A stretch of DNA of 64,000 nt, taken from contig OZ018409.1 in the NCBI GenBank assembly GCA_963969595.1, positions 47,133,282-47,197,281 on the forward strand, in the 5' to 3' direction. This stretch comes from Neckera pumila (Eukaryota > Streptophyta > Bryopsida > Hypnales > Neckeraceae). The notes below the pieces were generated by a model. That model did not search any database, had not been told where the DNA came from, and was given only the letters and a program-made list of their open reading frames with translations. Positions 1 to 64,000 of the stretch are shown piece after piece. The number at the start of each line of letters is the position of its first letter. Within the stretch, counting starts at the first letter, position 1. Position numbers and translations under genes: made by a program.

Positions 1-1261
1 CTCCAAGATAGGCCCTCCGTGGTATCCCGAGCAATGCAAGGACTTCAAAAATTGGCAATGAAGTCGGATGAAGATTATAGTGCCATTGAGACCTCTTTAA
101 AGAGGTTCCAGGATGCATTCCATCAACAAACCAGGGGGTACACCGACATTACATATTGGGGATGTAGTACATGCTTGTGATCCAGCCTCGGGCATCTTGG
201 AGGGCCACTGTAGCGTTTGTCAAGGCCCCTTTGGCCCTGAAGGAGCTCTAACCATGGGCCAGTGTCGCCACACTTTCCATGTAACATGCATGGTTAGAGC
301 ATCACTCATTCGTTTAGTTTGTGCTGAGTGTCATTCTCCTTTGAGTCCTAGGTTCTATGAAATGCTTGGGATTTTGGAAGTGATGCCCCCTGGCCACGAA
401 TACAATCGATGGAACCTTCCATTGGACCAAGGACCATACAAGTTTTCTAATTACTTGCATTGGGGAAAACCTTTGACCTAGGATGCAAATGAGCGAAAGC
501 ATGCATTTTACAAGGAGTCCCAGGAAGCAGTAGATGACCTCATGTGGATGACCATGAACAGAGAGGTGGAGTTGCGAGCACGAGTTATTGAAGATGGAGA
601 GGGTCGTGAATTATTTTGTCGCAACATGGGGGGGCATTGGAGCGTACAGCACGAGAAATTCTTCCGATTTCCTGAAAAGGAAGTGAAGAAAGGGCCAGAT
701 GGCAATTGGGTGGAGGTGGAGGGTCCAAAAGAATTTAATGAGCAGTACGACGCGCATAACCACACTTTGATTGGTAGGGCCCTCTTCTTGTCAAAGTTGG
801 AAGAAGCTGCAAAAGTTCGCGCTCTTGTACAAGTAGATGCGCCAACAAGTACAGAGCATGCATTAGTGGATGTGGTAGGGGCATTCGATAGGAGGATGTC
901 CGACATTATAATTCAATGGAGGGCATTCCTATTGGAAGGAGATTGATCAAACAATTTGCAATTCAAAGACGATGATGTGGCAGTGAATGCAATGGTAGAT
1001 CGAGTGGATGCTGCTTTGAGAGCTCTCAGCGCCGGCGAAGTAGATTTGACTCCCGCGAGAAAGAAGAAATGTAAGGTTCAAGATGAGGATGACCACTCTC
1101 CGGAATCAAAACGGATGTTTTCCAAGGTTGACGAGGAAGTGCATTCCGGAGGGCGCCTTGTTCGAGTAAGTCAACAACGCCAAACTCGCCAAGCTGCTAA
1201 GAGACTCTTGGCTGAAGAAGGGACGTCTCCTGTTTCAGGAGAGGGTAGTGGCAGATGCTGA
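1..1261 (+). pseudogene. decayed ORF with RING-H2-like zinc-binding motif
   Basis: Positions 113-1261 are one reading frame broken by two stops (TAG at 479-481, TGA at 944-946). The first ~140 bases read in another frame, so a frameshift is likely there. Residues ~33-78 of the first segment show the spacing C-x2-C-x14-C-x-H-x2-H-x2-C-x10-C-x2-C, which fits the RING-H2 consensus. RING-H2 proteins are usually E3 ubiquitin ligases, but that role is inferred from spacing only. The middle segment (542-946) is charged and has no motif I recognise. The last (956-1261) is Lys/Arg/Glu-rich and ends with GGRLVRVS, resembling GRRLVRIS in the hAT-derived ORF at 12167-14218, so this may be a transposon tail rather than a host gene. 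The 5' part lies outside the window. No function is assigned. Confidence 0.5.
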
Positions 1262-1629
1262 GGAATGATGTAGTAGAACTTTGTTTTGTTTTATATAGAA
1301 GTATATGGACTAGAGAGTGTCGTTTGGATGACATGAGGAATTGAGGATTGAGTTCCAATATTTCATAGTACTCATGGTATATTATGAGTTGCTTATAAAA
1401 TGCAAATATATATGCAATACAAGTATGTTCTGATTTTGCTATGACTTCATGGTACTTTTGGATGCACCTTCAGACAGTTTTGGAAAGTATATATTTTGCG
1501 TGCTTACGTTGCAAGATAATTTTGTGTTTATGATTTGTCAATGTCTATCATTCCTTGCATATGGAGTGGAGAAGTTCATTCATTTTTTACTACTCTGAAT
1601 CCTAGAATCGTAAATGCCCGTGGCTTCAA
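1262..1629. other. AT-rich spacer, no gene seen
   Basis: This is AT-rich sequence following the decayed RING-type ORF, with no ORF of interest. It ends where homology to the A-type LTR begins abruptly near 1630, so the boundary is probably a deletion or rearrangement joint. Confidence 0.5.
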
Positions 1630-2408
1630 ATTTGGGTGGACTTATGCCGCTTCTTTTTCTCCAGCGGCTTTGGTTCCGGATGCTCCTCCTCTTCTTCTTC
1701 TTCTTCGGTCGCTTCTCCCGTCGGCTTCAACTCCTCCGTGAATCCGTATTTCAGGATCTGCATTTCGATCTCATATGCAACTTGTTCCGGCGGGGTCATG
1801 TAATCATAATAATGATACAAATGGAACAAGTACGTACTGACGGGACTCTGCTTGGCCTTCTCGACCGCCATCGCCATCTTCTTGACCTTCTGGTGAATTA
1901 GGCCTGCCCAATTCACGACTCGGCCTTCCAGCGCCCCGAAAATCGTATTCGCGACTATGACCGTAACTCTCATTGGCTTTTCCGGATATACTATGGGAAT
2001 CAAGAAATTTAGTAACCTCCTATGACGCTTATTGCTACAGTCACTAATGGAGAAACCCTCCTTGTAGTGCGGTGGCTTCTTGAACTTTCCTTCATGAAAC
2101 TTATCCGTCCGAGTTACACTTCCGGATCCGGACTGCGTCAACCCGTAAGTTTCCGCCCACATCCCTTCCGTCCAGGACGATAACCGCCCCCTTGGCGTCG
2201 GCTCGAACTGGTTCGGCGCCCCAAAAACTAACTCCCGAAGAAAGTCCTCGCTCCTCACCGTCCAGGGTTTCCGGATAAACCCTATACCCCCTAGTGTGGA
2301 CAGATCTTCCTCTAACTCTAAACATTCACCGGGATCAGATGGAATGATCGGGTATAAGAGTTTGACAAACGGAACTGTCTTCTGTCCCTGCGCTGATGTT
2401 TCTGCCAT
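1626..2408 (-). pseudogene. LTR-encoded gag-like protein, N-terminal part (type A)
   Basis: The ATG at 2408-2406 opens about 255 codons without any stop, so this is the best preserved type A N-terminus in the window. The protein has a globular N-terminal domain of ~190 residues. Conserved blocks shared with all sister ORFs are a PW...R.E motif near residue 48, W.EGMWAETY near 80, DC..R.RRLL, YPEKP, NTIFGALEGR and STYLFHLYHYY. A Glu-rich run and a basic KKKRHK stretch follow. The frame then runs into unrelated sequence at the ~1630 joint, losing the coiled coil and C-terminus seen in sister copies. The role is unknown; its position suggests a Gag-like or accessory protein of the retroelement. 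Confidence 0.6.
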
Positions 2409-2890
2409 TGAACTCTAATCTGGTGCAATCGGCACCCTCCTTTCCTTCTCTCCCTATCCGGCCTTACTCACCACTCTTTCACTCTTCTAAGAGAAAACAC
2501 GCTCCAAACCTGCAAGCACACACCTCCTCGAGCGGAAGAAAGAGGGAGAAGAATGAGAAGATAATCCGCTTAAGTACCCGGCCAGTGACCGATACCCGTT
2601 GGTTCGGTCATTTAATGCGCCGCCTTTTTCAAACGGATCCCTAGTTTCCGTAGGCTGGACCCCTAGTTCGTAGGTTTGCCGGAATCCGGATCTCCTTCCG
2701 GTTTCCGGATCCGGTAAAAGTCCGTCCCTTACTCCTTCTACAAGTTTTTGTGAGCCGGAACTTTCCGACTACCTAGTTTCTACTAAAAATTCCGGTTCAA
2801 GGTTCCACTACTACAAAATTTCAAAAATATTTACGGAATTGATCCTAAACTAATCCAGATTTCTAAATAATGACATTGCGTGCTCCAATA
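1630..2890 (-). mobile_element. A-type LTR 5' fragment, inverted
   Basis: The reverse complement of this stretch matches the start of the A-type LTR at 7505-8730: terminal GGAGCACGCAATGTCA, then the promoter-like region and the start of the gag-like ORF. It runs opposite to the adjoining pol region (2891-7504), whose other side carries the same LTR in plus orientation. The LTR tip sits directly against internal pol sequence at 2890/2891, with two mismatches to the usual TGTGGG end. The distal end stops near 1630 inside the ORF. Such a tip-to-internal joint could come from auto-integration or from a later rearrangement. Confidence 0.75.
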
Positions 2891-3457
2891 GAATGTAACC
2901 AAGGACCATCAAGGCAGGTCCATTTTGTGGACGAGGAAGGAGTATATTATACTCTTCCGGAAACGGACAAATATGAGGAGCAAGTCAACCCGGTGTTTCA
3001 GATCTAGGCCGGATACCGGAGAGGGAGAGTACCTCAACAGATAATCCGGACGCCGACAAATCCGTATACAACCGGAACCAGTCAAGGTAATTTCCCTCCA
3101 TCAAGGTTTCCACTCGGATGCTGTTTCTTGTGTGGTAGCCCTCATCATTTTGCAAACAATTGTCCTCATGGGAGATCGAGACAAGGTGCACCCTTGCCAC
3201 TACCTTGTCAGAACTGTGGTCAGTATGGACATGACCTCCCTGATTGTCCTAAACCTCAGGTAGCTAGAACTCTCTACAAACAGGTAGAAGCTCCACCACG
3301 AGACCAAACCGCACTCAATTATGGGTCGGTAACCGGAATTGAGAATTCCAAAAGTTGACAACCAAGGGTGGAACTTCCGGAAAGTAGAGAGCAGCATGTT
3401 TAGAGAGTAGCAACCCGGAGTTCCACCAAGAACCGGGCAGAGGAGAGTAGAAGTAGG
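2891..3457 (+). pseudogene. nucleocapsid-like segment with two CCHC zinc knuckles
   Basis: One frame runs from about 2896 through 3358 and onward toward the protease ORF, broken by a TAG after the residues VFQI (about 2999), a TGA at ~3356 and a TAG at ~3402. Two perfect CX2CX4HX4C knuckles are visible (CFLCGSPHHFANNC and CQNCGQYGHDLPDC), separated by about 19 residues. These knuckles bind genomic RNA in retroelement Gag proteins. The TAG at ~2999 sits in CTAG, where the expected codon would read CGG within CCGG, consistent with deamination. The same segment on the minus strand at 62314-62620 lies directly after a 5' LTR, showing that this part is encoded outside the LTR. Confidence 0.7.
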
Positions 3458-6250
3458 ATGAAAAAGACTAGGCTCAGAATCAGTAGAAATCCAGTTCTAG
3501 ATTCCAGTGATTCTGATCACTCCATTAGAACGGGAACTTTTCACCCCACAGTAGAGTTAGAAAAAGGGGTAGATCAAGACCCTCTTCCGGTCGACATCAG
3601 CAGACAAGTCCGACTAAGTTTGAGTGATGCCGGAAGAATTCCGGAACCTACCCGACGGGTAGTTACCTTCGATGAAGTTCCATTTGTCATCAATCCGGAA
3701 CTCAAGGTAGATGAGTATGACATTGTTCAGGATATCAAGGATTGGAAAGCAAATGCCACCATCAGACAACTCCTCCATGATAATGCCAATTATCAAAAGT
3801 TGATCCAAGATGCCTGGACAAAGAAAAGGAAGAAAAGGATGAAGCTACCCTCTGTTGCGGTCAACTTCTCCCAGATAGAAGATTTCAGAGCACCAGAAGT
3901 CGAGGTGGAAGTTGATGGATGTATCGTCCCCAAGGTTCCGGTCGACGGTGGTTCCGGAGTTAACCTTATGCTGGAAGATACGACTTTCGACTTGGGGTAT
4001 ACGTCATTCCAAGCTACGGATCAAGTACTGCGAATGGCGGATCAGTCGCGAGTACACCCTGTGGGGAGATTATCCAGAGTTCCAACTCGGATTGGAAAGC
4101 AAACATATCTCCTCAATTATGTGGTGATCCGGGTGACCAAAGGGAGACCTTTCCCTATGTTACTGGGAAGACCTTGGCTCTATGCAGCCAGAGTAGTGGT
4201 GGATTGGGGTACGAAAGAATTTGCAGTCGGAACCCCGACCACCCGAATTCTGTGGAAACATAGAGATCATCTGGGAGAAACAAGTGAATCCGATGGATAC
4301 ACTACGGATTGGTCGGATCCGGAAGACTCAGACTCTATTCTGAGTTATTTTACTGGTGTGGCGGAAGAAGATTTCCAGTTTCCAGATCTGGTTATCAAAG
4401 TCGGAATAGAGGATGAGACTCCGATAGTTCTGGAAATTCTTGTCGAAGATCGAACGATGGGAGAAATGGACGTACCACTTTCTTCAGAATGGATCCGACA
4501 ACAAATAATGGAAGGAAGAATTCCGGCCATTGGGTTGAGTAACTCTTCCCCGGAAACCCCTTGGAGCGAGTTCCGTGCAGAAGCAGATGAAACGGAATCG
4601 GAACGCGTCAAGACGGTGGTCAGCTCGGCGGATTATGAGGAGGTGGAGTTACCTTCCGGAAAATCTTTCTTCATGAGTAAGTCAATGACTACCTTAGAGA
4701 AGAAGGAATACGGAGCTTTATTGGAGGAGTATCTCGATGTCTTCGCTTGGGTACCTTCGGATCTGAGCGGTATTCCGGCTAAACTGGGAGAGCACCGGAT
4801 CGACTTAGTAGAAGGAGCTGTGCTCATCCGACAACGCCAATACCGACTTAACCCGAAGTACTCTCTTATGGTGAAGAAGGAGATCGACGGACTATTGGAA
4901 GCAGGATTTATCTATCTGGTCCATAACTCGGAGTGGGTATCACCCATCGTGGTGGTTCTGAAGAAGGCCGGTCCGGATGGAAAGATCAAGATCCGGGTAT
5001 GCCAAGATTTCCGGAAACTGAACGCTGCAACCCGGAAGGATTACTTCCCACTTCCATTTACCGATATTATCCTGGATCATGTTTCCGGAAACAAATGCTA
5101 CAGTTTTCTAGACGAGTTCTCAGGATACAACCATGTATTTATCCGGATGATGGATCACCTGAAGACAACGTTCACCACGGAATGGGGGACGTTTGCCTTC
5201 ACACGTATGCCATTTGGATTATGCAATGCTCCCGATACGTTTCAACGGCTGATGATGGATATCTTCCGAGATTCCCTTAGGCATGTCCTTGAAGTTTTCA
5301 TTGATGACTTTGCCGTGTTTAGTTCACGGGAAAATCACCTAGGGTACTCGAGGAAAACTTTCCAGAGGTGTAGGGAAACAAATCTCAAACTACACCCCGG
5401 AAAGTGCTTTTTCGGAATGATATCCGGAATCTTGTTGGGCCACGTCGTGAGCCGGAAAGGGCTGGAAGTGGATACGGACAAGGTCAAGGCCATGCTTGCC
5501 TTTGTTGCCCCAGTCTGTGTTCGAGAAATTTGTGGGTTTCTTGGCTGTGTGGGGTATTATAGGAGATTCATAGAAGGCTACGCCCGGAGAGCAATTCCCT
5601 TGACGGAATTGCTGAAGAAGGACACGGAATTCCACTGGGATTCAGATCGCCAAGCTGCCTTCGAAGGACTGAAAGTGGCTTTAGTCAAAGCCCCCATACT
5701 TTCAGCACCAGATTGGACCAAGGAATTTCATGTCACCTTGGATGCGTCCGGGTGGTGCCTTGGAGCTATCTTATGGCAATATGACCCGGAGTTGAGGGAA
5801 TGCCCGATATATTATTCAAGTAGGCAAATGAGTCAAGCCGAAAGAAAATATACCACAATTGAAAGGGAAGCATTGGCAGTGGTGTACTCATGCAAGAAGT
5901 TCCGGCACTACCTTCTCGAGTATCGAGTTGTGTTCCATACAGATCATGACTCTCTAAAGTACCTGGTGAACAAACCGGATCTCTTTGGGAGGATCGCAAG
6001 ATGGGTACTGTTGCTTCAAGAGTTCAATTATGAAGTAATGGTGAAGCCAGGCAAGGCCAACAGCAACGCGGACTTCCTATCGAGATATCGAGGGACGGAA
6101 GCTGTGGAAGACATCTCCGCTGAGTTTCTGGATGAGTTTCCCGGAAATCTCAGAAGAGCCGGTTTTTCACTTGAATGGGGAGAAGAGTTCCGTTTTCCAA
6201 GATATCATTACTTATCTGACGGAACAGCAATATCCGGAGGACATGAGTAG
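3458..6250 (+). CDS. pol: retroelement polyprotein: protease, reverse transcriptase, RNase H
   Basis: This is a 930-codon uninterrupted frame. The aspartic protease active site is around residue 163 (VDGGSGVN, where plant Ty3 elements often have DGG in place of DSG), followed by LLGRPWL. Reverse transcriptase catalytic aspartates are visible at ~552 (FLDEFSG) and ~616-617 (VFIDDF, the YxDD box). RNase H acidic residues are visible at ~762 (LDAS), ~802-804 (IERE), ~829 (HTDHD) and ~872 (SNADFLSR). The frame ends at a TAG (6248-6250) only because of a one-base frameshift near 6203. The correct continuation is in another frame, matching the related minus-strand copy at 53.9 kb. The product would cut the polyprotein and copy RNA to DNA in the element's particles. 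All key residues are present, unlike the minus-strand copy. Confidence 0.92.
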   Translation: MKKTRLRISRNPVLDSSDSDHSIRTGTFHPTVELEKGVDQDPLPVDISRQVRLSLSDAGRIPEPTRRVVTFDEVPFVINPELKVDEYDIVQDIKDWKANATIRQLLHDNANYQKLIQDAWTKKRKKRMKLPSVAVNFSQIEDFRAPEVEVEVDGCIVPKVPVDGGSGVNLMLEDTTFDLGYTSFQATDQVLRMADQSRVHPVGRLSRVPTRIGKQTYLLNYVVIRVTKGRPFPMLLGRPWLYAARVVVDWGTKEFAVGTPTTRILWKHRDHLGETSESDGYTTDWSDPEDSDSILSYFTGVAEEDFQFPDLVIKVGIEDETPIVLEILVEDRTMGEMDVPLSSEWIRQQIMEGRIPAIGLSNSSPETPWSEFRAEADETESERVKTVVSSADYEEVELPSGKSFFMSKSMTTLEKKEYGALLEEYLDVFAWVPSDLSGIPAKLGEHRIDLVEGAVLIRQRQYRLNPKYSLMVKKEIDGLLEAGFIYLVHNSEWVSPIVVVLKKAGPDGKIKIRVCQDFRKLNAATRKDYFPLPFTDIILDHVSGNKCYSFLDEFSGYNHVFIRMMDHLKTTFTTEWGTFAFTRMPFGLCNAPDTFQRLMMDIFRDSLRHVLEVFIDDFAVFSSRENHLGYSRKTFQRCRETNLKLHPGKCFFGMISGILLGHVVSRKGLEVDTDKVKAMLAFVAPVCVREICGFLGCVGYYRRFIEGYARRAIPLTELLKKDTEFHWDSDRQAAFEGLKVALVKAPILSAPDWTKEFHVTLDASGWCLGAILWQYDPELRECPIYYSSRQMSQAERKYTTIEREALAVVYSCKKFRHYLLEYRVVFHTDHDSLKYLVNKPDLFGRIARWVLLLQEFNYEVMVKPGKANSNADFLSRYRGTEAVEDISAEFLDEFPGNLRRAGFSLEWGEEFRFPRYHYLSDGTAISGGHE

Positions 6251-6293
6251 GGAAGAGAAGGGTACTTTCTAGCAGAAAGTAGCGCCTTACTCT

Positions 6294-7463
6294 TTGATTA
6301 AAGGCACCTTGTTCAAAATGGGAGTAGACAATCGACTGAGGAGGTGTCTAGAACCTGAGGACCGGAAGAAGGTAATGCGAGCATTGCACTCCGGATCATC
6401 CGATGGACATTTTGCAGCCATCACTACTGTAAACCGGATTAGAGGGGCCGGATACTGGTGGCCGTATCTAATCCGGGATGTGAAGGCTTACGTCGGAAGC
6501 TGCGATCCTTGTCAACGGATGGGAGCCCCCACATTCCGGAATCATTGGCCACTGAATCCAATCATTCCACTAGCGCCTTTTGAAAAGTGGGGAATGGATT
6601 TTATAGGACCAATTGCACCTATCAGCGCCGGGAGGAAGAGGTATATAATTCTGGCAACAGATTATGCAACGAAGTGGGTGGAAGCAAAAGCCACCCGGAA
6701 TAATACAGCGCAGACGGCAGCCTCGTTCCTCTTTACGGAGCTGATGATGAGATTTGGTCATCCACTAGAGTTGGTCAGCGATAAAGGACTGCACTTCTTG
6801 AATGATGTGATTCGGGATATCACGACAAGGTACCTGATCAAACACCGGAAGAAGACTCTTTATAATCCTAGAGCGAACGGATTGACGGAACGCGCTAATG
6901 GCATCATTGAGAAATCATTAAATAAAATGATTTCAGAACATAAGACCAATTGGGATCTGAAACTTCCATCGGCTGTACATGCTTACAACACCTCGGAGAA
7001 GACAACAACCGGAAAGACTCCTTTCTTTCTAGTTTTTGGACAAGAAGCAATACACGGAATAGAGCTGGAGATGGAGACTCACCGGATCATGGCCACCCGG
7101 AATGCCATACGGACTAGAGATCCAGACGTTCGTCTCTTGGCTATTGAGGATCTGGAAGAAGAACGACTAGTTGCTCTGGATGGAATCAAGGACATGCAAG
7201 CCATGCGCAAGACAGAGCACGATAGGAGGCTACCGGCCGAACACGGAATCAAGGTTGGCGGACTAGTATTACTATACGATAGCTGTTTCAAATCTTTTTC
7301 GGGTAAGCTTCACACCAGATGGATGGGTCCTTACAAGGTAACCACTGTGTTCTCAAATGGGTCCATACAATTGGAAGATTTACAAGGGGTGGAACTTGAC
7401 ACCCGGGTTAACAAGGCCCGCGTCAAGAAGTATAAACTAGAACCGGATTCAGAATCTGATTGA
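6294..7463 (+). CDS. retroelement integrase (separated from pol by frameshift and stop)
   Basis: The real frame enters from about 6203 and is broken by a TAG at 6270-6272 where the sister copy reads Gln, so the 389-codon stretch is the distal part of pol. An HHCC zinc domain comes first (ending CDPC). The catalytic core is D102 (MDFIGP), D163 (SDKG) and E199 (LTERANG), giving D-x60-D-x35-E spacing, typical of retroviral-type integrases. The C-terminal region has the GPYKV and ARVKKYKL blocks common in this family; no chromodomain is evident. The enzyme would join LTR ends to target DNA. The polypurine tract follows 28 bases after the stop. Confidence 0.88.
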   Translation: MIKGTLFKMGVDNRLRRCLEPEDRKKVMRALHSGSSDGHFAAITTVNRIRGAGYWWPYLIRDVKAYVGSCDPCQRMGAPTFRNHWPLNPIIPLAPFEKWGMDFIGPIAPISAGRKRYIILATDYATKWVEAKATRNNTAQTAASFLFTELMMRFGHPLELVSDKGLHFLNDVIRDITTRYLIKHRKKTLYNPRANGLTERANGIIEKSLNKMISEHKTNWDLKLPSAVHAYNTSEKTTTGKTPFFLVFGQEAIHGIELEMETHRIMATRNAIRTRDPDVRLLAIEDLEEERLVALDGIKDMQAMRKTEHDRRLPAEHGIKVGGLVLLYDSCFKSFSGKLHTRWMGPYKVTTVFSNGSIQLEDLQGVELDTRVNKARVKKYKLEPDSESD

Positions 7464-7491
7464 GAGGATGTTCACGGGGACTCTCACATTT

Positions 7492-7504
7492 GAAAAAGGG
7501 GTCA
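7492..7504 (+). promoter_or_regulatory. polypurine tract and 3' LTR junction
   Basis: GAAAAAGGGG, then TCA, then the LTR tip TGTGGGAGCACG at 7505. A purine run immediately before a TG start is where plus-strand DNA synthesis is primed in LTR elements, and it fixes the LTR start. The minus-strand element has the matching GAGGAAGGGGTAA before its LTR (52710-52726). Confidence 0.85.
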
Positions 7505-7986
7505 TGTGGGAGCACGCAATGTCATTATTTAGAAATCCGGATTAGTTTAGGATCAATTCCGTAAATATTTTTGAAATTTTGTAGTAGTGGAACCTTGAAC
7601 CGGAATTTTTAGTAGAAACTAGGTAGCCGGAAAGTTCCGGCTCACAAAAACTTGTAGAAGGAGTAAGAGACGGACTTTTACCGGATCCGGAAACCGGAAG
7701 GAGATCCGGATTCCGGCAAACCTACGGACTAGGGGTCCAGCCTACGGAAACTAGGGATCCGTTTGAAAAAGGCGGCGCATTAAATGACCGAACCAACGGG
7801 TGTCGGTCACTAGCCGGGTACTTAAGCGGATTATCTTCTCATTCTTCTCCCTCTTTCTTCCGCTCGAGGAGGTGTGTGCTTGCAGGTTTGGAGCGCGTTT
7901 TCTCTTAGAAGAGTGAAAGAGTGGTGAGTTAGGCCGGATAGGGAGAGAAGGAAAGGAGGGTGCCGATTGCACCGGATTAGAGTTCA

Positions 7987-9997
7987 ATGGCGGAAATGTC
8001 AGCGCAGGGGCAGAAGATAGTTCCGTCTGTCAAACTCTTATACCTGATCATTCCATCTGATCCCGGTGAACGTTTAGAGTTAGAGGAAGATCTGTCCATG
8101 ATAGGGTGTATAGGGTTCATCCGGAAACCCTGGACGGTGAGGAGCGAGGACTTTCTTCGGGAGTTAGTTTTTGGGGCGCCGAACCAGTTCGAGCCGACGC
8201 CAAGGGGGCGGTTATCGTCTTAGACGGAAGGGATGTGGGCAGAAACTTACAGGTTGACGCAGTCCAGATCCGGAAGCCAAGAAGCCACTGCACCACAAGG
8301 AGGGTTTCTCCGTGAGTGACTGTAGCAATGAGCGTCATAGGAGGTTACTGAATTTCTTGATTCCCATAGTATATCCGGAAAAACCCACGAGAGTTACGGT
8401 CACAGTCGCAAATACGATTTTCGGAGCACTGGAAGGTCGGGTCGTGAATTGGGCAGGCCTAATTCACTAGAAGGTCAAGAAGATGGTGATGGCGGTCGAA
8501 AAGGCCAAGCAGAGTCCAGTCAATACATACTTGTTCCATCTGTATCATTATTATGATTACATGACCCCGCCGGAACAAGTTGCCTATGAAACCAGAATGC
8601 AAATCCTGAAATACGGATTCACGGAGGAGTTGAAGTTGACGAGAGAAGCGACCGAAGAAGAAAAAGAAGAGGAGGAGCATCCGGAACCAAAGTCGCTGGA
8701 GAAGAAGAAGCGGCATAAGTTGACCAATCCGGACTCACGAAGAGCGAGTATGGACGTGCCGGAATCGAATCCGGCCCTGACCCAGCCATCGCCAGAGTAT
8801 ACCGATGTCTCCGACTTCTATAATGCCGGAGCCCGATGGATGGCACAGTGCCGGAAGATGCACGCTGAGATGGCAGGGGTGATCACGGGCGTCGCCAGCG
8901 AATTGAACGTTGAGACGGATCAGATCTTCAACAAAATCTGGAAGAGACCTGATTCGGCACTACTCCAAAAAAAGGACAAGGAGATCGCACTGCTGAAGGC
9001 GGAATGGGATAACTACAAGAACAAGTTTCACTGGACGGAGGGACAGTCGATCTCAGCCCAGAAGAAGGAGACGGATGCCCTGAAGCTCGTCCGGGATTTG
9101 AAGGGGTTGGTAGAACAACCGGAACATTTGATCATCCGGTCCGCGCTCTTCTCGAAGAAACTCGATACCGACGGCATTGTCACCGGATCTCGAGTGTTGC
9201 AAGTCTTGGTCGATTACGAGGCCAAGATGAAGACCATTTTGGATGAGATGAGGCAGCTGCTGAGACCTCTGGATGTGGCCAAGGACGAGTTCGGGCCACT
9301 TCCGGATATCTTCATGGAGTCGCCGGTCAAGTATGGAGCTGAAACTTCCGGAACAAAAGAAGACCCAGGCTTGAAGTCTCTCTTCAAGCTGCCCTAGGTA
9401 CCTTCCTCGGGTCAATTCTAGAAGTGGGGAATGATGAGTACTTTTAGTCCTTCCTCACAGTCTCCGGCGGGATCCGGAAAGACAGGACAGAGATTGCCAA
9501 TCCGGAGGGACCTCTTAGAAGGTATGGGAACGTTAAATCCGGCAAGGGAGCATCCAGAGAAATTCCCCCACATGGCGGAACCATCACCAGCACGGGGGAC
9601 ACAGTTGATCGATTTGGGAGATCCGGCTCCAGAGGCAAGACCGGAACTCAAGCCGGAAACCCGGAAGAACACGAAGACGGAAATAGTGGAGGTCAAATTC
9701 TCGGATTCGGAAGAAGAACTGGAGATGGTAGAACCTGGGAAGCAACTCAAACTCCGGAAGTTGGAGAAGCGGAAGTCGGAAGGTAAGAAGCCAGCGAAGC
9801 AAGAGATTGAAGACTCTGAATCGGGTGAGTTTGAATCCGCTACTGATTCTGAGGAGGATACGGATGAAGAGGAGACGTCTCCTGCGACCCGGCAGAATCC
9901 GCCTCGAGCTGCCAAGATGACGCTAGCCAAGGGTTCCGGTAAATCGACAACCAAGCAGGGAGCAGGGAGTTCAAAGAAGTCTCGGATGACCAAGTAG
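7987..9997 (+). pseudogene. LTR-encoded gag-like ORF, type A
   Basis: The ATG at 7987 follows the promoter-like region by about 165 bp. The N-terminal domain is damaged: a TAG at ~8221 where sisters have TGG, and small deletions and frame changes between 8223 and 8483. From 8483 the frame is open to 9397, then continues past two stops to 9997. Domains: end of the globular domain (TYLFHLYHYYDYMTPPEQ), a Glu-rich run, a basic patch, a helical/coiled-coil region around 8840-9290 (LLQKKDKEIALLKAE), then an acidic/basic low-complexity tail ending KKSRMTK. The stops near 9396 and 9420 lie in CTAG where CCGG is expected. The role is unknown, presumably capsid-like or accessory. Confidence 0.75.
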
Positions 9998-10533
9998 TTC
10001 AAAGGAGATTACTTGTGGAGGTGGATTAGAATTTAGTTAGTTAGATCCGGAACCGAAATCCTAGCGTGGGCCCAGGTTCCGGAAGTTTAGAGATAAGGAC
10101 TTTCCCGGTTAATCGGGATTTCCTTGGTGTGTGTGTGAGGTTGCCCTGGTTTTGGGCTGCCCTTTGTTGTTTTTAGGGTGTTGACTTGGTTTCAATTTGG
10201 GTTTTTAAGGGTGGGCAAGTTAGTTGCCCCTCATTCTCTCCTAGTTGATATTCATTTGTATTTCATTCCCTTTTCGAAATCTAAGCCCTCGGGTATGCAG
10301 TTTGGCTTTATCAGTGTATCCGGATTGCGTGGACTTGTGGTCTGGGTGTTGGAAGGAAAGGACGGGTGAAGAGGAATCCGGATTTAGGAGAATACAGTCT
10401 AAGTCGAGAGTGTACTATTGTAATGTTGTTGGATTGTTGACTTAGGAGCTGCGCATTTTGTCTTTAAATTACTACTAGAGTAGTCCGGATCTGAGTAGCG
10501 GGGAAGCGAGTCCGGTTGTCAAGCCGTGCGGAG

Positions 10534-10780
10534 GTAAGCGCCCGCCCAAGGAAGTTCCCACCTGTCCGGAAGATCTGCCAACCTTAGAATTCATTCAACC
10601 TCTAGAAAGATCACACCTCTTTATACTTGACTCTGAGATCTGTCGTTGTAGTTAGGGAGAGTAAAGTATTCCTGAGTGACCTGCTTTCCGGATTTACCAT
10701 CCGGGAGCTGTGAGGATCCGGATCTTCTCGTCTTGCTACAACCCTTTGAGTATTTGGGTGTTTTGATTTGTGTTTGTTAG
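10534..10780 (+). other. likely leader intron inside LTR A
   Basis: Donor GCGGAG|GTAAGCG at 10534 and acceptor TGTGTTTGTTAG ending at 10780. The donor is retained in the other A copy (47507) and in both C copies (20410; minus strand at 63191), with acceptor-like T-rich sequence ending in AG at comparable spacing of about 250 bp. This conservation in otherwise drifting non-coding DNA suggests a spliced leader between the gag-like ORF and the nucleocapsid/pol ORF. Confidence 0.5.
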
Positions 10781-10838
10781 AATTGTAGGAGAACAACAAG
10801 TGGTGAGTCCCTACCCCTCTACAAGACCAATAGTGGAC

Positions 10839-10859
10839 CCTCTGATGGTAAAACAGAGG
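10839..10859 (+). promoter_or_regulatory. conserved stem-loop in LTR (copy in A)
   Basis: CCTCTG, a nine-base loop (ATGGTAAAA), then CAGAGG. The same structure is present in every A, B and C copy in the window with pairing preserved by compensatory or wobble changes. It lies about 230-310 bp before the LTR 3' end. See the findings for the covariation data. Confidence 0.65.
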
Positions 10860-11199
10860 TATAGAAAACCGGATTGGAAGCAGAGACCTAAACCAGATTC
10901 CGGATAGTTTATGATCCGGATTGTGAAGGAAGTTGGAACAAGAGTAAGTAAGTGAGAAGAAAAGAAAGATAGAAAAGCCGGATAGCTAGAACATACTACA
11001 TAGAATCCGGAAATTCCCTGGGACGATATTTCGTGTTATCTTGGCACATTTTTGTGTTAAGGATATTTACGCCTAGATTGCACGTACAACAGAAGCAACC
11101 TCTCCAATGGCAGGGACAAGTCACATTCTACCCAGGAAGATTCGTGCACAGTACTGTAAGAAATTCTTTGTGTCGGTTCAGAAGGGAATCCAATTACTG

Positions 11200-14100
11200 A
11201 AACATCTGGTGAACGTGGAACTGCTAGGGCATCGAGCAAGAGGCCGTATAAACAGAGCAGGCTAATAGATGGTTTTGAAGAAGCACACAAACGCAAATTG
11301 AATGCAGTGTGGGCCAATTTTTTTGATGCAGCAAATATACTATTTGCTGTAGCCTGAAATCCAGCCTTCAAAGAAGTAGTGAAACTCACGGTAGAGTGGA
11401 ATAGGCTGTACACACCACCATCATATCGTGATCTACGATGCAAATTGCTTGACGAAGCAAAGACGGACCTTCAAGCAAAGCTCCTGAGGAGAACCGAAGA
11501 TAACATAAGGAAGTTCGGTGCAACATTGTCTATTGATGGATGGAGCTCAGTTACAAACCGCCCACTGATAAATGCCATGCTCGTATCTTCTGCTGGGGCG
11601 GAATTCATTGGATCGGTAGATACAAGCGGGGTAGAAAAAAACGCAGAGTATTTGGCATCTGTCTTGGAGAAGTTTATAGAGCACGTGGGTCCCACCAATG
11701 TGGTACAAATTAGTGCTGATAATGCTCCAGTAAATCAAGCAGCATGGAATTTGGTATCCAGTAAGTATCCACACATTTTTTCTCAAGGATGTGTCGTGCA
11801 CGCCTTGAATTTGTTGTTGAAAGATTGGGGGAAGGAAAAATGGATCAATGAGTATCTGAAGAAAGCCCATGCCATTGTGAAATTCTTCAAGAGTAGGCAG
11901 ATGCCACTTGCTATATTTCGAAAGCACAAGACGAAGTATAGCTTGTTGTTGCCGGCCAAAACAAGGTTTGCCTCAAACTTTATCATGATTGATCGTGTGT
12001 TGAAGGTCAAGGCAGCATTACAACAAAGTGTAGTGGATCCGCAATGGGTGGAATATGTGCGGAAGCTAAAGGACAATCGGAAATACAGCCCCGATCTAAG
12101 TCTCGAGATGTAAAGAAATTTGTTCTCGATTCACATTTCTGGAATCGTTGTGTCAATATTTGAGATGTGGTGGGTGACTTGGATGCGAAGACACCTTGCA
12201 TGGGGAAGGTGTTGCATCTTATGAGGGGTTTAGAGAAACATGTTTTGGACTTACAGAAAGAGCCATTTTCTTTGCCCGCAAACCGAGCAGAAGGACTGCA
12301 GGCTTCATTTGTGAACCGACGAAAAATGGGGGAGACAGATCTACACTATGCAGGAGCTCTTCTGAATCCGTACTTGTTGCACGATAAAGAACTAGCAGAC
12401 GATACAAATGCAACGGAGGCATGCAAGCAAGTTATAATGAAAATTTGTAAACCCGAAGATTACGCAATGGTCGTGAGGGAATTTGTAGCCTTTCGACATA
12501 GAACCCCTCCGTTCCATAACATGTTAGACCCGGGCGAACAGATGTTGTCGGCACATGCTTGGTGGGATTTTGAGGGTACATGTGGGAAGCTCATTGCTCC
12601 AATTGCAAAGAGGATATTGGCCCAACTAGTATCATCGTCTTCATGCGAACGAAATTGGAGTAACTATTCATTTGTCCACAACAAATCGCGGAACAAGTTG
12701 AAGCCACAAAGAGCAGCAGATTTGGTATATGTGTACAGCAATTCAAAAGTCTTAGCGGCATTTAAAGAAAATGACAAGAAGAAGTGGTACCATGAGAACG
12801 TGGAGAAAGAAAATGACGAGAAGAAGTGGTACCATGAGAACGTGGAGTCGGAAAAATCAGAGAAGAAGTGGTACCATGAGAACGTGGAGTCGGAAAAATC
12901 AGAGGGGTTGATCTCGGACGACGAGGAAGTTGACGAGGATTATGGGTCCCAATTCAGTGACGAGTATGCCATGAATGACGACATCGAGGACTATGACAAC
13001 GGACTGCTTCAGAGCCCTAATTGGAGTAATGAAGACTTTGGGGTCAATCATCAAGACGCTTATGAGTTCGATGAATCGGACGAGAACATCAATGCGGACA
13101 ACGAAGATAACATTCCCCTAGCTAGATTTTGCGAAGGGACCGGATTTTTGAGTAGTCGAAACCTCGTACCGCAAGGAGAAGCGGCTTACGTAGAGGATCC
13201 GGAGGCAAATGGGACAAGGAATGTCAATGATGACACTCCAAAAGCGGATGAAGTTCTTCAAAGTTTGAAGTATACATCCCTGACAATGGAGGAAGTGCAA
13301 CAGGATGAAGAGCACAACGGCAAAGGAGGATGTCAGTTGAATGTTCAAATGAATGTGGGCAATGCAAGTGTTCAATCCATTGTGGTATTGACAAATGAGA
13401 AGAGCGGGGAACCAAGTCATCAAAATGATAAACCTCGCGAAGTCCAAAGAAATGTTGGTGGAGGTTTGATGCAGGGGTCTAAGAGCCCAATTTCTTTGGA
13501 TTATGATGAAGGTAAGAAGCAAGTCATCGAAGATTCCAAAGGAACACGATGTATTGGTATTTCTCGTGTAGTACGCGAAACTTTTAGTATAGCTTTGGAT
13601 GGCTCAGGAAGTTTAGGTGTAGGAAGACGGCTTGTGCGAATTTCAAAAGAAATGCAGCCTCGTATCAATTCAACTCAAATCGATTTACCATCGACTGACA
13701 GTGAAATGAACGAGACATTGGCAGAAATGTTTATTCGGGAATCCGGTCATGCACCACCACGTCGCTCGACGAAATCGTCAACTCCTATAACGTTGTCTTT
13801 GAATGCAATGAAGGTAACTATTCAAGGAGGGGCTGAAGCAGTGAAATTGGATGCCCAACACTCCATAAAATCCAAAAGTAAAAGGAAAATGGAGCCTTTT
13901 GTAGCGAGCCCAATCAAGAGACAAGGTATAGGTAGAACTCCCCTTGATGCATGTCTTCCTTCCTCAAAGGGAAAAATGAAGACGATTCTTTCCCTTAAAA
14001 AAGATAGGAGGAACGCCATATTCAAAGTAAAAAGGGAAAAGAGGGAGGACAAACCAAGGAGATTATCCACATCAGGGCAAGTACAACAGGGAGGAGTGAC

Positions 14101-14218
14101 AACTTTGAATTCTTCATCAGACAATATGGAAGTCACATCCGACGAAGACGTGGAATGGAAAAGTAGAGGAGATTGTAGTGGGGCTGAGGTAAAAGGAGAT
14201 AGTGATTACAAGCCTTAG
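11200..14218 (+). pseudogene. hAT transposase with long acidic tail
   Basis: The coding frame enters around 11200 (ETSGERG..., then FFDAANILFAVA), is stopped by a TGA at 11355-11357, is open to a TAA at 12111, shifts frame near 12100, meets a TGA at 12161, then is open from 12167 to 14218. The family is clear from LSIDGWSS (catalytic-domain start, DUF659-like), ISADNAP, the C-terminal dimerisation block around 12650 (SSSCERNWS, followed by NKLKPQRAADLVYVY), and WWDFEG before it. hAT transposases cut and paste DNA in the nucleus. An N-terminal BED zinc finger is not visible because of truncation. After residue ~200 of the second ORF there is an unusual ~450-residue acidic, then basic tail beginning with three 14-residue repeats. 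That tail has no transposase motif and may be a lineage-specific extension. Confidence 0.85.
12771..12905 (+). repeat. three 42-bp in-frame repeats in hAT tail
   Basis: AAGTGGTACCATGAGAACGT recurs at 12782, 12824 and 12866, an exact 42-bp period that keeps the frame. Each unit encodes KKWYHENVE plus a charged spacer. The copies are almost identical, so the expansion is recent relative to the decay of the rest of the ORF. Confidence 0.9.
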
Positions 14219-15587
14219 AGACTGAAAGGCCCTGAATCGCTTAGATGTTTTGATGCTCATCATACATAGAGCACATATTTGCCACATAATGGTAATTGGT
14301 TGGTAGAACTTTATATTGTAGTACAAGTTGTCTACTTTGCTTAGTGATGTAGAAAACATCATTAGGATTGTTTGGTATTCAAACTGTTGGAGTACAATCC
14401 AATAAAGTTTGATTATGTGTTTTCTTTCTTCAATGAGGTATAATATATTGCAAGAATTATATGTAGTGAACAATTTCACCTTCATAGTTGTCCTAGTTTA
14501 TTACGTGTAAATTGAATTCATACACTTAAAATTCAAAAAGAATTGATGTAATCTATGGAAATGTTGGAGTTTTGTTCAACAATGAATGAACTCTTAGAAG
14601 TTCTTAAGAAGACTTTGACATTTGTGGATGAAATTGAAAAAATGAATGGAAAAACATTGAGGCCTAGCTAAAAGCTCTCATAAATACTTATAAACCTCTA
14701 TAGTACCCCATCTCAAGTTGAAGTAGAATACATTTTTAAGAGCTGATTATTGAAAACAAATAACAAGGTACACAATAAGATTCGAATCCATGACCTCTTC
14801 AATATCAATAATGAAACAAACCCCCAAGTGTTTGCAATTTTAATGGCTAATCTGCCCTGTTTGTTCTAAAATTATTCCTGTCCCTGTTAACCTCTAAAGT
14901 CCCATTGTCCCGTCGGGGGACAATTTGGAGTTCGGGTAGGTACCTACGGGCTGAATTTTTGTCTTGATTTTTTGAAACTTTTTTTGAAGATAGAAGAACT
15001 GATAAGCTTTGTGGGAATATAATTTTTTTTTCAATCGGTGCCCGTGATCAAAAGTTATGCCCAACAGCCCAAATAACCTCAAAAGAGGGGAGAAGTGGCA
15101 GCAACAAAAATTTTGCAAATTTATTTTATTTTTATTTTTTTCCCCATAGATTATATTTTTGTCTATCTGGAAAGCTTTGATTCATTCCATTTGGATTTGT
15201 TATGAGAAAGTTAAAGGACAATCTAATTTTTGGGGCACTTAGAGCATCTTCCTGAAAAAAATAACTTGTAGGATTCATTTCTGAATGCAATTTTTATAAT
15301 TTTTCAGAAAAAATAGTTCCACATGGTTTAGTATTTTTGCTAGAACAATCTCACCATTGGGATTAGTGCACTTTATTTCCATATAAAAGATATTAATATG
15401 TTAAATTTTCCTTCTATCTCGTACCTACTTCTATTTAACAATTATTTTAGTAATAAAAATTAGGTTTCTTTGATTTGATTTTTTTTTGGTAGACTCTCAA
15501 TTTTGAGTGCTTTTTGGCAGAAAAATGGTCTTGGAGTTTTAGGAGTTATAGTGAGTAAGTGACTGTCGTCCTGAACCTGATCTCCTC
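14219..15587. other. AT-rich non-coding part of hAT element
   Basis: No gene is seen. There is one small perfect hairpin at 14904-14924 (stem ATTGTCCC/GGGACAAT, loop GTCGG). The rest is AT-rich with homopolymer T runs. Confidence 0.5.
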
Positions 15588-15879
15588 AACCGCCCCGACC
15601 TCCCTGACCTCCCGGATCTCGCCGACCGACACCGACAACCGACCGACGCGGTCGTCATACTAACAGCCGTCAACCGTCCAACGCGGTCGTCCGACTAACC
15701 GCCGTCAGCCGTCCGACGCGGTCGTCAGACCGACCGCCGACCGCCGACCGCAGCGTCCGAATTACCTAAGGTAATTTTTTTTTACGACGGTTTTACCCAC
15801 CGCATCCGGACGCCCGGACGTCCAGATGTTCGGATTTTGGACGTGAATTGGTCCCGGACGTTCGATATTGACAACCCTG
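15588..15879 (+). repeat. GC-rich subterminal repeats and hAT terminal repeat
   Basis: This GC-rich block stands out against AT-rich surroundings. A 35-bp unit containing ACGCGGTCGTC repeats at 15645, 15680 and 15715, followed by CCGACCG runs and several GGACG motifs (15808-15862). Repeats just inside a hAT terminus are where the transposase binds in known hAT elements; here that role is inferred. The terminal nonamer is 15871-15879. Confidence 0.65.
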
Positions 15880-15912
15880 GAAAAAATAGCCATCGTTTCA
15901 GTGTAGAGCTCA

Positions 15913-16140
15913 ATGAAGAAGTCCTCCACGGAGGACATTTGCGCTTACTTGTTTCGGGAAGGGGAATATCCTTTCCTGGTCCTTGAACAAGACTCCTGCA
16001 GAACCATTAAGTGCAGGGATAGAGCCGGTAGGTTAAGCTCATATAAAGAGCCCGGAACTAATAAAGAGTTGTTTCTTAAGGACTTGGATTTGCTTTTCGG
16101 TGGCTCCAAAGGAAGTTTACACCTGAAAATATTGTCATAG
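15913..16140 (+). CDS. hypothetical 75-residue ORF
   Basis: A short frame begins MKKSSTEDICAYL and ends LHLKILS. It has no recognised domain, no transmembrane segment and no clear neighbour. It lies just right of the hAT terminus in lower-AT DNA. It may be an exon of a broken gene or chance. The flanking 16141-16440 shows nothing identifiable. Confidence 0.2.
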   Translation: MKKSSTEDICAYLFREGEYPFLVLEQDSCRTIKCRDRAGRLSSYKEPGTNKELFLKDLDLLFGGSKGSLHLKILS

Positions 16141-16440
16141 TTGACGACAGCCCTCGCAAGCACATCACGAATAAGCCGGAAAACATTATATTGTCAGACT
16201 CCTGAACTAGCCAAGGAAATGGGGACAAGGACACGTACCTCCTTACGGTCCTGCTTCTTTGGTTCCAATAGTTGCACATCAACCACAACGTGGGGCTGAA
16301 GTCCTTCCGAGAAGATAAGAAATGGAGAATTGGAAGGCCAATGTTCAGCAAGGAAAGGGGCCATCGTGAGTACAACAAACTCATGGAGGTGGTCCGCGGG
16401 TCAGCTAATGTTAGTTAGACCTGCTTATGGAGGTATGCAG

Positions 16441-16680
16441 TTCAGCTGTGGTTGCGTTGATATGTAGCAACTGCTGGCTTATAAGTCAGATGCTTTCACT
16501 TCATTGCGGTTTAGCTCGAGTTGCGCTCATATGTACCATCTCCTGGCTTAATAGTTAGAACTTTTCAATCCCTTGCGTATTCAGCTCGAGTCGCGTTGAT
16601 ATGTAGCTACCATTGGCTTAGTTGTCAGTGCTTATCGGTCAATTCCGTTTCAGCTTGAGTCGTGCTAATATGTAAGGCCA
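16441..16680 (+). repeat. four diverged ~69-bp tandem units
   Basis: Each unit starts with TTCAGCT(C/G)GAG-type sequence, then GTTGCGTTGATATGTA, then TGGCTTA. Starts are at 16441, 16510, 16580 and 16649, giving a 69-70 bp period. The units are clearly related but diverged, so this is an old minisatellite. Confidence 0.75.
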
Positions 16681-16763
16681 GCCAACCTTCTTCTTCTAGA
16701 CCAAGGACTCCTAAAATGTGGACCACTATGAATGTCTGCTAACTCGGTTCCTTATCTTTTCAG

Positions 16764-17252
16764 GTGAGGGATAGATCAACGTCTCCAAGATCGGATGCTG
16801 CTCTGCCATGCCAAACTTCGGCAGACTCCATCCTCAACTATGGGCAATACGTGATTTTTAGTACGGGGAACTTCTTGTGCTCGACGCCGACACTCAATTC
16901 TACCATGGACTTCTCTGTGAAGCCAATCAAGGATAGAGTGGTAGACAGCCCTCCCGAGCACAAACCGCGCCTGCCTGCTTTGTGCTCGCCATCTCCTTTG
17001 CGCTCCAGGGGAGATCGACATTCATCAGGGTCACCAACTGCCTCCGATAGAGGGACGCAAAGGAAGCTCTATGGAGATGCCAATTATCCAATGTCTGCAC
17101 CAGAAGTGAAGTTGGATGTCCCAGAACCACACCCAAAAATTGTTCCCCAGTCAGTTCTTCCGCCGTTCGTTCCGCAACAACGTGCATCGACTCAAAGGAA
17201 GACTTTGAAGAGAAGACGTGATGGGCCATCCTGTAGTCAATCCTCAGCTTGA
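16764..17252 (+). CDS. hypothetical Ser/Pro-rich ORF after a possible splice acceptor
   Basis: A 162-residue frame is rich in Ser, Pro, Arg and Lys (for example SPSPLRSRGDRHSSGSP), likely disordered, with no recognised domain. It is preceded at 16751-16763 by CTTATCTTTTCAG, a good plant 3' splice site, so this could be an internal exon whose partners are lost or unrecognised. The stretch 17253-17519 has no ORF of note. It is unlike the retroelement ORFs in composition. I do not recognise it. Confidence 0.25.
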   Translation: MRDRSTSPRSDAALPCQTSADSILNYGQYVIFSTGNFLCSTPTLNSTMDFSVKPIKDRVVDSPPEHKPRLPALCSPSPLRSRGDRHSSGSPTASDRGTQRKLYGDANYPMSAPEVKLDVPEPHPKIVPQSVLPPFVPQQRASTQRKTLKRRRDGPSCSQSSA

Positions 17253-17519
17253 AGTTGGGACTCCTGGGAGCGGAGGTCATTACTAGCACAGCAGAGGAAA
17301 CACTTGCGCCAAAATGGGATGATCGCCAAGGGGGATACAGTCGTGGACCCGAAATTTTGAAGGCCTTGGAAAAGCTAAAGGACACAACGCATAGTTCATA
17401 GTGGATTATACTAGATTTTCTAGAGATGTAGATAGAAGGTAGGCATGTATAGAGTTCTTGGAGAACTATTCGGCATGGCATATCTTACACAGGGCTCTTC
17501 CGTACATTGCAAGCCGGGA

Positions 17520-17935
17520 AAATGTTACAAACCGGGTTGTCAAAATATCATATCTTCATTGCTCGTGATAGTCATGCAACTAGAAGCTTGGGAAGATGAG
17601 GTCATGGTAACTAAACAATGAAGTGGATGCTGAACTTTGACCTGGATCAAGATACAAGTACTATAGGAACAAAACCTCTAGGCGTCGCTCTAAGCACATT
17701 CATAAATGACACTCCAAACGGTAGCACGTGGGGTGCAATTTCTGAGAGTACTAGAGTGGCGTCTGGAGGACTTGTTTCTATAATGTTTGTGCCCTGAATC
17801 AGGTCAATAGTTCAGCATCTACTTCATTCTCCAGTTACCGTGGCCTCATCTTCTCAAGCAATCTATTTGTAGTGCCTAACATGAGCAATGTGATGTGATA
17901 TTTTGCTGCCGAGAGTGTAATGGTACAAAAGTGAA
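17520..17935. repeat. long imperfect inverted repeat (hairpin)
   Basis: The left arm (about 17520-17700) matches the reverse complement of the right arm (about 17748-17935) along nearly its full length, at roughly 75-80% by eye, leaving a ~47-bp loop. Matching blocks include CAAAATATCA, GAAGATGAGG, GATGCTGAACT and CTATAGGAACA. It has no LTR or transposase content. It could be a foldback/MITE relic or a hairpin-RNA locus. Confidence 0.75.
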
Positions 17936-18213
17936 TGCTTGATTTTGATTAGGTTGTGAGTATGGAAATTACAAAAACTAATTATTTCCGGATCCACTTT
18001 AAACACTTGCATGGACAACACTTGATTCTCTTGGAAGCGCTTAAATAACAACTACGGCTTGTGCAAGTGTTTACAGTGGACCTACGAATGGTGTTATTTG
18101 TAATTTCTTTGCTTAAGTCTCGGATTTGGATAGTGAAAATGTGACAAATACGTGTACATTTGATGACTTTTTCAAATTAATAGTAATGCACACTGCAAAT
18201 TCTGCACATCATT

Positions 18214-20997
18214 TGTGGATTATTCATTTCCAAACTTGTTTTGGGTCCCGTTGCATTCCATTTTAGGTGTTGTTTAGTTGAAATACTTCTTTCTTTCCCA
18301 CTTATATGTCTCCAGAGATTCCCATGTCATTGGCAAAAGACTCCCATTTCACTGGAAAACTCCCAAAATAGTGAATATGAGGTTGATTAATTTAGGAGTA
18401 GATTAGTGAGATTTTTCAAAAATATTGTATACTAAAGTAGCAATCCGGAACAGTTAGTCGAATCAGGAAAGTAGGAAAGTTCCGGCCTAGCAAAAACTGT
18501 AAAATTGGTAAGGAACGGATCTTAACGGGATCCGTAATCCGGAAGGTCATCCGGATTCAGGAAACCTACGACCTAGGTTCCGGCCTAGGAACTAGGGTTC
18601 CATTTGCGAAAGGGGGTGCATTTTATGGGCCGTCCCAACAGGTATCGGTCGCTGGCTAGCTACTTAAGCCCGTTCTTCTCCATTTCTTCTCCCTCTTTCT
18701 TCCGCTCAAGGAGGCGTGTGTTCTTGTAGGTTTGGAATGCGCGTTAGTTGAGTGAAAGAGTGGTGAATTAAGATCGGATAGGGAGAGAAGGGGAGGAGGG
18801 TGCCGATTGCACCGGATTAGTAGGATTCTGTCAATGTGGATGGAGGAACCTTAGAGATCGGCAATTACGGCCAAGTTGCTCAATCCGGTTGTACCTGCGG
18901 ATCCGAAGGCGTGGATGCTTTTGGAGGGCGATCCAGACAGCATGGGATGTGCGGGGCTGTTGCACAAGCCGTGGAATCTGAAGGACAAGGCAATGATCCA
19001 CAAAGTCATGATTGGAGCTCCGAATCAATTTTGAGTTGACGGAGCGAGGGAAGTCGGCAAAGTGGACCGAGGAGATGTGGACGGAAGCCTACTCATTCCG
19101 GAAGGCGAGTTCCGGTTATGCCTTGTGGAATGATGGTTACGTTCAAGGGAAGTTCCGTAGTCCACCCAATTCAAAGGAAGGTTTTGCGATCCATGATTGC
19201 ATTGACCTGAGGTAGAGGCAGGTGTTGGAGTTCCTGGTTCCGATCCTGTATCCGGAGAAGCCGACCCGGCTTACCGGCATGTTGGGCAACACGATTTTTG
19301 GAGCGATGGAGGACAGGCCAGTACACTGGGAGAGAATATTGAAGGCAGTGGTGCAAAAATTGGCGGACGACGTGCAGAAGGCCAAGTCCAGCCCGATCAG
19401 CACCTACCTCTTCCACCCTTTACTACCACAACGGGATTGTGAGCGAGCAGGAAATCAAAGACTACAAGGTCGCCAAGGAGATGCTGAAGTACGACTTGTC
19501 TCCAGATCCGGAGAAGCAAGCTGAGGAAAGGGCCCAAAGTCATGTCTTCTCCGATTCAGATGGATTTGACGAACCGAATGCCTGTGATTCAGAATTCGGC
19601 TCGGACACATCCGGAAGGTTTCACCCACATGGAGGGAGCATCCAAGGCAGAGGAGGAAGGCGATGACGAGGATTCTGTTGGAGCTTCATTGGGGCAACCC
19701 ATTGAGATGGAGTTGGATAGGGAGTTCCTCTAATTCGATGACGAGGAAACCAAAGAAACGGCAACTCCGCTGATCCGACACCCAATCCAGACCCGGGCAA
19801 GTGTCCGGAACACTCCCACGAAGACGACAGGAGCAACACAAGGCAGCAGCAGTACAAAGAAGCCGTGGAAGTAGTAAGTTAGGATGTTTTGATTTTTGAT
19901 TAGGTTTTGAACTCTAGTTCCGAAACGGGTTTTCCGCGCTTGGGACCTTGGTTCTGGATTTATTTTTAGAATGAGTTGGCAGTAGATTTTCCGGGTGTCT
20001 TTGATGGTTCTTAGATTGGCTGCCCGGATTTCCGGGGCTCTTTTTGGCTTTTAGGTGTTGACTTTTTGTGGATTTTTAAGGGCTGGCAAGCTTGTTGTGC
20101 TGTCATTCCCTCCTAGCAAATTTTCATTTGTATTCCATTCCTTTCCTTTAATCTAAGTGTTGAGTGAGCTTTCGGATTTCCATCTTTGTGTTCAAGTGTT
20201 GGTTTGAATGCTTGTGACTGTACTAGAGTGTGAGGGAAGACGGGTGAGGACAAATCCGGATCATAGGTAGTCGATTCCATTTGAAAGGTACATTTGAGAC
20301 AGTGTTTGATTCTTGATTGAGTGGAAGTGCACAGGGCCTTTAAACTACCGTAACGGTGATCCGGTTGATTGAATAGCGAAAGCAAGTCTGGCTGTCAACT
20401 CGTGCGGAGGTAAGCGCCCGCCCAGAGGAAGTCGCCACTCTCCCGGAAGGTCTGCCAACCTCAGAATGGTTTAGCACTTAACAAACAACCCCCGGTAGGT
20501 TCTGGAACCCTATGATATGTCGTTGTAGTAAGGAGTTGATCGAGTCCTGAGTGACCTACTTTCCGGATCGGGTGTCTAGGAAGTTGTGAGGATCCGGATC
20601 TTCTTTCCTTGTTACAATTCCTTTAAATACTTGGGTGTTTGTTTGTGTTTGTCAAGTTTAGTGAGTATGAGAACTAGAGTGGTGAAGTCCCTACCCCTCG
20701 AAAGATCAAAGCGGATCCTTTGAGGGTAAAACAGAGGTGAAAGAAACCATCTTGATTTGGAAGTGGAAACCGGATTCCGGATAGAACCAGATTCTGGATA
20801 GAACCGGATTCGGATTGAATTCCGAATAGTTAAAAATTCCGAAAACAAGTGAATAGGTGATTGGATTGAGGAGAAAAGAGAATCCGGAAAACTTGAAATG
20901 TGTAGCATCATCTTGGAATTCCCTGAGACGATAACTTGTGTCCTTTTAGTACAACATTGTGGCTAAAGATACTTATGCCTAGATTGCGCGTACGACA
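18214..20997 (+). mobile_element. C-type giant LTR (solo)
   Basis: This is 2784 bp from TGTGGATTATTC to GCGCGTACGACA. It shares the A-type 3' terminus and the promoter block with TACTTAAG near 18660. It holds a gag-like ORF (18830-19876), a splice donor at 20410, a TCGTTGTAGTA box at 20520 and a stem-loop at 20717-20737. CACATCATT flanks both sides (18205-18213 and 20998-21006). That is nine bases, where this kind of element normally makes five. The first ~190 bp do not resemble A, so the left end is less certain than the right. Confidence 0.65.
18830..19876 (+). pseudogene. LTR-encoded gag-like ORF, type C (compact)
   Basis: Fragments in several frames recover the same domain as types A, B and D: W.EEMWTEAYSF, then EGFAIHDC, YPEKPTRLT, NTIFGAMEDR and SSPISTYLFH. 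The frame is cut by a TAG at ~19213, a deletion near 19418 and others. After the globular domain the protein jumps almost directly to a short acidic tail ending in KKPW/KKPRKK, so type C lacks the long coiled-coil region. It is non-functional here. The minus-strand copy near 63.8 kb has an intact tail of the same type. Confidence 0.65.
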
Positions 20998-21259
20998 CAC
21001 ATCATTAAAAGCTTGGGATCCTTTGCACTTGCTTTGTATTAAAACCGTCAAATCATCCATCAACCTCACGTTGTCCATCGTTGGATCCTTCAAGTATGTG
21101 GATTCCAAGAATTCCACACTCTTTCCCTCATACCATTGCAAACACACTTTGTATGCATACTTTGTATACTCTGAAGGAGGATACATTGGATCCCTATCAT
21201 GTGCTGACTGCTTCTTCTTCTTCTTCTTCTTCTCTCAACAAAAACTCCTCATTGCCCGA
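20998..21259 (-). pseudogene. unknown ORF split by two LTR insertions
   Basis: The minus-strand frame from 21186 downward reads through a Lys-rich stretch, then YTKYAYKVCLQWYEG and GSQAFNDV. Its codons continue across the C insertion: sequence left of 18205 reads on as NDVQNLQC. Upstream, the D-type LTR interrupts the same locus at 21259/25202. I do not recognise the protein. It could be an exon or an older transposon ORF. Two giant LTRs landed within ~260 bp of each other here. Confidence 0.4.
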
Positions 21260-21993
21260 TGTCGGAACATGAAAATCTAGTTTTATTATATTAAAATATA
21301 AATGAAGGAATAATATTCTTCTTAGTAGTAAATTTTTTTGATTTTTAGATAGTTATAGATTGTCTAATGTTTAGAACCGGAAACCGGAAATGGACTGATC
21401 AGGAATTAGTGTAAAGGCTAACTGAATGTACCGGAAACGAGGAACCGGAATTCGAGTTTGCTTAGACCGGGTCAGGAAAGGGATAACAGGAAACCGGCAT
21501 CCAACGGTGACCTACTTAACCCTAGGGAACAACAGGAACGTTTTAATCGTTAGTTAACGGGAATCCTAAACGGGCAGGATTAACGGGCAAAGCCTTAATT
21601 AGGGTAATTACTAAGAGCTGCTGGGATTGGCTCTTTTAGATCCTATCTGTCCAGAGGTTGGTCACTTGTGATTTCCTGCCTTGACGGAGAATTGTACAAC
21701 GTACGCGATTACTGATTTCCGGTCTGAGCGATAGTATTGGGGTTTTGAGTTGACAAGACTGCAAACGAGAGTGCTGGAAGGTTATTGAGCGAGAGAGAAG
21801 GCTGTCAGCGTCTGAGCTTAGAGTTAATACCTTTCAGCTGAAAGGAGAGAGAGAGTGAGCCGTGAGGATCACTAGTCTTACCAATACCCAACAGTAGACC
21901 GGTTCCATCTGAACGAGGGGAGATATGGCCGCAAGTCACAGCGGGGAGCGACCATCTCGCTCCGTTACATAACGCCGCGATTACTCAAGGATG

Positions 21994-23997
21994 ACAAGGA
22001 GATGGCGGAGCTGAAAGAGGACTTGGAGCAAATGGGATGTGCCAGCTTCCTAATCAGACCATGGGATTTCCGAAGTGAAGCAATAGTGGCGGAGTTGAGT
22101 TTTGGAGCACCGACTCAGGCCGAGACCACAATCCGTGCAAAGCCCAAGAGGTGGACGGCGGAGATGTGGAGGAAGGTGTACAGGTTCGATCGGAGGGCGA
22201 AGGCAGTGCATCCTGGAAGCACCAATTCACGGTGGGTAAGTTTCGGATCCCCATTAGCAAGAAGGATGGATTTGCGATTACGGATTGCGTCGATCAGAGA
22301 GAGAGGCGTTTGTTGCAATACGTCTTGGCCATTCTTAACCCGGAAAGGCCAAGCCGGGTCTCTCTGACACTAGCCAACATTGTATTTGGTGCACTGTCAG
22401 GAGACCGGAAAGTAGATTGGGGTTTGGTCATTTAGGACCAAGTGTTGAAAATGGTCAATAATGTCGGGAAGGCTAAGCCTTCCGCCATCTGTCCATTCCT
22501 TTATCACCTGTATCATTCTGAGGAGGTGATGACAAAAGAGGAAGAGGTAGAATATGAGGCCGCCGCAGCACTAGTAGAATTTGAGGTCCCTGACTTAGAT
22601 CAGGAGACCGGAAATGAGGAAGAGTCCTCCGATGAGGACGATGAGGATGAGGATGAGGATGAGGAGGATGAGAGTGAGGCTAATGACAAGGGTGAGGAAA
22701 CGAGAGGAAAGGATCCGATAGAGAGAGAACAGACTATGGATACCGATCCGATCTGGGGAGAAGAGCCGTTGGACAGGATCACCTGAGATCTGAGTGATTT
22801 CAGGAAACGATACGCGGTGGTACAAGGTGCAATGCAGACCATCTGCACCACGGTGGGCGTTGACTACCCAGCACAAGCCTTAACCCGGGTAATCCGGCTT
22901 AACCAGGAGAAGGAGAAGAATAAAAGTAAGGAGGAATTGGTGAAGCTTTCCGGCCAACTGGCCACTCTTAAACAAGAGTTGCGCCAAAAAACGGAGGAGG
23001 TGGAGAGGGAGAGGACGTTCTCCAAGTAGACAAAGGACACCCTTTCCCGAATCCGGGAATTCATCACCCATCCGGGTGAAGTGGTCAACAAGGCTAACTT
23101 GTTTGACCAACAATGATGATGGAGGGAAAACAACTGCACCAGAAGCTCCTACAGGCAATGATCACTTACCACAAGAAGATGGAGTCTACCCTGGAGCAGC
23201 TGCAAGAAGTGATGCGTGAGGTAAATCCTCATAGTGAACCTGCATCGAGACCGGAACTAGATTGAGAGCCAGTTCAGCAGTCAGCAGCAGAAGACACGGG
23301 TAAAGATGAGACTTCTCACGAGCAACCTACCTTACCTGTACCTGAGGAGCACCAGGAAACCAAGACGAGTCAGGAGCAGCAGACCGAAGTGGAGAGCACC
23401 AAAGTGACCGACCCAATCCCGGAGGATGATGATTTGGAGATTACGAAGGTGACGAGACCTGATCCAACCAAGGCACAGGGACCGGAACTGGCAACCGGAC
23501 CAGGAGGGTCTACTCTAGAGGAGAGAACCAAGATGAAGAATATCAGCACTCTCTCACCCTCCAAGTCTTCTCCCAAGACTCCGGGGAAGAAGGTGCAGTT
23601 TGGCGAGGCAGAGAAGATGACGGCCCTGATGCAGTCCGTGGTGAAGACGGAGGCTGGAGCCGGTCGCGGGAATTCATCCGGTTCACCCAGTAGTGGTCTG
23701 ATTAGGAAACCGGTTGGAGGAGAGGCAACACCTCAGAGCAAGGTGGCCAGACCTACTCCAGTCCTGCAGAAGAGAAAGGTTCCTGAGCCACCGTCGGCTA
23801 AGAAGAAATTCACCAAGGCTCAGGAAGAGGAAGAAGACGAAGAGGATTCCGATGATGACGAAGAGGAATCCGGGTCCGATCAGGATTTTGAACCGTATTT
23901 GGATCCTGATCAGGCCCTAGCAGAGACCCGAGCAACGAAGGCGAAGGCGGCCAGAGAGAAGGCCAAAGTCCGGTCTAAACAGATGGCGAGACAGTAG
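21994..23997 (+). pseudogene. LTR-encoded gag-like ORF, type D (longest)
   Basis: The reading moves through three frames (shifts near 22200 and 23110) with point stops at ~22433, ~22784, ~23028 and ~23264. Domains: the globular N-terminus (ELKEDLEQMGCASF, FGAPTQAE, W.AEMWRKVY, DGFAITDC, NIVFGALSGDRKVDWG, CPFLYHLYHSEE), a very acidic Asp/Glu run (22605-22680), a coiled coil (ELVKLSGQLATLKQELRQKT), then a long Ser/Pro/Lys tail with a second acidic block (23825-23870) and a basic end. The layout matches types A and B, although sequence identity outside the conserved blocks is low. It is non-functional in this copy. No known domain is recognised with confidence. Confidence 0.7.
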
Positions 23998-24592
23998 ATC
24001 GGAAAGAAGCCCTTAACCCGGAAGGTACCAGCAAAGGCGGGGTTTTCTCCAGTTAAGAAGACTAGAAAGTAGGTGAAGGTTCTGGCAGTGATTGTAGGGC
24101 TGCATGCCTAGATTTTTGACAAGGAGTTGTATAGGAATATTTTTAGTGTAAAAGGAGTTAGGACTCAAGTTGAGTTCGGATTTTTAGAATCTAAGATCCA
24201 CATTTAGTGGAAGCTTTTTGACTGTAACTTAGGTTGCCTAAAATTGACAGGAAGTTAGGAATGAAACGTGTCATTCCTTTAGCGGTTTTTGGCCTTAGGT
24301 GCTTTTTGAGTTTGAAGGGCAGTTTAGTATTTAAAGGTGGATTTTAGGTTTAATCCGGGTAGCATTTTCATACTTTGTATTCCCACTTTTTCTGCAAATG
24401 CCATTGAAGTTTTTCAATTCACAACCGCGAGCTGTACCTTTTAGCACTTGTCCGTATTATTGTGAGAGCAGTGAGATCATGCAGAGTTGGATAAGGAGGA
24501 AGTGATACCCGGATACAGGAAGTATCCGGTCCCTGGAGAGATTGCGTGTTAAACAGGATACCACAGGATTTCCTTGCGAGGATTAGAACTTG

Positions 24593-24655
24593 CTTTTGTC
24601 AAGAAGCTGCTTTTGTCAAGAAGCTGCTTTTGTCAAGAAGCTGCTTTTGTCAAGA
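24593..24655 (+). repeat. 17-bp tandem repeat, 3.7 copies
   Basis: CTTTTGTCAAGAAGCTG is perfectly repeated at 24593, 24610 and 24627, plus a partial copy. It lies inside LTR D just before the TCGTTGTAGTA box. Perfect identity implies recent slippage. Confidence 0.95.
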
Positions 24656-25538
24656 ATTATTATAACTCTCATGTGTTTTCCTGACGCCCCTTCTCTACCT
24701 AGGCCGTGGATTGTCTTGTGGTCTATCGTTGTAGTAATTGTTAGGAGAATCCAGACTTTCTTGTGTGACCTGCTAGCCTGCGTAGTCCGTCCAGTCTAGT
24801 TGTGAGGGAGGTCTCTTTCTCGTTGTTCTTGTCAAAGTTTTCTTTTCAAGTTTATATCGTGGATCTTCTGACACGTTAAAACTCGGAGGGTAGGAGTTAA
24901 GCATCCTTCCTGAAGCCCAAAGTTGCAGATCCCTTTTGGTCCAGAGGTTAAACTCGAATTTATTACATAATTAAATACTCTAGACCGGATAGATATATAA
25001 TTGGGAAAGGAGTTTCTGGTTCCGGATTACTGGAATTGGAACCGGTCTAGACTAGTACTTGGGATTTGTTTTGGGATATCAACTTACTTCATTCCGGCCA
25101 ATTAGGAGAATTACACCGAGATCTCTGCGGAACGATATATGAGTCACTTTAGGGTCCACTAAGGCCTTAGAGAAGGATTTTGTGCTTTCTGTGCTACGAC
25201 ACCCGACCTATAGATATAGGCACTTCAAAGTTCTCTACATCATTCGGATCTCAAGGAGATTCCTGCCTTGTACTACTACCTTCCCTTGGATTAGACATGG
25301 AGCTCATTCAAAACAATTGTTGCGGGTTTGGGCTAAATCGTAGATAAAAAGGGCAAAAACCTGCCCCTCTCAATTCGCCTCGGCCCACGAGCACGCAGTC
25401 AGCTACTTCAAGGTAGATGAAAGACAATACGCAGAGCCAGGATTGGAGATTGCAAGTGTGGAGAACACTTAAGTACCCAAACTTGCCCAGAGGCGCTTGC
25501 GGATGGTAGGAAGGAGGCGTTTGTGGGTACAGGGCAAC

Positions 25539-25725
25539 CACGCGTACGAGTACTAGGTGACCGCGCATCCGGGTTTAGGCGACCTCGGGTACAACAGGCG
25601 ACCTCAGGTATGTGGAGACCGCGTCTGCTTCAATTGTCCGGACTCGGTTGGGCGACCGCAGGTAATTCAGGCGATTTAGAGTACATAGGACAACCGCGCC
25701 TGTCTATGGTGACCATACCTAGGTA
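25539..25725 (+). repeat. degenerate 18-22 bp GC-rich tandem repeat
   Basis: About nine units of the form GGCGACC(G/T)C(A/G)GGTA plus a short variable spacer, for example GGTGACCGCGCATCC, GGCGACCTCGGGTAC, GGCGACCTCAGGTAT and GGGCGACCGCAGGTA. The degenerate units make it an old minisatellite. Confidence 0.65.
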
Positions 25726-27289
25726 GCCATAGACCTTTCCTTTTGAATTTTTGGGATGGGATCAAGATGGCACTCATTTGAAATTTTGAGAAGCATAATA
25801 TTTTTACATTCATCCATATTTTGGATCAAAAACTTTATTCAATCATAATTTTGCACTTTTTCATCAAAATTAGCTGATTTTGTCCATACTTTTCACAGAA
25901 AGGAAAATTTTTAGGCAAAATAAAATTAATTTTCTCTGGCAAAAAGTAGATGCATGTATGGAAGCGTGTTGCTCCCTTCTTGGGCCCGGACTTCTCCTTC
26001 TTGCCTTCATCAAGCACTTGAGAACTAGGACCCACCCCCCAAAAAAGAAAATTTCAGAAGATGAAAATTGACTTGCACGCTTTAAGAAAAAAAAATTGAA
26101 AGGAGATGCTAGAAGTTTTTGGATTTATAACAAAAGACAAGGTACATATTTTTTTTAATTCAAATTGAAGGATGCATTTTCGAATTCTCCAAATAGAAAC
26201 TAAAGGGTTCAGAGTTCAAAAAACAAACCAAACACGTCTCATATTTTGTAGAGTTCTCATTGAGTAGGTTTATTTTTGGTAATAGGGGCTACAAGTGTTT
26301 GGAAATTGGAATTCTCATCATTAACGTATTACAATGTATTCAAATGTAGTTCAAGGATTTATTTTTGAAGTTAGAGGCTACAAAGGTTTGAAAAGGAAAC
26401 AAAATGCAAGTTCTAATGGTTTTGAAGCAAGTTCAAGGCTTTAGTCTTGTTATTGGATGCTACAAGGGTTTTGATTTCAAATCAAATAGAAGTTATGTTT
26501 TGTTAAGTTATTGTTGAAGGCTTTATGGTGTTGGTAAATTGTTGTTCCAACTTCCTAATATTTAAAATTCAAATTTGCACTAAGGTAGTACATTCTTAGA
26601 CAAATATGCCCATTACATTGATCCGGATTTCATTTCTTCAGAAGTGAAATATATACAGAGTAACATATATTGTTTAATTTGTACATCAGTTCTCAAGTAA
26701 ATTGATGGTTTTGAATGAAAAATTACCCAATTTTGAAAATGTCACATACTTTGTGGTCTCTTATATTAAATTTTGTTTCTAATTTTGGCATGTCCTTGTT
26801 TATGTTGGTCTTTCTTTGTTGTAAGACTTTCTAAATGTCATGTACTTCTTGCATTCTAAAAAAAAAGTCTATTTTTAATTTGTAAATTTTTTATGTATTA
26901 GTCATAGGATTGCCTATATTTAGCTTTGCTTTCAACAATTTATCTTCAAAGTGAAGGACAAAAAAGTATAAATTTGACCATTTTGTCTCATTTTAATGAA
27001 TATGGCCTTAGTACCTAGCATCCATGTTTGTGAATGCCACAATGGACAAGGTGGGGTGCAAGCCTCTTTCATTAAAAAACAAAAATAGGAAGGAACTCCT
27101 TGTGAGTGTTTACAAGTCGATAAAAAGCAATCTAAAAGGAAAGCTTTAAGGTTGAGTTCAATGAGACCAAGCTAGCAAAAGAGAAGATTGAACAACTAGA
27201 GGCCAGATTACATTTTAGGAGAATTTGCTTACACAAACCAAAGTATGATAATTCAATTTGATCAGGTCAAATGAATAAACAAGTCTAAT

Positions 27290-28060
27290 TCTGTCCCATG
27301 GATATAACTTCATGGGAAAGAAGTGTGATGGTGTACCCCTGCCTTCACAGTGCATACCTGTAGTACCTAGCACCTAAGTTATAGCAGTGTAGTTCTTTGG
27401 CTAAAACGTGTAATGGTGTACTATTCCTCCCCCTCCAAAATGCATTCCTGTAGTATGTAGATTGAGGCCTTGTTACACTAGTGTCATTCATTTCAGAGAA
27501 GCCAAGGTGTGATGATCCTAAACCTATAGCCACAATCTATTTCTGCAGTATCTAAACCCATGCCACACGTATGTAGCTCCTTGGCCCAAGAAGGTGTCAT
27601 GGGGTGCCCTGCCCCTATAATGCATTCACCCCATTGCCTGAAACTAGTATTATACCCATGGAATGCATTCACTCCACTGCTTGAATCCAGTGTTACACCA
27701 ATGGAATGCATTCACCCCATTGCCTGAACCCAGTGTTGCACTAGTGTAGCTCTTTGGCCTCCAAAGTGTAATGGTGTAGTAGGTGTATTCTTGCTCTTCC
27801 AATGCAGTCCCACACCATAGTCCCTAGAAGCTAGGTTATCCAAATGTTAGTCCTTGGAGAAAAGACCTAGCTTGTATGGTTCTTGACTAATTTCTAAAAT
27901 TCTTGAATCTATCTTCATTGATTTTTGAAGGCCTATCCCTTGGTGTAGGATTTGTTGTTCCCAGTCAAATTTTGGATTGCGGATGCCTTTGTTCTAGAAA
28001 ATACCCATAAATCCTAAAATAATGCCTTTGCGCGGTTGGAATTGGATATAGACATTCCCC
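27290..28060 (+). repeat. duplicated repeat cassette, left copy
   Basis: Diverged ~110-bp units contain GTGTAGTTCTTTGG, GTGTAATGGTGTA, AATGCATTCCTGTAGTATGTAG and GTTACACTAGTGTAG. They end with a distinctive tail (AGTCCCTAGAAGCTAGGTT ... TTTTTGAAGGCCTATC). The same units and tail, in the same order, recur at 32250-33095, so this is one half of a direct duplication or an old repeat array. Confidence 0.7.
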
Positions 28061-29797
28061 CCCCCCCTTTTTACAACCCATATGTATGTAAATGGCTTGA
28101 ACTTTTGTTTAGGACTCAGGATTCTCATATGTAGAATGAGTTCTAAACATAATTATCATTTTAGGATTTATAGATGCACATGTTTTCCCTTAGTTTGCAA
28201 TGAAGGAGAAGACACAGTCCATAGGAAGTTGCAGCATTGCAACTTGTAGCTGGCAGACTTGTTGGGTTTTTTTTGGCAATGAAATGGGATTTGATGAGCT
28301 CATGGACGCTTGGAAGAATCTATAGATTAGAGATTCCTGAGAGTCTAGTGAACAACAGATGCAGCTAGTATTGGTGCCATGGGCAATCTGAGCTCACCAA
28401 GAATGAACAATGCTTACTATTTGCTTCACACTTCTTTCCGGGTAGGAAAAAAGATATTGGAGAGATGGCTGGGTGTGGGATTATGCCCAATCAGTACTTC
28501 ATCATATCAAAGGTACCTTATCAATCATGGGCCCTCACTATTGATGCATCTTAGTTCAACAATTCTAAGGAATTTTCAGAACCTCAAGACCATTTGGACC
28601 CTGCTCAATGGTTCCGCAATATGGCTGATTTGGATATTGCACAATAGCAAGGAATTTGGACATGAGCAATGCCCTCTTATCTGTATTTGTCGTAGCACAG
28701 GGCAAGCAAATTCCCAGTTATACTACCAAAAACCACTTTAAAGTATAACAAAGTGACTCTAAAGATCGAACCCGCGAGATTTTGTGAAGTAGATAGCCTT
28801 ATTTGGACTCTAAGCTAAGTCAGTATCAATATTTCCTTTTCCAATTCTAAAACCACAGCTAGAAACACAACAACACCAAGAACTACAATCAAACCCTCTT
28901 CTCCTTCTCCAATCCGGTCCACTTTCCGATCCGGTCTGATCAACTCACATCTGCTCTTACTCACATCCAGTTTAGTTTTACCTTTGTTTCACCATCAAAG
29001 GGTTTGCCCCTTGCTTTTGAGAGTGGCAGGCCCGCCGCTCCTTCCGTAAATTATAGTGGCTGAAGACCCACTTTGTCCTTCTCCAATTTCCTACACTAAT
29101 CCGGATCCGATTTGATCCTTCACAACAATCCAAAGAACTTCCCCGGATCACCGGTCACACAAGGACCCCCCGTACAATCCTCCCATACTACAACGACCTT
29201 AGTGCCACGTTCCATCTGTACGAAGCCAAGCGGTTGCAAGTAAACCCATCCGTTCCAACATCAACTAAAGTCCTTCCGTTTGCCAACTAAGGCAGTGAGA
29301 TCTCTCAGGAGATCGGACACTCAACCGGATTTCCCACCCAGGAGTTCTAGCGCGACTAAAGAATCCCTCCCTATCCGCCTAGCCTAAGAACGGCTGTCTC
29401 GCCCGGAATCCTAACCTTAGAGCTGCTAAGGAACTGAAATCCACTTCCAACGCATTCGCAACCCGCTCACTTGTATATAAGATCAAAACAAGAACACCAA
29501 AGGGAGAAATCACACCCGCACCAGCGTGCGCCTTCCTAACTCCTCACCACACAACCCTGCCACACATGGGAGAGACACGCAACAAGAGGCCAAGAGAAGA
29601 CGTACACGAAAATGAGGTGAAAAGACTCCCAGCTCCCAAGCAGGGGCTGACTTATATACAACTTGATTACAAAGCAAAAGGGCCTCCGGAGATCCGCGTT
29701 GGACATTCGGGTCCGATCCTATCCGACCAGATCGGATCAACATCCGATCCGGTCCTAACTATCTTACAAAACTATACATTCCTAACTACCTACCTAC

Positions 29798-31450
29798 CTA
29801 CTCTCCAACTCCCCCACCCAGCGTAGGACTCTTGGGTTCCTCGGGCAGTTGGTTGAAGACGTCGGCAAGGTTCCGGCTCCGCTCCCCGGCAGTTGGATCC
29901 GGAAGATCTGACCCTGGCGATGAATCCAGATGAATTGGTTGCCCAGGCCCAGGTCTCCGGTTACTCTTCTTTGACTCGGGTGTCTGATCCTTGGGCTCCC
30001 TTGGATTTGATCCTCCGGCTGCAAACAAATCCGGTAGCAATATGTCCAAGAGGTGGATCTCCCGGGAGTACATGGACTCGTTCAGCTTTCGACTGCTGAC
30101 GTCCATCTAGTTGGCCACCTCCCTTGCTGCCATTAAGGACGTTTCCACCCAATCGGTGAAGTCGGTCAGGATCCGAACTATCCGAGAACCGGATACCTTC
30201 TTCTCCTCATGCACCCCTTTGTCAAATAGTGTCACCTTGACTGCGGTGGATTCGGACTCTCCAAGAGTGTCCTTCACTGACTCAGCCACCTCCCGGGTTG
30301 CCTCCACCATCTCCCGGACTGCAGCTTTGTCTTCCCTGAGGGCTACCATGTCAGCCCTTAGGGTGTTGACTTCCTCCTGAAGCCGACAGATCTCTGCTTC
30401 CTGCTTCCAGTTCTCATCCGGATCAGCTAGATATTAGCCCACCTTACCCAGCAAATCACTATCCGCCGGTGCACCCACCATCTCTCCGATACTAGTAAGA
30501 GCCCTCCTCTTGACCTCCCAGTCCGCTCGTATCCCACACAGGATTACTGTCAACTGGTTGAACGGGTCGATCAGGTCCTTGAGATCCGGCATCTCTACCT
30601 CCGGTCCCTTGTCTGGAGTGGACCGGGTGGTTGGAGGGGTTCCTCGCTTGCGAGGAGGTGTTGTCTTCATCTGCTTCTTCGGTCGGGATGGCTCCTCCTC
30701 TTTTTCCTCTTCTGTCTCGGGTTCGGACCCGGTTTGCTCTTCCATTTTGTCATCCGAACCCGACTCCCCGTACTTCAGGATTGACTCCTGAAGGCTCCAC
30801 GTCTTCTCCTCCGTATGCGTGAGGAGTTGGTTGCGGTGGTAGAGGTGGAAGAGAAAGGGACTCAAAGGAGTGGCCCTACTCTTTCTGATCCTCGTCACTA
30901 GCTGGGACACCAGAACGGAAAAGATCCAGGCCTAGTTCACTTTCTGTTCCCCGCTCAGAGAACCGAAAATGGTTTTGCCGATGGTCATCGTCACCCTCAT
31001 CGGCTTCTCCGGGTGGACGATCGGAACCAGGAACTGGAGGAGGTTACGATGCCGGTCGCTCTTACAGTCCGCAACCGTGTACCCGTCCTTGTTGCTCGGC
31101 TCTCCATGAAACTTGTCATGGATGAACTCGTCTTTCCGTCTAGCCATCCCGGAACCTCCCATCCGGAAGTTGTAAACTTCCCTCCACCTTTCTTCTTCCC
31201 ATTTAGCCGGGCGGCCCCAGAGAGTGTTGTTGAAGTCGTTCGACGCCTTACACCTAATCTCTCTGACCATCCGCTCCTCCCCAAACCTCCAGGGTTTATC
31301 CATAAAGACAAGGCACTCCATGGCGTTGAGATCCTCCATGAGCTCGGACCGGGCCGGTTCCTCCGTAGGAATGACCGGAACTACCTTCTAGAGCTTGATG
31401 TCGAAGGAGGAACTGGGTGCACCCGATCTGGCCTTACGCAGCTGAGGCAT
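29798..31450 (-). pseudogene. LTR-encoded gag-like ORF, type B, single frame with point stops
   Basis: From the ATG at 31450 to 29798 is 1653 nt in one frame with no indel, the same length as the copy at 56366-58018. Four stops interrupt it at 31388-31390, 30932-30934, 30434-30436 and 30107-30109. All are single- or double-transition changes from sense codons in sister copies (TGG to TAG, CAA to TAA, and CCGG to CTAG twice). The N-terminal domain shows MEDLNAMECLVF, W.EERWREVYNF, NTIFGSLSGE-type and SPFLFHLYHRNQ blocks. An acidic run, a coiled coil (QLEEVNTLRADM-type heptads) and a C-terminal tail ending SPTLGGGVGE follow. The lack of indels suggests the copy is young, with decay mostly by cytosine deamination. 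Confidence 0.8.
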
Positions 31451-31721
31451 GGACACTAAATGGCCACTGGACCCTTATTGATCGCTACCTCACTCTCTCC
31501 TAGCCGCACGTCCCATTCCTCACTTCCTCTCGTCCGATCTCAACCGAAAAACACCACAAAACCTGCAACCCACACGCTTTCTACTTTTCCTACACTCTCG
31601 GACATGCCCGGCCGGAAGCACACACACATACAACAGCTTTGGCGCAGATGGAGGCGTAAAAGCGCTCAAGGTCAGCTCTAGGGCTTGAGGGAAGTAAAGG
31701 AGTGAAAATGAGGACGACCGG

Positions 31722-31731
31722 CCTTTATATA
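31722..31731 (-). promoter_or_regulatory. TATA box of B LTR
   Basis: TATATAAAGG on the minus strand, about 270 bp before the ORF start. It is retained in all four B copies that include this region, with GGACTATATAAAGG context in two of them. Confidence 0.75.
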
Positions 31732-32249
31732 GTCCTAGGACCCCTGGCAGGTCATCATGACCTTTTCCGGTCCGGTCCATATCGATCCGGTTCAACCCTA
31801 ATCCGATCTGAGGTGAGATCCGGATGTGATTCCGCTCCTGAATACTAACATTCTGACCAGATCAGATACAGTTTTCTCCTTACTGGATTAGAGTTGCCTA
31901 TCTCTAGTTTCTTTCTACCCCTCTAATCGGATACGGATCTTAATTACCCGTTTCCGTTCCATTATTTAGATAAGCAAAGGAAAACCAAAAATTCTGGTTG
32001 CGACAGTATCTACAAAGCCCTATAGGAAGCACACCTTGATTTGTGTAGAGCGGTGTAGTTAAACGTCCGAGAGGGGCCAAAATTGATCTGAGCAGGCGAA
32101 TAGAATTTAGAGTAGATTTGATAGCATTCAACTGGATTAAATCTCTTCTTCTTGCTAGAAGTAGGGAGTGAACTATTTGGAGCAGGGGTATCCCCCCTTC
32201 ACCTTTGCTTAACTTTTTGTCTTCCTAAAATCCATTTTCTTTTTGATGG

Positions 32250-33095
32250 AGTCAAATTAAGTTTGACTCCTCTTAGAATGTGTAGTTCTTTGGGAGAAAA
32301 GTGTAATGGTTAGTGTATGTTGGCAGCAATCAATGCATTTTTGCAATAACTGAACATTTTTACAGTCGTGTAGGTCTTTGACCAAGGAAAGTGTCATGGC
32401 GTATCCCTGCCCCCTAATGCATTTTTCCTAAGCTTGAAATCGTATTACATTGGTGTAGCTCTTTCAAGGAAAGAAGGTGTCATAGTGTGCCCTTGTAGGC
32501 CCAATCCATTCCCGTAGTATGTAGAGGCCGGGTTACAAGTAAGACTTTTATTTGGATAAAAAGTTTGGTAGTGTATGTATGCATTCTAAATTGCATTCCC
32601 AGAACCCTGAATCTAGTGTGACAATGGTGTAGCTCATAGGCTAGTATGTGTAGTGGTGTATCCTGCCACCACAATCCATTTCCATAGTATGTGGAGGCTA
32701 AATCACACTAGTGTAGTTCCTTGGGGAAAAGTGTGGTGGTGTATTAAGAACTCCAAAATGCATCCCCTCAGTGCCTACACCTAGTGTAGCTTTCTAAAGT
32801 CCCCAAAGTGTAAAGGTATAGTAGGTGTACCCCTACTCTCCTAATGGAGTTCCACAACACAGTCCCTAGAAGCTAGGTTCTATAAGTGTAAGTCCTTGGA
32901 AAAAAGACAAATAGCTTATATGGTTTTGGACTAATTCTTGAAATTCTTGAGCCTATCTTTTTTTTTATTTTTGAAGGCCTATCTACTGGTATAAGATTCC
33001 TAAGCCCCAATCAGAAGTTGGATTTTAGGTGTCTATTGCGTTCTTTAAAATGTCCGTATTATGCAGTGCTCTTGCCCGGATGGAATTGGATCGGG
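32250..33095 (+). repeat. duplicated repeat cassette, right copy
   Basis: Same ~110-bp unit family and same closing tail as 27290-28060, diverged by substitutions and small indels. The two copies bracket the B solo LTR, but the LTR's own 5-bp duplication shows it inserted simply. The cassette duplication is therefore separate and older. Confidence 0.7.
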
Positions 33096-33209
33096 CCACG
33101 CCAGTTCCTCTAAAGTGCTTTATGGAATTGGTCTAACCACTCCAAAATGAAGCGGGTTGCCCTTTCAAATGATAGCCTACCCCTCAACATTGCTAAGCCG
33201 TGAGTAGAA

Positions 33210-33530
33210 GATGATTGCCTTGACTATAGTTGAGGTGACCTAGACTATTGCTGTGATTTGCCTCGTTAGAAGCTGTCTTGTTGCTGTAACAATTGCCATG
33301 CCCATAAGTAGTGGGTGCTATAACTATTGTTGTGATCTATGCCTAAACTAGCTTATTGCTATTACTATTGCCATGGCCCAAATTCTTGGTTGCCTTGCTT
33401 ATTCTTATGACTATAGTTGTGTTATAAATTCATGACTATTGCCCTGACTGTTGCTATGATTATTGCCCTTTTTTGTTGCCATGATTATTGCTATTGTTGT
33501 TGTCATGGATTGAGACTATTGCCATGGTGT
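33210..33530 (+). repeat. low-complexity ATTGCC/TTGCTATGA repeat
   Basis: Irregular reiterations of GACTATTGCC, TTGCTATGATTATTGCC and TTGTTGTCATGG form a degenerate simple-sequence tract. No stable period and no ORF are seen. Confidence 0.6.
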
Positions 33531-36514
33531 TGGCTAACTTACTAGGCATGTGGTGCGTGTTGAATTGTCAAACTATTGCCCAAATTCTCCCTCGTGAAGG
33601 AGATCCCTTGTTTGATTATTCCATGTATTTTTTGCTAATACCAAAAGGTCCTAACTAGTAGTTGGGTTATCCCTTCATATTCACCCTAACTGGCGCTCCG
33701 TGCCTTGATTATTGAAGCTGCACACCTCATGCCGCTTCGTTCCAGGCCCAGACCCTACTCGCTTTGCTGCACAAGGTTTGGATGCACCTAATTTCTGACT
33801 AAGTGGTCACCGACAAGGCAATTGACAACCCCATTCTCCTGGGCGGGCAATAGCCTTCACTATGTTAAGACAATTGCTGAGAACATGGCCCCCTCTCTTC
33901 TCTAAATCAGAAGGAATAGCACCTGCCAATGGATTTGTGGTCAAAGAAGCTACCAGCAACCTTCAAATGAAAGAACAATGTTAAAAATGAGATTGAAGAA
34001 GAAGTGATCCAATTATCCAAATTTGAGCTTTTGACTTAGGCCAAATTAGACCCTGACCTAAACCTTGTAGGAATTGTGGTGCAAAATCAGTGAAGAACGG
34101 CTCCCCTATTTCATGATTAGCCCTACCCAAAAGGCCCAAAGAAGACTAAATCGCCAAAGTAGTTGGCCAAAATGACCACCGTGACCTTTAACCTCACTAA
34201 GTCTTGCCAACCCTTGAATTAGAGAGCGCCCTTTAGACAATTGGAAAGAGGAGGAAAAAAGAGTGGCTATGAGGGCTGGAATACCCTAATTCGGGTAAGA
34301 ATCGCACCCACACTTTGTTGCCAAAGTTGCTGCACAACTTGAGAACCGTGATCTGGACCCTTGCTCAATTTTGATAGCAATGGAATTAGAAGGCATATCT
34401 TATATCATTAGAAAGAAGAGGCAAAATTGGTGCACATGCTCTCTGAAATTTTGCGAATCAGGCAAGAATTGCTCCTGATATCAGTCGCCGGAGTTGCTGC
34501 CACCAGTGTAAACCGCGACCTTTAAACGGCCATAACTATTTTTTGGTGATGAATTAGACGGCGAGACTTGTTCCATTGGAATTGTGGCAAAAAATCAGTC
34601 AGGAGAGGCCAAAAAACACGTGCATTATTGAAAGTTGACGTGCATTCTCAAAGGATTTGTTACATGGGTATACTCCTTTATTAAAAGTTGTATACAAATA
34701 ACATTGAATGCAATGCATTCTCATGCCTTCTAATAGTAGACTGGGAGTCTTGAAGCGACCTTTAAACGGCCTTGAAGCAACCTTTAAACGGTCTTGAAGC
34801 AACCTTGAAGCGACCTTTAAACGGTCTTGAAGCGACCTTTAAACTAGTACTTTGCTTTGAAGGTGAAACTTTGTATAGATAGATTGTGATTTTGGCAACA
34901 TTCCTCAACGGTGGAACACATAGAGTGGATTGCAAATTGACTATACACGATTTGCCTAGTAGTACACTTTGCGATGTGTACATTGCATGTTTGGTTGACT
35001 AAGCTCAAGATGGTAATCAATGATCGAGTCATGTAGAGTGCTGGATATTTTTGAATCTCAAATGTCCAGATTTGGAGTTTGATCAACACTTTTACAAATG
35101 ACTATGAAAACATCAATCTCATTAATTTTACCAAATTCCACCACTGTCATTTTTCACAGCTAATGACTTAAAAATTAAAAAGTCTATTCAGGAATATATG
35201 TCCTAAATCTTTATGCAAATGAATGTCAAAATTTGGGAGTGTTAGAACAAGCCAATTCAACAAAATTAACAATGAAAGAGTAAAAAATATGCAATAGAAT
35301 ATACAAAGGTAATTAATGACCCCTCAACCTTCTCTATTGACACATCTTGTAATTAGACAATCCTAATTTATCTTGAGAATTTGTCATGTTGTGTACATAG
35401 GTAATTGAACAATTTCCACATGTAAAGTTGCAAATACATATAACTTCATTTAAAAGCCCATTTTTTTCCAACAACAATCATTACAAACGTTTTAATGTAA
35501 TATTAGCTCTAAATTTAACACCATAGATTCATCCCATTAGTAAGTGTGCAATATTAGCATCACAATAAAATTACAAAAGATTATAGATTTGTTCATCACC
35601 TCAATTTATTTTCTATAACTACAATTCTAAAGAAATTACAAATTTTATAAACACTGTCCAATATCTATGGATTATAGAGAGGTTATATAGATTTGCCAAG
35701 TACTAATTTTATTTGTGGAAATTAGTAGAGCACATTCAATATTCCATGCCATAGTATATATATTACAACTAGTATGTCTTTTGTAAATTAGTATCCCACA
35801 CTAATAGAAAAAATCACTTTAGTAACAACCAAGCCTAAAAATGGATCCCCTACTACCATTGAAAAGCCTAAAACTCACACCAAATCTCTCAAACAAGCGG
35901 CTCCAAAACTAGAGAGCAAATGAAACACTTATAGCAACTAAGACAAACCCAACTAAACAACACACAGAGCAAGAAATGAAGGAAAAGACAATACCATGTA
36001 AACAAACTTTGACTTTATTAAACTTACATCCAAGACCAAAAATTGAGTTACCTATTTATGAGCAAACCAACTGCAAATAGCAACAAGAGTGACCTAGCTA
36101 CTAAGAAAATATAACTCCTCGCATAGCCATCTTGAACGAAGAACTTCAAAACAATCATTTTTATATTTTTTGTAAATAGTCTTCTCAATACATTTTGAAG
36201 TTGCCAACAAAAAGATGCATATTAGATGGACGGGGGTGCTTTTCAACCAATTCTAACTAAAATTTGCCATCCTTTCATTTCAACTTCTTCACAAAAACCA
36301 TCTCTAAAGAAAATGTAGAGACAACAACCTCTATGAATACCTCCCTCAAGCCATTTCCAACCAATGCAATTGTCTTCAATCAATGATCAACATGATAACT
36401 ATATTCCTAGATGATGACAAATTACAATAAAAATTTTCAAATTACAATTGCATACGAAAATTATGGTCACCTATAATCAAGATAGCCAACAATTGGTCAA
36501 GATTGCAAACCTAG
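33531..36514. other. AT-rich region, no gene seen
   Basis: No supported coding region. At 34071, near 34385 and at 34575 a loosely repeated phrase recurs (GGAATTGTGG then AAAAATCAGT), suggesting an ancient ~200-300 bp repeat. The tract 34990-36514, downstream of the PPR gene, is plain AT-rich sequence. Confidence 0.5.
34749..34845 (+). repeat. 22-bp tandem repeat
   Basis: CTTGAAGCGACCTTTAAACG plus GT/GC repeats at 34749, 34771, 34804 and 34826, with one 11-bp half unit at 34793. A single related GCGACCTTTAAACGGCC is found earlier near 34516, which may be the seed sequence. Confidence 0.9.
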
Positions 36515-38851
36515 TCACCAATAATCACCACAAGAACACACGCCATCTTGAAAGTGGTGAAAGCGATTGGCATCCCTCACAACAATATCTCGTTTAGTCG
36601 CCTTTGAGATAAACTTGGTTGCTATATGGCAATCTACACACACTCGAAGGTTCTTGAACACCCGAATTGGTTGTCCAAGGGGTGTCCGCATGAGCCCGTA
36701 AGCAATAGCCAACTTCTCGCTATGGGAGCAAATAGCAAGTTCTTTCTCCTCCTCATCAATGTTCCGCAACACTAGCCGGGTATCAGGAATGTAGCCTTCG
36801 GCTTTAATTGTCTCACTCAACCTCCTCAGCTCAGCATAGATCTCCTTCGCTTCTGAGTGAGAAGTATCTCCAACGACGAAGTCATGGACCTTGTTATCAA
36901 CTTCAATCCAGCTACGCCCTGGCTCCTTGCGTATACCTCTCTCCTGCATCATAGTGCGCACCCACAGCACCTCCTCCCACTTGCCAGCTGCAGCATAGAT
37001 ATTCGATAGAAGCACGTATGCAGAAGCACCCTTCGGTTCCAACTTCAAGAGCTCCTTAGCCGCAAGTTCACCCAACTCCACATTATCATAAGATCTACAA
37101 GCACCGAGCAAAGCTCCCCAAGTTGCTGCATCCGATTCAACTGGCATATTATCAATCAAAACCTTGGCTTCGTCCAAGTGTCCTGCTCGCGCAAGAACAT
37201 CCACCATGCAGTTACAAAGCACCACACTAGGTTCGATGCCATAATCTTGTGTCATAGCCAAGAAAAGTCTACGGCTCTCATCAACAAGGCCTGAATGACT
37301 ACAAGCTGACAACACTGCAACGAATGAGATCTCATCGGGTTTCACCCCCTGTGCAATCATAGTTTTAAAGACTTCCAGGGCTTCATGCCCACATCCATGC
37401 TCTGCAAGTCCATCAATCATCACGGTCCAAGTAATCACATCCCGTTCCTCCATCTTGTCAAAAGTCAGTCGCGCATCATCGATACTGCCACACTTTGCAT
37501 ACATGTGGACCAGCGCGTTGCCCACACGCAGACCTGACTCAAGTCCCGCTTCACGGGCATCGTCATGAACCTCCCTGACCCACTCCAAAGCCCCCGCGCT
37601 TACGCATGCATTCAGGATACTCGCATATGTAAAGGCGTCTGGTTTGAGACCTTCCCGTTTCATTTGGAGAAACAGTTCATATGCTTCAGACCCACAGCCA
37701 TGTTGCGCAAGTCCTCCAATCATCACGGTCCAAGTAATCACGTTCCTTTCCTCCATCTTGTCAAAAGCCAGTCGCGCATCCTCGATACTGCCACACTTTG
37801 CATACATGTGCACCAGCGCGTTGCCCACACGCAAATCTGACTCAAATCTGGCTTCACGGGCATGACTATGAACCTCCCTGACCCACTCCAAAGCCCCCGC
37901 GCTTGCGCATGCATTCAGGATACTTGCATATGTAAATGCGTCTGGTTTGAGACCTTCCCGTTTCATTTGGAGAAGAAGTCGATATGCTTCCTCACCATCA
38001 CCACTGTCGGCATAAGCTCCAATCATCACAGTCCACGTAATCACATTGCGACTCGCCAACTTCTCGAAAGTGTTCCTTGCCTCCTCTATGTTCCCACACT
38101 GTGCATACATTTTAAGGAGCGAAGTCCCCACACGAACATCTGATTCCAACCCACTCTCTCTGATACATGCATGAACTTCCTCGACCCACTTCAAGGCTGA
38201 TGGGCTCGCACAGGCTTTCAGGATGCTCAAGTAAGTAACTGCATTAGGTTGCATACCTTCCTTTCGCATGCGATGGAAAACTTCCATGGCGTCTTTCACA
38301 CAACTGTGCTGAGCATGACCTCCAATCATGACGTTCCAACTAACAACATCCTTCTTCACAAGTTTATCAAACAGTCCGCATGCATCCTCCAGTCTCCCAC
38401 ATCTGATGTATCCACTCAATAGGCTGTTTGCTACATATATATTCTGCTGTATGCCACTCTCAATGGTGCACTCATGAACCTGCTTTACTGCCGGAAGGTC
38501 TTTCTGCTTCAAACACCGCTTCAGAATTTCAACACAGGAGTACGAATCTATTGCAATGCCCTGTTGTAGTCGGTTCTTCAAAAGATCAATTGCTTCACTA
38601 GCGGTCGTACTCCCACCACTACCTTGAACTGCTTGCTTTGACGCTTTCGCACTCGCGGGCAAAGTGATTCTCCTTCGAAAATTGGTAATCACAGAAGGTC
38701 TTCTCCAAACTGATGACGATGAACACCTAATGAGTCCGCTGCTCCTTCCTTCATGGGAGACTGAGAGACATAAAAAACATGGGTGTATATGCCAGGGAGA
38801 CTTCAAGAGTGTGATCACACAGGCATCGTGGTCGCACAAATCCCCGCCAGT
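36515..38851 (-). CDS. PPR-DYW protein, probable organelle RNA editing factor
   Basis: This is the only intact host-type gene in the window. The open frame has ~774 codons from the first possible TTG (38839), with no in-frame ATG until well inside the repeats, so an upstream exon must supply the start. Just before 38851 lies TTTTTTGACAG, a good 3' splice site, and an in-frame TGA just upstream (38855-38857) supports that. Ser/Arg-rich N-terminal residues (~20-70) resemble an organelle targeting region. PPR repeats run from ~95 to ~560, then E-type motifs, then a DYW domain from ~682: HSE at ~706-708, CVDC at ~734-737, CSCGDYW at the C-terminus. This is the zinc-binding cytidine deaminase signature (HxE...CxxC). 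Such proteins bind one or few RNA sites in plastids or mitochondria and edit C to U. Repeat style resembles moss PPR-DYW proteins. Two adjacent 101-residue blocks are near copies. Confidence 0.93.
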   Translation of the reverse strand, partial: TGGDLCDHDACVITLLKSPWHIHPCFLCLSVSHEGRSSGLIRCSSSSVWRRPSVITNFRRRITLPASAKASKQAVQGSGGSTTASEAIDLLKNRLQQGIAIDSYSCVEILKRCLKQKDLPAVKQVHECTIESGIQQNIYVANSLLSGYIRCGRLEDACGLFDKLVKKDVVSWNVMIGGHAQHSCVKDAMEVFHRMRKEGMQPNAVTYLSILKACASPSALKWVEEVHACIRESGLESDVRVGTSLLKMYAQCGNIEEARNTFEKLASRNVITWTVMIGAYADSGDGEEAYRLLLQMKREGLKPDAFTYASILNACASAGALEWVREVHSHAREARFESDLRVGNALVHMYAKCGSIEDARLAFDKMEERNVITWTVMIGGLAQHGCGSEAYELFLQMKREGLKPDAFTYASILNACVSAGALEWVREVHDDAREAGLESGLRVGNALVHMYAKCGSIDDARLTFDKMEERDVITWTVMIDGLAEHGCGHEALEVFKTMIAQGVKPDEISFVAVLSACSHSGLVDESRRLFLAMTQDYGIEPSVVLCNCMVDVLARAGHLDEAKVLIDNMPVESDAATWGALLGACRSYDNVELGELAAKELLKLEPKGASAYVLLSNIYAAAGKWEEVLWVRTMMQERGIRKEPGRSWIEVDNKVHDFVVGDTSHSEAKEIYAELRRLSETIKAEGYIPDTRLVLRNIDEEEKELAICSHSEKLAIAYGLMRTPLGQPIRVFKNLRVCVDCHIATKFISKATKRDIVVRDANRFHHFQDGVCSCGDYW
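37430..38035 (-). repeat. internal 303-bp duplication in PPR gene
   Basis: Nucleotide blocks around 37568 and 37871 are nearly identical at a 303-bp offset (101 codons, one PPR triplet). Both encode REGLKPDAFTYASILNAC and GNALVHMYAKCGSI. The high nucleotide identity implies a recent tandem duplication or gene conversion within the gene. Confidence 0.85.
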
Positions 38852-40428
38852 CTGTCAAAAAACACATTTAAGTGGTATCAATTTCAGCATAAGGTACTCA
38901 TCAGTTCTAAGATTTAATGTTTAACGTCCAACAAACCAAGTTCACGTCCTGTCAGTTTGGGGGAAGCGTACCACCGTATTGACCGAATATACTGCTGTCA
39001 ACGAAACTAAATGTATCGGATACATGTGTTGCTAACAAGACCACGGTAATTCAGTTCAGACAAGTCACAAGTCATCCAACTACTTCCGTAGAACAGGTGT
39101 ATGCCCGGAAGTCAACGCTCACTCACCCGTGCACAAGCTCCAAGCACCAAATAGCTTCTCGTCTGCTGCCTATGATGCGACAAAAGGTGCATTGATGCGG
39201 ACATTTTGTGGCTCTGTGTCCACAAACTTCTAACGGTTCCGCTTTAACAACAGAGTAACACCACAGATAGAAATCCAACTTCTCATCTAGAAAAATTATA
39301 GGACTGAATCTCCTGAAGTCTTTGGCCCCCTTTCAAGTGTACATCCTCGATCAGTTGAAAAGAGCTCCTTCTGCATATCCAGTCCATGTCTGAAACCTTG
39401 AGAAAAAGTTGAAAAATAACATACAAGTACCCTTCAACTGAGTTTCTTCTCTTCCTCAAATTTGCTAAACCTCCAGGCAGGAAGAGAAATTCTAGTTTCG
39501 TCAGCAACCCCAACCTTAACATCAGCAACGTCCTATGAACACAACAAGCTTCAAAACTCACTTCAGCAGAGACACAAAGTATCATGTATGACTGCCAATA
39601 TCTTCAAGTCTGTCCAATTGCTTGTCTAATTTTATACCTCCTTCTCGGCCTTTAGAACCAATAATTCCAAGGTCTGCCGCTTCCAATTTATTGACTAGAA
39701 GCTCAATTCAGTCCACACATAAATGTTCCACATATGAATCCCTGTCTTGAGATCTCCCGCTCCTCGTTCACTGAAAACGATCTCCTCCTGCTTCCGGAAC
39801 CCCCTCCAAATTGCTCAGCCCCCAGGGTTCTGAGAGAAAAAACACTCACTAGTTCCCTGCATCAACCACAACCGACGTATGGGGCCTTAATACTTAGCTT
39901 CAGTCAAACAAATTACGGCCTTCTGCTCCCTTGCGTCTGTGTCTGTTGGATTCTTCACACTGCTCAACCCTGAACTCTCAGGCCACCAAGCACGGAGGAA
40001 GGAACAACTGCGGCAGCGCTTGACATCAAAATCCACAACTTCAAATGACTTCAGCTTTTAGAAAACTGGACTGGAACGTAGTCAGGAGAAACCTCAAAGG
40101 TGAAAGTATCAATCTCTACGATTCTCTAATCCCGTACATACTCTTCTAAAGCCAGCAAGAAAGCTGCAACGGATATTGACACTTGTACAGAAAAAAACTT
40201 CTACTGAAAATTGCAACTCATGAAAAGCAAGAAACCTAAACCACAACATCTCACATGAACAACCCCAATATCTGACCTTATCCCCCCAATCGAGTAAACC
40301 TCCAAGCAGGAAGAGAATCCACAACGTCCACAACTCTCAACATATGCAAACAGCTTCAAAATTGAACTTTGCTGCAGAGAAAGGATCACACGCTGCAATG
40401 AGGAATTATGTTCTGAAAGTTCGGTTTA

Positions 40429-40714
40429 CCTGGCAGTGGAGACTCAACGAGAGGACAGGTAAGTCTGGTGCAGCAAGACGCCATGGCGAGACACCACGTG
40501 CGTCAACCTCACCAACCAACACTAAGACCCAACAGTTGAGGTTGAGTAGTGCAATCGCACCATGCAACGCTGTTTTAGGGTTTTGATGATCTTGTCTAGG
40601 AGTACTCGGGCAAGATAGCTGTTGTACATGAAGGCGGAAAGTTCGATTTCTAGAATCCAGGGTTCCCTTGAGGCCTTGAGCGACAACAGCAGAACTGAAA
40701 GTTCTAAAATCCAC
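40429..40714 (-). other. candidate 5' exon of PPR gene
   Basis: This open stretch ends CACTGCCAG|GTAAACC (donor at 40428). Joined to the acceptor at 38852 it continues in frame (HCQ then TGGDLCDHDAC), implying a 1577-bp intron. No ATG is present in it, so either the start is further upstream, another exon exists, or this model is wrong. It is offered only as a testable splice model. Confidence 0.25.
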
Positions 40715-41185
40715 GGTCCCAGGAATCCTCTTCGCCCCTCAAAATGGTGTCTGGCCTGCAGCAAAACCATGGACCCCTGTTCATCCGAGAATCCCGGCGA
40801 AGGACAGCCTCGGATATCCTGAAACCGGTCACTTCAAACCTTAGATCTTAATCGAACGAGAATTCACAACGAGAGATTAGAATTTCAGTCTTCTTCCGTT
40901 TGCACCACCCGCGGGCTTCTCTGTTTTCTTCGTGGTATCCTTCTTATGGTCGGTTTGCTAGGTCTTCCGTTGGAATCGGAATTCGGAAGCCCTGCATTTT
41001 CGATGGAGGCTATGTGCGATGGCATTGACGCTAAGAAGCTATGTACTGTACTCCGTACTTAGGGGGGAAAATGAGGCTCTATACAGTATTGTTCAGATTA
41101 CTTTTAGTACTGCTGCAGATGTTTAACCCCAGCCCGAGGATTAGGAAACGAGCCCGAACTGATGCTGTTGCCACTCAGTGACTTC

Positions 41186-41279
41186 CCGGAATAACATGGA
41201 GCACATCCACGGAAACTAACCGTATGAAGTGCCCGAAATAACATGGAGCACATCCACGGAAGCTAACCGTATGAAGTGG
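41186..41279 (+). repeat. 47-bp tandem duplication
   Basis: AATAACATGGAGCACATCCA followed by CGGAA(A/G)CTAACCGTATGAAGTG occurs twice at a 47-bp offset, with two or three differences. Confidence 0.9.
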
Positions 41280-42289
41280 GAGGTAGTTAATGATCTCAGC
41301 TTCTGCCGAAGTTTCGGCAAATTTCACCGTCCCCATTTGGATCTTATAATGGTCAAACAACGTTTGACTTCGGCAAAAGTGGGTGGGTCCACAACTTTGG
41401 AAATTTGTAGTAATTTTTAGAGGAGGCCGATTGTGTGGAAATTTAGCCTCCTAAATGGGGCAGGGGTGGATTGATGCTCTTCAAATTTGCCATATTTTTT
41501 GGCACCTGCAATTTTTTCTACTCTAATGACAAAGTTCAAAGACAAGGAGGTGTAAGCCCAAAGTGACCAGGAGCTGTGTATGACCCGGACACACACGTCA
41601 AACACTATCTCTAAGGTACGTCGCCGCATATGCTGTCACGCTAGGTTACCCACCTTACTGCGCCAATTGCCATTTTAGCTGAACAAGGAGGTCACATTGA
41701 TAGACCTCGGCCGGTGCCGGTTGAAGGAAGACAAAAAAAATTTGGAACACAAAAATGTTAGAGTTTACTGTAAGTGGGTCCAATTGCCAAAAAAACAAAC
41801 ACATTTCTGAGGGCTATAGTTTGTGTTGCCAAAATAAGGACGGAAAATTAGGAGACAGGCCTCCCAAACAAAAAGGTATGATGCTAACTACTCTGCCTAT
41901 TAGAAACAGCTAACAATATATATTCTAATAAGTCACAATGGATGTGCTTATCATGAGCCCTAAAGAACAAGAGAGCCACCTGCCACTGAAAGCTGATACA
42001 AATTGAAAGGACTAAAGAGATGACCCTGCCACAGCACATGGAGCAAGACAAAGGTCGCCAAACAGCCCTCTCACATATTGAATCAACGCATGTCTTGCTC
42101 CCTCGACCTGAATCTTCCACAATATGAATCGGACCCCCTCCACCTGCATTGAATCAGTGCATACCCTGCCACAAATACAGCCAAACACTCCCGAAAATGT
42201 GCCACTGTTACTACGCCAAATCGTCTTGACTTACTTCCCTTCACTCCATTCCGACTTGAGCAGGGCAAGTTACTTACAGTGACCACCTT

Positions 42290-42394
42290 CTCTGAGTGTG
42301 TAGTTTGAGGAAGCACTTGTCCATGCACATATGAGCTCCACCACAAGTGTTGCAATAAAAGCGTGTCTTTTTCTTGCACACAATGCAATAATAT
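42290..42394 (-). pseudogene. piggyBac-like transposase C-terminal zinc ribbon (fragment)
   Basis: The minus strand reads YYCIVCKKKTRFYCNTCGG then AHMCMDKCFLKLHT: C-x2-C-x7-C-x2-C-x5-C-x3-CF-x3-H. This resembles the cysteine-rich C-terminal finger of piggyBac-type (DDE_Tnp_1_7) transposases. The frame stops soon after. It is cut at 42405 by the end of the large minus-strand retroelement, so the rest of the transposase should lie beyond that element's far end, outside the window. Confidence 0.5.
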
Positions 42395-42405
42395 CTAAGG
42401 CTGAT

Positions 42406-42959
42406 TGTCGTAGCACAGGGCAAGCAATTTCCCAACTATACTTCCAAAAACCACTCTAAAGCATAACAAAGTGAGTCTAAAGATTGAACCCGTGAGATTC
42501 TGTGAAGTATCTAACTTTATTAAGTATCTAAGCTTAGTCAATATCCATATTTCCCTTTCCAATCCTAACACTATAACTAGAAACACAACAACAACAAAAA
42601 CTACAATCAAACCTTTTCTCTTCCTTTCCGATTTGTCCAACTATTCAATCCGGTCTGATTAACTCATATTCACTCTTACTCTCACCCGGTTTAGTTTTAC
42701 CTCTGTTTCACCATCAGAGGGTTCACCGCTTGCTTTTGAGAGTGGCAGGCTCGCCACTCTTTCTATGACTTATAGTAGTTGAAGACCCACTTTTCTATTC
42801 TCCAATCTCCTATGCTAATCTGGATCCGATTTGGTCTCTCAAAGCAATCCAGAGCACTCTCCGGATCATCAGTCACACAAAGACCTCCTGTACAACCCTC
42901 TCATACTACAACGACCTTGACGCCAAGTTCCATCAGTACAAAGTTAGTTAGGTTACAAG
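42406..42959 (-). mobile_element. B-type LTR, distal piece of 3' LTR of minus-strand element
   Basis: The 3' end of a B LTR in minus orientation: TGTCGTAGCACAGGG at 42406 is the reverse complement of its terminus, with the stem-loop at 42720-42700 and the TCGTTGTAGTA box at 42914-42904. It is interrupted at 42959 by a plus-strand B LTR and resumes at 49914 after the ACAAG duplication. Total outer LTR length excluding the insertion is about 3.35 kb, matching other B copies. Confidence 0.85.
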
Positions 42960-43232
42960 TGTTGCAATCAGATTTTTTGGTTTTCCTTTGCTTATCTAAA
43001 AGTTGGAACGGAAACGGGTAATTAGGATCTGGATCCTGTTAGGGGGCAGAAGAAAATTGAAGATAGACAATGCTAATCCAATAAGGAGAAAACTGGATCT
43101 GATCCGGTCAAAATGTTAGTACTCAAGAGCGGAATCACATCCGGATGTTACCTCAGATCGGATTAGGGTTGAACTGGATTGATATGGACCGGACCGGAAA
43201 AGGTCATGATGACCAGCCAGGGGTCCTGGGAC

Positions 43233-43242
43233 TATATAAAGG
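43233..43242 (+). promoter_or_regulatory. TATA box of plus-strand B solo LTR
   Basis: TATATAAAGG in the context GGGACTATATAAAGG, 270 bp before the ORF start at 43512. Confidence 0.75.
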
Positions 43243-44918
43243 CTGGTCTTCCCCATTTTCACTCCTTTACTTCCCTCCAGTTCTGGAGCTGACCTTGAGC
43301 GCTTTTACGCCTCCCTTTGCGCCAGAATCGTTGTGTGTGTGTGAACCTCAGGCCGGATACGTCAGAGTGCAGGAGAGGTCGAGATTGTGTGGGTTGCAGG
43401 TTTTGTGTTGTCTTCTGGGTGAGATTGGACAAGAAGAAGTGAGGAACGGGATGTGCAGCTAGGAGAGAGTGAAGTAGCGACCGGGAAGGGTCCAGTTAGC
43501 CGTCCGTGTCCATGCTTCAGCTGCATAAGAGCAGACCGAGAGCGCCCAGTTCCTCCTCCGACATCAAGCTCCGGAAAGTGGTTCCAGTCATTCCTACCGC
43601 GGAACCGGCGAGGACCGAGCTCATGGACGATCTCAGCACGATGGGCTGTCTAGTGTTGATGGATAAACCTTGGAAGTTTTGAGAAGAACGAATGGTGAGA
43701 GAGCTGAAGTGCAAGATGTCGAATCAGTTCAACAACACTATCCGGGGCCACCTGACCAAGTGGGAAGAAGAGAGGTGGAGGGAAGTCTACAACTTCCGGA
43801 TTGGAGGTTCTGGCATGGCTGGACGGAGAGCTAAGTTCATCCATGACAAGTTTCATGGAGAGCCAAGCTGCAAGGACGGATAGGCAGTCGCAAATTGCAA
43901 GAGCAACTGGCACCTCCGTTTTCTCCAGTTCTTGGTTCCAATCATTCACTTGGAGAAGCCGACGAGGGTGATGATGACCATCGGCAATATGATTTTTGGT
44001 TCCCTGAGCGGGGAACGGAAGGTGAACGGGCCCGGATCTTTTGCGATCTGGTGTCTCAGCTTGTGACAAGGGTTGGAAAGAGTAGGGCTACTCCTTTGAG
44101 TCCCTATCTCTTCCACCTCTACCATTGCAACCAACTCCTTGCGGATACGGAGGAAAAAACATAGAACATTCAGGAATCTAGCATGAAGTATGAGGAGTTG
44201 GGTTTGAATGACGAGCCGGAAGACCCAACCGGATCCGAACCCAAGACAGAAGAGGAAGATGAAGAGGAGCACCTCCGGATGAGGAAGCGGATGAAGATGA
44301 CGCCTCCTCATAAGAGAAGAACCCCTCCTACCAACCGGTCGACTCCAGAACAGGGACCAAAAGTGGAGATGTTGGATCCCGAAGACCCAAACAACTCGTT
44401 CAATCAACTGACTGTGATTCTGTGCGGGATGTGGGAACACGCAATGTCAATATTTAGAAATCCGATCTAGTTTAGGATCAATTCCGTCAATATTTTCAAA
44501 AATTTGTAGTAGTAAAGCCGCAAACCGGAACATTTAGTAGAAACTAGGTAGTCAGGAAGTTCTGACTTACAAAAATTTGTAGAATAGGTAAGAAACGGAC
44601 TTTGGTCGGAATCCGGAAACCGGAATGGGATCCGGATTTAGGCAATCTACGAACTAGAGGTCCAGCCTATGAAAACTAGGGATCCGTTTGCAAATGGCGG
44701 CGCATTAAATGGCCGAACCAACGGGTGTTGGTCACTGGCCGGGTACTTAAGTAGATGGGCCTTTTGTTTTTCTCCCTCTTTCTTTTGCTCGAGGAGGTGT
44801 GTGTGCTTGCAAGTTTTGGAGCACGCTTCTTTTAAAAGAGTGAAAGACTGGTGAGTTAGGCCAGATAGGGAGAGAAGGAAAGGAGGGTGCCGATTGCACC
44901 GGATTGTAGGTCAAGAAG

Positions 44919-46963
44919 ATGGCAAGATCATCGGCGCAGGGGCAGAAGAGTATTCCTTCTGTCAAGCTCCTGTACCCAGTCATTCCGTCGGACTCTGCTG
45001 TGCACTTAGAGTTAGAGGAAGATCTCTTCAAACTAGGGTGCATCGGGTTCATCCGGCAACCCTGGACAGTTAGGAGTGAAGATTTTCTTTGTGAGTTGAT
45101 TATGGGGACGCCAAACCAGTTCGAGCCGATGCCAAGGGGTCGGTTGGCCTCTTGGACGAAAGGGATGTGGGCGGAAACTTACGGATTGAAGTAGTTCGGA
45201 TCCAGAAATGCGACCCAGACGGATAAGTTTTATGAAGACAAGTTCAAGAAACCGCCGCACCATGAAGAGGGTTTCACCGTTAGTGACTGTATCGATGAGC
45301 GCCATAGGCAATTACTGAATTTTCTGATTCCCATCGTCTATTCAGAAAAGCCAACCAAGGTTACTGTTACGGTGGAGAATACGATATTCGGAGCACTCGA
45401 AGGCCGGGTTGTGAACTGGGCAACCATAATCCACCAGAAGATCAAGAAGATGGCGGTGGCTATCAACAAGGCCAAGCAGCGTTCGCTCAATACTTACTTG
45501 TTCCACATGTATCATCATTTTGATTTCATAACCCCGCAGGAATAAGTTGCCTATGAGACCGGAATGCAGATCCTGAAGTACGGATTCACAGAAGAGTTGA
45601 AGCCGACAGGAAAAGCGGCACTAGAAGAAGAAGAGGAAGAGGAGGATCCGGAACCGAAGCCGCTGGAGAAGAAGAAGCGATAGAAGACCACCCATCCGGA
45701 CGCACGAAGAACGAGTTTGGACGTATTGGAATCGAATCCGTCCCTGACCCAACTAGCACCGGAATCTTCCGATGTGTCCAACTTCTATGAGGTCGGAACC
45801 CGATGGATGGTGCAGTGTCGGAAGATGCATGCCGAGATGGCAAAGGTCATCATGGGCGTCGCCAAGGAGTTAAATGTTGAGACGGATCAGATCTTCAACA
45901 AACTCCAGAAGAGACCTGATCCGGCACTACTCCAAGAGAAGGACAAGCAGATCGAGATGCTTAAGGCGGAGCGAGATCACTACAAGAACAAGTTCTACTG
46001 GACGGAGGGGCAGTCAATCTCAGCCCGGAAGAAGGAGACGGATGCCCTGAAGCTAGTCAGGGATTTGAAGGTGTTGGTAGAAGAACCGGAACATCAAATC
46101 ATCCGGTCCGCGCTTTACACAAAGAAACTCGAAAACAACGGCATTGTTACCGGATCTAGAGTGCTACAAATCTGGTCGATTACGAGGCCAAGATGAAGAT
46201 CGTTTTGGACAATATAAGGCAGCTGCTGGGACACTTGGATGTGGCCAAGGACGACTTTGGGCTACTTCCGGATATCTTCATGGAGTCCCCGGGCAAGCAT
46301 GGAGCCGGAACTTCCGGGACACAAGAAGATCCAGGCTTAAAGTCCTTGTTTAAAATGCCTAGGATGTCTCCCTCGAGTCATTTTCCGAGGTGGGGCACGG
46401 TAAATACTTTTGCCCCTTCCTCACAGTCTCCGCCGGGATCCGGAAAGGCTGGGCAGAGGTTGCCGATCCGGAGAGATCTGTTAGTAGGTTTGAGAACGAT
46501 CAATCCGGCAAGAGAGCACCTAGAGAGATTCCTTCATATGTCGGAATAGTCACGAGCACGGGGTACGCAATTGATTGACTTAGGAGATTCGGCTTCAGAG
46601 ACGAAACCGGAATCCAGGCCGGAAACCCGGCTGAATAAGAGGACGGAAATAGTGGAGGCCAAAATCTCGGATCCGGATGAAGAACTCGAGATGGTGGAAC
46701 CTGAGAGGCAGCTGAAGCTCCGGAAGTCTAAGAAGCGGAAACCAGAAAGCAAGAAGCCGATGAAGCAACAGATTGAAGACTCTGAGTCTGGAGAGTTTGA
46801 GTCGGGCTCAGAATCTGAGGAAGATACGGAGGAGGACAAGACGTCTCCTGCGACCTGTTAGAATCCGCCTCGAGCCGCCAAAATGACGCCAGCGAAGGGT
46901 TCCGGTAAGTCAACAGCCAAGCAGAGAGCCGGGAGTTCAAAGAAATCTTGGGTGGCCAAGTAG
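44919..46963 (+). pseudogene. LTR-encoded gag-like ORF, type A (second copy)
   Basis: One frame from the ATG at 44919 to ~46170, then a one-base deletion shifts it. Stops lie at ~45193, 45543, ~45681, 46546 and 46858, nearly all TAG/TAA where sisters have CAG, CAA or similar. Full domain set: globular domain (FIRQPWTVRSEDF, WAETY, NTIFGALEGRVVNWA, NTYLFHMYHHF), Glu-rich acidic run, coiled coil (DPALLQEKDKQIEMLKAER), and a C-terminal low-complexity acidic/basic tail. About 680 codons in total, longer than type B by the tail. It matches 7987-9997 throughout and allows that copy's breaks to be located. Confidence 0.8.
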
Positions 46964-47506
46964 TTAGAAGGGGACTACTTGTGGTGGTGGATTAGAATTT
47001 GGATAGTTTTATCTCGGAATCGGATTCCAAGCAAGGGCCCGCTTTCTGAAAACGTAGGGATAAGGACTTCCCGATTTATTCGGGATTTCCTTGGTGTGTT
47101 TGTGTGGTTGCCCCAGTTTGTGGAGAGCCCTTTTTCGCTTTTAGGGTGTTGACTTTGGTTTTATTTTGGGTTTTTAAAGGGCGGGCAAGTTAGTTGCCCT
47201 TCATTCCCTCCTAGTTGATATTCAGTTGTATTTCATTCCCTTTTCCAAAATTTGAGCCCTCGGGTATGTAGTTTGGCTTTATCAATGTATTCGGATTGTG
47301 TTGACCTGTGGTCTGGGTGTTGGAAGGAAAGGACGGATGAAGAGGAATCCGGATTTAGTAGAATACGGTCTGAGTCGAGAGTGTGCTATTGTAATGTTGT
47401 TGGATCGTTGACTTAGGAGCTGCGCACAGTGTCTTTAAACTACCAGAAGAGTAGTCCAGATCACAGAGTAGTGGGGAAGCGAGTCCGGTTGTCAAGCCGT
47501 GTGGAG

Positions 47507-47757
47507 GTAAGCGTCCGCCCAAGGAAGCCCCCACTTGTCCAGAAGATCTGCCAACCTGAGGATTCATCTAACTTCTAGAAAGATCACACACCCCATACTT
47601 ATTCCGGATTCTGAGATCTGTCGTTGTAGTAAGGGAAAGTGAAGTATTCCTAAGTGACCTGCTGTCCGGAGTTGCCATCCAGAAGTTGTAAGGAACCGGA
47701 TCTTTTGTCTTGCTGCAACATTTCGAATACTCGGGTGTTGTTATTTGTGTTTGTTAG
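47507..47757 (+). other. likely leader intron, second A copy
   Basis: Donor GTGGAG|GTAAGCG and acceptor TTGTGTTTGTTAG, 251 bp, collinear with 10534-10780. Confidence 0.45.
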
Positions 47758-50464
47758 AATTGTAGAAGAACAAGAGTGGTGAAGTCCCTACCCCCTCAAA
47801 AGATCAACTAGTGGATCTTCTGAAGGTAAAACAGAGGTATTGAAAACCGGATTGGAAGAAGAGACATAAACCGGATTCCAGATAGTTTACGGTCCGGATT
47901 GTGAAAGGATCCGGAAAATGTTGAGTAGGTAAGAAGAAAGAAAGAAAGAAAAGCCGGATAGCTAGAATATGCTACATATAATCCGGAAATTCCATAGGAC
48001 GATATTTCGTGTTATCTTGGCACATTTTTGTGTTAAGGATACTTACGCCTAGATTGCGCGTACGACACGGGATATGAGTAGATTGGGAGGTCAAGAGGAG
48101 AACCCTCGCTAGTGTCGAAGAGCTGGTGGGTGCATCAGGAGATAGCAAGCTACCGGGTAAGGTGGCACAGTATCTATCTAATCCGGATGAGCACCGGAAG
48201 CAGGAGGCAGAGATTTGTCAGCTTCAGGAGGAAGTCGACACTCTGAAGGCTGAGATGATAGCCTTCAGAGAGGACAAAGCCGCAGTTCAAGAAATGGCAA
48301 AAGCATTCCGGAAGGTGGCCAAGTTTGTAAAGGCCACCCTCGGAGAGTCTGGATCTGTCGCGGTCAAGGCGAAATTATTTGATGAAGGGGTGCATGAGGA
48401 AAAAAAGGTATCCGGTTCCTGGATAGTTTGGATCCTGACCAATTTCACCGATTGAATGAAGGTGTCAATGGTGGCGGCCAGGGAGGCAGCCAATCGGATG
48501 GACATTAGCAACCAGAAGCTGAACGGGTCCATGTACTCTCGGGAGATCCAACTTTTGGACCTCTCGCTATCGGATTTGTTTGCAGCCGAAGGATTGAATC
48601 TGAGGGAGCCCAAGGATCAGATGCTCGAGTCAAGAAAGAGTCACTGAAGGCCTGGGCCTGGGCAACCAATTCATTTGGATTCATCGCTAGGATCAGATCT
48701 TCCAGATCCTACTGCCGGGGAGCGGAGTAGGAACTTGACTGAAGTTTTCAACCAACTTCTCGTGGAACCCAAGAGTCCTATGCTGGGTGGGGGAGTTGGA
48801 TAGTAGGTACGTAGGTAGGAATATAATTTTTTTAAGATAGTTAGGAACGGATTGGATGTTGATGCGGTTTGGCCAGTTAGGATTGGACTCGGATGTCCAG
48901 CGCAAATTTTTGGGGGCCTTTTTGCCTTTGTGATCAAGTTGTATATAAGTCAACCCTTGCTTGAGAGCTGCAAGTCTTTTTGCCCAAAATTTGTGTATGT
49001 TTTCTCTTGGCTTCTTGTTGCGTGTCTCTACCGTGTGTGGCAGGGTTGTATGGTGAGGAGTTAGGAAGGCACATACTGGTTTGGGTGTGATTTCTCCCTT
49101 TGGTGTTTTTGTTTTTGATCTTATGTGCAAGTGAGCAGGTTGTGAAAGATTTGGGAGTAGATTTCAGTTCCTCAGCATTTCTAGGGTTTAGGATTCCGGA
49201 CGAGACAGCCGTTATTAGGCTAGGCGGATAGGGAGGGATTCCTTAGTCGCGCTAGAATTCTTGAGTGGGAAATCCGGTTGAGTGTCCGATCTCCTTAGAG
49301 ATCTCGCTGCCCTAGTTGGCAAACGGAAGAACTTTAGTTAATGTTAGAATGAACGGGTTCACTTGCAATCGCCTGACTTCGTACAGACGGAACTTGGTGC
49401 TAAGGTCGTTGTAGTATGAAAGGATTGTACGGGGGGTCTTTGTGTGACTGGAAATCCGGAGAGTTCTCTGGATTGCTGTGAAGGATCAAACCGGATCTGG
49501 ATTAGTGTAGGAAATTGGAGAATAGAGAAGTGGGTCTTTAACCAATATAAGTCACGGAAGGAGTGGTGGGCCTGCCGCTCTCAAAAGCAAGCGGCGAACC
49601 CTTTGATGGTGAAACAAAGGTAAAATTAAATTGGATGGGAGTAAGTGTGGATGTGAGATGATCAGACCGGTTCGGAAAGTTGGCTGGATCGGGAAAGGAG
49701 AAGAAGGTCTGATTGTAATTTTTGGTGTTGTTGTGTTTCCGGTTATGGTGTTAGGACTGGAAGAGGAAATATAGGTATTGACTGAGCTTAGAGATCAAAT
49801 AAGGCTACATACTTCACAAAATCTCGCGGGTTTGATTTTTAGAGTCACTTTGTTATACTTTAAAGTGGTTTTTGGTAGTATAACTAGGAATTTGCTTGCC
49901 CTGTGCTGCGACAACAAGTGTATCTGTTCGTTCCAATGTTAACTAAAGCTCTTCCGTTTATCAACTAGAGTAGCGAGATTTCTTAGGAGATCGGACACAA
50001 CCAGATTTTCCATCTAGGAGTTCTAGTGTGACTAAGGAATCCCTTCTTATCCACCTAGCCTAACAACGATTTTCTTGCCCGGAAATCTAAACCTTAGAAA
50101 TGCTGAGGAACTAAAATCTACTCCCAACTCTTTCTTTTGTCCACTCACTTGCACATAAGATAAAAACAAGAACACCAAGGGGAGAAATCACTCCTAAAAA
50201 CCACTTGCGCCTTCCTAACTCCTCACCATAGAGTCCTGCCACACACGGGAGAGACACACAACAAGAAGCCAATAGAAAGCACAAGCAAAGTTGGGCGAAA
50301 AGACTCCCATCTCTCAAACAAGGATTGGCTTTATATACAACTGATTTACAAAGGCAAAATGGGCCCTAGAAATCCGCGCGGAACTTCCAGGTCCAATCCT
50401 AACCGGCTTGACCGGATCAACATCCGATCCGCTCCAAACTATTTTACATAGAATTAATTCCTAC

Positions 50465-52144
50465 CTACTTTGCAACTCCCTCACCTAGTGTAGGACTTCT
50501 AGATTCCACGGGTAACTGGTTGAAGACATCCTCCAAATTCTTGCTCCGCTCTCCGATTGCAGGATTTGGAAGATCCGATTCTAGCGATGAATCCAAATGA
50601 ATTGTTTGTCTAGGTGCAAGTTTAGTCTTTCGTTGACTCTTCTTTGATTTGGGAGTCCAATCCTTAGGCTCCCTCGGATTTGATCCTTCTGCCGCAAACG
50701 ATTTCGACAGCAAGAGATCCAAAAGATGGATTTCTCTAGAGTACATGGATCCATTCAGCTTCTGGCTATTAACGTTCATCCGATCAGCTGCCACTCGTGT
50801 TCATGCCACCATCATTGCCATTTCCACCCAATCGGTAAAATAGGTCAGGACCCAAACTATCCGGGAACCAGATACTTTCTTCTCCTCGTGTACTCCCTTG
50901 TCAAACAACTCTGTCTCGATTGCGGCGGATTCGGAAGCTTCGAGAGTGGCCTTCACTGTCTCCGCCACCTTCCGGGTTGCATCCGGCATTCGCCATCTCC
51001 CGGACGGCGGTCTTATCTTCTTTGAAGGCGACCATCTCTGCCCTCAACGTGTCGACTTCCTCCTGAAGCTAATGAATCTCTACCTCTTGCTTCTTATACT
51101 TGTTTGGATTGGTAATGTGTAGTGCTATCTTAGCCGGTAGCGTACTGTCTATCGGCGCACCCACTAGATCTTTGATACTAGAGAGGGTCCTTCTCTTGAC
51201 CTCTCAATCCGCTTGTATTCTGCAAAGGATGCCGGTTACTTGATTGAACGGATCAGTCAAGTCTTTGAGATCTAGTATCTCCACTTCCGATCCCTGTTCT
51301 GGAGTAGACCGGTTGATAGGAGGGGTTCATCTCTTATGACGAGGAGGTGTCTTCATCCGCTTCCTCGTCCTGAGGTGCTCCTCCTCATCTTCTTCTTCCG
51401 TCTTTGGTTTGGATCCGGATAATTCCTCCGGTTTGTCATCCGAACCCGACTCCCCATATTTCAGGATGGATTCCTAAATATTTCACATCTTCTCCTCCAT
51501 GTCGGTGAGGAGTTGGTTGCGCTGGTAGAGGTGAAAGAGGTAGGGACTCAAAGGAGTGGCCCTACTCTTTCCAACTCTAGTAACAAGCTAGAATACCAGA
51601 TTGTAAAAGATCCCAGCCTAATTTACATTCCGTTCTCCGCTCAAGGCCCCGAAAATAGTGTTGCCGATAGTCACTGTCATCCTTGTTGGCTTCTCCGAGT
51701 GGATGATTGAAATCAAGAACTGGAAAAGGCGGAGGTGTCAGCCGTCTATGCAATCCGCGACCGCGTATTTGTCCTTGTTGCTTGGCTCTCTATGAAACTT
51801 ATCATGGATGAACTCACTCAACTCAGCCCTTCGTCCTGCCATGCCTACACCCCCCAATCGGAAGTTGTAGACCTTTCTCCACCTCTCTTTTTCCCACTTG
51901 GTTGGATGTCCTCGAACAATATTGTCGAATTGATTTGACAGTTTGCCCTTAAGCTCTCTCACCATCCGCTCTTTTTTAAACTCCTAGGGTTTGTCCATCA
52001 ATCCCAAACAGCCCATCGCGTTGAGGTCGACCATGAGTTCGGTTTTTGCCGGTTTCTCAGAGGGGATGACCGAAACTACTTTCCAGAGCTTAATCTTTGA
52101 GGAGGAACTGGGCGCTCTCGATCTACTCTCACAAAGCTGAGGCG
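50465..52144 (-). pseudogene. LTR-encoded gag-like ORF, type B, start codon lost
   Basis: Same order as other B ORFs: FGLGG-type N-terminal domain with RWRKVYNF, a Glu-rich acidic run, a coiled coil and a tail ending SPTLGEGV. At the expected start the triplet is ACG (52144-52142) where sisters have ATG, and several point stops and small indels follow, for example after DKP near 51985 and around 51475. It is the most decayed of the B copies, consistent with being the host into which the others inserted. Confidence 0.7.
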
Positions 52145-52426
52145 TGGATACGGACTTGGCTAGCTAAATCCTTCTTGGTTGCTACCTCATTCTCTCCTAG
52201 CCACACGTCTTGTTCCTGACTTTCTCTCGCCCAATCTCAACCAAAAGACAACACATAACTTGCAACCCATACAATCTCAACCTTTTATGCACTCTAACGC
52301 ATTCTAACGCACTCGTACTTTAATCTTCATGCATACAACGGCTCTGGCACAGACAGAGGTATTAAAGCGCTCAAGGTCAGTTCCAAAATTTGAGGAAAGT
52401 AAAGGAGCGAAACTGAGGAAGACCAG

Positions 52427-52436
52427 CCTTTATATA
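52427..52436 (-). promoter_or_regulatory. TATA box of outer B LTR
   Basis: TATATAAAGG on the minus strand at the same position as in the other B LTRs. Confidence 0.7.
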
Positions 52437-52709
52437 GTTCTAGGACCCCTGGCTGGTCATCATGACCTTTTCCGGTCCGATCCATAGCAATCTAGTTCAA
52501 CCCTAATCTGATCCGAGATAAATTCCGGTTGTGATTCCGCTCCTGAGTACTAATATTCTGACCCAATTAGATCCAGTTTATCCCTTACTGCATTAGCTTT
52601 GTCTATCTTCAATCTTCTTCTGCCTCCTAGCAGGATCCAAATCCTAATTACTCATTTCCGTTCCAACTTTTAGGTAAGCACGGGAAAACCAAAAATTCTG
52701 GTTGCGACA

Positions 52710-52726
52710 TTACCCCTTCCTCATTT
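52710..52726 (-). promoter_or_regulatory. polypurine tract of minus-strand element
   Basis: The minus strand reads AATGAGGAAGGGGTAA immediately before the LTR tip TGTCGCAACC. It matches the position and form of the tract at 7492-7504. Confidence 0.75.
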
Positions 52727-52739
52727 GTGAGCGTCTCGC

Positions 52740-54096
52740 GAACATTATTTGAAGTTGTCTGAAGAAGTAGCAGCGGTATACTTCTTTACCCTTGATCCCT
52801 TTATACAAGTGTCAAACCACTGACCTCGTAGATTTTGTCATTGCAGGGATCCGTTCTAGAAAACTTGGTTGACTCGGAAAGGTCCCATCCATCGAGTATG
52901 CAATTTACTTGGAAAATCCTTGTGACGGTTGTCATAGAGGAGAACTAGTCCTCCTTCTCGGGTTCCGCGATCTGCTAGAAGTTTCAGGTCGTAGTCTTCC
53001 TTGCGCCTATTTTGCACTCCTAGGGTTCTCTCCAAGGCTGCATTTTGGATCTCCTCTAGTTCTTCAATGGCGAGGAGTCGGGGAAGTGTATCCTTTTTTG
53101 ACTCCGCACTTTGAGCTGCCATGACTCAAAAGTTTCTACGTCCAACTCCACTCTATGGATTGCCTCCTAACCAAAGATCAAAAAGTACGGTGTCTTTCCG
53201 GTTGTGGTTTTCTTTGTGGTGTTGTACGCATGGACTGCTGAAGGTAGTTTCTGGTCCCAATCCGTCTTGTGAGCGGAAACAATCTTGTTCAAGATCTTAC
53301 CAATGATTTTGTTTGCCCGCTCCATTAATCCATTCGCTTTAGGATTGTAAAGAGTCGTCTTCCGATGCTTGATAAGATACTTGTTGGTTAGGTCAACAAT
53401 GACATCATTGAGGAAATGGGTTCCTCAATTGCTGACTAGCTCCAGTGGGTGACCAAACTACATGAGGATTTCCTCAAACAAAAAATTTGCTGAAGTCTTT
53501 GCATTGTTCTTCCTTGTTGCTTTGGCCTCCACCCATTTGGTCGCATAATTTGTGGCTAGGATAATATACCTCTTCTTCCGTCCACTAACTAGAAAAATGG
53601 GTCCAATAAAGTCTATCCTCCATTTCTCAAATGATGCTAGAGGAATCATAGGAGTCAGTGGCCAGTGGTTTCGGAAGGATGGTGCTCCTGTCCGCTGACA
53701 CTAATCACAACTTCGAACAAAATTCCTCACATCTCGGTGTAAATACGGCCACCGGTATCCGGTTGATTGGATCCGGTTTATTGTACCTACAAAGGCAAAA
53801 TGCCCTCCTGAACTTCCAAAATGAAGAGCTTGGATTACTTTCTTCCATTCCGGAGGTTCTAGACATCGCCTGAGAACGTCATCCGTTCCTAACTTAAAAA
53901 GAACTCCTCTAATCAAAGTATAAGGAGCCACTTTCCTTTGGAAAATTTCTTTTTCTTCGTGACTCATCTGTTCCGGATATGTAAACTTCACTAAGTAATC
54001 TATGATGTCTTGATAATCAGAAATAGACTCAGTGTTGAGGTAAAAGACCTTGACCAAAAGAGAATCTAAATTTTCTATCCCTATCGAATCTGCCAC
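52740..54096 (-). pseudogene. integrase, decayed
   Basis: The minus-strand segments align with the plus-strand integrase: KVAPYTLIRGVLFK, GHFAFVGTINRI, YRWPYL, SCD at 53701-54096; RIDFIGP and IILATNYATKWVEAKATR at 53458-53649; the C-terminal block LHTRWMGPF at 52856-53122; and an RVKKY-like end near 52780. Stops and frame changes separate the pieces. The first catalytic Asp is retained; the distal core is broken. Confidence 0.75.
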
Positions 54097-55805
54097 CGGA
54101 TTCGAGAATTCATCCGGAAACTTGGCAGAGATATCTGCAACAGATTTCTGTCCTCTCTGCCTTGAGAGGTAATCCGCATTAACATTTGCCTTTCTGGGCT
54201 TGACTATAACTTCATAGTCAAACTCTTATAAGAGCAAAATCCATCTAGCAATCCAGCCTGACAAATTCGGTTTGTTCACAAGGTATTTCAAAGAATCATG
54301 ATCCATGTGAAAAATTACCTTGTACCCCAGTAAATAATGTCGGAACTTCTTACAGGAATACACCACTGCTAGCGCCTCTTGTTCTATGGTTATGTAATTC
54401 TATTCTACTCGCATAGTAAATTGGGTTCTCCCACTTCTCTGCGTCGCATTGCCATATAATGGACCCCAAACACCAATCGGATGCATTGATAGTAACATGG
54501 AACTCCTTGGTCCAATCTGAAACTGACAAGATCGGAGCTTTAGCCAACTGGATCTTCAGATCTTCAAAGGCTTGCTGTCTCCTTTTGGTCCAAACAAATT
54601 CCGTATCTTTCTTAAGAAGTTTTGTGAGTGGAATAGCCCTCTTGGCATATCCATTGATGAACCGTCTGTAGTAGCCCGCACATCCAAGAAATCTACGGAC
54701 TTCATTTACGTTGGTTAGAGGTAACAAGAAGAGCATTACTTTCACCTTCTCCAAGTCCGCCTGTAATCCGGTTCGGCTTTCCACATAACTGAGTAGAATT
54801 CCCTATCTCATTCCAAAAAAACATCTTCCCGGATGTAGTTTCAAACTGATCTCTCGGCATTTTTGGAATGTCTTCCTCAAACACTCAAGATGACTTTCCC
54901 AGTTGTTAAAACCGCAAAGTCTTCTATGAATACCTCAATGAAATGCCAAAGGAAATCTTTGAAGATGTCCACCATGAGTTGCTGAAATATTCCGGGTGTA
55001 TTACACAGACCAAACGGAATCCGGTTGAAGGCGTAAGTTCCCCATTCCGTCGTGAATGTTGTCTTTAGCTGATCGCACCACCGAATGAATACTTAGTTAT
55101 AACCAAAAAATCCATCTAAGAAGCTGTAGCACTCATGTCCAGCAACGTGGTCCAAAATAATGTCAGTGAACGGAAGAGGGAAATAGTCCTTTTTTGGGGC
55201 TACGTTCAATTTTCAAAAATCTTGGCAAACTCAGATTTTGACTTTCCCATCTGCTCTAATCTTCTTTGGAACAACCACAATGGGAGAAACCCATTCAGAG
55301 TTGTGGACCAGATAGATGAATCCCGCCTCCAACAATCAATCGATTTCGTCCTTGACCATCAACGAATACTTGGGATTCAGCCGATATTGTTGCTGTCGGA
55401 CCGGAATGGATCCTTCCATCAAGTTGATGCAATGCTCTCCTAGATGAGAGGAAATTTTCTTCTGGTTGAATGGCTCCCAAGCATAAACGTCAAGGTACTC
55501 CTTTAGAAGTTGAATAGAACTGGATCTCTCTGTATCCTTCAAGAGTTTATTAACATAGAAACTCTTGTTGGGTCCAATACTCTCCTTTTCAAAATCAGTG
55601 GGTGAGACAACCGGTTTGACTTTTTTTGAGTACCCTTCCTCCGGAAAGGAAGCTAAATTTTCCCAACCAGATTCTCTTATCTCACCTTCACTCGTCGAAA
55701 GATTTTTGCTCCTAATCTGCTAAGCAATCCACTCAGCTGTGAGCGGAACACTCAACTCCCCTAAGGATTGATCTTCCAACACTGTCTCTTGGATTTCTCC
55801 CGGTT
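54097..55805 (-). pseudogene. reverse transcriptase and RNase H, decayed with altered active sites
   Basis: Aligned by blocks such as KEYLDVYAWEPF, YRLNPKYSLMVKDEID, FLGCAGYYRRFINGYAKRAIPL and DWTKEFHVTINAS. The RT box reads FIEDF in place of FIDDF, and the first RNase H Asp is changed to Asn (INAS in place of LDAS), so both activities should be lost even without the many stops. It is cut at 55805 by the CATGC-flanked B insertion. Confidence 0.75.
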
Positions 55806-56085
55806 CATGCTGTCGCAACCAAAATTTCTAGTTTTCCTTTGCTTATCTAAATATTGGAACGAAAACGGGTAATTAAGATCCGTATCCGATTAGAGGAGTA
55901 GAAGGAAATTGGAGATAAACAACGCTAATCCAATAAGGAGAAAACTGTATCTGATCCGGTCAGAATGTTAGTATTCAGGAGCGGAATCACATCCGGATCT
56001 CACCTCAGATCGGATTAGGGTTGGACCGGATTGATAAAGGACCAGACCGGAAAAGGTCATGATGACCTGCCAGGGGTCCTGGGAC

Positions 56086-56095
56086 TATATAAAGG
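56086..56095 (+). promoter_or_regulatory. TATA box of B LTR
   Basis: TATATAAAGG, 271 bp before the ORF ATG, in the same context as the other B copies. Confidence 0.75.
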
Positions 56096-56365
56096 TTGGT
56101 CGTCCTCATTTTCACTCCTTTACTTCCCTCGAACTCTGGAGCTGATCTTGAGCACTTTTACGCCTCCGTCTGCACCAGAGCCGTTGTATGTGTGTGCGCT
56201 TCCGGTCGGGCATGTCCGAGAGTGTAGGAAAGGTAGAAAGCATGTGGGTTGCAAGTTTTGTGGTGTTTTCCGGTTGAGATTGGACGAGAGGAAGTGAGGA
56301 ACGAGACGTGCGGCTAGGAGAGAGTGAGGTAGCGATCGGTAAGGGTCCAGTGGCCACTAGTGTCC

Positions 56366-58018
56366 ATGCCTCAGCTGCGTAAGACCAGACCGGGCGCTCC
56401 CAGTTCCTCCTCCGACGTCAAGCTCCGGAAGATAGTTCCGGTCATTCCTATGGAAGAACCGGCCCGGACTGAGCTGATGGAGGATCTCAACGCCATGGGG
56501 TGCCTCGTCCTGATGGATAAACCGTGGGTGTTTCATGAGGAGCGGATGGTGAGGGAGATCAAGTGCAAGGTGTCGAACGAGTTCGACAACACTCTCCGGG
56601 GCCGCCCGACCGAATGGGAAGAAGAACGATGGAGGGAAGTTTACAACTTCCGGATGGGAGGTTCCGGTATGGCCGGGCGGAAGGACGAGTTCATCCATGA
56701 CAAGTTTCATGGGGAGCCAAGTAACAAGGACAGGTACGCGGTCGCAGACTGTAAGAATGACTGGCATCGTAACCTCCTTTAGTTCCTGGTTCCGATCATC
56801 CACCTGGAGAAGCCAACGAGGGTGACGATGACCATTGGCAACACCATTTTTGGTTCCCTGAGCGGGGAACGGAAGGTGAACTGGGCTCGGATCTTTTCCA
56901 ATCTGGTGTCCCAGTTGGTGACGAGGATTGGAAAGAGTAGGGCCACTCCTTTGAGTCCCTACCTTTTCCACCTCTACCAGAGGAACCAACTTCTCACTCT
57001 GATTGAGGAGAAGACGTGGGGTATTCAGGAGTCGATCCTGAAGTATGGAGAGTCGGGTTCGGATGACGAGGTAGAGGAACAAACCGGATCCGAACCCGAG
57101 ACGGAAGAAGAAGAAGAGGAAGAGCCGTCTCGACAGAGGAAGCGTCAGGACACAACGCCTCCTCATAAGAGAAGACCCCCCTTGAATCCCGGGTCCACAC
57201 CAAAACAGGGACCGGATGTTGAGATGTTGGATCTCGAGGATCCGACCGATCCATTCAACCAGTTATTGGTTGTCCTGGCCGGAATACGGGCGGACTGGGA
57301 AGTCAAGCGGAGGACTTTGACCACTATCTCGGAACTAGTGGGTGCACTAGTCGATAGCGATTTGCCGGATAAGGTGGGGCAATTCCTAGCCAATCCGGAA
57401 GAGAACCGGAAACAGGAGACGGAGATCTGTCAACTTCAGGAGGAAGTTGATACTCTGAGGGCGGACATGGTCACCCTCAGGGAAGACAAGGCAGCAGTCC
57501 GAGAGATGGCGGAGGCAACCCGGAAGGTGGCTGAGTCGGTGAAGGGCACTCTTGGAGAGTTCGGATCCACCGCAGTCAAGGCGGCCTTATTTGACCAAGG
57601 GATGCACGAGGAGAAGAAGGTATCCGGTTCCCGGATAGTTCGGATCCTCAGCGACTTCACCGATCGGGTGGAAGCATCCTTAGTGGCAGCACGAGAGGTG
57701 GCCGACCGGATGGACATCAGCAGTCAGAAGCTGAACGGGTCCTTATTCTCCCAGGAAATCCACTTCTCGGACATTTCGATGCCGGATTTGTTTCCAGCAG
57801 GAGGATTGAATCCGGGTGAGCGCAAGGATCATACACCCGAGTCACGGAAGAGTCACAGGAGACCTGGAACGGGGCAGCCAATTCAGATAGATTCGTCGCC
57901 CGGGTCAGATCTTCCGAATCCAGCTGTCGGTGAACGGAGTCGGAACTTGGCGGATGTCTTCAATCAATTGCCCGAGGAACCTAGGAGTCCTACGCTGGGC
58001 GGGGGAATTGGAGAGTAG
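56366..58018 (+). pseudogene. LTR-encoded gag-like ORF, type B, best preserved copy (one stop)
   Basis: The ATG at 56366 (MPQLRKTRPGAPSSS) gives 550 codons in one frame, broken only by a TAG at 56780-56782 where the sister at 29798-31450 has CAG. The matching length in two copies (1653 nt) supports this as the real gene. Order: basic start; globular domain ~25-210 (LMEDLNAMGC, W.EERWREVYNF, DKFHGEPSNKD, NTIFGSLSGERKVNWARIF, SPYLFHLYQRNQLL); acidic run ~230-250; basic PPHKRRPP linker; coiled coil ~345-400 (QLQEEVDTLRADMVTLRED); tail ending SPTLGGGIGE. No zinc knuckle or enzyme motif is visible. The N-terminal domain recalls poorly characterised plant transposon-associated proteins, but I cannot name it. 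It may be the capsid part of a split Gag. Confidence 0.8.
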
Positions 58019-58817
58019 GATAGGAAGTTAGTAGGAATGTAAAATATTTGTAAGATAGTTAGGACCGGATCGGATGACTATCCGGTCTGGCTTGTTAGGA
58101 TCGGATCCGGATTTTCAGCGCGGATTTTGAGGTCCCTTTTTGCTTTGTAATCAAGTTGTATATAAGTCAACCCCCGCTTGGGAGCTGGGAGAGTTTTTCA
58201 CCTCATTTTTGCGTACGTCTTCTCTTGGCGTCTTGTTGTGTGTCTCTCCCGTATGCGGCAGGGTCGTGTGGCGAGGAGTTAGGAAGGCGCGTGCTAGTGT
58301 GGGTGTGATTTCTCCCTTTGGCGTGTTTGTTTTGGTCTTATGTGCAGGTGAGCGGGTTGCAAAAGCGTTGGGAGTGGATTCCAGTTCCTCAGGAGCCCTA
58401 GAGTTTAGAATTCCGGGCTAGACAGCTGTTGTTAGGCTAGGCGAATAGGGAGAGATTCCTTAGTCGTGCTAGAACTCCTGGGTGTGAAATCTGGTTGAGT
58501 GTCCGATCTCCTGAGAGATCTCGCCGCCTCATTGGGCAAACGGAAGAACTTTAGTAGAGGTTGGAACGGATGGGTTCACTTGCAGCCGCCTGGCTTCGCA
58601 CAGACAGAACGGGGTACTAAGGTCGTTGTAGTATGGAAGGGCCGTACGGGGGGGTCTTTGTGTGACCAGTGATCCGGAGAGTTTTCTGGGTTGCTGTGAA
58701 GGATCAAACCGGGTCCGGGTTAGTGTAGAGAATTGAAGAAAGAAGAAGTGGGTCTTCAGCCACTATAATTCACGGAAGGAGCGGCGGGCCTGCCACTCTC
58801 AAAAACAAGGGGCGATC

Positions 58818-58838
58818 CCTCTGATGGTGAAACAGAGG
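58818..58838 (+). promoter_or_regulatory. conserved stem-loop in LTR (copy in B)
   Basis: CCTCTG / ATGGTGAAA / CAGAGG. Other B copies have CCTTTG / CAAAGG at the same place (49600-49620; minus strand at 29001-28981), which is a paired change on both sides of the stem. Confidence 0.65.
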
Positions 58839-59130
58839 TAAAACTAAACCGGGTAGTAGTACGAGCGGATGAGAGTTGATTAGACCCAATCGGAATGTGG
58901 ACCGGATCGGAGAAGTAAGAAAGGGTCTGATTGTAGTTCTGGGTGTTGTTGTGTTTCCGGTTGTGTGTTTAAACCGGAAGAAGAAATATAGGTACTGACT
59001 TAGCTTAGAGACCAAATAAGGCTATCTACTTCACAGAATCTCGCGGGTTCGATCTTTAGAGTCACTTTGTTATACTTTAAAGTGGTTTTTGGTAGTATAA
59101 CTGGGAAATTGCTTGCCCTGTGCTACGACA

Positions 59131-60161
59131 AACTCCTCACGCATACGGAGGAGAAGACATGGAGCCTTCAGGAGTTGATCCTGAAGTACGGGGAGTTGGG
59201 TTCGGATGACGAACAGGAAGAGCAAAGCGGGTTCGAACCCGAAACAGAAGAAGAAGAAGAGGAGGAGCCATCCCAGCCGAGGAAGCGGATGAAGACAACG
59301 CCTCCTTGCAAGAGAGGAACCCCTCCAACCACCCGATCCACTCCAGACCAAGGACCGGATGTGGAGATGCCGGATCCCAAAAACCCGACCGATCCGTTCA
59401 ACCAGTTGACGATAATCCTGTATGGGATACGAGCAGACTGAGAGGTCAAGAGGAGAGCTCTCACCAGTATTGGAGATATGATGGGTGCACCGGTGGATAG
59501 TGATTTGCCAGGTAAGGTGGGCCAGTATCTAGCCGATCCGGATGAGAACCGGAAGCAGGAGGCAGAGATCCGTCGGCTTCAGGAGGAAGTCAATACCCTA
59601 AGGGTTGACATAGTAGCCCTCAGAGAAGACAAAGCTGCAGTCCAGGAGATGGTGGAGGCAACCCGGAAGGTGGATGAGTCGGTGAAGGACACTCTCGGAG
59701 AGTCCGGATCCACTGCAGTCAAGGCGGCACTATTTGACAAAGGGGTGCATGAGGAGAAGAAGGTATTCGGTTCCCGAATAGTTCGGATCCTAACCGACTT
59801 CACCAATCGGGTGAAAACGTCCTTAGTGGCAACGAGGGAGGCGGCCAACCGGATGGACATCAGCAACAGGAAGCTGAACAGGTCCATGTACTCCCGGGAG
59901 ATACAACTTTTGGACCTCTCGCTACCGGATTTGTTTGCAGCGGGAGGGTCAAATCCGAGGGAGCCCAAGGATCAGACACCCGAGTCGAGAAAGAGTAACC
60001 GGAGACCTGGGTCTGGGCAACCGATTCATCTGGATTCATCGCCAGGGTCAGATCTTCCGGATCCAGCTGCCGGGGAGCGGAGCCGGAACCTTGCCGACGT
60101 CTTCATTCAACTGCCCAAGGAACCCAAGAGTCCTACGCTGGGTGGGGGAGTTAGAGAGTAA
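59131..60161 (+). pseudogene. type B gag-like ORF, C-terminal half in truncated LTR
   Basis: Starts at the deletion joint with the LLTHTEEKTW block, then the acidic run, coiled coil and tail (SPTLGGGVRE). One TGA at ~59440 replaces the Trp of RADWE. Otherwise it is open to 60161 in a single frame. The codons just before the joint are LTR-end sequence read in the same frame, an accident of the deletion. Confidence 0.75.
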
Positions 60162-61283
60162 GTAGGTAGGTAGGTAGGTAGTTAGGAATGTACAGTTTTG
60201 TAAGATAGTTAGGACCGGATTGGATGTGATCCGGTCTGGCCGGTTAGGATTGGACCCGGATGCCCAGCACGGATTTCCGGGGGACTTTTTGCTTCGTAAT
60301 CAAGTTATATATAAGTCAGCCTCTGCATGGGAGCTGGGTGTCTTTTCACTTAAATTTTGTGTACATCTTCTCTTGGCCTCTCGTTGCGTGTCTCTCCCGT
60401 GTGTGGCAGGGTTGTGTGGTGAGGAGTTAGGAAGGCGCACGTTGGTGCGGGTGTGATTTCTCCCTTTGGCGTTTTTGTTTTGATCTTATGTGCAAATGAG
60501 CGGGTTGCAAAAGCGTTGGGAGTGGATTTCAGTTCCTCAGCATTTCTAGGGTTTAGGATTTTGGGCGAGACAGCCATTGTTAGGCTAGGCAGATAGGGAG
60601 GGATTCCTTAGTCGTGCTAGAACTCCTGGGTGGGAAATCCAATTGAGTGTTCGATCTCCTGAGAGATCTCACTGTCTTCATGGACAAACGGAAGGACTTT
60701 AGTTGATGTCGGAACGGACAGGTTTACTTGCAACCGCCTGGCTTTGTACAGACGGAACGTGGCGCTAAGGTCATTGTAGTATGGAAGGATCATACGAAGG
60801 GTCCTTGTGTGACCGGTGATCCGGAGAGTTCTCTGGATTGCTGTAAAGGATCAAACCGGATCTGGATTAGTGTAGGGAATGGGAAAATAGAGAAGTGGGT
60901 CTTCAGCCACTATAAGTCACGGAAGGAGCGGTGGGCCTGCCACTTTCAAAATCAAGGGGCAAACCCTCTGATGGTGAAACGGAGGTAAAACTAAACCAGA
61001 TGGGAGTAAGAGCGGATGTGAGCTGATCAGACCGGATCGGAAAGTTGATCGGACTGGAGAAGGAGAAGAAGGTCTGATTGTAGTTCTCGGTGTTGTTGTG
61101 TTTTCGGTTGTGGTATTAGAACCGAAAGAGGAAATATTGGTATTGACTTAGCTTGGAGACCAAATAAGGCTATCTACTTCACAGAATCTCGCGGGTTTGA
61201 TCTTTAGAGTCACTTTGTTATACTTTAAAGCGGTTTTTGGTAGTATAACTGGGAATTTGCTTACCCTGTGCTGCAACACATGC

Positions 61284-62044
61284 TCTAACACAGCATTGGA
61301 GAATCCATGATTTGCCTCGGATTGGTGTTCGAATGGATCTACATAATAGCTCGCGGCGGAGTCTTCCAAATCTGACCAGTTTGTCGTGTAGCCATCCGAG
61401 TCGCTGGTCTCTCCCAAATGTTTCTCCATGGCCCAAGGAATCCGGGTGGAAGGTTTCCCTACCACCAGCTCCTTGGCTCCCCAATCCACAAGAACCTGGG
61501 CGGAACATAACCAAGGTCTTCCAAGTAACATCGGAAAGGGTCTACCTTTATGAACACGGATGATGACGTAGTTCAACAGATAGTCCTTTTCTCCAATCCG
61601 GGTTGGCACTTGTGAAAGTCTACCAACCGGATGTACCCGAGACTGGTCCGCCATCCGGAGAACTTGTTCCGTGGCTTGGAATGTTATGAATCCCAAGTCA
61701 AATGCTGTGTCTTCCAGCATCAGGTTAACTCCCAATCCGTCATCGATGGAAACCTTGGGAATTGTACATTCTTCTATCTCCACAGTGACCTCTGAAGCTT
61801 CGGCATCTTCCGGTTGAGAAAAGTTAATTGCCACCGCGGGTAGCTTCACCATCTTCTTCCGTTATTGTGTCCAGGCGTCTCGGATTAGCTTCTGGTACAT
61901 CACATCGTCATGCACAAGTTGTCCAATAGTCACATTTGCCTTCTGATCTTTAATATCTTGGATGATGTTATACTCATGGATACTTACATGCGGATTGATG
62001 ATCACTAGGATGTCACTAAAAGCAATTGCCTTCTGGTTCTGCAC
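61284..62044 (-). pseudogene. protease region of minus-strand pol
   Basis: The minus strand reads INPHVSIHEYNIIQDIKDQ then DAWT (62044-61862, a TAA between) and MVKLPAVAINF onward (61852). The active-site region reads SIDDGLGVN against VDGGSGVN in the plus-strand copy, so the catalytic motif is altered. LLGRPWL follows. The frame is cut at the CATGC site and continues at 55805 as EPGEIQETVLEDQSLGEL, in line with the plus-strand protein. Confidence 0.75.
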
Positions 62045-62313
62045 AACATCCAGTCCAGAGATTTTTGTTCAGATCTCTGCACTGATATCTATCGGAATCC
62101 GGTTATGGTCTACTCTCTCCTCCAAATGATCTACCTCCGATTGCAGTCTCTACTCTTGATAGAGCAGATCCGAATTGCTACTCAATTCTGGTTTCTTCTT
62201 TGACTTCCTTTTGCTTCTCTCAGCGGACCATCCGGATTGGTTCCTGGTGAACTGCGGGTGGATACTCGGTTGACCATGCTCTTCGCTCCCACTAGCAGCT
62301 CCACCTCACACCG

Positions 62314-62620
62314 TCACTTTTCTGGATTCTCCGTTCCGACTGAGGGACCGTAGTTTAGTGCAGTCTGCTCCCTTGGAAGAATTTGCACTTGTTTGTAAAC
62401 CGGCCGCGGTTGCATTAATTTTAAACAGTCTTGCTCGGTATGTCCATATTCTCCGCAATTTAGGCATGGCAAAATCTGTGGTGCACCTTGCCTTTGTCCC
62501 TTGTTAGGACAACTACTGGAAGAGTGTCCTGGTTCTCCGCAACAATAACAAATCACCACTTGTCTGTCCGGATATCCAAGTACTCGCATAGGTGGCTGCA
62601 CCATTGGGCCATGACTAGAT
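62314..62620 (-). pseudogene. nucleocapsid-like segment with two CCHC knuckles
   Basis: CYCCGEPGHSSSSC and CLNCGEYGHTEQDC fit CX2CX4HX4C. The open frame begins inside the last ~60 bp of the adjoining LTR and has no ATG at its start. It lies immediately after the 5' LTR, with no other Gag region between. This shows that in these elements the zinc-knuckle part is internal while the rest of the Gag-like protein is in the LTR. Confidence 0.8.
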
Positions 62621-64000
62621 TGTTGTACACGCAATGTAGGGGTAAGTATCTTTAGCCACAATGTTGTGCTAAAATGACACAAGTTATCGTTCCAGGGAAT
62701 TTCAAGATGATGCTACACATTTCAAGTTTTCCGGATTCTCTTTTCTCCTCAATCCAATCACCTATTCATTCAATTTCGGATCTTTCTACTATCCAGAATT
62801 CAACCCAAATCCGGTTCTACCCGGAATCCAGTTTCCACTTCCAAAGCAAGATGGTTTCTTTCACCTCTATTTCACCCTCAGAGGGTCCGCTTTGATCTTT
62901 CGAGGGGTAGGGACTTCACCACTCTGGTTCTCACACTCACTAAACTTGACAAATACAAACAAACACCCAAATATTTAAAGGAGTTGCTACAAGGAAAGAA
63001 GATCCGGATCCTCACAACTTCCTAGACACCCGATCCGGAAAGCAGGTCACTCAGGACTCAATCCACTCCTTACTACAACGATAGATTACAAGGTTCCGGA
63101 ACCTACCGGGGGTTGTTTGTTAAGTGCTAGACCATTCCGAGGTTGGCAAACCTTCCGGGAGAGTGGCGACTTCCTCTAGGCGGGCGCTTACCTCCGCACA
63201 GGTTGACAGCTGGACTTGCTTCCGCTATTCAATCAACCGAATCACCGTTATAGTAGTTTAAAGGCACTATATACTTCCACTCAGTCAAGAATCTAACACT
63301 GTCTCAAATGTACCTTTCAAATGGAACCGACTACCCAAGATCCGGATTCCTCTTCACCCGTCTGCCCTCACACTCTAGTATAGTTACAAGCATTCAGACC
63401 AACATTTGAACACAAAGATGAAAATCCGAACGCTCACTCAACACTTAGATTAATAGAAAGGAATGGAATACAAATGAAAATTTGCTAGGAGGGAATGACC
63501 GCACAACAAGCTTGCCAACCCTTAAAAATCCACAAAAAGTCAACACCTAAAAGCCGAAAAGCACCCCGGTAATCCGGACAGCCAATCAAAGAACCATCAG
63601 AGACACCCGGAAAATCTATTGCCGGCTCATTCTAAAAATAAATCTGGAACCAGGGTCCCAAGCGCGGAAATCCCGTTCCGGAACTAGAGTTCAAAACCTA
63701 TTTAAAAAACAAAACATCCTAACTAACTACTTTTTCCGTGGCTTCTTCGTACTGCTGCGGCCTTGTGTCACTCCTGTTGTCTTTGTGGAGGTGTTCCGGA
63801 CACTTGCCTGGGTCTGGATCGCGCGTTGGATCAGCAAAGTTGCTGTGTCTTCAGTCTCCTCTTCATTGGATAGGATGAACTCCCTATCCGACTCCATCTC
63901 TATGGGTTGCCCCAATGAAGCTCCAACCGGATCCTCTTCATCGCCTTCCTCCTCTTCTTCGGATGCTTCCTCCATGTGGGAGAAATCTTCTGGATGAGTC
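62621..64000 (-). mobile_element. C-type 5' LTR of minus-strand element (runs off window)
   Basis: The minus strand ends CCTACATTGCGTGTACAACA at 62621, the A/C-type terminus. A stem-loop (62884-62864), acceptor and donor of the leader intron (62940 and 63191), a TCGTTGTAGTA box (63081-63071) and a gag-like tail are collinear with the C LTR at 18214-20997. The LTR start lies beyond the window. Confidence 0.8.
63727..64000 (-). pseudogene. type C gag-like ORF, C-terminal tail (partial)
   Basis: The frame enters from the window edge and ends at 63727 with RSSTKKPRKK. It is a Glu/Asp-rich block (EEASEEEEEGDEEDP) followed by SLGQPIEMESDREF and a Thr/Ser/basic end. It is uninterrupted here and aligns with 19650-19876 of the plus-strand C copy. 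Function is unknown. The rest lies outside the window, so intactness cannot be judged. Confidence 0.65.

Follow-up and report, generated by a model that had tools for sequence, protein, structure and literature searches.

A selected protein gene inside the long terminal repeats of Ty3/gypsy retrotransposons in Neckera pumila, with a tentative anti-silencing role

Introduction

Can a long terminal repeat (LTR) carry a protein gene of its own, and what would such a protein do? The question is raised by a unit at 55811-59130 (plus strand) of a 64,000-nucleotide stretch of the Neckera pumila genome (contig OZ018409.1, positions 47,133,282 to 47,197,281), referred to here as the window. The original prediction, made from the letters alone, read the unit as a giant LTR with exact target duplications, its own TATA box and a selected gag-like gene, each solo LTR being a mobile gene cassette. 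The locus is compared here with related copies in the rest of the genome.

Results

The focal unit, a type A LTR, starts with TGTCGC and finishes with CGACA; its TG...CA ends coincide in position with those of full-length copies elsewhere. It is immediately preceded by CATGC and followed by AACTC. The CATGC duplication encloses the pair 55811-61278, in which the full LTR is joined to a second type A LTR that lacks its first third (59131-61278, plus strand). The two partners differ by 18% and are fused within a single target duplication, an arrangement most readily accounted for if a nested LTR recombined with the LTR hosting it. All four duplications of the original prediction (CGGGA, ACAAG, CCCGA and CATGC) are present, with the correction that CATGC bounds 55811-61278 and not 55811-59130 alone.

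The window holds LTRs of types A, D, E and F, which follow a common plan. A type A solo LTR lies at 28688-32005 (minus strand, flanks GATAC/AATAC). Another, with the duplication ACAAG, spans 42960-49913 (plus) and is interrupted by a type D solo LTR with the duplication CGGGA (44430-48067, plus); it in turn interrupts an older type A LTR at 42406-52709 (minus), which is the 3' LTR of a minus-strand pol. The internal region of that minus-strand element, with zinc knuckles, protease and RT-IN, occupies 52710-62620 and is interrupted by 55811-61278. A type D element comprises an internal region at 2887-7504 (plus), with zinc knuckles (about 3120-3255, located by eye), reverse transcriptase, RNase H and integrase, followed by its 3' LTR at 7505-11091 (plus); the start of an inverted type D LTR, with its N-terminal 260 codons open, lies at 1626-2890 (minus). 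A type F solo LTR with the duplication CCCGA is found at 21260-25201 (plus), and a type E LTR at 18400-20997 (plus, start approximate). The ACAAG and CCCGA ends were adjusted by eye by 1-2 bases relative to the scripted ends. The possibility that the minus-strand element has its 5' LTR in the end of a second type E LTR (62621-64000, minus) was rejected, as by-eye comparison with the internal region of a full element places that end inside the element's gag.

The noncoding LTR parts of types D and E are 77% alike between 7600-7980 and 18445-18820, and 68% alike between 10139-11091 and 20018-20997; their ORFs are alignable only as protein. Either the gene diverged faster than its flanks or it was exchanged. 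Outside the LTR elements, two ORFs at 11358-14218 form a DNA transposon-like gene, which we take to be of hAT type; the first matches PF04937/DUF659 (E 1.2e-36). On the minus strand, 36515-38854 carries an intact PPR-DYW gene whose frame stays open for 779 codons and which contains near-repeats of about 303 bp; PPR repeats combined with a DYW domain point to a land plant. ARAGORN reported no tRNA in the whole window, and Rfam gave two weak matches only, both below their cutoffs.

The units are true LTRs. None of the five units tested contains a self-repeat, which means that no shorter LTRs flank the ORF. The order pol, purine tract, LTR start is seen at two independent places of the window, at 7505 and, on the minus strand, at 52709. 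Two full elements elsewhere in the genome, whose outer parts (LTRs, flanks, primer site, gag and purine tract) were read, have the same architecture. The type A element at C2:40270913-40283455 is flanked on both sides by GCACT (by eye), and its LTRs are identical at 3262 of 3321 positions; a primer site lies ten bases past the 5' LTR, and an internal ORF encodes gag with zinc knuckles. The LTR ORF is found in both LTRs, and the two copies share a stop at codon 507 of 550. At C6:121732-138413, a type D element lies between two copies of ACTTT (by eye); its LTRs are identical at 3515 of 3546 positions, and it has a primer site followed by gag in the same order. Its LTR ORFs have stops in common at codons 365 and 490, with one extra in the 5' LTR. 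In both elements the purine tract precedes the 3' LTR and the internal ORF matches gag PF03732 (E 1.5e-9 for type D, 1.1e-8 for type A). The primer site agrees with tRNA-Asp at 17 of 18 bases in the type D element and at 15 of 18 in the type A element.

With near-identical LTRs, 5-bp duplications, primer site and purine tract, gag in the two full elements, and the order reverse transcriptase, RNase H, integrase in the type D element of the window, these are Ty3/gypsy LTR retrotransposons. Two other descriptions were rejected: short LTRs around an internal ORF, by the five units lacking self-repeats together with the two full elements, which disposes of what the original prediction had named as one possible refutation; and free-standing elements, since the units abut the purine tract and the primer site belonging to gag-pol elements. 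A polypurine tract upstream of the accessory gene makes the gene part of the LTR, present in both LTRs and in solo LTRs. We are nearly certain of this anatomy, a protein gene inside both LTRs of full-length elements and inside solo LTRs.

A search of the genome (339,505,838 bases in 18 contigs) for the type A LTR gave 809 candidates, of which the best 40 were scored, yielding 47 rows; 37 of these copies were read. An exact 5-bp duplication bounds 24 of the 37, two of which share flanks and represent one duplicated locus, and four more have a duplication with one mismatch. The rest are three 5' LTRs with a primer site (one of them a variant, by eye), three 3' LTRs with a purine tract (by eye) and three others. 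When the flanks were re-dealt in 2000 trials, exact pairs arose by chance 0.9 times on average and five times at most. For type D, the best matches included 39 long rows; the window's own copy was set aside, and 10 of the other 38 were read along with both LTRs of the full element. Eight of the ten have exact duplications by script, one has an exact duplication by eye after a trimmed end was added, and one has a single mismatch. Solo LTRs thus dominate the copies read, which are best matches to one query and no census. Among the 39 long type D matches listed, 18 lie on contig C11, which makes up 12.3 Mb of 339.5 Mb (3.6%); such an excess would be accounted for if C11 were a sex chromosome or heterochromatic.

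In the focal LTR, the ORF extends from the ATG at 56366 to 58018 (plus strand), 550 codons and a stop, interrupted here by a single in-frame stop at codon 139; the type D frame has 681 codons. Antisense to it, a frame of 301 codons is open on the minus strand at 56357-57262. A TATA box at 56086-56093, 280 bp 5' of the ATG, is a candidate promoter of the LTR gene, and its TATATAA core occurs in all 37 type A copies. The original prediction had thus placed both the gene within the LTR ends and an upstream TATA box correctly. A second TATA box at 58159-58166, about 970 bp before the LTR end, retains this core in 35 of the 37 copies and is a candidate promoter of the genomic RNA. Types D1, E and F have TATA-like counterparts between -873 and -924, and a pattern search found none in D2.

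Two further signals lie nearer the LTR end. The segment 58623-58634 reads TCGTTGTAGTA, identical to the 5' end of plant tRNA-Asp. Nine of the ten LTR units that reach the LTR end have this motif, roughly 445-510 bp short of that end; they cover all four types, and the exception is 59131-61278. The 10-base core of the motif was not found in 40 kb of background. The 3' end of the same tRNA fits the primer site. A small hairpin, CCTCTG...CAGAGG, occupies 58818-58838, about 300 bp short of the LTR end. It is conserved exactly in 27 of the 37 type A copies; D and E have similar sequences and F a weaker one.

The gene bears the marks of selection. All 37 type A copies retain the ATG, 34 are free of frame-shifting indels over 1650 bp, and five are fully open. 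The ATG of type D is present in 14 of 14 rows, none of which is fully open, and frame-shifting indels occur in five of the 14 relative to the row taken as reference. Mean pairwise differences at codon positions 1, 2 and 3 are 0.0485, 0.0424 and 0.0953 in type A (noncoding 5' 0.0768 and 3' 0.0577) and 0.0646, 0.0443 and 0.1166 in type D (noncoding 0.054 and 0.0609). Across ten pairs from the window, NG86 dN/dS is 0.174-0.355, well below 1, which bears out the predicted selection on an LTR-encoded protein; the controls gave 0.865-1.052 in the +1 frame, 1.329-1.601 in the +2 frame, and 0.473-0.883 for noncoding DNA read as codons. Between types A and D, noncoding DNA is no longer alignable, yet the same protein is found in four LTR types.

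The two classes of substitution behave differently. Those confined to a single copy have an N/S ratio of 1.01 of the neutral expectation, and those common to at least two copies one of 0.57. Neutral singletons and constrained common changes indicate selection in the lineage that makes new copies, while inserted copies drift, and the idea of each solo LTR as a maintained cassette is not supported: selection acts during amplification and not on solo LTRs afterwards. Stop-making common changes number 16 against 14.6 expected, so either broken copies multiplied or mutations recurred; this counts against a strict need in cis and fits a protein acting in trans. The neutral decay after insertion and the stops common to several copies are also what a captured passenger ORF devoid of function would display. 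This explanation is already contradicted and extremely improbable, as dN/dS is far below that of shifted frames, the ORF contains few indels and four LTR types conserve the same protein.

The protein itself does not justify the label "gag-like". In a Pfam search of the LTR ORF nothing reached cutoff, and there was no gag, Ty3 capsid or zinc-knuckle match; the element already has a normal internal gag (PF03732), so a gag-like identity was rejected. The protein is predicted to consist of a globular N-terminal domain, an acidic linker and a coiled coil, to which type D adds a basic tail. The predicted coiled-coil stretch covers codons 345-394 (57398-57547), and coiled-coil Pfam matches occur below threshold, in other ORF copies only. 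A structural or gag-like accessory protein would have such a size, acidic linker and coiled coil, all suited to assembly, and genes 3' of pol are common in plant LTR retrotransposons according to a review (PMC7264820); a complete internal gag with zinc knuckles, set against an LTR ORF that matches neither, makes this role distinctly improbable. Foldseek against viral models gave no match at E <= 0.001. The only structural match of a domain of the LTR protein is to VANC21, and it is weak; by sequence, no PDB entry, VANC included, matched it at E <= 1 or at E <= 10.

The elements also carry a family-specific array of short motifs. Hexamers with CCGG are among the most over-represented in every element piece but the oldest LTR, where they rank lower. 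CCGGA/TCCGG is 3.5-7.7 fold more frequent than in dinucleotide shuffles in seven of seven element stretches, each above the maximum of 200 shuffles, whereas none of six other stretches of the window exceeds its own shuffle maximum and one equals it (7). Its density is 4.2-21.2 per kb in element pieces and 0.2-1.2 per kb in eight 5-kb genome stretches. The site is wider than five bases, with A at -2 and A or T at -1 and +1 (about A-W-CCGGA-W), and the base at -1 depends on type: T in D and E, A in F. Type A LTRs have 36-50 sites each, though most individual sites come and go.

That the protein binds this motif sequence-specifically is, in our judgement, slightly more likely than not. The protein could instead be a transcription activator of its own promoters with the CCGGA sites as operators and no anti-silencing function: the LTR has two TATA boxes, and the motif is dense in its 5' noncoding part (12.6 sites per kb in A1 and 29.0 in D1). 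It is found in noncoding and coding DNA alike, however, and its density in pol and the ORF equals that near the promoters, a spread that promoter activation would not need, and we regard the activator as unlikely. Slightly less probable still is that motif and protein are unrelated, CCGGA being an RNA packaging signal or a base-composition habit of the lineage and the protein serving nuclear import, as a decoy for host proteins or otherwise. The weakness of the VANC21 fold match would agree with this, but the two orientations are about equal (41 and 35 in D1, 21 and 18 in A1), which favours double-stranded DNA rather than RNA, and the motif is spread about evenly over the three frames of pol at 3404-6250 (7, 8, 7 and 6, 5, 8), although it is uneven (1, 3, 7) in the shorter ORF at 6273-7463.

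Discussion

Based on the above data, we propose that the LTR gene encodes a motif-binding protein that counteracts silencing. Plus-strand synthesis would start 5' of the gene since the purine tract precedes it, and the gene would thereby become part of U3, a location that we consider probable. TATA box 1 would drive the gene, and TATA box 2, nearer the LTR end, would start the genomic RNA. The protein would recognise CCGGA-centred sites across the LTR and internal region and, acting in trans, may keep related copies free of silencing, as VANC proteins do for VANDAL transposons; we put an anti-silencing role at somewhat less than even odds. Divergence between LTR types would affect both the protein and the base just before CCGGA. 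A U3 gene with its own TATA box, encoding a motif-binding anti-silencing protein that acts in trans, is the best explanation overall, to which we assign a probability of roughly 45%. A more demanding version is correspondingly more tentative: every insertion, solo LTRs included, would add a promoter-bearing gene and putative binding sites of a VANC-like system, protein and array would co-evolve by LTR type, and the protein would act in trans on the family.

Should the protein indeed counteract silencing, both LTRs would receive the gene through reverse transcription itself. Solo LTRs, which are usually deemed inert remains, would then start out as working genes. The methylation and transcription of copies should then track CCGGA density and LTR type.

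A protein gene in an LTR has a precedent in mouse mammary tumour virus, whose superantigen is encoded in U3; that virus is an animal retrovirus, and the likeness is one of gene placement only, with no kinship of the proteins claimed. The elements described here may belong to the Tat/Athila-type lineage, with which they have in common a tRNA-Asp primer site, an internal gag-pol and long LTRs. The additional ORFs of Grande, RIRE2, Retand and Athila, as presented in the review (PMC7264820), are likewise extra genes 3' of pol in Ty3/gypsy elements; those ORFs are internal, before the 3' LTR, whereas here the purine tract precedes the gene and places it inside the LTR. A search of the open-access literature, which cannot exclude such a case, turned up no plant retrotransposon whose LTR harbours a protein gene under selection.

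The closest functional parallel may be VANC of VANDAL: in both cases an element-encoded protein accompanies a dense, family-specific short motif with type-specific variants, and the weak fold match might be a further likeness. VANDAL is a Mutator-like DNA transposon and the present elements are LTR retrotransposons, so that, if the proposal is true, retrotransposon LTRs would here carry an anti-silencing system. The motifs also differ in their distribution: that of VANC21, YAGTATTAY, lies mainly in noncoding DNA and in one orientation according to the reports (PMC5735166, PMC10398659), while CCGGA occurs here in both orientations and in coding DNA too.
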